Shown here piece by piece: positions 1 through 31,278 of a stretch of 31,278 nucleotides of DNA. The translations under genes and the position numbers were made by a program. Each line of letters opens with the position of its first letter. Position 1 is the stretch's first letter. Source of the DNA: a methanogenic archaeon (GTDB lineage: Archaea; Thermoplasmatota; Thermoplasmata; Methanomassiliicoccales; Methanomethylophilaceae); NCBI GenBank assembly GCA_902787415.1, contig CADAGG010000001.1:1-31278 (forward strand). The letters are read 5' to 3'. Under the pieces are notes generated by a model. The model was given only the letters and a program-made list of their open reading frames with translations, did not search any database and was not told the origin of the DNA.

Positions 1-662
1 CAGGGGATGACGACCCTTCCTCCGCGGTCGATGACCTCGTCGATCTTGGCGATGAAGGCGTTGATGGTGTCCTCCTTCGGGGGGTGGTTCCTTCCGCCGT
101 AGGTTCCCTCGATGAAGAGGTTCCTGCAGTCCCTGGGTCTGGCTCCGAGGACGAGCTTCTGGTCCTCGGTGTGGATGTCACCGGAGTAGATGGTGCTGCC
201 CTCGCCCTGGAACTCGAACATGGTGGCTCCGGGGACGTGTCCGGCTGAGCGGAAGGTGACGTCGATGTTCCCGAGCTCGATGGTGTCGTCGAAGGTGAGG
301 GGGACGACGTGCTTCATGGTGGTCTCGATGTCCTTCTGCGTGTAGGGCTGGGGGTAACCCTCGGCCTTGGCGATCTTGAGGCTGTCGTACATCATCAGCT
401 CCGCGATCTCGGCGGTCAGGGGGGTGGTGAACAGCTCGCAGTTCTGCTTTCCGCACACTGCGGGGATCATTCCGCAGTGGTCGAGGTGGCTGTGGGTGAG
501 GAAGACGTGGTCGATCTTGCCGGGGATGGGGAGCGGGTACTCCGGAGGCTTGGTGGGACTGATTCCGTACTCCACCAGCATGGTTTTCCCGTCGACCTCC
601 ATCGTCATGGCCATACGTCCTACGATGTCGGCCCCTCCGAGGAAGTTGCATTTCATTTTCAT
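1..662 (-). CDS. beta-CASP metallo-beta-lactamase ribonuclease, aCPSF2-like (partial, C-terminus outside window)
   Basis: The minus-strand frame is open from an ATG at 662-660 to the window edge, giving about 220 N-terminal residues. It shows the metallo-beta-lactamase signature HSHLDHCG (residues 57-64), a later zinc-ligand His in AGHVPGA (His142) and the bridging Asp in YSGDIH (Asp162). Proteins of this type with a C-terminal beta-CASP domain are archaeal CPSF/RNase J-like RNA endo/exonucleases acting in RNA 3'-end processing and decay. No N-terminal KH domains precede the MBL core, so it resembles the short aCPSF2/RNase J group rather than KH-bearing aCPSF1. The start at 662 is preferred over the ATG at 656 because an AAGGAG lies about 10 nt upstream. 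The beta-CASP domain itself falls outside the window, so the exact subfamily is an inference. Confidence 0.85.
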   Translation of the reverse strand, partial: MKMKCNFLGGADIVGRMAMTMEVDGKTMLVEYGISPTKPPEYPLPIPGKIDHVFLTHSHLDHCGMIPAVCGKQNCELFTTPLTAEIAELMMYDSLKIAKAEGYPQPYTQKDIETTMKHVVPLTFDDTIELGNIDVTFRSAGHVPGATMFEFQGEGSTIYSGDIHTEDQKLVLGARPRDCRNLFIEGTYGGRNHPPKEDTINAFIAKIDEVIDRGGRVVIP

Positions 663-780
663 GGGTTTTTATCTCCTTGTGTCTGTGATTTTGCCTTTCG
701 GCGTGAATGGAGAGTGGCTCTCCGAGACTGTGAAAGCATCGGCATTTGCCGTGCGTGAATATCCCACCTAATCGCTCTCC

Positions 781-790
781 CTATATTACC
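781..790 (-). promoter_or_regulatory. candidate TATA box for the beta-CASP RNase gene
   Basis: Read on the minus strand this is GGTAATATAG, the only AT-rich TATA-like element upstream of the gene. A start of transcription about 27 bp downstream would give a 5' leader of roughly 95 nt. That leader holds a perfect 6-bp hairpin (709-723, three-base loop) and the AAGGAG ribosome site. Confidence 0.4.
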
Positions 791-935
791 TTATGCGCGC
801 GGGAAAGGTCCGCAGGCGTGCGGGAGAGCGGACGCGCGCGGACTTGGAAAGCGTATGAGCCAGCATGGTAAAACCCACATATTATGACATCCGCGGCGGA
901 CGTGACAAGTGCCAGACAGGATTATATCAAAATCG

Positions 936-976
936 GCGATTTTTGGCCTTTCTAAGACCCAGACGCGATTTTTGGC
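936..976 (+). repeat. 12-bp direct repeat GCGATTTTTGGC, two copies
   Basis: GCGATTTTTGGC occurs at 936-947 and again at 965-976, 29 bp apart from start to start. The second copy runs into TGGCAC, the reverse complement of the GTGCCA at 909-914. The position just upstream of the TATA box at 1007 fits a regulator site, but nothing in the window identifies the regulator. Confidence 0.5.
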
Positions 977-1006
977 ACATCTCCGATTCCCCGTTAAGGC
1001 TCAACC

Positions 1007-1014
1007 TATTATAT
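1007..1014 (+). promoter_or_regulatory. TATA box of the membrane/repeat protein gene
   Basis: TATTATAT is centred about 26 bp upstream of the ATG at 1036, the usual archaeal TATA-to-start distance. This predicts a transcript beginning at or next to the ATG (leaderless) and supports 1036 as the translation start over the upstream in-frame ATG at 865. Confidence 0.6.
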
Positions 1015-1035
1015 CGGGAAAGCAATACGAACAGC

Positions 1036-1622
1036 ATGAACGGTTGGGCAAAATGTGCCGGCATACTTTCCATCATTGCGGGCATAGTATTCTTCATCGC
1101 GATAGGCCTCGCCCTTTCCGACGGTTTAACCCTCGAGGAAGGCGTCAGGCTGAGCGCATTCTTAGCAAACGACAAGTTCGATCAGATCGCCATCTTCGCC
1201 GGTCTGATCCTCCTGGCGGCCGCTGTTACGGCCGTCGCAGCAGGCGTATCCTCCAAGAAAGGATCCGTCTCCATCGCCGGAGTCTCCTTCGGAGTCTTCG
1301 CACTCATCATTCTGGTCACCGTCCTCAAGAACGTCACCGGAATCACCGAGAGGAGCATCGAGTACGACTACCTCGGAGCATTCTTCTTCCTCGCCTTCGC
1401 AGTCCTCGTCATGGGCTTCGAGAAGAGGAGGTACGCACTCCCCGTCATCGCAGTCGCCCTCGCCGTCGTCCTCTACCTTCTCTATCTCATCGCACTCCTC
1501 GGAGGAATGGTCACCGTCTTCATCGGAATCATCCTCCTCATCCTCGCCGGTGTGACCGTCGCAGTTCCTGTCAAGCTCACCGCCGAGGAGATCGAGGCAG
1601 CCGCAGCCAAGCAGGCTAGGGT
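1036..1622 (+). CDS. six-TM membrane domain, N-terminal part of a frameshifted repeat protein
   Basis: From the ATG at 1036 this frame encodes about 195 residues with six predicted hydrophobic segments: roughly residues 6-24, 48-70, 76-100, 115-135, 140-160 and 160-182. They are followed by a charged Glu/Ala stretch that should enter the soluble part. Near 1620 the sense moves to another frame: the current frame continues to a stop at 1998 but reads as Arg/Pro/Ser-rich shadow sequence, while the next frame continues as GWKVTVAKVG, matching the repeat units downstream. One extra G in the GGG run at 1619-1621 would join the two parts. I do not recognise the family. The N-terminal half probably anchors the repeats to the membrane. 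Start choice rests on the TATA box at 1007-1014. Confidence 0.65.
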
Positions 1623-2440
1623 TGGAAGGTCACCGTCGCCAAGGTCGGTGAGGACAAGGCCAACGACATGTCCGACGAGGAGATCATGGCAGTCATCCGC
1701 GAGGAGGACGAGGACCTCTACAACAAGATCGCCGAGGCCACCGGACTCTCCGCAGCATACACTCACACCGCCGTCCCCCACGAGGAGGCAGAGCACGGAA
1801 AGACCGAGGCAGCCGAGTCCAAGGAGGGCGAGGCAGCCAAGGACAGCGAGCTCGACAAGCTCCTCGAGCAGGGCTGGAACGTCGCCACCGCCAAGGTCGG
1901 CGACAAGGCCGAGGACATGTCCGACGAGGAGATCATGGCCGTCATCCGCGAGGAGGACGAGGACCTCTACAACAAGATCTCCGAGGCCACCGGACTGAAG
2001 GCCGCAGAGACCGAGGCCGACAAGGAAGCCGCAGCCAAGGAAGCCGCAGCCAAGGCAGCCGCCGAGAAGGAGGCAGCCGAGAAGGCAGCAGCAGCCAAGG
2101 AGGCAGAGGAGAAAGCCGCCGCAGAGGAGAAGGCCAAGGCAGACGCAGAGGCCGCAGCCAAGGCAGCCGCCGAGAAGGAGGCAGCAGAGAAGGCAGCAGC
2201 CGCAGCAGCAGCCACCGCCGTAGCAGCCGCAGCCGTTGCAGCATCCGAGGACAAGAAGGACGAACCCGCAGAGGAGCAGAGCGAACTCGACAGGCTCCTC
2301 GAGCAGGGATGGAACGTCACCGTCGCGGAAGTCGGCGAGGACAGGGCCGAAGAGATGTCCGACTACGAGATCATGGCCGTCATCAGCGTCGCCGATCCCC
2401 CGCTCTACGAGAAGCTCTCCGCTCTCACCGGAATCGTCGT
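1620..2440 (+). repeat. three in-frame domain repeats
   Basis: The cores begin at about 1620, 1872 and 2307. Units one and two are almost identical in DNA as well as protein: 1668-1730 and 1917-1979 differ at a single third-codon position over 63 bp. Unit one lacks the LD(K/R)LLEQ lead-in that precedes GW in units two and three, and it sits exactly at the frameshift, which suggests deletion or recombination between repeats. Unit three is more diverged. Confidence 0.75.
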
Positions 2441-2825
2441 CAGCACCGGCGAGGAGCCCGAGGGCGAGATGTCCGGAGACGAGGACTTCGACGACGATGA
2501 CTTCGAGCTCGAGCCCGACACCCCCGCAGCACTCCTCAGGAGGGCATGCTGGAACAAGGGTCTCCGCTGCAGGAAGAACTACGGTCCCTACTTCATCCCC
2601 GTCGCTTTCGTCAAGAGCAAGGTCGCCGTCTACATCGACGCAGGCGCACCCGACCACAGCAACGACGAGATCCTCGCCAAGAAGGGCTGGATCGTTCTCC
2701 ACTTCGACGAGTCGAAGGTCACCGACGGTGCCGAGGAGGCACAGGTCGTCTACGACGCTGTTAAGGAGAACATGCGCGCCATGAAGAAGGCCAAGTCCAA
2801 GTCCAAGGCCAAGAAGAAGCGCTGA
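1620..2825 (+). CDS. soluble repeat region with Ala-Lys-Glu linker and degenerate nuclease-fold C-terminus (continuation after frameshift)
   Basis: This frame is coding from GGT at 1620; the first ATG, at 1668, lies in the middle of a repeat unit, so 1668 is unlikely to be a native start. Three units of about 45 residues share a GW..(A)xVG..(A)(E/N)(D/E)MSD(E/Y)EIMAVI core (cores at 1620, 1872 and 2307). Units two and three are separated by about 95 residues very rich in Ala, Lys and Glu, likely a long helix. From about 2518 to 2780 follows a domain with GLRCRKNYGPY, a strand-like segment ending in VYIDAG, then KKGWIVLHFD. That order resembles the Vsr/DUF559 endonuclease fold, but the usual Asp and Glu metal ligands appear replaced. 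A Lys-rich tail ends the protein. Function unknown; the membrane domain upstream is probably part of the same protein. Confidence 0.7.
   Translation, partial: GWKVTVAKVGEDKANDMSDEEIMAVIREEDEDLYNKIAEATGLSAAYTHTAVPHEEAEHGKTEAAESKEGEAAKDSELDKLLEQGWNVATAKVGDKAEDMSDEEIMAVIREEDEDLYNKISEATGLKAAETEADKEAAAKEAAAKAAAEKEAAEKAAAAKEAEEKAAAEEKAKADAEAAAKAAAEKEAAEKAAAAAAATAVAAAAVAASEDKKDEPAEEQSELDRLLEQGWNVTVAEVGEDRAEEMSDYEIMAVISVADPPLYEKLSALTGIVVSTGEEPEGEMSGDEDFDDDDFELEPDTPAALLRRACWNKGLRCRKNYGPYFIPVAFVKSKVAVYIDAGAPDHSNDEILAKKGWIVLHFDESKVTDGAEEAQVVYDAVKENMRAMKKAKSKSKAKKKR
2043..2200 (+). repeat. 50-bp direct repeat inside the Ala-Lys-Glu linker
   Basis: 2043-2092 and 2151-2200 match at 49 of 50 positions and are offset by 108 bp (36 codons), so they keep frame. 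They encode an Ala/Lys/Glu heptad-like stretch. Length change by slippage or recombination would leave the reading frame intact. Confidence 0.8.
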
Positions 2826-2830
2826 TCACC

Positions 2831-2850
2831 GGAGGGGGTCCGCCCCCTCC
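2831..2850 (+). terminator. GC-rich hairpin after the repeat protein gene
   Basis: GGAGGGGG (2831-2838) and CCCCCTCC (2843-2850) form a perfect 8-bp stem with a four-base loop, starting 5 bp after the stop codon. Only a mixed C/T tract follows, so termination is inferred from position. Confidence 0.5.
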
Positions 2851-2875
2851 CAAACCACTTCCTTTTCACGCAATA

Positions 2876-2886
2876 GTGCCAGACAG
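2876..2886 (+). repeat. GTGCCAGACAG intergenic element, copy 2
   Basis: This 11-mer is identical to the one at 909-919, and shorter forms occur in two further intergenic gaps (14091-14098 and 19243-19252, both on the minus strand). It overlaps the start of the hairpin at 2885-2905. Confidence 0.5.
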
Positions 2887-2905
2887 TACGTTGCGGTACT
2901 TTTTT
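2885..2905 (+). terminator. hairpin plus T6 terminator
   Basis: AGTAC (2885-2889) pairs with GTACT (2896-2900) across a six-base loop, and the stem runs into six T residues (2900-2905). It lies about 60 bp after the stop codon of the repeat protein and upstream of the TFS promoter. The U-tract fits archaeal termination; the stem is short. Confidence 0.5.
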
Positions 2906-3051
2906 CGTCAATTCGTGCAGACCCTGCCGAGTTTCCTCCGCCGGACCGCCGGATGAACGTCGTTAAGAGGCGTTTTTCCCGTCTTCAAAAACCGTTCGTG
3001 CGGTTTGCAGCTGTATCCGACAATTTACAGTCTTTCAATCCAAAAAAATTC

Positions 3052-3059
3052 TAAATATA
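3052..3059 (+). promoter_or_regulatory. TATA box of the TFS-PCNA-transketolase operon
   Basis: TAAATATA lies in an A-rich stretch. Transcription about 27 bp downstream (near 3082) gives a leader of about 20 nt that carries an AAGAGG ribosome site before the TTG start at 3103. Confidence 0.55.
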
Positions 3060-3102
3060 GATAGGGTTTGTCCGACAACCAATAAACAAGAGGCTGATTG
3101 AA

Positions 3103-3432
3103 TTGTTTTGCCCAGAATGCGGATCTATGATGTTCCCCTCCAACGGTATGTACGTCTGCAGGGGAACCGTTAAGGACAAGGTGACCGGAGAAGAGAGGCC
3201 TTGCGACTGCACCAGGCCCATCGGAGGTGCCACCATCGTCAAGACCAGCTCCCAGGAGAAGGAGATCGGAATCCTCTCCGACGACGCCACCCTCCCGAAG
3301 ACCAACATCCTTTGCCCCAAGTGCGGACACACAGAAGCGTACTACGTCATCAGGCAGACCCGCGCCGCGGATGAGCCTGAGACCGTGTTCTACCGCTGCT
3401 GCAAGTGCAACCACAACTGGAGAGTCAACTGA
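3103..3432 (+). CDS. tfs: transcription factor S (TFIIS-like RNA cleavage factor)
   Basis: This 109-residue protein is the size of archaeal TFS. It has an N-terminal zinc ribbon (Cys3, Cys6, Cys19 and a Cys at 34 or 36) like the RpoM/RPB9 type, and a C-terminal zinc ribbon with Cys71, Cys74, Cys99 and Cys102. Between the C-terminal Cys pairs sits TRAADEPET, whose Asp90-Glu91 pair is the acidic tip that enters the RNA polymerase pore and triggers cleavage of backtracked RNA. Translation starts at TTG: GAGG lies 9 nt upstream and the protein begins directly with the first zinc ribbon. It is the first gene of a same-strand run leading into PCNA, 14 bp downstream. An active factor is expected because both acidic residues are present. 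Confidence 0.93.
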   Translation: MFCPECGSMMFPSNGMYVCRGTVKDKVTGEERPCDCTRPIGGATIVKTSSQEKEIGILSDDATLPKTNILCPKCGHTEAYYVIRQTRAADEPETVFYRCCKCNHNWRVN

Positions 3433-3446
3433 AGCAGGTGGTCCAG

Positions 3447-4184
3447 ATGTTCAAAGCAGAACTCAAGGCAGACACCCTCAAGGGTCTGGTCTACATCATC
3501 TCCACCCTGGTCGACGAGACCAAGGTCGCCATCAATGCCGACACCATCAGCATGAAGGCCATGGACCCCGCCCACGTCGCCATGATGGAGATCGTCGTCG
3601 ACAAGGACGCCTTCATCAGCTACGAGGCCGACGAGACCGAGATCGGACTCGACCTCGACAAGATCAAGACCGTGCTGAAGCTCGCCGGCCCCAACGACAC
3701 CATCCGCATGGAGCACGACCCCGACCAGGGACGCCTCACCATCACCATCGGCAACATCGTCAGGCGCATGAGCGTCGTCGACACCAGCGGAATGAACGAC
3801 CCCAAGGTCCCCCAGATGGAACTCCCCGTCAGCGTCAAGATCCCCATCGATCAGCTTCAGAAGGGAATCCGCGCAGCCGAGTCCATCTCCGACCACATCA
3901 AACTCATGGCCGATCCCAACGGATTCGAGCTCTCCTGCGAGGGCGACATGGACTACGCCAGCCTCAGGGTCCCTGTCTCCGATCTCGAGAGCATCGTCGC
4001 GGACGCCCCCGTCACCAGCCTCTACCCCCTCGACTACTTCTCCAACATCGTCAAGGTGATCCCGGCCGGTACCGTAGTAGACATCCAGCTTGACAACGAC
4101 TACCCCGTCAAGTTCCTCTTCAACCTGGCGGAGGGCCACGCCCGCGTGGTGTACTTCCTGGCACCCAGGATCGAGAACGAGTGA
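3447..4184 (+). CDS. pcn: DNA polymerase sliding clamp PCNA
   Basis: A 245-residue protein of normal archaeal PCNA length. It opens with MFKAELKADTLKGLV, the usual first strand and helix. It continues with the central DPAHVAM motif that contributes to the partner-binding pocket and ends with FNLAEGHARVVYFLAPRIENE-type strands, of which the LAPR(I/V)E ending is typical. It forms a trimeric ring that tethers DNA polymerases, FEN1, ligase and other PIP-box proteins to DNA. The ATG at 3447 is chosen over the in-frame upstream ATG at 3405, which would extend into the TFS gene; an AGGTGG lies just before it. The stop codon lies at 4182-4184, just before the transketolase start, suggesting co-translation. 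Confidence 0.95.
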   Translation: MFKAELKADTLKGLVYIISTLVDETKVAINADTISMKAMDPAHVAMMEIVVDKDAFISYEADETEIGLDLDKIKTVLKLAGPNDTIRMEHDPDQGRLTITIGNIVRRMSVVDTSGMNDPKVPQMELPVSVKIPIDQLQKGIRAAESISDHIKLMADPNGFELSCEGDMDYASLRVPVSDLESIVADAPVTSLYPLDYFSNIVKVIPAGTVVDIQLDNDYPVKFLFNLAEGHARVVYFLAPRIENE

Positions 4185-4189
4185 GGAAG

Positions 4190-5023
4190 ATGGCAGAACA
4201 GCTCAACGTGGACGAGATTCAGAACATCGCCAACAAGATGAGGCTGGACGTCATCGAGATGACCACCGCGGCCGGCTCCGGACATCCCGGAGGATCGCTC
4301 TCGGCAGCCGACGCGGTCGCAGCCCTCTACTTCCGCATCATGAACATCGACCCCGCCGATCCCTACAAGGACGACAGGGACAGGTTCGTCCTCTCCAAGG
4401 GACACGCGGCCCCCATCCTCTACGCGGCGCTCGCCGAGAGGGGTTACTTCCCCACCGACGAGCTCAAGACCCTCAGGAAGATCGGCTCCAGGCTCCAGGG
4501 GCACCCCGCCTATCACGACGTGCCCGGAGTGGAGGTCACCACCGGCTCCCTCGGACAGGGTCTCAGCATGGCCTGCGGAATCGCCCTGGCCGGCAAGATG
4601 GACGGTAAGAGCTACCGCACCTACTGCCTGCTCGGCGACGGAGAGCTCCAGGAGGGTCAGAACTGGGAGGCGGCCATGTTCGCCCACGCCTACGGACTCT
4701 CCAACCTCACCGCGCTGGTCGACCGCAACAGGCTCCAGATCTCCGGCAACACCGAGGAGGTCATGGGCCTCGACCCGCTCCCCGAGAAGTTCAAGGCGTT
4801 CGGATGGAACGTGGAGATCATCGACGGACACAACATCCGCATGATCATCGACGCCTGCGGCAAGGCCGCCAGGTCCAAGAAGAACCCCACTGTCATCATC
4901 CTCAACACCGTCAAGGGAAAGGGAGTCTCCTTCATGGAGAACAACGTGGGATTCCACGGAAAGGCCTGCAACCCCGAGGAGTATGCCAAGGCCGTCGCCG
5001 AACTCAAGGCGGTGATCAGATGA
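4190..5023 (+). CDS. transketolase, N-terminal (thiamine diphosphate-binding) subunit
   Basis: The 277-residue product matches the N-terminal half of transketolase, made as a separate subunit in many archaea. It has GHPGGSLS (31-38), SKGHA (69-73) and the ThDP/Mg2+ motif from GDGELQEG (149-156) to Asn180. With the C-half encoded next door it transfers two-carbon ketol units between sugar phosphates in the non-oxidative pentose phosphate pathway, here most likely to make ribose 5-phosphate and erythrose 4-phosphate. The ATG at 4190 has a GAGG close upstream; a GTG at 4181 is in frame and overlaps the PCNA stop, so a start three codons earlier is possible. The stop overlaps the next start as ATGA at 5020-5023. 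Confidence 0.93.
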
Positions 5024-6537
5024 GCGGAGAGAAACTCGCACAGCGTTCCTATTACGGAAAGGCCCTCGCCAAGCTCGCCGAGACCCACCCCGACGTGGTC
5101 GTCTTCGACGCCGACCTGGCAGGATCCACCAAGACCTCCAGCTTCCAGTCCGCCGCACCCGAGAGGTTCGTGCAGACCGGAATCGCGGAATCCAACATGA
5201 TCGGAGTCGCCGCCGGCATGGCAGCCTCCGGCAAGGTAGCCTTCGCATCCACCTTCGGTGTGTTCGCCAGCGGAAGGTGCTGGGAGCAGATCAGGATGGC
5301 CGTGGCCTACCCCTGCCTCAACGTCAAGATCGTGGCCACCCACTGCGGACTGTCCGTCGGACCCGACGGGGCCACCCACCAGGCACTGGAGGACATCGCC
5401 ATCATGCGCGCCCTCCCCAACATGACCGTCGTGGTGCCCTGCGACGCCCACGAGGCATACGCAGCCACCCTCGCACTGGCCGACCACCAGGGCCCCGCCT
5501 ACATGAGGATGGGCCGTTCCGAGTTCCCCGTCATCAAAGAGGCGGGATGCGGATTCACCATCGGCAAGGCCGACACCGTCAGGGAGGGAAAGGACGTATC
5601 CATCATCGCCTGCGGACAGATGGTGCAGACCAGCCTCGAGGCCGCCGCCCTGCTCGAGAAGGAGGGCATCAGCGCCGAGGTCATCAACATGGCCACCATC
5701 AAGCCCCTGGACGAGGACGCGATCGTCAGGACCGCCTCCAAGACCGGAGCCGTCGTCACCGCCGAGGAGCACAGCATCATCGGAGGACTGGGTTCCGCCG
5801 TCGCCGAGTGCCTGGCTGAGAAGCTGCCCACCCCCATGGGAAGGGTAGGAACCAAGGACACCTTCGGCGAGTCTGGAGAGGACATGAGGATATTCATCGA
5901 CACCGCAAACCTGGAACAGATCAAGAGGATCGACAGCTGGGGAATCCTGGACGGAGTTACCACCAACCCCAGCCTCGTCGCCAAAGAGGGCACCGACACC
6001 CCCACCCGCGTGGCTGAGATCGCCAAGATCCTCGGAGACCGTCCCGTCTCCGCAGAGGTCATGGCACTGGACGCCGAGGGAATGATCGAGGAGGGCCGCA
6101 GGCTCGCCGCCATCGCACCCAACGTCAACGTCAAGCTGCCCATGTGCGAGGCCACCCTCAAAGCGACCAAGGTCCTCAACGAGGAGGGCATCGACGTCAA
6201 CGTCACCCTCATCTTCTCCCCTCTCCAGGCACTCCTCGCCGCCAAGGCCGGAGCAGCCTACGTCTCCCCCTTCATCGGAAGGCTCGACGACATCGGAGAC
6301 CGCGGAAACGACATGCTGGCCGAGACCGTGCAGATCCTGAAGAACTACGGAATGGGCACCCAGGTCATCGCCGCCAGCATCAGGAACCCCATGCACGTCC
6401 TCGACGCTGCCGAGATGGGCTGCGACATCGCCACCATCCCCTTCAACGTGCTCGACCTCATGCTCAAGCACCCGAAGACCGATGAGGGTATCGCCAAGTT
6501 CAAGGCAGACTACGAGAAGGTCAACGGTTCTCAGTAA
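5020..6537 (+). CDS. fused transketolase C-terminal subunit / transaldolase
   Basis: One uninterrupted 505-residue frame. Residues 1 to about 287 are the transketolase C-half: GIAESNM with the catalytic Glu57, [15 protein letters not shown], and a C-terminal swivel domain up to DTFGESGE. The usual last ~20 residues (the DELL..YGL helix) are missing. From Met289 (ATG at 5884) a complete transaldolase of the small FSA/TalC type follows: IDTANL with Asp294, TTNPS (314-318), the Schiff-base Lys372 in NVKLPM, and [12 protein letters not shown]. No stop codon or frame change lies between them. Both enzymes act in the non-oxidative pentose phosphate pathway, so a fusion is metabolically sensible. 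It could also be a recent loss of an intergenic stop, with internal initiation at 5884 still possible. It ends in TAA. Confidence 0.9.
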
Positions 6538-6551
6538 ACACGTGATAACCC

Positions 6552-7703
6552 ATGCCGGATGTGACGATTGTAGGAGGAGGACCCGCGGGGGCATTCACCG
6601 CCAGACTTCTCGCATCATCCGGCAGGGACGTCACACTTCTCGAAGAGCATCACAACGCGGGAGAGCCCGTCCACTGCGCCGGGGTCATCTCTCCCTCGCT
6701 GCTCGAAACCTACGGTGTCAGGCCCAAACTTCTCGGCACCGTGACTTCCGCGGATGTCGTCCTGCCCGACGGCTCCGCCATCCACACCTCCAAGAGGATG
6801 CCCTACGCGCTCATCATCGACCGCATGGACTTCGACCAGAAGCTGGTCGACCGCGCGGTGACCGCCGGCACCACCGTCAAGTACGGGGTCCACTACAAGG
6901 CGCACGACATCTCCGATAAGGGGGTCACCGTGGACACCAACGTCGGGCAGTTCCGCTCCGACATCCTGGTGGGGGCCGACGGACAGAACTCCGTCATCGC
7001 GGCCTCCCTCGGGAACAACCAGGTGAAGTACTACCTCCGCGGCATACAGGTCGATCTGAAATACCGTTCCGAAGAGGAGGAGAAGATGATCCTCCGCCTC
7101 GGCAACGATATCGCCCCCGGCTTCTTCTCGTGGCAGCTCCCCCTCGGGGACACCACCCGTTTCGGCTTGGCCGTGGCCGCCCAGTACGGCACCCCCAAGC
7201 AGTACCTCGACAGACTCTTGGACAATCTGGGACTAGCGGGAAAGGAGCGTCTCAAGACCTATACCGGGAAGATCCCCATGGGCGGCAGGCGCACCACCTA
7301 TTCCGACCGCCTGCTCCTCATCGGCGACGCCGCGGGACAGATCAAACCCGTCTCCGGAGGAGGCCTGTACCCCATCTCCCTGGCCGCACCCGCGCTCAAG
7401 GAGGCGGTGGACCGCGCCTTCAGCACCAGGACATTCAACGGCACCGTGCTCTCCACCTACGAGCGCTCCTGGAGGCGTGCCATGGGCAAATCGCTCTCAC
7501 GCGGGAACTGGCTCCGCGAATACTACGACCGTCTGGACGACGACGCGCTCAACGAGTTCGGACATCTTTTCTCCAGGCCGGACATCGTCGAGGTCCTCAA
7601 TGACATCGACATCGACGATCCCGGAACCGTCATCAAACCGATCCTCAGGAAGAAGGGCGTCAAGTCCGCCGTTCTCAAGGCCTACCTGAGGGCTAGGAAA
7701 TGA
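6552..7703 (+). CDS. geranylgeranyl reductase family flavoprotein (archaeal lipid saturation)
   Basis: The 383-residue product starts with a Rossmann FAD-binding site, VGGGPAG (residues 7-13), followed by a Glu at the end of the second strand (LLEE). It has HCAGVISP, which is typical of digeranylgeranylglycerophospholipid reductases, and the second FAD motif GDAAGQIKPVSGGG (about 258-271). The FSWQLPLGD segment corresponds to the substrate-side PxxYxWxFP region of the family. Enzymes of this family hydrogenate the isoprenoid chains of archaeal membrane lipids; related members act on other prenyl substrates, so the exact substrate is inferred. The gene starts 14 bp after the transaldolase stop and overlaps the next gene as ATGA, so it is part of the same operon. 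Confidence 0.88.
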   Translation: MPDVTIVGGGPAGAFTARLLASSGRDVTLLEEHHNAGEPVHCAGVISPSLLETYGVRPKLLGTVTSADVVLPDGSAIHTSKRMPYALIIDRMDFDQKLVDRAVTAGTTVKYGVHYKAHDISDKGVTVDTNVGQFRSDILVGADGQNSVIAASLGNNQVKYYLRGIQVDLKYRSEEEEKMILRLGNDIAPGFFSWQLPLGDTTRFGLAVAAQYGTPKQYLDRLLDNLGLAGKERLKTYTGKIPMGGRRTTYSDRLLLIGDAAGQIKPVSGGGLYPISLAAPALKEAVDRAFSTRTFNGTVLSTYERSWRRAMGKSLSRGNWLREYYDRLDDDALNEFGHLFSRPDIVEVLNDIDIDDPGTVIKPILRKKGVKSAVLKAYLRARK

Positions 7704-8713
7704 AGCAGGTCTCGGAAGCGGTCGTCCCCGCGGACCGCGCAGCCGAACTCATCCCCTATCTGAAGGAGCAGGGATGCGTCGACCTCTCTGCGAGAATCAC
7801 CTCCGCGGACGGCGTCAAACTGGTCCCCATACTTCCCGGAAAGGAGGATACTATCCGCAGTCTGGGTCTATCGCTCACCTCGGGTCCCGCATACTCCGAG
7901 GAGTCCCGTCCCCCGCTCGAGCGCATCAGGGAGAGGCTGGAGGGAACGCTCGGTGACAGGACATCCCTCCTCCCCGACAAGTGGGAGATCGCCGGCGATG
8001 TGGTCACGGTCAAGATGGACCCTTCCCTCTTCGAGTACGGGGAGCTCATCGGCAGGACCTATGCCGAGGTTTTGTCGGCCCGGTCGGTGCTGGCCGACGT
8101 TTCCGGCGTCTCCGGGGAGTTCCGCGAACCAGACATGACCCTCCTCTATGGTCCCGCGGGAGAGTCGGTGAAGCTGGAGAACGGCATCCGCTACTGCTTC
8201 GACGTGACCAAGGTCATGTTCGCCTCCGGCAACCTGGCCGAGAGGAAGCGCATGAAATGCCTGGACTGCACCGGGGAGACCGTGGTCGACATGTTCTGCG
8301 GGATCGGTTACTTCACCCTCCCGCTGGCCAAGTACTCCGGCGCCAGGAGGGTGTTCGCCTGCGAGAAGAACCCCAATTCATACAGGTTCCTCCTGAAGAA
8401 TCTGGCACTTAACGGAATAGACAATGTCATACCCCTCCTGGGTGACAACCGCGACATCCCCGGCAGGGCGTTCGCCGACCGTATCCTCATGGGATATGTG
8501 CAGACCACCTCGGTATTCGTGCCCAAGGCCCTCGAGATGGCCAAGCCGGGCTGCATCATCCACTATCACGACACCTTCCCTGTGGGGAAGGAGGAAAAGA
8601 TGGTGCGCGAGATCTTCGACAGGGACTGCGGAGATTACACAATCGAGAGGATAATAGAAGTGAAGTCCTTCGCACCCGGGGTCTCCCACTACGTGGCGGA
8701 CATCAGGGTATGA
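7700..8713 (+). CDS. taw2: tRNA(Phe) wyosine-pathway aminocarboxypropyltransferase, Taw2/Trm5 family
   Basis: A 337-residue class I SAM-dependent enzyme of the Trm5/Tyw2 family. The N-terminal ~110 residues fit the family's RNA-binding D1/D2 region. The SAM-binding loop is VVDMFCGIGYFTLP (from residue 195), followed by CEKNPNSYRFLLKN and GDNRD (about 248-252). Trm5 methyltransferases carry an Asn-Pro-Pro-like catalytic loop; here the equivalent segment is MGYVQTT (264-270), the signature of Tyw2/Taw2. Taw2 moves the aminocarboxypropyl group of SAM to 4-demethylwyosine at position 37 of tRNA(Phe). Taw2 is preferred over Trm5 on this loop alone. Its TGA abuts the stop codon of the convergent gene, so TGATCA (8711-8716) encodes both stops. 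Confidence 0.82.
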   Translation: MKQVSEAVVPADRAAELIPYLKEQGCVDLSARITSADGVKLVPILPGKEDTIRSLGLSLTSGPAYSEESRPPLERIRERLEGTLGDRTSLLPDKWEIAGDVVTVKMDPSLFEYGELIGRTYAEVLSARSVLADVSGVSGEFREPDMTLLYGPAGESVKLENGIRYCFDVTKVMFASGNLAERKRMKCLDCTGETVVDMFCGIGYFTLPLAKYSGARRVFACEKNPNSYRFLLKNLALNGIDNVIPLLGDNRDIPGRAFADRILMGYVQTTSVFVPKALEMAKPGCIIHYHDTFPVGKEEKMVREIFDRDCGDYTIERIIEVKSFAPGVSHYVADIRV

Positions 8714-10222
8714 TCAGACCGATTCCCCGGAGCTGCTCGCCATCAGAAGGGTGTTCATGTCGTCGCGGTAGGTCTTGCCGTCCGCATCGATGACCTTCTT
8801 CGCGAAGGGCTTGAGGAATTCCACGAAATCCCTGTCCTCCGCGTTCAGCGTGAAGTGCAGGTCCGCCTTCTCGTCGTAGAGGAACACGAACGCCGCCACC
8901 AGGGCCTTGGCCTTGGAGTCCTTCACGGTGGATTCGAGCGCTGTCTCGTGGAGCATGGGGAACCCGCCGACCTTGGCGGCCTTCGCCAGGCTGTCGGCCA
9001 GCTTGGTCATGTATCCCGGCTTGCTGAATACGGGGAGGCTGTTGACGACATCCCTGGAGATGAATGCGCGGTGGGCGCTCTCGAGCACGACGGAGGGGGC
9101 CGCCTTGGGCTGTTCCTGATAGGTGGCCGCGAAGTCATCGGAAGTGAAGGCGGCGATGATCTCGCGCCAGTTGTCGTCCCACAGGAGGGAGATGGCCTCG
9201 TTGGTCTTGCCGTTGCGGAGGACCACGGGCATGGGGTGGGCGGTCAGCAGCCTGGTGAGGCCGTCCTTCTCGTCCTGGGGGCCCTCGAGGTCCTTGATGA
9301 AAGTCTCCAGGTCGGAGCCGTAGTTCTTCTCGCCGATGAGCAGGGTGAGCTCCCGGCTCTGCGAGAGGAGGCCGAGCTTCTCCCTCTTGATCTTGTCCAC
9401 GAGGCTGCGATCGGTGAGCTTACCGATCATGTAGCTCTTGAGGTCGTCGCCCTCGATCGCAACAGTGCCAGACTCGGATTCCGAGTGGTATTTGTGCTCG
9501 ACCGTGACCTCGAAGTCGTCGAGGGGGTCGATGGCGCAGATCTTGGAGACCAGGTAGGCGAGGGTGGGCACGTCCTTGGCGCAGTCCTCGCAGATGTGGA
9601 TGGTGGCATCCAGAGATTTGATGCGGATGTTGAGGGAGACCGCGCCCTTGTGGCCGCAGTCGATCTCGTCGTCCTTGAACTTGTAGGGGGTGTCCCACCA
9701 GGCCTCGTACATGTAGTCCTCAGGCATGTTGGGCACATCGGAGCAGACCATGCCGTCCGAGAATGAGTACAGGTGGAGCTTGTACTTCCTGATGAAGGTG
9801 TTGTAGTAGAGCAGTCTGATCTTGGGATCGTCGTAGTGCTGGCATCCGATCAGGAGCGCCGGGTTCACGGAGCCCCTCACGGCGTAGGGGACCTTCTCCC
9901 CGCCCACGGTGGCGGTGGCCAGCAGCGGGATCTTCCCGGCCGCGTTGAGGGATATCGTACCGGCGTAGGCCTTGGCCATGTCCTCGAAGAATCCCTTGGA
10001 AGCGTATTTGAGGCAGACGGACTCGTCGTTCCTGTGCTCGGTGACCTTGTCGATGTCCTTGAAGACCTTGTCGAAGAAGCACTTCTTGCATCCGCCCGCG
10101 CACATGGGCCTCAGGAGACCGGGGTTCTCAGCGATGTCCTTGGAACGTCCCAGGATATCGTCCTCGAGTCTCTTGGATGCCTGTTTGACACCTCTCATCC
10201 GGAGATGCTTCTTGCCTGCCAT
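8714..10222 (-). CDS. conserved-looking Cys-rich protein of unknown function
   Basis: I do not recognise this 502-residue soluble protein. Its N-terminus is basic. It has a Cys cluster RPMCAGGCKKCFF with Cys41, Cys45 and Cys48 (C-x3-C-x2-C), then CQHYDD, and a second possible metal site made by CGHKG and HICEDC around residues 195-225. The last ~250 residues are rich in charged helices. No transmembrane segment or signal peptide is visible. The start is taken as the ATG at 10222 because a TATA box (10247-10254) lies about 28 bp upstream; the frame also allows a TTG at 10246. It is divergent from the AMP/RuBisCO operon across a 122-bp gap and converges on taw2 with no gap. A metal or Fe-S protein acting with nucleic acids is only a guess. 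Confidence 0.75.
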   Translation of the reverse strand: MAGKKHLRMRGVKQASKRLEDDILGRSKDIAENPGLLRPMCAGGCKKCFFDKVFKDIDKVTEHRNDESVCLKYASKGFFEDMAKAYAGTISLNAAGKIPLLATATVGGEKVPYAVRGSVNPALLIGCQHYDDPKIRLLYYNTFIRKYKLHLYSFSDGMVCSDVPNMPEDYMYEAWWDTPYKFKDDEIDCGHKGAVSLNIRIKSLDATIHICEDCAKDVPTLAYLVSKICAIDPLDDFEVTVEHKYHSESESGTVAIEGDDLKSYMIGKLTDRSLVDKIKREKLGLLSQSRELTLLIGEKNYGSDLETFIKDLEGPQDEKDGLTRLLTAHPMPVVLRNGKTNEAISLLWDDNWREIIAAFTSDDFAATYQEQPKAAPSVVLESAHRAFISRDVVNSLPVFSKPGYMTKLADSLAKAAKVGGFPMLHETALESTVKDSKAKALVAAFVFLYDEKADLHFTLNAEDRDFVEFLKPFAKKVIDADGKTYRDDMNTLLMASSSGESV

Positions 10223-10246
10223 GGACTCCGTATCCGCATCAGTCAA

Positions 10247-10254
10247 TTAAATAT
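10247..10254 (-). promoter_or_regulatory. TATA box for the Cys-rich protein gene
   Basis: On the minus strand this is ATATTTAA, centred about 28 bp before the ATG at 10222. It implies a leaderless transcript and argues against the TTG at 10246, which would lie inside the core promoter. Confidence 0.55.
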
Positions 10255-10311
10255 TCGGTTTATGGGGGTTAAGGCCCGATGGGCCCACTCAGCCAACTCT
10301 CCACAGAGCCA

Positions 10312-10321
10312 TTATTATATT
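10312..10321 (+). promoter_or_regulatory. TATA box of the AMP/RuBisCO operon
   Basis: TTATTATATT is centred about 28 bp upstream of the GTG at 10345, predicting a leaderless start there. The upstream in-frame ATG at 10279 would lie before the promoter and encodes residues unlike the family. Confidence 0.6.
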
Positions 10322-10344
10322 GTCGCGCGCAGATTACGTCCCTC

Positions 10345-11274
10345 GTGAACGACATCATCTTTTCGACGGCTTCGGACATCCGCGACATGAAGGTCCGCGG
10401 TGCGGGCAGGATAGCACGCGCCGGCGCACTGGCCCTGGCGGCCTATGCAGAGGCATACACCGTGAGGGATCTGGAACAGTTCAGGTCCGACATCAGGAAG
10501 GCCTCGGACACGCTGCTGGATTCCCGCCCCACCGCGGTATCGCTGTGGAACGGGGTGCACGCCACCGTGCGCGGCCTGAAGGATGCGGAATCCTTCGAGG
10601 CGGCCCGCGAGGCGGTCATCGCCGACGGCAGGAGATTCGCCGAGGAGTCCGAGAAGGCGGTCCAGAGGATCGCCAGGATCGGTTCGAAGAGGATAAAGTC
10701 GGGAGACACCCTGATGACCCACTGCAACAGCAGCGCCGCCATCGGCGTCATCGCGGAGGCGGTGAGGCAGGGCAAGGACATCAAGGTGTACGCCACCGAG
10801 TCGAGGCCCTGGAGACAGGGCATCCTCACGGTCAACGACCTCAGCAAAGCGGGCGTGGACGTCACCCTCATCATCGACAGCGCGGTCAGGACGGTCATGT
10901 CCCGTGTCGACCGCGTGTTCGTCGGGGCCGACACCATCACCTCGTCCGGTTCGCTGATCAACAAGATCGGCACCTCCCAGGTGGCCATGGCGGCCAGGGA
11001 GTGCAGGGCGGAGTTCAACGTCTGCAGCGAGACCTACAAGTTCTCCCCCAAGACCATGTTCGGCGACACCGTGACCATCGAGGAGCGCAACATCGACGAG
11101 GTCGTCAGGCCCGGGGAGATCCCGGAGGGAGTGAAGGTGTTCAACCCCGTGTTCGACACCACCCCCGCAAGATACATAGACAACATCATCACGGAGCTCG
11201 GGATCATGTCCCCCGGAGCGGTATACGGCGTGATGGTCAGACAGTTAGGAGATTCGATTTTCAATCTGGAGTGA
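10345..11274 (+). CDS. ribose-1,5-bisphosphate isomerase (e2b2-type)
   Basis: The 309-residue product matches the archaeal R15P isomerase branch of the eIF2B-like family. Visible motifs are RGAG (18-21), RPTAVSLWN (61-69), MTHCNS with the catalytic-type Cys127, TESRP (151-155) and VGADTI with Asp196; Cys and Asp at these places are the catalytic pair in the Thermococcus enzyme. It converts ribose 1,5-bisphosphate, made from AMP, to ribulose 1,5-bisphosphate for RuBisCO. The start is GTG 10345, placed about 28 bp after a TATA box, and the length then agrees with the family (about 320 residues). The RuBisCO gene starts 4 bp after the stop. The closest alternative, a translation initiation factor 2B-like protein, is made unlikely by the neighbours. 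Confidence 0.92.
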   Translation: MNDIIFSTASDIRDMKVRGAGRIARAGALALAAYAEAYTVRDLEQFRSDIRKASDTLLDSRPTAVSLWNGVHATVRGLKDAESFEAAREAVIADGRRFAEESEKAVQRIARIGSKRIKSGDTLMTHCNSSAAIGVIAEAVRQGKDIKVYATESRPWRQGILTVNDLSKAGVDVTLIIDSAVRTVMSRVDRVFVGADTITSSGSLINKIGTSQVAMAARECRAEFNVCSETYKFSPKTMFGDTVTIEERNIDEVVRPGEIPEGVKVFNPVFDTTPARYIDNIITELGIMSPGAVYGVMVRQLGDSIFNLE

Positions 11275-11278
11275 TAAG

Positions 11279-12520
11279 ATGGGCAGCTATTCCTATATGG
11301 CATTGGGCGAGGAGATAGACAGGGACGCCTACGTCGTGTGCAAATACCGTGTGACCACGGACCTCCCCATGGAGAAGGCGGCGGAGGCCATCGCCGCGGA
11401 GCAGTCTACCGGTACCTGGACGGGTATCTCGACCCTCAACGACGAGGTCTTCAGGAACTACGCCGCCAAGGTCACCGCCATCGACGGCGACATGGTGACC
11501 ATAGCCTTCCCCGAGGCGGATTTCAGCATCAAGGTGGGCGCGGTCCCCCAGATCCTCTCGGTCATCTCCGGCAACCTCTACGGCCTCAGCGCGCTTAAGG
11601 GCGTCAGGCTGGAGGACGTGGAGTTCCCCAAGGGCATTCTCAAACAGTACAAGGGACCCAAGTTCGGAGACGCCGGACTCAGGGAGATCCTGCATCGCCC
11701 CGAGAAACCCCTGGTGGGAACCATCGTGAAGCCCAAGATCGGGCTCTCCCCCAAGGACACCGCTAAGTACATCTACGAGGCCGGAAGCGGAGGGCTCACC
11801 AACGGCAAGGACGACGAGACCCTGGTGGACCAGGCGTTCTGCCCCATCGAGGACCGTACCAAGGCCGTCGCCGAGGCCCTCGACAGGCTGAGGGAGGAGG
11901 GCCACTACATGGTCCACGCCATCAACATCAGCACCAACGGACAGGACGTCAGGGAGCTGGCGGAGGATGCCCAGAAATGGGGCGCCTCGCAGCTCATGAT
12001 CGACGTCCTCACCTGCGGATACGGAGCCATCCAGGCAGTCGCCGAGGACCCCAAGATCAAGGTCCCGATCCACGTCCACAGGACCATGCACGCGGCCATG
12101 ACCAAGGACCCGACCAACGGAATCTCCATGAGGGTCATCGCCAAGCTCGTCCGCATGTGCGGAGGAGACGCCCTCCACATCGGAACCCTCGGAGTGGGCA
12201 AGATGGAGGGAGCCATCACCGAAGGGAAGCAGAACCAGCTCGCCTGCCAGTCGGACGACGTCCCCTACAAGAAGGTCATGCCCGTATGCTCGGGCGGAAT
12301 GTACCCCGGCATCGTCCCGGCGGTCATCAAGGCGGCCGGAACCAACAACCTGCAGATCCAGGCGGGAGGCGGCGTGGCCGGCCACCCGGAGGGTGTGAGA
12401 GCGGGTGCGATGGCCATGTGCCAGGCAGTCGATTCCGCATTCGAGGGAGTGGACATCGAGAAGTACGCCGAGACCCATCACGAGCTCAAGCTCGCACTCG
12501 ACAGGTGGGGTACCAAATGA
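11279..12520 (+). CDS. rbcL: ribulose-1,5-bisphosphate carboxylase/oxygenase, archaeal form III
   Basis: The 413-residue protein keeps almost all RuBisCO active-site residues: Glu41, Thr46-Trp47 (STGTWT), Asn99, Lys151 and Lys153 in TIVKPKIGL, carbamylation Lys177 with Asp179-Glu180, His267-Arg268 and His271 (HVHRTMH), His300, loop-6 Lys308 (GVGKMEG), Ser338 and the GGGVAGHP phosphate site (363-370). That rules out a form IV RuBisCO-like protein. The segment just before the carbamylated lysine reads GGLTNGKDDE where most enzymes have GG-(L/V)-D-x-x-KDDE, so the conserved Asp is Thr. It adds CO2 to ribulose 1,5-bisphosphate to give two 3-phosphoglycerate. It lies between its two pathway partners and overlaps the next gene by ATGA, so it serves AMP breakdown rather than a Calvin cycle. 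Confidence 0.95.
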   Translation: MGSYSYMALGEEIDRDAYVVCKYRVTTDLPMEKAAEAIAAEQSTGTWTGISTLNDEVFRNYAAKVTAIDGDMVTIAFPEADFSIKVGAVPQILSVISGNLYGLSALKGVRLEDVEFPKGILKQYKGPKFGDAGLREILHRPEKPLVGTIVKPKIGLSPKDTAKYIYEAGSGGLTNGKDDETLVDQAFCPIEDRTKAVAEALDRLREEGHYMVHAINISTNGQDVRELAEDAQKWGASQLMIDVLTCGYGAIQAVAEDPKIKVPIHVHRTMHAAMTKDPTNGISMRVIAKLVRMCGGDALHIGTLGVGKMEGAITEGKQNQLACQSDDVPYKKVMPVCSGGMYPGIVPAVIKAAGTNNLQIQAGGGVAGHPEGVRAGAMAMCQAVDSAFEGVDIEKYAETHHELKLALDRWGTK

Positions 12521-14031
12521 GATTCACCTGCAAGCGGATGGACGCCTTCTCCGCCTCACCCATATGCATCTTCGACCCTGCCGACTGCATCGAACTCGGC
12601 GTCAAGGACAACGAGCGTGTCCGCCTCGTGGCCGAGCGCGGGGAGATCACCGTCATCGCCCAGAGCTCGGAGCATTTCGTCGAGAGGGGCATCGTCCTCC
12701 TCCCCGACAAGGTAGTCAAGAGGCTGGGCGTCAAGGACGGCGACCCCGTCGACGCCTACTTCTCTCCCGCACCCGAGAGCGTCAGGGCCATCCGCAAGAA
12801 GATGGACAACGAGAAGCTGGAGGGTGCCGAGATCGACGCCATAGTCAAGGACATCTACGCCGGCCGTCTGTCCCACATCGAGATCTCATCCTGGCTCACG
12901 TCCCTGTACATCAACGGCATGGACCTCGACGAGATCGCGGAGTTCACCAAGGCCATGGTGAACACCGGCGACCGCGTCCCCTTCGACAAGGGACCCATCT
13001 TCGACTTCCACAGCATCGGAGGAGTGCCCGGCAACAAGATCACGCCCATCGTGGTGTCCATCGTGGCCGCGGCTGGACTCCTCATCCCCAAGACCTCGTC
13101 CCGTGCCATCAGCAGCGCCTGCGGTACCTCCGATTTCGTGGAGACCTTCTGCGACATCAACGTCTCCGCCGACCGTTTGAAGGAGATCGGGGAGAGCGTG
13201 GGAGGCGCCTTCGTCTGGGGAGGATCCATGAACCTGGCTCCCGTGGATGACATCGTCATCAGGATCGAGCACCCCCTGGGCATCAACCCCCGCCCCCAGA
13301 TGCTGGCCTCCATCCTCAGCAAGAAGCTCGCCATCAACGCCAACTATCTGCTGGTGGACATCCCCACTGGCGCCGGCACCAAGGTCCCCACCATCGACGT
13401 GGCCCGCAGCTACGCCCGCGACTTCATGGACCTGGGAGAGAAGATCGGCATGCACATCGAGTGCGCCATCACCTACGCCGACCAGCCCGTCGGAAGCGCC
13501 ATCGGCCCCAATCTCGAGGCCAGGGAGTGCATCCGCATCCTCGAGGGAGAGCAGCACCCCGCCAGCGTCATCGAGAAGGCCTGCGAGTGCGCGGGAATCC
13601 TCCTGGAGATGGGCGGATTCCAGAACGGGGTGGAGAAGGCCCATGAGATCCTCAAGTCCGGCAAGGCCCACAAGAAGTTCATGGAGATCGTCGTGGCGCA
13701 GGGCGGAAGGGCCGACCTGAAGTCCTCCGACCTCGAGCCCGGGAAGTACTCCGCGGACATCCTGTCCACCAAATCTGGATACGTGCACAGCATCAAGAAC
13801 AAGGATCTGGTGTCCATCGCCAAGGCCTGCGGAGCCCCCACCGACAAGGGTGCCGGAATGCTCCTCCTCAAGAAGAAGGGCCAGAGGGTCGAGGTGGGCG
13901 ACGTCCTGTTCACCCTCTACGCCGACAACGAGGCCAAGCTCCAGCGCGCCAAGGACATGGCCGAGAGGTACAGCCCCGTCGTGATCGAGGGGATGCTCAT
14001 CAAGCGCGTCGCCGCACCGCAGGTCCGCTGA
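12517..14031 (+). CDS. deoA: AMP phosphorylase
   Basis: The 504-residue product is the length of archaeal AMP phosphorylase. About 85 N-terminal residues form the extra domain absent from bacterial thymidine phosphorylase. The core shows DFHSIGGVPGNK (163-174), the phosphate-binding segment KTSSRAISSACGTSDF (192-207), and a C-terminal GYVHSI..K domain. AMP-type residues (KTSSRAI rather than KHGNR) set it apart from pyrimidine phosphorylases. It splits AMP (and CMP or UMP) with phosphate to base plus ribose 1,5-bisphosphate, the first step of the pathway completed by the two genes upstream. The start overlaps the RuBisCO stop (ATGA at 12517-12520). A strong terminator hairpin follows. The gene symbol is the one usually given to this archaeal family. 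Confidence 0.94.
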   Translation: MRFTCKRMDAFSASPICIFDPADCIELGVKDNERVRLVAERGEITVIAQSSEHFVERGIVLLPDKVVKRLGVKDGDPVDAYFSPAPESVRAIRKKMDNEKLEGAEIDAIVKDIYAGRLSHIEISSWLTSLYINGMDLDEIAEFTKAMVNTGDRVPFDKGPIFDFHSIGGVPGNKITPIVVSIVAAAGLLIPKTSSRAISSACGTSDFVETFCDINVSADRLKEIGESVGGAFVWGGSMNLAPVDDIVIRIEHPLGINPRPQMLASILSKKLAINANYLLVDIPTGAGTKVPTIDVARSYARDFMDLGEKIGMHIECAITYADQPVGSAIGPNLEARECIRILEGEQHPASVIEKACECAGILLEMGGFQNGVEKAHEILKSGKAHKKFMEIVVAQGGRADLKSSDLEPGKYSADILSTKSGYVHSIKNKDLVSIAKACGAPTDKGAGMLLLKKKGQRVEVGDVLFTLYADNEAKLQRAKDMAERYSPVVIEGMLIKRVAAPQVR

Positions 14032-14040
14032 ACCATCCAA

Positions 14041-14075
14041 GGGGGCGCACCCGCGCCCCCGCCTTACCCCTTTTT
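14041..14075 (+). terminator. terminator of the AMP/RuBisCO operon
   Basis: GGGGGCGC (14041-14048) and GCGCCCCC (14053-14060) make a perfect 8-bp stem with a four-base loop, 9 bp after the AMP phosphorylase stop. A run of five T follows at 14071-14075. Confidence 0.65.
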
Positions 14076-14090
14076 ACCCAACTTCAGATA

Positions 14091-14098
14091 TCTGGCAC
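14091..14098 (-). repeat. GTGCCAGA intergenic element, copy 3
   Basis: On the minus strand this reads ATGTGCCAGATAT around the core. It lies between the operon terminator and the folD promoter, in the same kind of setting as the copies at 909, 2876 and 19243. Downstream, GTCGCGCGAC (14150-14159) is a perfect 10-bp palindrome that could be an operator. Confidence 0.4.
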
Positions 14099-14188
14099 AT
14101 GCGGTTCCATCGCATTTTCCGACTCCGTCATACGTCGTACGCGCGGACCGTCGCGCGACTAAAGGCGCCCGTGCGGGTGCAAATAGAG

Positions 14189-14194
14189 TTATAT
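14189..14194 (+). promoter_or_regulatory. TATA box of the folD operon
   Basis: TTATAT is centred about 26 bp upstream of the ATG at 14218, implying a leaderless transcript and deciding between that ATG and the in-frame GTG at 14209. Confidence 0.5.
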
Positions 14195-14217
14195 GGCTGG
14201 TCAAGGTTGTGGCTATC

Positions 14218-15102
14218 ATGACTGCAGACCTGATACTCGGCAAAGAGGTATCCGAGGCGATCTACTCGAATCTGAGGGAACGTATCGACGTTCTGAAGGC
14301 AAAGGGTATCGAACCGTGTCTGGCAGTAATCATGGTGGGAGACGACCCCGCCTCGCTGGTCTACGTGAACATGAAGGACAAGAAGTGCAGGGAGCTGGGG
14401 GTAAAGTCCCTCCAGCAGCACGTCCCCGCAGACACCAGCCAGGAGGAGCTGATCTCGATGATCAGGAAGCTCAACGACGACGATTCCGTGCACGGCATCC
14501 TCGTCCAGCTGCCCCTCCCGGCCCACATCGACCAGTCGGAGGTCATCAAGGCCATTAATCCCGCCAAGGACGTCGATTGTTTCCATCCGTTCAACCTTGG
14601 GAACATGGTAATCGGAGAGGCCGATTTCCTCCCCGCGACCCCCGCAGGCATCCATCAGATGATTCTGCACTACGGAATCGCCACCAAAGGCAAGCATGTG
14701 GTGATCGTGGGCCGCAGCAACATCGTCGGCAAGCCCCTTGCCAACATCATGATGCAGAAGGGGGAGGGAGTGGACGCCACGGTGACCGTGGTGAACTCCC
14801 GCACCGAGAGGTTCGAGGACATCATCCGCATGGCGGACATCCTCATCGTCGCCATGGGCAGGCCCCGTTTCATAACGGCCGACATGGTCAAGGAGGGGGC
14901 GGTCGTCATCGACGTCGGTACCAACAGGATCGAGGACCCCGCCGCCAAGAACGGCTATAGAGTGGTGGGCGACGTCGATTTCGAACACGTTAAGGAGAAG
15001 GCCTCCGCAATCACCCCGGTTCCCGGCGGTGTGGGGCCCATGACCATCTGCATGCTCATGATGAACACCATCAAGGCTGCTGAGATGGGGGTGAGACAGT
15101 GA
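14218..15102 (+). CDS. folD: bifunctional methylenetetrahydrofolate dehydrogenase/cyclohydrolase FolD
   Basis: The 294-residue protein has the FolD order of motifs: catalytic Tyr49-x3-Lys53 in YVNMKDKKC, QLPLP (97-101), the KDVD(x)F motif (117-122), the NADP-site GRSNIVGKP (165-173) and PVPGGVGPMT near the end. FolD interconverts 5,10-methylene- and 10-formyl-tetrahydrofolate. Methanogens normally use tetrahydromethanopterin for this chemistry, so FolD points to separate folate-dependent one-carbon supply, for example for purine or thymidylate synthesis. Residue 121 is Cys where nearly all relatives have Gly (KDVDGF). The start is the ATG at 14218 by TATA distance. The stop overlaps the kptA start as GTGA at 15099-15102, so they are co-transcribed. 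Confidence 0.93.
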   Translation: MTADLILGKEVSEAIYSNLRERIDVLKAKGIEPCLAVIMVGDDPASLVYVNMKDKKCRELGVKSLQQHVPADTSQEELISMIRKLNDDDSVHGILVQLPLPAHIDQSEVIKAINPAKDVDCFHPFNLGNMVIGEADFLPATPAGIHQMILHYGIATKGKHVVIVGRSNIVGKPLANIMMQKGEGVDATVTVVNSRTERFEDIIRMADILIVAMGRPRFITADMVKEGAVVIDVGTNRIEDPAAKNGYRVVGDVDFEHVKEKASAITPVPGGVGPMTICMLMMNTIKAAEMGVRQ

Positions 15103-15746
15103 TCAACGAGTGTGAGGAACACGGATACTTCCGCAGGGACAAATGTCCTGTCTGCGGGCGCAACGGAAAGTTTGTGATGAGCGATTTCGAGGTGGAGAAG
15201 CTGGGGCGCATGATGGCCGCCATCCTCCGCCACGGGAAGTTCTCTCCCGAGATGAACGAGCAGGGATTCGTCAGCATCCCGGAGATCGTCGGGCTCATCA
15301 AGGAGCACAACTCCCGCGTGAAGTGGCTCAGGCCCTTCCACATCGATGCGCTGGCACTTACCGACCCCAAGGGAAGGTACCAGATCCGCGGCAACACCGT
15401 GCGTGCCACCTACGGCCACACCATCAAGCTCAACCTGGACCTGCCCACCGACAAGAACCCCGCATACCTGTACTACCCCGCGTCCGAGGAGGACGTGGAC
15501 ACCATCCTCGAGGAGGGACTCGTCCCCACCGACCGCACCATGGTCCACCTGTCCGCCACCTTCGAGGACGCACTCCACGCCGGAGAGGTCAGGATCGACG
15601 ACCCCGTCATCCTCGCCGTCGACAGCAGGAAGTGCGCCGAAGCCGGATACCCCATCGGCAAGGCGGCCAAGACCGTCTATCTCTGCGACATGGTCCCCGC
15701 CGACTGCATCACAGTCTCCGAGGGGGACGAGGAGAGCGAGGAGTGA
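15099..15746 (+). CDS. kptA: RNA 2'-phosphotransferase (Tpt1/KptA)
   Basis: The 215-residue product starts with a small zinc-binding module (Cys5, His8, Cys16, Cys19 in CEEHGYF and CPVCG) that is common in archaeal KptA. The transferase follows: ILRHGKFSP with Arg44-His45, IRGNTVRATYGHT (Arg97, Arg102, Gly106-His107) and TMVHLSAT with Arg146 and His150. These are the family's RNA- and NAD+-contacting positions. KptA uses NAD+ to remove a 2'-phosphate left on RNA after splicing or repair. The usual HGT at the start of the NAD-binding half reads YYPAS here, a visible deviation, but the other key residues remain. The start is GTG, overlapping the folD stop, so translation is probably coupled. 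Confidence 0.88.
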   Translation: MINECEEHGYFRRDKCPVCGRNGKFVMSDFEVEKLGRMMAAILRHGKFSPEMNEQGFVSIPEIVGLIKEHNSRVKWLRPFHIDALALTDPKGRYQIRGNTVRATYGHTIKLNLDLPTDKNPAYLYYPASEEDVDTILEEGLVPTDRTMVHLSATFEDALHAGEVRIDDPVILAVDSRKCAEAGYPIGKAAKTVYLCDMVPADCITVSEGDEESEE

Positions 15747-15751
15747 GAGCA

Positions 15752-16702
15752 ATGGTCACCACATTAACCCCCGAAGAGGTCAGGGCCAAATACGGCAAGA
15801 TGTTCTGCAAGGCCCTCTACACCCTGGTCGACGAGAAGCACGGGAAGGCACGCGTCATCGAGACCTGCAGCGCCCGCGGACCCGCCGAGTGGGACGTCGT
15901 CAACCGCAGGAGGAGCGGAGGCGTCATCAACGTCATCAACATCGAGGGCACCACCATCATCATGGACGTGACCCTCGGAGAGAAGGAGATCAAATTCGGG
16001 GCCGCCTCCGCCGAGATGGGCGGACAGGGCCTCAAGGCATGCCGCGTCGAGGGCGACGAGGTCCGCACCACCTGGTACGGCATCGCCGGCGCCTCCGTGG
16101 GTATCGGAGCTTGTCTTCCCGGATGCGACACCGTCCTGCGCACCGAGTTCCCCGACGAGTTCAAGATCGGGGGAGGCCACACCGCGCACGTGGATATCTT
16201 CACCCCCAAGCTCGTCCGCGTGATCATCGGCGTGGACGACACCGACACCAAGGAGAAGGGCGCCACCTGGGCCACCTCCCTCGCCATGGCCAGGGAATGC
16301 CCCTACGGACACTTCATGGAGCACAAGATCATCCAGCTGAACCCCAGGTGTCCCACCAAGACCACCAACTGCGTCGCCACCGCCGTCAGCTTCGCCATCC
16401 GCGAGGACGAGGTGCCCAAGCTCATCGAGTTCTGCTACGACTACATCAAGAGCCACTCCTATTCCGAGGATGCGGTCATGACCGTCTTCAAGGGCCTGGA
16501 GATCCCCTCCGCGCTCAGGAAGTTCGGATGGGACGCCAAGAGCATCATGTACAAGGTCGAGGACGCGGAGAAGATCGCCGCCGAGAGCGGTGTGGAGATC
16601 ATCAGCGTCACCGGCACCGGCGGCATCATCGGAGCCGTCGCCGCCATCGGCTGCGCCGACCTCGGTACCGAGGCAGCAGGCGTCGCCGAAGACTTCCAGT
16701 GA
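15752..16702 (+). CDS. methanogenesis marker protein 11
   Basis: The 316-residue protein matches methanogenesis marker protein 11, a family found almost only in methanogens and of unknown function. Recognisable parts are the IIGVDDTDTKEKGAT block (Asp162-Asp163 within VDDTD), shared with TiaS-like tRNA(Ile2) agmatidine synthases and related DUF1743 proteins, and the conserved LNPRCPTKTTNC segment. A nucleotide-binding or RNA-modifying role is inferred from that similarity only. It starts at the ATG at 15752 with a GGAG-like site about 8 nt upstream, 5 bp after the kptA stop. Its presence is one of the best single signs that this genome belongs to a methanogen. Confidence 0.88.
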   Translation: MVTTLTPEEVRAKYGKMFCKALYTLVDEKHGKARVIETCSARGPAEWDVVNRRRSGGVINVINIEGTTIIMDVTLGEKEIKFGAASAEMGGQGLKACRVEGDEVRTTWYGIAGASVGIGACLPGCDTVLRTEFPDEFKIGGGHTAHVDIFTPKLVRVIIGVDDTDTKEKGATWATSLAMARECPYGHFMEHKIIQLNPRCPTKTTNCVATAVSFAIREDEVPKLIEFCYDYIKSHSYSEDAVMTVFKGLEIPSALRKFGWDAKSIMYKVEDAEKIAAESGVEIISVTGTGGIIGAVAAIGCADLGTEAAGVAEDFQ

Positions 16703-16710
16703 GGGCTCGG

Positions 16711-17490
16711 ATGACAGTCCCAGACATCGTCTCCAAACAGGTATATTCCACCTACGAGCACAAGCTCGACAAGGCCGTCCGCGCGGGTCACATCCCGCAG
16801 CACATAGGCATCATCATGGACGGCAACAGGCGCTACGCCAAGGAGTTCCTGGACTCGGACATCGACGAGGGCCACAGGCTCGGGGAGAAGAAGATCGAGA
16901 GCGTAATGGACTGGTGCCTCGACCTCGGCGTCAAGTACGTGACCCTTTACGCCTTCTCGTCCGAGAACTTCAAGAGGGACCGCGAGGAGGTCGATTTCCT
17001 CATGGACCTCGCCGAATCCTCCTTCCTGGAGATGGCGGACAACCCCAAGATCCACAAGCACCGCGTGGCCATCCGCGCCATCGGTAAGATCGAGGCCCTG
17101 CCGGAGAACGTCCGCAAGGCCATCGACTACGCCTACGAGAAGACCAAGGACTACGACCAGTTCACGATCAGCATCTGCCTCGCCTACGGCGGCCGCCAGG
17201 AGATCGTGGAGGCCGTCAAGGAGATCGCCGCCAAGATCGAGGCGGGGGACATGGCCGTGGAAGAAATCACCGAGAAGGTGATCTCCTCGCACCTCTACAC
17301 CGGCGACATGCCCGATCCCGACCTCATCCTGCGTACCTCCGGGGAGATAAGGGTGTCCAACTTCCTGCTCTGGCAGCTCGCTTATTCCGAGCTCTATTTC
17401 ACCGACATCTACTGGCCGGGATTCAGGCGCATCGACTTGCTCCGTGCCATCCGTTCGTACCAGCAGCGCAAGAGGCGCTACGGGGAGTGA
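16711..17490 (+). CDS. uppS: polyprenyl diphosphate synthase, cis-prenyltransferase (UppS family)
   Basis: The 259-residue protein is a clear cis-prenyltransferase: HIGIIMDGNRRYA with catalytic Asp37, LYAFSSENFKR (79-89), ISICLAYGGRQEIV, and the C-terminal DPDLILRTSGE..SNFLLWQ..YSE that binds the pyrophosphate of isopentenyl diphosphate. It builds long-chain cis-polyprenyl diphosphate, in archaea usually starting from geranylgeranyl diphosphate, for the lipid carrier (dolichol-type) of glycosylation. The ATG at 16711 follows a GAGG by 6 nt and lies 8 bp after the previous stop. The chain length of the product cannot be read from the sequence. The enzyme sits at the membrane surface in known cases. 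Confidence 0.94.
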   Translation: MTVPDIVSKQVYSTYEHKLDKAVRAGHIPQHIGIIMDGNRRYAKEFLDSDIDEGHRLGEKKIESVMDWCLDLGVKYVTLYAFSSENFKRDREEVDFLMDLAESSFLEMADNPKIHKHRVAIRAIGKIEALPENVRKAIDYAYEKTKDYDQFTISICLAYGGRQEIVEAVKEIAAKIEAGDMAVEEITEKVISSHLYTGDMPDPDLILRTSGEIRVSNFLLWQLAYSELYFTDIYWPGFRRIDLLRAIRSYQQRKRRYGE

Positions 17491-17509
17491 GACCGCGGCC
17501 CGCTACGAT

Positions 17510-19225
17510 ATGGTCTTCCTCCACGCCCCCAGCGTGTATGACTTCCGCAAGAAGCCCATATTCTACGGTCCCGTGAGCGACGTCATCCCGTCGTCCCCCG
17601 TTTTCGAGATGTACCCCATCGGGTTCATGACGATCTCGGCACAGCTCATAGCGGCCGGTTACAGGACCCGTATCGTCAACATCGCGGGCCAGATGCTGGC
17701 CGACCAGAAGTTCGACGCCGAGAAGAAGATCAAGGGCATCGACGCCGACGTGTACGGCATCGACCTCCATTGGATGCCCCACGCCCACGGCGCCATCGAA
17801 CTGGCGAAGATCGTCAAGAAGTACCATCCGGACGCCAAGGTGGAGTTCGGAGGACTCACCTCCTCGTATTTCTACGACGAGCTCATCCGCAGGCCGGAGA
17901 TCGATCTCGTCATGCGCGGGGACACCACCGAGGTGCCCACCGTGAAGCTCCTCGACGCGCTCTCCAAGGGCGGAGACCTGTCGGAGGTCCCCAACCTCGT
18001 CTGGAAGGACGCCGAAGGCAGGATACACGAGAACGGGGTCACCCATGTCCTGGAGGACCTCGACAGCGTCATCTTCGACTACGGCGTCATGATCAAGAAC
18101 GTCATCAGGACCATGGACGTCAAAGGGTCCCTCCCCTGGAAGAGCTGGGCCGAGACCCCGCTCACCTCGGTCTTCACCGTCCGCGGATGCTCCGTCAACT
18201 GCGCCGAGTGCGGAGGCTCCCGCGATGCCAACGGCAGGGTCGTCTGCAGGCACAAACCGGCCTTCAGGAGCCCCGCCAAACTGGCCGAGGACGTGGCCAA
18301 CATCAACAGCTACATGAAGGCCCCCATCTTCATCGTGGGCGACCTCAGACAGGCCGGGATGAAGTACGCGGACGAGTTCCTCAATGCCGTGAAAGAGCTA
18401 GACCCAGACAATCATTTCGTCATCGAACTGTTCAACGGCGCCAACGCCGAGTACTTCAAGAAATGCGACCGCGCTTTCGGAGGCGGATGGAGCATCGAGT
18501 TCTCCCCCGACTCCTATGACGAGGCCGTGCGCATGGCCCTCGGCAAGGGTTACACCAACGAGGCCATCGAGCGCACCCTCCCCGCAGCCTTCGAGAACGG
18601 CTGCAGCAGGTTCGACCTGTTCTTCATGACCGGTCTCCCCCAGCAGACCCGCGAGTCCGCCATGGAGACCGCCCGGGGCGCCAAGAGGCTGTGGGACTGC
18701 GTCAGGAAGGACGACGACCTGTTCATCTACGACTCGCCCTTCGCGCCCTTCGTCGATCCCGGCAGCCGCGCCTTCGAGGACCCCGAGAAATGGGGATACA
18801 AGCTCCGCGCGCGCACTCTGGAGGACCACAGGAAACTGCTCGACAGCCCTTCGTGGAAGCACGTCCTCTCCTACGAGACCGTGTGGATGAACAGGGACGA
18901 GATCGCCGAGACCTCGTACGATGCCGCCATCGCCCTGACCGATGCCCAGCTCGAGAGCGGACGCTTGACCGAGGAAGGGGCGAGAATCAGGAACGAGCGT
19001 ACCGAGACCGCCCGCAGGATCATGCATACCATCGACGAGGCGCTGACCCTCGACAAGGAGGAGTGCGACAGGCGCCTGTGGGCGATAAAGGAGGAGGGCG
19101 TCAGGATGATGGATTCCACCATCACCGACAAGAACGACCTCGACTGGAAGACCGGATCCATCTGGGCCAATGCCCCCAGGGTTGCGGTCGGACTGCTCAA
19201 GAGCTTCGGCCGCCGCAGTCGCTGA
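17510..19225 (+). CDS. B12-binding-domain radical SAM protein (Ta0216-like family)
   Basis: The 571-residue protein has an N-terminal ~200-residue cobalamin-binding-like domain (LHAPSVYDFRKKP at the start, GIDLHWMPHAHG near 83-94, VEFGGLTSSYF near 111-121). The radical SAM site is VRGCSVNCAEC, with Cys227, Cys231 and Cys234 binding a [4Fe-4S] cluster. The layout fits the B12/radical SAM family named after Thermoplasma Ta0216. Its reaction is unknown; relatives of this architecture often methylate or rearrange unactivated carbons. The start at 17510 has no good ribosome site, but the family N-terminus begins here and the upstream in-frame ATG at 17444 lies inside uppS. It is the last gene of the folD operon, 19 bp after uppS. 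Confidence 0.85.
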   Translation: MVFLHAPSVYDFRKKPIFYGPVSDVIPSSPVFEMYPIGFMTISAQLIAAGYRTRIVNIAGQMLADQKFDAEKKIKGIDADVYGIDLHWMPHAHGAIELAKIVKKYHPDAKVEFGGLTSSYFYDELIRRPEIDLVMRGDTTEVPTVKLLDALSKGGDLSEVPNLVWKDAEGRIHENGVTHVLEDLDSVIFDYGVMIKNVIRTMDVKGSLPWKSWAETPLTSVFTVRGCSVNCAECGGSRDANGRVVCRHKPAFRSPAKLAEDVANINSYMKAPIFIVGDLRQAGMKYADEFLNAVKELDPDNHFVIELFNGANAEYFKKCDRAFGGGWSIEFSPDSYDEAVRMALGKGYTNEAIERTLPAAFENGCSRFDLFFMTGLPQQTRESAMETARGAKRLWDCVRKDDDLFIYDSPFAPFVDPGSRAFEDPEKWGYKLRARTLEDHRKLLDSPSWKHVLSYETVWMNRDEIAETSYDAAIALTDAQLESGRLTEEGARIRNERTETARRIMHTIDEALTLDKEECDRRLWAIKEEGVRMMDSTITDKNDLDWKTGSIWANAPRVAVGLLKSFGRRSR

Positions 19226-19226
19226 G

Positions 19227-19246
19227 GACATCGAAAATCAGATGTC
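19227..19246 (+). terminator. hairpin between convergent genes
   Basis: GACATC (19227-19232) and GATGTC (19241-19246) form a 6-bp stem with an eight-base A-rich loop right after the radical SAM stop codon. It overlaps the GTGCCAGACA element at 19243-19252 and could serve both convergent transcripts. No clean T-run follows on the plus strand. Confidence 0.4.
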
Positions 19247-19252
19247 TGGCAC
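19243..19252 (-). repeat. GTGCCAGACA intergenic element, copy 4
   Basis: The minus strand reads GTGCCAGACA, ten of the eleven bases shared by the copies at 909 and 2876. It fills most of the short gap between the convergent radical SAM and proC genes. Confidence 0.45.
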
Positions 19253-19254
19253 AA

Positions 19255-20061
19255 TCATTCTTTACCCATTTCTACGGACCTCTTCACGCATGCGTCGACG
19301 CATCTCATGAAGATGTCCTCCATGTGCTCGTCGCGGAGCACCTTAACGCCTTCGATAGTCGTTCCCCCGGGGGAGCATACCCCGTCGACCAGCGCGTCGG
19401 TGCCCATTCCGGACTCCAGCACCATCTTTCCCGCCCCGACCAGGGACTGGCCGGCCAGCAGGGTGGCCTGCTCCTCGGTGAGCCCGTACTTCATGCCGGC
19501 CTCGATGAGGGCGTGGGCGACCATGTAGAGGTAGGCGGGAGAGCTCCCGCAGATGCCGGTGACAGCGTCCAGGTCGGATTCGCGGACCTCGGTGGCCAGA
19601 CCGAAGGAGGAGAGGATGGTGTCCACGGTGGTCTTGTCCTCAGGAGTGCACTTCTCCCCCATGACGTAACCGGAACCGCCCTCCAGGACCATGCAGCAGT
19701 GGTTGGGCATGACCCTGACGATCCTTGCCTTGGGAGCGTAGCTCTGGAGGGTCTTCAGCTTGACGCCTGCGGCGATGCTGATGAGGAGACGCCTCCCTTC
19801 GAGCCTCAGGCCCTCGTCCTTGAACAGGGAGGCGATGAGCTTGGGTTTGATCGCAAGTACCAGGACGTCGGTCAGGTCCACCAGGTCGGTGGCCCTCTCG
19901 TACATCTTGATTTTGCATGTCTGGGTCATCCTGTCGCGGGTCTCTTTCGAAGGGGCGCAGGCCACGATCTCGTCGGGCGTGTAGACGTTCCTGGCTATGA
20001 GGCCCTTGATCATCGCTCCGGCCATCCTGCCGGCACCGATGAATCCGATTTTCGCTTTCAT
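19255..20061 (-). CDS. proC: pyrroline-5-carboxylate reductase
   Basis: The 268-residue product has the NAD(P)-binding start IGFIGAGRMAGAM (5-17), the LAIKP segment after the fourth strand, and the C-terminal ProC signature: TGICGSSPAYLY, the long helix with LVGAGKMV, and VCSPGGTTIEG, which binds the substrate. It reduces 1-pyrroline-5-carboxylate to proline, the last step of proline synthesis. The ATG at 20061 is chosen because a TATA box lies 27 bp upstream (leaderless); a GTG three codons earlier is also in frame. The gene stands alone on the minus strand, divergent from the fpo operon across about 150 bp of AT-rich promoter DNA. Confidence 0.93.
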   Translation of the reverse strand: MKAKIGFIGAGRMAGAMIKGLIARNVYTPDEIVACAPSKETRDRMTQTCKIKMYERATDLVDLTDVLVLAIKPKLIASLFKDEGLRLEGRRLLISIAAGVKLKTLQSYAPKARIVRVMPNHCCMVLEGGSGYVMGEKCTPEDKTTVDTILSSFGLATEVRESDLDAVTGICGSSPAYLYMVAHALIEAGMKYGLTEEQATLLAGQSLVGAGKMVLESGMGTDALVDGVCSPGGTTIEGVKVLRDEHMEDIFMRCVDACVKRSVEMGKE

Positions 20062-20084
20062 GACGGACACAACCCAGTAGTACG

Positions 20085-20091
20085 ATAAAAA
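20085..20091 (-). promoter_or_regulatory. TATA box of proC
   Basis: The minus strand reads TTTTTAT, centred 27 bp before the ATG at 20061, which predicts a leaderless proC mRNA. Confidence 0.55.
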
Positions 20092-20109
20092 GCTGTCAGT
20101 ATTCTGTTA

Positions 20110-20135
20110 GGAATAATTTTTAGAAATAATATTCC
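20110..20135. promoter_or_regulatory. AT-rich inverted repeat between proC and fpoA
   Basis: GGAATA (20110-20115) and TATTCC (20130-20135) face each other across 14 AT-rich bases. The site lies between the proC promoter and the first fpo TATA box, where a regulator could act on either gene. Confidence 0.35.
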
Positions 20136-20149
20136 TTCCTCTGAGGGGG

Positions 20150-20157
20150 TTTATATA
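20150..20157 (+). promoter_or_regulatory. distal TATA box of the fpo operon
   Basis: TTTATATA would start transcription near 20180 and give a leader of about 34 nt. No Shine-Dalgarno is obvious before fpoA in that leader. Confidence 0.5.
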
Positions 20158-20181
20158 CTGACCCACCTTTTCTGACGTCTC

Positions 20182-20197
20182 TTATTATATATAATAA
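20182..20197 (+). promoter_or_regulatory. proximal palindromic TATA box of the fpo operon
   Basis: TTATTATATATAATAA is a perfect 16-bp palindrome. Its centre is 24-25 bp before the fpoA ATG at 20214, so it can direct a leaderless transcript and may also act as a symmetric protein-binding site. A very similar element lies after the operon at 31041-31054. Confidence 0.6.
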
Positions 20198-20213
20198 AAT
20201 CATCGAGCGACTA

Positions 20214-20576
20214 ATGTCACTAATCGCAAGCTATGTGCCCTTCTTATTCGTGGGTATCTTATCGATGAGCTTTGCGCCTTTGGCATGGTTTGTTTCCAGG
20301 TTCCTCAGACCTGAGCAATCATCAAAGTGGACAGAGGAGACATACGAGTGTGGTTCGGTTCCTATCGGCGATGCTCGTGTCCAGTTCAGGTTCCAATACT
20401 ACGCATTCGCACTGATTTTCGTGGTATTCGATTTGGTCGTGACATTCCTTATGATCTGGGCTGTTGCTTTCTCCGGACTTTCCGACGCTGCAACCGTATG
20501 GATGCTTCTGTTCCTTGCCATCATGCTTCTGGGCGTAACGTACGCACTGAAAAAGGAGGAAGAAATATGGATATGA
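20214..20576 (+). CDS. fpoA: F420H2 dehydrogenase-like complex subunit FpoA (NuoA homologue)
   Basis: The 120-residue protein has three hydrophobic helices (about 4-26, 60-85 and 92-110) and the loop EETYECGSVPIGDARVQFRFQYY, whose conserved Cys-Gly lies near the quinone/methanophenazine channel in complex I relatives. NuoA-type subunits link the membrane arm to the peripheral arm. It is the first gene of the operon, starting at an ATG with two candidate TATA boxes upstream. Its stop overlaps the fpoB start region by a few bases. Confidence 0.94.
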   Translation: MSLIASYVPFLFVGILSMSFAPLAWFVSRFLRPEQSSKWTEETYECGSVPIGDARVQFRFQYYAFALIFVVFDLVVTFLMIWAVAFSGLSDAATVWMLLFLAIMLLGVTYALKKEEEIWI

Positions 20577-21142
20577 GCCTCTACCCTCATGCTGTTGCCA
20601 TGAGCGCTGACGAGTTTATGTCGTGGTCCACCGCGATCATAAACGACCTCATCAGCTCCGGTACCAGGAGGACGATAGACAAGCTCACGGGACCTATCTG
20701 GTCCTGGGCAATGAAGAACTCCATGCACCCCCTTCACTGGGGTCTGGCATGTTGTGCCCTGGAGATGGCACAGGCATCCGCGCCTCGTTTCGACGCAGAG
20801 CGTTACGGAATGATCTACAGGTCCTCTCCCAGGCAGACCGATATCCTTCTGGTCAACGGATGGATCTCCAAGAAGATCCGTAACGACATCAGGAGGCTTT
20901 GGGAGGAGATGCCCGCTCCTAAGTGGGCCGTTGCCATGGGCGAGTGCGCCATCTCCGGCGGACCCTGGTACGATGCATACAACTGTATCCAGGGACTCGA
21001 CCAGATTCTTCCTGTCGACCTCTACATTCCCGGCTGCCCTGCAAGGCCTGACGCCATGATCGATGGTTTCATGCTCCTGCAGAAGAAGATTGACGAGTAC
21101 TTCAGAAGAGGAGTCATCCTCAAGGACAAACAGGGGCTTTGA
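20567..21142 (+). CDS. fpoB: Fpo-like complex subunit FpoB (NuoB homologue, N2 cluster)
   Basis: The 191-residue subunit carries the four ligands of the terminal [4Fe-4S] cluster N2: the Cys62-Cys63 pair in GLACCALEM, Cys127 in MGECAISGG and Cys157 in YIPGCPARP. N2 passes electrons to the membrane carrier, methanophenazine or a quinone-like substitute, at the junction with the membrane arm. The start at 20567 is favoured because GGAGG lies 7 nt upstream; the ATG at 20573 overlaps the fpoA stop and is a possible alternative. The order fpoA-B-C-D is that of Methanosarcina fpo and bacterial nuo. Confidence 0.95.
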   Translation: MDMSLYPHAVAMSADEFMSWSTAIINDLISSGTRRTIDKLTGPIWSWAMKNSMHPLHWGLACCALEMAQASAPRFDAERYGMIYRSSPRQTDILLVNGWISKKIRNDIRRLWEEMPAPKWAVAMGECAISGGPWYDAYNCIQGLDQILPVDLYIPGCPARPDAMIDGFMLLQKKIDEYFRRGVILKDKQGL

Positions 21143-21143
21143 T

Positions 21144-21638
21144 ATGGACACCACTATCCGTGAATATCAGGACTCCTGGGAGGCCGAGATCAAATCCAAG
21201 CTGGAGGACAAGTTCTCCGGCAAGATCGAGGTCACCAAGACCGAGACCCGCAGGGTCTACGCCAAAGTGCTCGACAAGGCAGACATCAAAGACATCTGCA
21301 AGTTCGTGCAGGACGATCTCAGCTTTGAGCACATCAACTGTCTCTGCGGTGTGGACTACCCCGCCGAGAACAAGATGCAGGTCATCTACGAGATCGACAA
21401 CTACACCTTCTACAGAGGAGTCATCCTCGAGCTCGAAGTGGACGTCCCCTACGACGATCTCCACATCGAGACCGTCTCCGACATCTGGGGCGGCGCCAAC
21501 TGGCACGAGAGGGAGACCTGGGAGCTTTTCGGAATCGTTTTCGATCACCACCCCAGGCTCGAGAGGCTTCTCACTCCTGACACCTACGAGTTCTTCCCCA
21601 TGAGGAAGTCCTACAAACTCAGGGAGGACAAGAGATGA
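21144..21638 (+). CDS. fpoC: Fpo-like complex subunit FpoC (NuoC homologue, 30-kDa type)
   Basis: This 164-residue soluble subunit has the family core HINCLCGVDYP, the mid-domain LELEVDVPYDD, and the signature WGGANWHERETWELFGIVFDH (roughly residues 114-134), which packs against FpoD. It belongs to the peripheral arm and binds no cofactor itself. The ATG at 21144 comes one base after the fpoB stop, with AGGGG about 8 nt upstream; an in-frame ATG at 21063 inside fpoB is rejected. Its stop overlaps the fpoD ATG (ATGA at 21635-21638), so the two are translationally coupled. Confidence 0.93.
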   Translation: MDTTIREYQDSWEAEIKSKLEDKFSGKIEVTKTETRRVYAKVLDKADIKDICKFVQDDLSFEHINCLCGVDYPAENKMQVIYEIDNYTFYRGVILELEVDVPYDDLHIETVSDIWGGANWHERETWELFGIVFDHHPRLERLLTPDTYEFFPMRKSYKLREDKR

Positions 21639-22867
21639 CAGACGAGAAAAAGACTCAGATTCCCGACGCACAGGCCATCGCTGAAGGAGCAGAGGTCACC
21701 AAGGAAATGGTCCAGGAGTACACCTCCCAGAACATGGACATGGACAAGATGTGGATCACCATGGGTCCGCAGCACCCCTTCTCCCACGGTCTCTGGACCC
21801 TTAAGATCCAGGCGGACGGAGAAATCGTGACCGATGCCGACCCCATCGTTGGATACCTCCACAGGGGTTGGGAGAAGGAGGCCGAGAACAGGACGTATCC
21901 CAAGATCATCCCCATGGCCGACCGTCTCTGCTACGCATCTTCCATGATGTACACCCACCTTTACTGCATGACCTGTGAGAAGGCCCTCGGAATCGAGATT
22001 CCCGAGAAGACCAAGTACATCAGGGTCATGGCCGACGAGATCAACCGTCTCCAGTCCCACCTCATGTGGCTCGCAGCGGTAGGTACCGACCTCGGTAACT
22101 TCACCGCCTTCCTCTGGGCCTCCAGGGAGAGGGAGTTCTGGATGGATATGAACGTCAGGCTCTGCGGTGCCAGGATGACCACCAACTACCCCCGTATCGG
22201 AGGAGTAAGGAACGATGTCTTCGACATCGACCTCGACATGAACGACGAGGAGAAATCCAGGTTCATGAGGGACATCGTCAGGTGCTGCGATCACTTCGAC
22301 AAAGCCCTCTGGGATATCATCGCACTTATCGACAACAACTCCACCTTCATCTCCAGGATGGTCGGAACCGGAATCATCACCAGGGAGCAGTGCGCCAACC
22401 TGGGTATCACCGGACCCGCCATGAGGGGAACCGGCGTCGACTTCGATGTCCGCCGCGACGACCCCTACGACGGTTACGACCTGGTGGACTTCGACGTCCC
22501 CGTACTCTCCGCAGGAGACTCCTACGCAAGGTACATGATCAGGGTCGAAGAGATGTTCCAGGCGACCAGGATCATCAGGCAGTGCGTCGACAAGATCAGG
22601 TCCCTCGGAAGGAGCGCCCCCTACAGGCTCAAGGTCCCCAGCAGGATCCCTGCCGGAAAGACCTACTGCCGTATCGAGGACTGCCGCGGAGAGGCCGCCA
22701 TGTACCTCGTATCCGATGGTACCGACCGCCCCTACAGGCTCAAGGTCCGCAGTGCCATCTTTGTGAACGTATCGTCCTCCAGGGACTTGCTCATGGGATG
22801 CAGGATCGCAGATGTTCCTGTCATCATGGCAATGATCGACATGTGTCTCGGAGAGACCGACAGGTGA
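21635..22867 (+). CDS. fpoD: Fpo-like complex subunit FpoD (NuoD homologue, 49-kDa type)
   Basis: The 410-residue subunit has MGPQHPFSHG (43-52) and IVGYLHRGWEK, typical of the 49-kDa subunit, which descends from [NiFe] hydrogenase large subunits and forms the quinone-site wall with FpoB. The middle holds the long helical bundle with RVMADEINRLQSHLMWLA, and the C-terminus the VPVIMAMIDMCLGETDR ending. The hydrogenase metal-binding Cys pairs are absent, as in all complex I relatives. About 38 charged residues precede the core, a slightly long N-terminus. fpoH begins 6 bp downstream. Confidence 0.95.
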   Translation: MTDEKKTQIPDAQAIAEGAEVTKEMVQEYTSQNMDMDKMWITMGPQHPFSHGLWTLKIQADGEIVTDADPIVGYLHRGWEKEAENRTYPKIIPMADRLCYASSMMYTHLYCMTCEKALGIEIPEKTKYIRVMADEINRLQSHLMWLAAVGTDLGNFTAFLWASREREFWMDMNVRLCGARMTTNYPRIGGVRNDVFDIDLDMNDEEKSRFMRDIVRCCDHFDKALWDIIALIDNNSTFISRMVGTGIITREQCANLGITGPAMRGTGVDFDVRRDDPYDGYDLVDFDVPVLSAGDSYARYMIRVEEMFQATRIIRQCVDKIRSLGRSAPYRLKVPSRIPAGKTYCRIEDCRGEAAMYLVSDGTDRPYRLKVRSAIFVNVSSSRDLLMGCRIADVPVIMAMIDMCLGETDR

Positions 22868-22873
22868 TTTGAC

Positions 22874-24124
22874 ATGGCTTACACAAGTATCATTGACTGG
22901 ATCACCGGCGTCTACTCCCAGCACGGATGGGCTGACCCCATTCAGGCCAACCCCTACTATCCGTTCGGAGACGCATACAACCTGCCCTATGACCTCGGAA
23001 TGAAACTGTGGAACATCATCGGCGGTGCCATCGCTTGGCTCCTCGACCTCCTGTTCCCCGGCAACGACGTCTCCACCTGGCTCGTCTGCGACATGACCAA
23101 CAACATCTTCGCCCTCGTACTGTTCATGGTGCTGGTCTTCGCCGTCGTCTTCGTGGCCTGTCTGATCTCCCTATGGGAGGAGCGTAAGGTCCTCGGAAGA
23201 GGTATGGACCGTCGTGGAACCATGATCGGTATGTGGGGATTCCTGCAGTGCGTCGCTGACGGACTGAAGACCTTCATGAAGGACAACGTCTTCTCCAAGA
23301 AGGTCGACGGAATGACCTACTGGTGGACCGTCGCACTCATCATCGGAACCTCTGTTCTGATCGACTGTATGGTCCCCCTGTCCCCCAGGTGGTTCGTCGT
23401 CAACTACGACGCCGGACTGCTGATCATCATGGGTCTCTACGCCCTCGCACCGTTCTTCATCCTCGTATCCGGATGGTCCCAGAACAACAAGTACTCCCTT
23501 ATCGGAGGAATCAGGGCAGCAGAGATGATGATCTCTTACGAGGTCCCCCTGCTGATCATCATCGCAACCGCCGCACTCCTCGCCGGATCCCTCAACATCG
23601 GTGACATCGTGATGGCCCAGACCAAACACTTCTGGTACGTCATCCCCATGTTCGTCGGATTCGTCACCTTCATGATCTGCGCCACCGCAGAGTCTGAGCG
23701 TGCACCTTTCGACCTTGCAGAGGCTGAGTCCGAGCTGGTCGAGGGATGGCAGACCGAGTACGGAGGTATGAAATGGGGTCTTGTCATGCTGGCAGACTAC
23801 CTTAGAGGAGCATGTTCCTGCGGTATCATCGTCCTTCTGTTCTTCGGAGGCTGGAACCTTCCCTTCATGGAGTGGACCTACTTCCTCGGAGACGGAATCG
23901 CGAGCTTCCACCAGAACTTCATGTGGTGGTTCCCCGCACCTGAGCTCACCTTCCTCCTGAAGGCATGGCTGATCTTCTTCGTCATGATCGCCATCAGGCT
24001 CGGAACCGGACGTGTCAGGACCGACTCTATCCTCAACCTCGGATGGAAGGTCTTCATGCCTCTCTCCATCCTCAACTTGGTCATCGTCCTCATCTTCAAG
24101 CTCTTCATTGGAGGTGTCTTCTGA
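22874..24124 (+). CDS. fpoH: Fpo-like complex subunit FpoH (NuoH homologue) with long N-terminus
   Basis: The 416-residue subunit is longer than usual (about 320-350). The family core begins at WEERKVLGR with Glu103-Arg104-Lys105, about 60 residues later than in typical NuoH/FpoH. The extra N-terminal part includes a Tyr/Pro-rich stretch and an amphipathic or membrane helix near 46-62. The core has SGWSQNNKYSLIGGIRAAEMMISYE and ESERAPFDLAEAESELV, the charged loops that line the carrier site and start the proton path. It anchors the peripheral arm to the membrane arm. The stop TGA shares its last base with the fpoI ATG. Confidence 0.93.
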   Translation: MAYTSIIDWITGVYSQHGWADPIQANPYYPFGDAYNLPYDLGMKLWNIIGGAIAWLLDLLFPGNDVSTWLVCDMTNNIFALVLFMVLVFAVVFVACLISLWEERKVLGRGMDRRGTMIGMWGFLQCVADGLKTFMKDNVFSKKVDGMTYWWTVALIIGTSVLIDCMVPLSPRWFVVNYDAGLLIIMGLYALAPFFILVSGWSQNNKYSLIGGIRAAEMMISYEVPLLIIIATAALLAGSLNIGDIVMAQTKHFWYVIPMFVGFVTFMICATAESERAPFDLAEAESELVEGWQTEYGGMKWGLVMLADYLRGACSCGIIVLLFFGGWNLPFMEWTYFLGDGIASFHQNFMWWFPAPELTFLLKAWLIFFVMIAIRLGTGRVRTDSILNLGWKVFMPLSILNLVIVLIFKLFIGGVF

Positions 24125-24873
24125 TGTCTATGGAATATATTGAGAAATACAGGGACGGAAGGCACAAGTGCTGGAAGGACCTGTGGATCGTCAGGCCTAT
24201 CTTCGTCACCCTGAAGCTGATGGCCAAGACCACCGTCCACAGACCCATCACCGTCCTGTACCCCTACGAAGCACTCTGGAACCCCGACAACTACCGTGGC
24301 CGTCCCGGACTCGACTTCAACAAATGTCTCGGATGCGGAATGTGCGCCAAGTACTGTCCCTGCTCCGCAATCATCCTCGTGGACACTCCCGACGATGCGG
24401 GCAAGACCGTCTCCAGGCCGCAGATCAACATGGGAAGGTGCTCCTTCTGCGCATACTGTGCGGAGTACTGCCCCGTGGACGCAATGACCGTCACCCCCAT
24501 CGTGGAGCTCGCCGAGTACACCAGGGCAGACCTCATCTACGGTCCCCGCAGGCTCGCTTACGAGAACACCACCGAGGGAATGAAAGTCAGGAACGAGGTC
24601 ACCCTCTACTCCGACTTCCAGAACGGCAAAGGCGAGATCAGGCAGTCCTTCTTCGGACTGGACCGCCCTGAGCTCGACGAGAAGAAATGTATCAGCTGTA
24701 AGAAGTGCCAGAAGGTCTGTCCTACCGGCGCTATCACTATGGTTGAGCACGGTACCAACGCCAAGGGTAAACCCATCCTGTGGCCCGAGGTCAGTGCAGA
24801 CAAATGCGTATCTTGCGAGAACTGCGTATCCGCATGCCCCAAGAGTGCGCTTCACCTTAAGGAGGTGTGCTGA
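24124..24873 (+). CDS. fpoI: Fpo-like complex subunit FpoI (NuoI homologue) with four [4Fe-4S] motifs
   Basis: The first ~125 residues are a normal NuoI/FpoI: two CxxCxxCxxxC motifs at Cys68/71/74/78 and Cys106/109/112/116. The 249-residue protein then continues, after a linker of about 70 residues, into a second ferredoxin module with two more complete motifs at Cys189/192/195/199 and Cys228/231/234/238. Typical FpoI ends after the first module. The extra pair of clusters would lengthen the electron wire at the outer end of the peripheral arm, where FpoF or other input modules dock. As no fpoF is present, it may receive electrons from reduced ferredoxin or a heterodisulfide-reductase partner; that is inference. 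It overlaps fpoH and fpoJ by one base each. Confidence 0.95.
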   Translation: MSMEYIEKYRDGRHKCWKDLWIVRPIFVTLKLMAKTTVHRPITVLYPYEALWNPDNYRGRPGLDFNKCLGCGMCAKYCPCSAIILVDTPDDAGKTVSRPQINMGRCSFCAYCAEYCPVDAMTVTPIVELAEYTRADLIYGPRRLAYENTTEGMKVRNEVTLYSDFQNGKGEIRQSFFGLDRPELDEKKCISCKKCQKVCPTGAITMVEHGTNAKGKPILWPEVSADKCVSCENCVSACPKSALHLKEVC

Positions 24874-25199
24874 TGGCAATTCTTGAAGACATTTGGAATG
24901 GATTCTGCGACTTCGTGAACTACCTTTGGTGCAACGGAGATCTTGTGGCATTCGTCATCCTTGCTGCAATCAGCATCACCGCCGCCATCTACGTTATCTA
25001 CGACAGGCTGCCCGTCCACAGTGCATTCTATCTTGCACTCGTGTTCGTCACCGTCGCCGTGACCTACTTCTTCCTTGAAGCAGAGTTCATAGGCGTGATA
25101 CAGCTGCTCGTCTACGTCGGTGCCATCACCATCCTGTTCGCGTTCAGCATTATGCTTACCCGCAGGTACATCCAGGAGGAAGATTTCGATGATGAGTAA
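24873..25199 (+). CDS. fpoJ1: Fpo-like complex subunit FpoJ, N-terminal part (NuoJ homologue)
   Basis: The 108-residue protein has three hydrophobic helices and the NuoJ signature FLEAEFIGVIQLLVYVGAI, whose Glu and the pi-bulge-like GVIQLLVYVGAI segment belong to the TM3 switch region. It ends shortly after TM3, where full-length NuoJ continues with two more helices encoded by the next gene. Such a split fpoJ is known in methanogens. The ATG shares one base with the fpoI stop (TGATG) and is preceded by a near-perfect AAGGAGGT. It ends in TAA, one of only three TAA stops in the window. Confidence 0.9.
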   Translation: MAILEDIWNGFCDFVNYLWCNGDLVAFVILAAISITAAIYVIYDRLPVHSAFYLALVFVTVAVTYFFLEAEFIGVIQLLVYVGAITILFAFSIMLTRRYIQEEDFDDE

Positions 25200-25500
25200 A
25201 AGAGCCGGAGCCGGTATCGGTGTAGCAGTCGTTCTGCTCGTAGCTCTCGGAGCTTGCATCTATGCAACTTCCTGGGACGGAATGGACGAGCCCACCCCCA
25301 TCCCCTACAACGGAGAGGCGGGAATGAACGCACCGTCGAACACCAACGACGACGGAACCCTGAAAGAGAACTCGCTCAACTATGGCGTATTCGAGGCCTA
25401 CGGACCTCTCCTCATCGTCCTGGCACTGCTCATGTTCGGTGCCATGGTCGGAGGAATATGTGTCGCGAGAGAGGAGGTTGAGAACGATGATACCGATTGA
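25189..25500 (+). CDS. fpoJ2: Fpo-like complex subunit FpoJ, C-terminal part
   Basis: The 103-residue protein has two hydrophobic helices (about 7-25 and 69-90) separated by a polar Pro/Asn-rich loop of about 45 residues, and an acidic tail. The second helix, YGPLLIVLALLMFGAMVGGI, matches the last helix of NuoJ/FpoJ. With FpoJ1 it completes the five-helix subunit. Two adjacent ATG codons at 25189 and 25192 can start it; GGAGG lies 9 nt before the first. It overlaps fpoJ1 by 11 bp and fpoK by 14 bp, so production of all three is closely coupled. Confidence 0.85.
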   Translation: MMSKRAGAGIGVAVVLLVALGACIYATSWDGMDEPTPIPYNGEAGMNAPSNTNDDGTLKENSLNYGVFEAYGPLLIVLALLMFGAMVGGICVAREEVENDDTD

Positions 25501-25789
25501 GTATTACCTCACCTTCGCAGCGATCCTGTTCGCCATCGGAGCATACGGTGTCATGGCAAAGCCCAACACCCTGATTGTCCTGATGTGCACTGAGCTCATG
25601 CTCAATGCAGCCAACATCAACTTTGTGGCGTTCTCCGCATTCACCGGAGACGTCTACGGACAGGTTATGGTAATCATGACCATCTCCGTAGCAGCAGCCG
25701 AGGTAGCGGTCGGTATCGCTATCCTGCTCAACGCATACAAGGTCAGAAAGTCCACGAACGCCGACGATCTCACGTCTATGAGGTGGTAA
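25487..25789 (+). CDS. fpoK: Fpo-like complex subunit FpoK (NuoK homologue)
   Basis: The 100-residue subunit has three transmembrane helices and keeps both buried glutamates of NuoK at their usual positions: Glu36 in CTELMLNAANIN and Glu72 in AAAEVAVGIAI. These belong to the proton path next to FpoH and FpoN. Its length equals the E. coli protein. The ATG at 25487 lies within the end of fpoJ2, with GAGGAGG about 8 nt upstream. It ends in TAA just before fpoL. Confidence 0.95.
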   Translation: MIPIEYYLTFAAILFAIGAYGVMAKPNTLIVLMCTELMLNAANINFVAFSAFTGDVYGQVMVIMTISVAAAEVAVGIAILLNAYKVRKSTNADDLTSMRW

Positions 25790-25791
25790 GC

Positions 25792-27939
25792 ATGGCTACT
25801 ATGATTATGCAGTATTCCTGGCTCATCCCCCTCATCCCCGTGCTCTGTTTCACCATCGTCGGATTCCTCGGAAGCAAGATGGGAAAGAAGACCCACTACG
25901 GAGGATACCTCGTTATCCTCGGTACCGCGGCCTCGTTCATCCTGTCGCTTCTGGTAACCCTCGAGTACACCGGATTCATCGGAGCCGGTAACTACTACCC
26001 TGACGCATACGAGGAGCACATCGACTGGTTCACCGTCGGTAACTTCACCCTTACCTTCGGATTCTACATCGATATCCTCGCCTGCCTGATGATGCTCTTC
26101 GCATCCTTCATCTCCACGATGATCTTCACCTACTCCCTTGGCTACATGGGAGGATACGAGGATGAATACCAGCTCAAGAGGCAGAGGAGGTACTTCGCAG
26201 AAGTCGCCCTCTTCCTTACCGGAATGCTGGGACTCGCAGTCTCCAGCACCCTGCTCGAGATGTTCATCTTCTGGGAGATCATGGGTCTCTGCTCCTACCT
26301 CCTCATCGGATTCTGGAGCTTCAACCACCCCGAGGGAGACGACAAGGCCGACAACGCCGCATCCGCAGCAAAGAAGGCATTCCTCGTCACCAGGATGGGA
26401 GATGTATGTCTCATGGGAGGACTGTTCATCCTGTTCTTCGCAATGAACGGTCACCTCGAGTACACCTACGTATTCAACGTCGACAACCTCGCAGCAGCCT
26501 ACTCCGCGAACCCCGGTCTCATGACCCTTGCCTCGCTCCTCGTCTTCGGTGGAGTCATCGGCAAGTCCGCCCAGTTCCCCCTGCTCGACTGGCTTCCCGA
26601 CGCAATGGCCGGACCTACCACTGTGTCCGCACTTATCCACGCCGCAACCATGGTCAAGGCGGGAGTGTACCTTGTCGCAAGGGCCTACCCCCTGTTCCTC
26701 CTCGATCCCAACGTGATGCTCGTCGTCGCTGTCATCGGAGGAGTCACCGCGTTCTTCGCGGCCACCATGGCTATGAACAACATGAACATCAAGAAAGTCC
26801 TGGCTTACTCGACCCTGTCCCAGCTCGGTTACATGTTCCTGTCTCTCGGAGCAGGAGGATACCTCATGGCATCCGCCATCTCCGTCGAGGGAGGAGGCAT
26901 CGTCATCGAGAACATCGCAGAGTTCACGGCCGGTGCTCTCGGTTACTCCGCCGGATGTCTCCACATGGTGAACCACGCCTTCTTCAAGGCACTGCTCTTC
27001 CTGTGTTCCGGATCCGTCATCCACGCCAACGGTACCGAGGACATGCGCCTCATGGGAGGACTCCACAAGAAGATGCCCAAGACCTCCATCACCATGCTGA
27101 TCGGATGTCTGTCCATCGCAGGATTCCCCTTCTTCGCCGGATTCTTCTCCAAGGATCTCGTCCTTGATGTCGTGTTCGAGCTCTTCGAGGGCAACATCAA
27201 CAACACCGAACTCATCTTCGCACTCCTCTGGTTCCTCGGAATCGTGACTGCGTTCATGACCGCATTCTACATGTTCAGGCTGTGGTTCATGACCTTCATG
27301 GGCGAGTACAGAGGACACCACTGCCACGGTGAGTCCCCTGCTTCCATGACTGTTCCCCTCATGATCCTCTCCATCTTCGCTTTCGCCGCAGGATTCATCG
27401 TAGTCTTCGGCTGGGAGCACGTCTTCACCTTCTCTCAGGTCGGTGCAGTCGCCAACGGAGACGCGATCAGCTACTTCCTCGTCGGTGGAGCCGGCAAGGT
27501 GTTCGAGATCTCTCTCGACCCCGTCCTCGAGCTCTTCAAGACCTGGAAGACCTACGTGACCATCGTACTCGTACTGGTGGCCATCATCCTCGCATACCTT
27601 ATGTACGCAAAGAAGACGATCAACCCCGGAAGGTTCAACAAGAACGGCAAGTCCGCTCTCTACAGGACCATCTCCAACAGGTACTACTTCCCCGAGCTGT
27701 ACAACCAGCTCTCCTGGAAGCTCGGTTACGATGTTGCAAGGGGCGTTGAGTTCTTCGACAGGCAGGTCATCGACGGAACCGTCAACGGACTCTCCAGTGC
27801 CGTTGTCGGCGGAGGTGACCTCATGAGCAAGGCCCAGGACGGTAACCTGCACACCTACGCATCCGTCGTCGTCGGCGGAATCGTGTTCCTGTTCGTCATC
27901 GTTCTGGTTCTCTTCGGTCAGTTCGGAGGTCTGTTCTGA
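25792..27939 (+). CDS. fpoL: Fpo-like complex subunit FpoL (NuoL homologue, antiporter-like)
   Basis: The 715-residue protein has about 16 transmembrane helices and the key charged residues of the Mrp/NuoL antiporter family: Glu162 in FWEIMGLCSYLLIGFW and the Lys in ALIHAATMVKAGVYL, with KKVLAYSTLSQLGYM following. After the 14-helix core come a soluble segment and a final helix, consistent with the lateral helix HL that runs along the membrane arm in NuoL. It is the distal ion-pumping subunit. The start is ATG 25792, 2 bp after the fpoK stop, with GAGGTGG upstream; a GTG three codons earlier is possible. The stop TGA shares a base with the fpoM ATG. Confidence 0.95.
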   Translation: MATMIMQYSWLIPLIPVLCFTIVGFLGSKMGKKTHYGGYLVILGTAASFILSLLVTLEYTGFIGAGNYYPDAYEEHIDWFTVGNFTLTFGFYIDILACLMMLFASFISTMIFTYSLGYMGGYEDEYQLKRQRRYFAEVALFLTGMLGLAVSSTLLEMFIFWEIMGLCSYLLIGFWSFNHPEGDDKADNAASAAKKAFLVTRMGDVCLMGGLFILFFAMNGHLEYTYVFNVDNLAAAYSANPGLMTLASLLVFGGVIGKSAQFPLLDWLPDAMAGPTTVSALIHAATMVKAGVYLVARAYPLFLLDPNVMLVVAVIGGVTAFFAATMAMNNMNIKKVLAYSTLSQLGYMFLSLGAGGYLMASAISVEGGGIVIENIAEFTAGALGYSAGCLHMVNHAFFKALLFLCSGSVIHANGTEDMRLMGGLHKKMPKTSITMLIGCLSIAGFPFFAGFFSKDLVLDVVFELFEGNINNTELIFALLWFLGIVTAFMTAFYMFRLWFMTFMGEYRGHHCHGESPASMTVPLMILSIFAFAAGFIVVFGWEHVFTFSQVGAVANGDAISYFLVGGAGKVFEISLDPVLELFKTWKTYVTIVLVLVAIILAYLMYAKKTINPGRFNKNGKSALYRTISNRYYFPELYNQLSWKLGYDVARGVEFFDRQVIDGTVNGLSSAVVGGGDLMSKAQDGNLHTYASVVVGGIVFLFVIVLVLFGQFGGLF

Positions 27940-29462
27940 TGGAATTCGTATTACCCGCACTTATCCTGGTGCCCCTGATCGGAGCCATCATTACTCTCTT
28001 CATGGGCGGATCGAGGCAGAAGTACGCTTGCACAGTGGCACTCGTGTTCACCGTAGCGACCCTCCTGCTCTCCCTTATACTGATGATCACCAACGTCAAC
28101 GACCTCTCCAAGTTCGATGTGAACTATGGCTGGATCAACGCCGCCGGACTCAAGATGTCCATCATCCTGACCGTCGACGGACTCAGCCTCCTGATGGTCT
28201 TCCTCACCGCAATGCTCGAGGTGCTGGTCATCGCCTTCTCCTACAAGGAGAGCGACAGGCCCAACTACTTCTACGCACTGCTCCTGGCCATCGAGGTCGG
28301 ACTGATGGGAGTTTACCTCTCTGCAGACTACTTCCTCTTCTACATCATGTGGGAGGTCAGCCTGATTCCTATGTACTTCCTTATCTCTTGGTACGGAGGT
28401 CCCAGGAGGCACTACTCTGCCATCAAGTTCTTCATCTACACCCACGTAGCATCGCTGGTCATGCTGATCGGAATCTTCAGCATGGTCTTCGAGTCTGCAT
28501 ACCTCGCCGGCAGCGGAACCATCGACTTCAGCTTCGCATTCGTGAAGCAGTGGATGCCCGGAGCCGACTCTGTGTTCCAGATCCTCGTGTTCGCAATGCT
28601 GTTCTTCGGATTCGCTGTCAAGATGCCCGCAGTTCCCTTCCATACCTGGCTGCCTGACGCACACGTCGAGGCGCCTACCGCTGGTTCCGTCCTCCTGGCC
28701 GGAGTCATGCTTAAGATGGGTTCCTACGGTATCATCAGGGTCTGCATCGAGGCTCTCCCCGGTGCGCTCGGCAGCTGGCAGTACATCGTCATCGCCATCG
28801 GAATCATCTCCATGATCTACGGTGCGTACGCCTGTATCGCCCAGAGGGACCTCAAGAAGATGGTCGCATACTCCTCCATCAGCCACATGGGACTCGTCAT
28901 GGTCGCCATGGGTGCTGCCATGGGCGGTGTCGCCTCCGGTGACGCCAACCTCGTCAAGATGGGTATCGAGTTCGCCATCTTCCAGATGTTCGCTCACGGA
29001 CTCATCTCCGGAATGCTGTTCCTTGTCTGCGGTACCGCAGGCCACAACTTCGGAACCAGGGAGATCCCCCTCATGGGTGGAATCGCCTCCAAGGTGCCCG
29101 TCTACGCAGCATTCATGATGTTCTGTTTCATGGCATCCCTCGGACTCCCCGGACTCATCGGATTCTGGGGAGAGTTCGGAATCATCTGCGCGTTCTATGA
29201 CTGGACCCTCGCAAAGGACATGATCTACCTCCTGGTGTTCTGTCTGCTCTCCCTGCTCCTGACCGCAGGTTACTACCTGTGGGCAATGCAGAGGACCCTG
29301 TTCGGCAGGATCACCACCAAGATCGACGTCGCGCACATGCACGATGTCGACAGGGTCGAGGCAGTCGTCCTCGGAGTCCTGGCCTTTGCCATCGCTATCT
29401 ACGGATTCTGGCCTGATCTCGCGATCAGCTACATCTCCGGATACGCAGGAGGTCTGATCTGA
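27939..29462 (+). CDS. fpoM: Fpo-like complex subunit FpoM (NuoM homologue, antiporter-like)
   Basis: The 507-residue, 14-helix subunit keeps the NuoM features: MWEVSLIPMYFLI with the buried Glu, VKMPAVPFHTWLPDAHVEAPTAGSVLLAG with its Lys, and KKMVAYSSISHMGLVM. NuoM-type subunits form the middle ion channel of the membrane arm. Length and motif order are normal. It overlaps both neighbours by one base (TGATG), so fpoL, fpoM and fpoN are translated in series. Confidence 0.95.
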   Translation: MEFVLPALILVPLIGAIITLFMGGSRQKYACTVALVFTVATLLLSLILMITNVNDLSKFDVNYGWINAAGLKMSIILTVDGLSLLMVFLTAMLEVLVIAFSYKESDRPNYFYALLLAIEVGLMGVYLSADYFLFYIMWEVSLIPMYFLISWYGGPRRHYSAIKFFIYTHVASLVMLIGIFSMVFESAYLAGSGTIDFSFAFVKQWMPGADSVFQILVFAMLFFGFAVKMPAVPFHTWLPDAHVEAPTAGSVLLAGVMLKMGSYGIIRVCIEALPGALGSWQYIVIAIGIISMIYGAYACIAQRDLKKMVAYSSISHMGLVMVAMGAAMGGVASGDANLVKMGIEFAIFQMFAHGLISGMLFLVCGTAGHNFGTREIPLMGGIASKVPVYAAFMMFCFMASLGLPGLIGFWGEFGIICAFYDWTLAKDMIYLLVFCLLSLLLTAGYYLWAMQRTLFGRITTKIDVAHMHDVDRVEAVVLGVLAFAIAIYGFWPDLAISYISGYAGGLI

Positions 29463-30985
29463 TGGACGCATCCTTCATTACCAATATCTTCCAGTACTAC
29501 ACAGCGGTCGTACCTATGCTCATCATGATCGTAGGTGCGCTCATCTCGCCTGCAGTGTACATGGCAACCAAGAAGACCTCTGTATCCTCCGCAGTCTCCT
29601 GCGTGATACTCCTCATCTCCATGATCCTGAACCTGATCATGCTCACCGCCGACAACGGACTCGGCAGCTACAACATGCTCGGTCAGCCCGGAGATGCCTT
29701 CTACGGTCTGTTCGTGTACAACAAGTTCACCGGACTCATGATCCTGCTCTTCCAGATCGTCGCGCTCATCACCGTGTTCGTATCCGGATCCAGCAGGGAG
29801 GTCACCAAGCTGCACTTCGGAGCATACAACGCCCTCCTCCTCATCGCCACCACCGGCATGATGTTCGTGGCCTGCGCCACCGACCTCATCGGTATCTTCG
29901 TCGGTGTCGAGGCAGTCAGTATCAGCTCCTACGCACTCGTGACCCTGAAGAGGAAGGACCCCCGCGCCGCAGAGGCAGGAGTCAAGTACGTCATCATCGG
30001 TGGTCTGTCCACCGCACTGACGATCTACGGTATCTCCATGATCTACGGCTCCCTCGGAACCCTCGAGCTCGGAGCACTCGGCTCCGCCCTCGCAACCAAG
30101 GGATACTCCTGGGCCTTCGTCATCGGAATCATCACCATGGTCGCAGGATACGGATTCAAGATTGCGGCAGCACCCTTCCACATGTGGGCACCCGATGTCT
30201 ACGAGGGAGCGGCCACCCCTGTCTCCACCTTCCTCGCCACCGGTTCCAAGAAGATGGGTCTCGTCGTGTTCTTCAAGATCTTCCTCGTGATGTTCGTCGC
30301 CGCACAGGCCACCGTCTCCATCGAGCCTATGCAGTACCTGTTCGCGATCATCGCAGCGATTTCGATGACCATCGGAAACGTTGTCGCCATCGCCCAGAAC
30401 AACATCAAGAGGATGCTCGCATACTCCTCCATCGCCCAGGCTGGTTACATCCTGATCGCGATGGCAGTCATGAGCCAGTACGCCGTGACCGGAGGTCTCT
30501 TCCACATGTTCACCCACGTGTTCATGAAGGGAGGAGCCTTCCTCGTCGTCGGTGCGCTCATCTGCGCCGGAGTCGGCGAGAAGATCACCGACTACAACGG
30601 ACTCGCAAGGAGGGCACCCTTCCTGGCCTTCGCCATGATGGTCTTCCTGTTCTCCCTTGCCGGAGTGCCTCCTCTCGCAGGATTCACCTCCAAGTTCGTC
30701 CTCTTCTCCGGAGCGATCTTCGGTACCGAGGGCGCGGTGTCCGGATGGGTCTGGCTGGCATTCGTTGCCATCCTCAACTCCGCCATCTCCCTGTACTACT
30801 ACGTCAGGGTCATCAAGGCAATGTACATCGAGAGGCCCAACAAGGGCTGCGATGAGAAGATCAAGGTCCCCAAGACCTTCCTCGTCGCCATCGTCGTCTG
30901 CGTCGTCCTCGTCGTTGTGCTCGGAGTCTACCCCGACCTCATCCTCAACCCCTGCGCTGACGCAGCCGCTGCGCTGTTCGCCTGA
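29462..30985 (+). CDS. fpoN: Fpo-like complex subunit FpoN (NuoN homologue, antiporter-like)
   Basis: The 507-residue, 14-helix subunit shows the NuoN pattern: the GIFVGVEAVSISSYAL segment with the buried Glu, KIAAAPFHMWAPDVYEGAATPVSTFLA, and KRMLAYSSIAQAGYILIA. It is the pump nearest the FpoJ/K/H unit. It is the last gene of the operon; fpoO, which follows fpoN in Methanosarcina, is not present, and a terminator begins 24 bp after the stop. Confidence 0.95.
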   Translation: MDASFITNIFQYYTAVVPMLIMIVGALISPAVYMATKKTSVSSAVSCVILLISMILNLIMLTADNGLGSYNMLGQPGDAFYGLFVYNKFTGLMILLFQIVALITVFVSGSSREVTKLHFGAYNALLLIATTGMMFVACATDLIGIFVGVEAVSISSYALVTLKRKDPRAAEAGVKYVIIGGLSTALTIYGISMIYGSLGTLELGALGSALATKGYSWAFVIGIITMVAGYGFKIAAAPFHMWAPDVYEGAATPVSTFLATGSKKMGLVVFFKIFLVMFVAAQATVSIEPMQYLFAIIAAISMTIGNVVAIAQNNIKRMLAYSSIAQAGYILIAMAVMSQYAVTGGLFHMFTHVFMKGGAFLVVGALICAGVGEKITDYNGLARRAPFLAFAMMVFLFSLAGVPPLAGFTSKFVLFSGAIFGTEGAVSGWVWLAFVAILNSAISLYYYVRVIKAMYIERPNKGCDEKIKVPKTFLVAIVVCVVLVVVLGVYPDLILNPCADAAAALFA

Positions 30986-31008
30986 GTAAGGATCAACAAA
31001 ACCACTTA

Positions 31009-31037
31009 CCGGCCTTCGGGCCGGCTACCCTCTTTTT
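31009..31037 (+). terminator. terminator of the fpo operon
   Basis: CCGGCC (31009-31014), a TTCG tetraloop (31015-31018) and GGCCGG (31019-31024) form a very stable hairpin. A T-rich stretch follows with five T at 31033-31037. This closes the operon right after fpoN. Confidence 0.7.
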
Positions 31038-31040
31038 CTC

Positions 31041-31054
31041 TTATTAGATAATAA
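31041..31054. promoter_or_regulatory. near-palindromic AT element resembling the fpo promoter
   Basis: TTATTAGATAATAA has TTATTA and TAATAA arms around GA. Together with its flanks (CTCTTATTA before it, AAT nearby) it closely resembles the palindromic fpo TATA box at 20182-20197. It could be the promoter of a following transcript or a binding site shared by both ends of the operon. Confidence 0.4.
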
Positions 31055-31067
31055 GAATATGGGGTCT

Positions 31068-31106
31068 CACCGTGCGGGGGATGCGCGGTGCTGGACCGTG
31101 TTTTTT
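31068..31106 (+). terminator. second hairpin with T6 tract
   Basis: CACCGTGC (31068-31075) pairs with GCGCGGTG (31083-31090), with one G-T pair and a seven-base loop. Ten bases later there are six T (31101-31106). It may be a back-up terminator for the fpo operon. Confidence 0.4.
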
Positions 31107-31120
31107 CCGAGTCGCATAAC

Positions 31121-31128
31121 TATATATA
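31121..31128 (+). promoter_or_regulatory. strong TATA box near the window end
   Basis: TATATATA predicts transcription from about 31150. What it drives is not identifiable within the 130 bases left in the window. Confidence 0.55.
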
Positions 31129-31149
31129 GGACTTGGATATAGTCAGTCA

Positions 31150-31278
31150 AGCCGCGATGCGCCAACAGGTGCATGGCGAATATGGAGAGCCAAGATCCCC
31201 GCCGGACACCATCCGGAACAACGTGAACTCTTGCGCTCTGACGTTCGATGCTACGAATGTCTCGTGAAATACGGACAT
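31150..31278 (+). other. possible structured RNA or leader, cut by the window edge
   Basis: No convincing coding frame follows the TATA box at 31121. The sequence can form ATGCGCC/GGTGCAT (31157-31174, loop AACA, one G-U pair) and CCGGA/TCCGG (31202-31216). Two hairpins soon after a strong promoter would fit a non-coding RNA or a structured 5' leader. An alternative is a protein gene starting at an ATG near 31248 and running out of the window. I recognise neither. Confidence 0.3.

Follow-up and report, generated by a model that had tools for sequence, protein, structure and literature searches.

The question of how electrons enter the headless complex I of archaea bears, for Methanomassiliicoccales, on energy conservation in hydrogen-dependent methyl reduction. 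The locus examined here, in a stretch of 31,278 nucleotides from a genome of this order (the window), raises it through a single subunit. Its operon is of the fpoABCDHIJJKLMN type (20214-30985), and the initial annotation had singled out the product of fpoI for carrying four cysteine motifs, twice the usual number, proposing the added part as a docking site for ferredoxin or for a heterodisulfide reductase subunit in a complex without FpoF. The features are as follows, with subunits named from the gene order in Table 6 of PMC4153887, from homology and from known sequence features.

20214-20576, + strand: fpoA
20567-21142, + strand: fpoB
21144-21638, + strand: fpoC
21635-22867, + strand: fpoD
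22874-24124, + strand: fpoH
24124..24873, + strand: fpoI, a four-motif NuoI/FpoI of 249 aa, ATG at 24124, stop codon included
24124..24591, + strand: NuoI core, about residues 1-156
24325..24357, + strand: motif 1, residues 68-78, N6 cluster motif
24439..24471, + strand: motif 2, residues 106-116, N6 cluster motif
24592..24660, + strand: new linker between the NuoI match and the extra module, about residues 157-179, borders approximate
24661..24870, + strand: extra dicluster module, about residues 180-249, borders approximate
24688..24720, + strand: motif 3, residues 189-199
24805..24837, + strand: motif 4, residues 228-238
24873-25199 and 25192-25500, + strand: fpoJ, split over two ORFs
25487-25789, + strand: fpoK
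25792-27939, + strand: fpoL
27939-29462, + strand: fpoM
29462-30985, + strand: fpoN

FpoI indeed contains four perfect CxxCxxCxxxC motifs, starting at residues 68, 106, 189 and 228, which together account for 16 of its 19 cysteines. The gene lies between those for subunits H and J, and its product combines the N6a/N6b motif pair with the NuoI fold; it scores above the cut-off of the NuoI family (TIGR01971, 150.4 versus 113.05 bits) and below that of the NCBIfam FpoI model (NF040612, 110.4 versus 180 bits). FpoI differs from NuoI, NdhI and TYKY in possessing a second, NuoI-like dicluster module at its C-terminus. Neither fpoF and fpoO nor a NuoEFG input module is present in the operon between 20214 and 30985. 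The complex is the Fpo-like 11-subunit complex of Methanomassiliicoccales (PMC4153887), with which it shares its gene set and an operon without FpoF and FpoO; the passages considered in that account do not mention the FpoI extension, and no earlier description was found in the literature searched, where long result lists were covered in part. Since fpoB and fpoC are separate and an F gene is absent, the window operon is not of the Archaeoglobus Fqo type.

PF04432 had no match in the window's own genome (82.6% complete), none in the near relative G037 (99% complete, FpoI 97% identical) and none in 14 of the 16 genomes of the order tested, so that the added two-motif module sits, as initially claimed, on the subunit through which electrons enter, in a complex that lacks a detectable FpoF. 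The other two genomes possess FrhB-type genes in gene clusters other than fpo. In L109 (family f3, 6215-7348, - strand) and L111 (family f2, 6173-7315, + strand), an FrhB-type protein adjoins a long ORF with an HdrA-like appearance on visual inspection, away from fpo. PF01512 was likewise without a match in 15 of the 16 genomes, and its sole match, in G001, falls in a gene cluster whose layout resembles that of a hydrogenase.

The four-motif form is the normal FpoI of the order and not special to the window. A search of 147 genomes matched 131, 124 of them with a single match reaching both halves; five matches were partial or split (G033, G061, G088, G091 and G132), two genomes (G095 and G127) matched only through another ferredoxin-like gene, and 16 had no match. 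In all 73 loci read, from six families and with near-duplicates included, the four motifs are in register, which makes the pattern more than chance. Carriers among the named records are, for example, L005 ('Candidatus Methanomethylophilus sp. 1R26') and L009 (an uncultured Methanomassiliicoccus).

Among 62 aligned four-motif relatives with 31-97% identity to the window protein, the 16 motif cysteines are invariant, while C16, C80 and C249 vary. The stretch from C116 to C189 spans 72 residues, in agreement with the linker of about 70 residues initially described; most of it is ordinary NuoI fold, however, as the structural match to NuoI reaches to about residue 156 and leaves only some 20-25 residues of truly new linker. 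This linker has a pLDDT of about 80 in the model of the whole chain and of 46-49 when modelled without the core; the blocks of the extra module reach 76-88. The kinship of the module with NuoI is evident at the level of both sequence and fold: a NuoI model tops its NCBIfam matches in all four lineages scanned, hhalign aligned it to two-motif NuoI with a probability of 99.7, and each of the top ten Foldseek hits is a subunit I, from either complex I or NDH-1. Duplication of the NuoI module is therefore the best supported route of origin. A fusion with a separate dicluster ferredoxin, that is, a captured donor that now functions as a relay, could draw on the PorD- and FwdF-type models, which score just behind NuoI for the extra module with small margins (in the window 52.4 bits for NuoI versus 42.6 for FwdF). 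We nonetheless consider it improbable, given that NuoI models ranked first in every lineage scanned and that Foldseek returned subunit I throughout.

FwdF and MvhB are polyferredoxins that belong to other enzymes. They share with FpoI the arrangement of several dicluster modules in one chain and are among its top PDB sequence matches. As a whole-chain match to a solved four-cluster protein, the Foldseek superposition with FwdF was unusable (about 200 columns at an rmsd above 22 A). To see whether the basic ferredoxin-docking hairpin had shifted to the extra module, we compared hairpin charges: by lineage means, the hairpin of the extra module exceeds that of the core in basicity in 9 of 14 lineages, falls below it in two and is about equal in three, the window's own family being one of the last.

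The extension is not confined to Methanomassiliicoccales. In a sample of 391 Thermoplasmatota genomes of at least 80% completeness, drawn evenly and including the order, 151 genomes were matched at 1e-15. Four motifs were read in families f13, f23, f20, f26, f7, f18 and f40, and six in the NuoI of family f11, within a complex I operon (L073, 8987-9892, + strand; L074, 8962-9867, + strand); all six are perfect in L074, and one is degenerate in L073. The six motifs of f11 would fit a wire of modular construction. Four- and six-motif subunits lie nearly always within a complex I operon, in some cases cut by contig ends; in L130, only subunits A to I of complex I were recognised, and in L071 only subunit B and a four-motif subunit I, followed by a gene for a TfrB/HdrD-like iron-sulfur protein (8430-9882 and 11834-13096, + strand). 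Two-motif subunits are found in the complex I operons of families f9, f10, f41, f49 and f27. The f27 NuoI in L086 ends in a tail rich in Lys, Pro and Glu.

Two loci have further peculiarities. In the f20 locus L072, the complex I operon encodes a doubled subunit M (3327-6338, - strand) in addition to a four-motif NuoI. A doubled subunit M has also been reported in the Angelarchaeales, which are probably aerobic; their complex I is without E, F and G, and was proposed to use ferredoxin (PMC9038741). That f20 represents this group is a guess on our part. In the f26 genome G286, whose NuoI match spans both modules, a 4.6-kb contig (L115, 1-4579) carries a NuoG above the curated cut-off beside NuoE/F-like ORFs, and could be contamination.

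This range bears directly on the second proposed partner, HdrD. As HdrE is absent and a direct contact between Fpo and HdrD is a published hypothesis (PMC7374477), the module in Methanomassiliicoccales could dock HdrD and form an electron exit or contact site, and the TfrB/HdrD-like gene near the four-motif NuoI of L071, together with a similarly laid-out, unannotated ORF in L073, is in line with this. McrA, however, was detected in all 14 genomes of the order tested and in none of 33 extended genomes tested outside it; the presence of four or six motifs rests on direct reading in 24 of the latter and is deduced from the match span or open frame in nine. Thus, the module did not arise as a dock for a heterodisulfide reductase subunit, contrary to one of the two initial proposals. 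A dock for HdrD alone is disfavoured by these McrA-less carriers and by six of the seven FqoF-bearing genomes described below, and we regard HdrD docking as a poor explanation overall, although the module might have been taken over for this purpose later within the order.

Whether the extension compensates for the missing FpoF can be judged from a wider search. A profile search covered 295 genomes of the phylum (Halobacteriota in GTDB) to which the Methanosaeta genome G477 belongs. It matched 27 of them at 1e-32, and seven matches reach both modules, a lower bound in view of the strict cut-off. All seven loci are complex I-type operons in which a four-motif subunit I (ORFs of 225-291 aa with unrefined starts) is directly followed downstream by a gene that we name FpoF/FqoF-type from its position and score. 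The F genes cover most of the FpoF model with 127-171 bits, below its narrow cut-off of 475; an FrhB-type gene of Methanomassiliicoccales located outside fpo reaches 113 bits against this model. The two F genes checked in Pfam matched FrhB_FdhB_C with 128.5 and 153.7 bits (cut-off 23.3). In six of the loci, a single ORF encodes B and C, and the genes follow the order L-N-A-BC-D-H-I-F as far as the stretches reach; these six are labelled Archaeoglobus-type Fqo on the grounds of this gene order and fusion; in A. fulgidus, B and C are also fused (PMC11237513), and fqoF, AF1833, is the last gene of AF1823-AF1833 (PMC3949148). The six loci resemble the window in their four-motif subunit I, but differ in the downstream FqoF-type gene, the BC fusion and a linker of 82-83 residues, compared to 72 in the window. 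McrA was found in one of the seven genomes, G648. The operon of this McrA-bearing genome includes, besides an FqoF-type gene, one for a fused B-C-D subunit (L192, 2146-4653, + strand).

Some lineages thus combine the extension with an FqoF-type gene, and others have it alone. The initial annotation had linked it to the absence of FpoF and had itself named its occurrence in organisms with a functional FpoF as a refutation; all seven loci answer to this, with F genes identified by sequence and position, and the link finds no support. That the module was gained upon loss of the F420H2-oxidising subunit, in order to replace it, might still be read from the Thermoplasmatota four-motif operons, in none of which an FpoF-type gene was seen among those read, and from the lack of PF04432 in the window's genome. 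Against it stand the seven operons, one of which, L187, is the sister of the Thermoplasmatota group, and the existence of headless complexes with two motifs. As a specific explanation, substitution for FpoF is largely refuted by the seven loci, provided that their F genes serve the complex, and we hold it to be very improbable.

The reverse situation is found in Methanothrix-type Fpo, which is headless, that is, without FpoF (PMC7374477, PMC4153887), and whose FpoI has two motifs. Of 119 genomes in the class to which G477 belongs, 115 were matched, and none of the matches listed extends past residue 192; the G487 match reaching this residue crossed a stop codon, and the others listed end by residue 166. 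By comparison with this class, the cysteine number of the window's FpoI is twice the usual one, as initially stated. Together with the operons of families f9, f10, f41, f49 and f27, the Methanothrix-type operons indicate that the module is not needed for function without FpoF. The Methanothrix-type FpoI of L169, L173, L174, L179 and L181 ends in a long C-terminal tail rich in Ala, Lys and Glu.

The two-motif headless complexes also imply that extra clusters are dispensable for electron entry. It is therefore conceivable that the module, being fused to the subunit that forms the tip of the arm, has a structural or protective role, capping the headless arm near N6a or aiding assembly, with its putative clusters off the electron path. 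However, strict conservation of all eight extra cysteines over 62 rows goes beyond what a cap requires, and the module is present beside FqoF-type genes as well, where the tip would not be bare. We therefore judge a cap unlikely, if less so than the other alternatives.

To place the gain of the module, we computed trees, in a quick and a careful version, from concatenated NuoB-C-D-H sequences of 69 rows, leaving out subunit I. All 47 four- and six-motif rows from Thermoplasmatota form one group, with the Methanomassiliicoccales nested inside, requiring one change of state. Support for the group is modest (76/80) and rises to 100/100 once the long-branched two-motif f27 is included. Two-motif rows fetched as outgroup (L170-L172) grouped with f9, f10, f41 and f49 instead. 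When the seven FqoF-bearing rows are added, three changes of state are needed; L187 becomes the sister lineage of the Thermoplasmatota group with 100/100 support, and the placement of f27 is poorly supported. The L187 linker, at 53 residues, has the same length as that of several Thermoplasmatota, and its extra module fits best to the Thermoplasmatota profile (44.4 versus 37.9 and 37.1 bits). The Fqo-type rows are far off in the tree, so that the extension there was probably gained separately. Most simply, there was one gain in Fqo, one before the split of L187 and Thermoplasmatota, and a loss in f27. The Thermoplasmatota module thus seems to predate the Methanomassiliicoccales. The four-motif FpoI is a real variant of subunit I of complex I, of old standing, and ordinary within the order. 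The extension is special neither to the window genome nor to methanogens or FpoF-less complexes, and a question posed for one order of methanogens has widened to a form of complex I found across a phylum.

Considering these results, we favour, with a probability of about 60%, the interpretation that FpoI is a NuoI with a duplicated C-terminal dicluster module, acting as a general entry relay that prolongs the wire outward rather than as a substitute for FpoF. The two-cluster ferredoxin module of NuoI would have been copied and retained at the C-terminus, where it most likely accommodates an additional pair of [4Fe-4S] clusters, which its motifs would be expected to bind. Electrons would pass from the donor over the two extra clusters to N6a, N6b and N2 in FpoB and on to the acceptor, in this presumed order and with presumably suitable spacing. 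In archaea with FqoF, the module would relay electrons from this subunit; in headless Thermoplasmatota, including Methanomassiliicoccales, it may receive them from reduced ferredoxin, by analogy to cyanobacterial NDH-1, where they arrive at N6a of NdhI. Electron entry is the most likely role of the module, and ferredoxin is suggested as donor here by the published model for M. luminyensis, in whose headless Fpo ferredoxin oxidation has been modelled (PMC7374477, PMC6019823), and by the docking of ferredoxin on NdhI in cyanobacteria, from where electrons take the path Fd-N6a-N6b-N2 (PMC7021789). Cyanobacterial NDH-1 resembles the Methanomassiliicoccales complex in its operon without NADH module and in its ferredoxin donor, modelled in reviews for the latter, but contains a three-cluster chain with N6a and N6b in NdhI, whereas the window subunit has two more motifs; ferredoxin there sits on NdhI, NdhH, NdhV and NdhO (PMC7021789).

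More generally, and tentatively, at a little short of even confidence, archaeal complex I may have lengthened its input arm by copying NuoI modules in place, rather than by adding NuoG-type subunits. This would have produced ladders of two, four and six clusters, with a Thermoplasmatota copy older than the Methanomassiliicoccales and probably a separate gain in Archaeoglobus-type Fqo, and FqoF or ferredoxin would connect as donors at the ladder's end. The conserved two-motif module, with its range mapped, is a defined piece of protein for removal tests, and its distribution warns against interpreting it as a substitute for FpoF or as a docking site for heterodisulfide reductase.

We also considered that an extended subunit I might track the genome-wide absence of an input module. 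Among 50 extended genomes (G168 included), three matched PF04432 and four PF01512, compared to six and 17 among 30 others; the genomes are not independent, and most PF01512 contexts are unannotated. This idea was set aside, since several PF01512 matches are not heads of complex I, such as those in L118, which adjoins a formate dehydrogenase alpha gene, and in the hydrogenase-like cluster of L113. Many of the 30 genomes contain operons that by gene content resemble group 4 hydrogenases and not complex I.

No candidate gene for a donor was recognised among the shared neighbours of the operon, the sole annotated one being a B12-binding/radical SAM gene. In the window, it lies upstream of the fpo operon (17444-19225, + strand), and five Methanomassiliicoccales families as well as f11 have relatives of it in the neighbourhood of the operon. 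Elsewhere in the window, an ORF without Pfam match (1668-2825, + strand) encodes a protein of 385 aa that contains near-identical internal repeats and a stretch rich in Ala, Lys and Glu.
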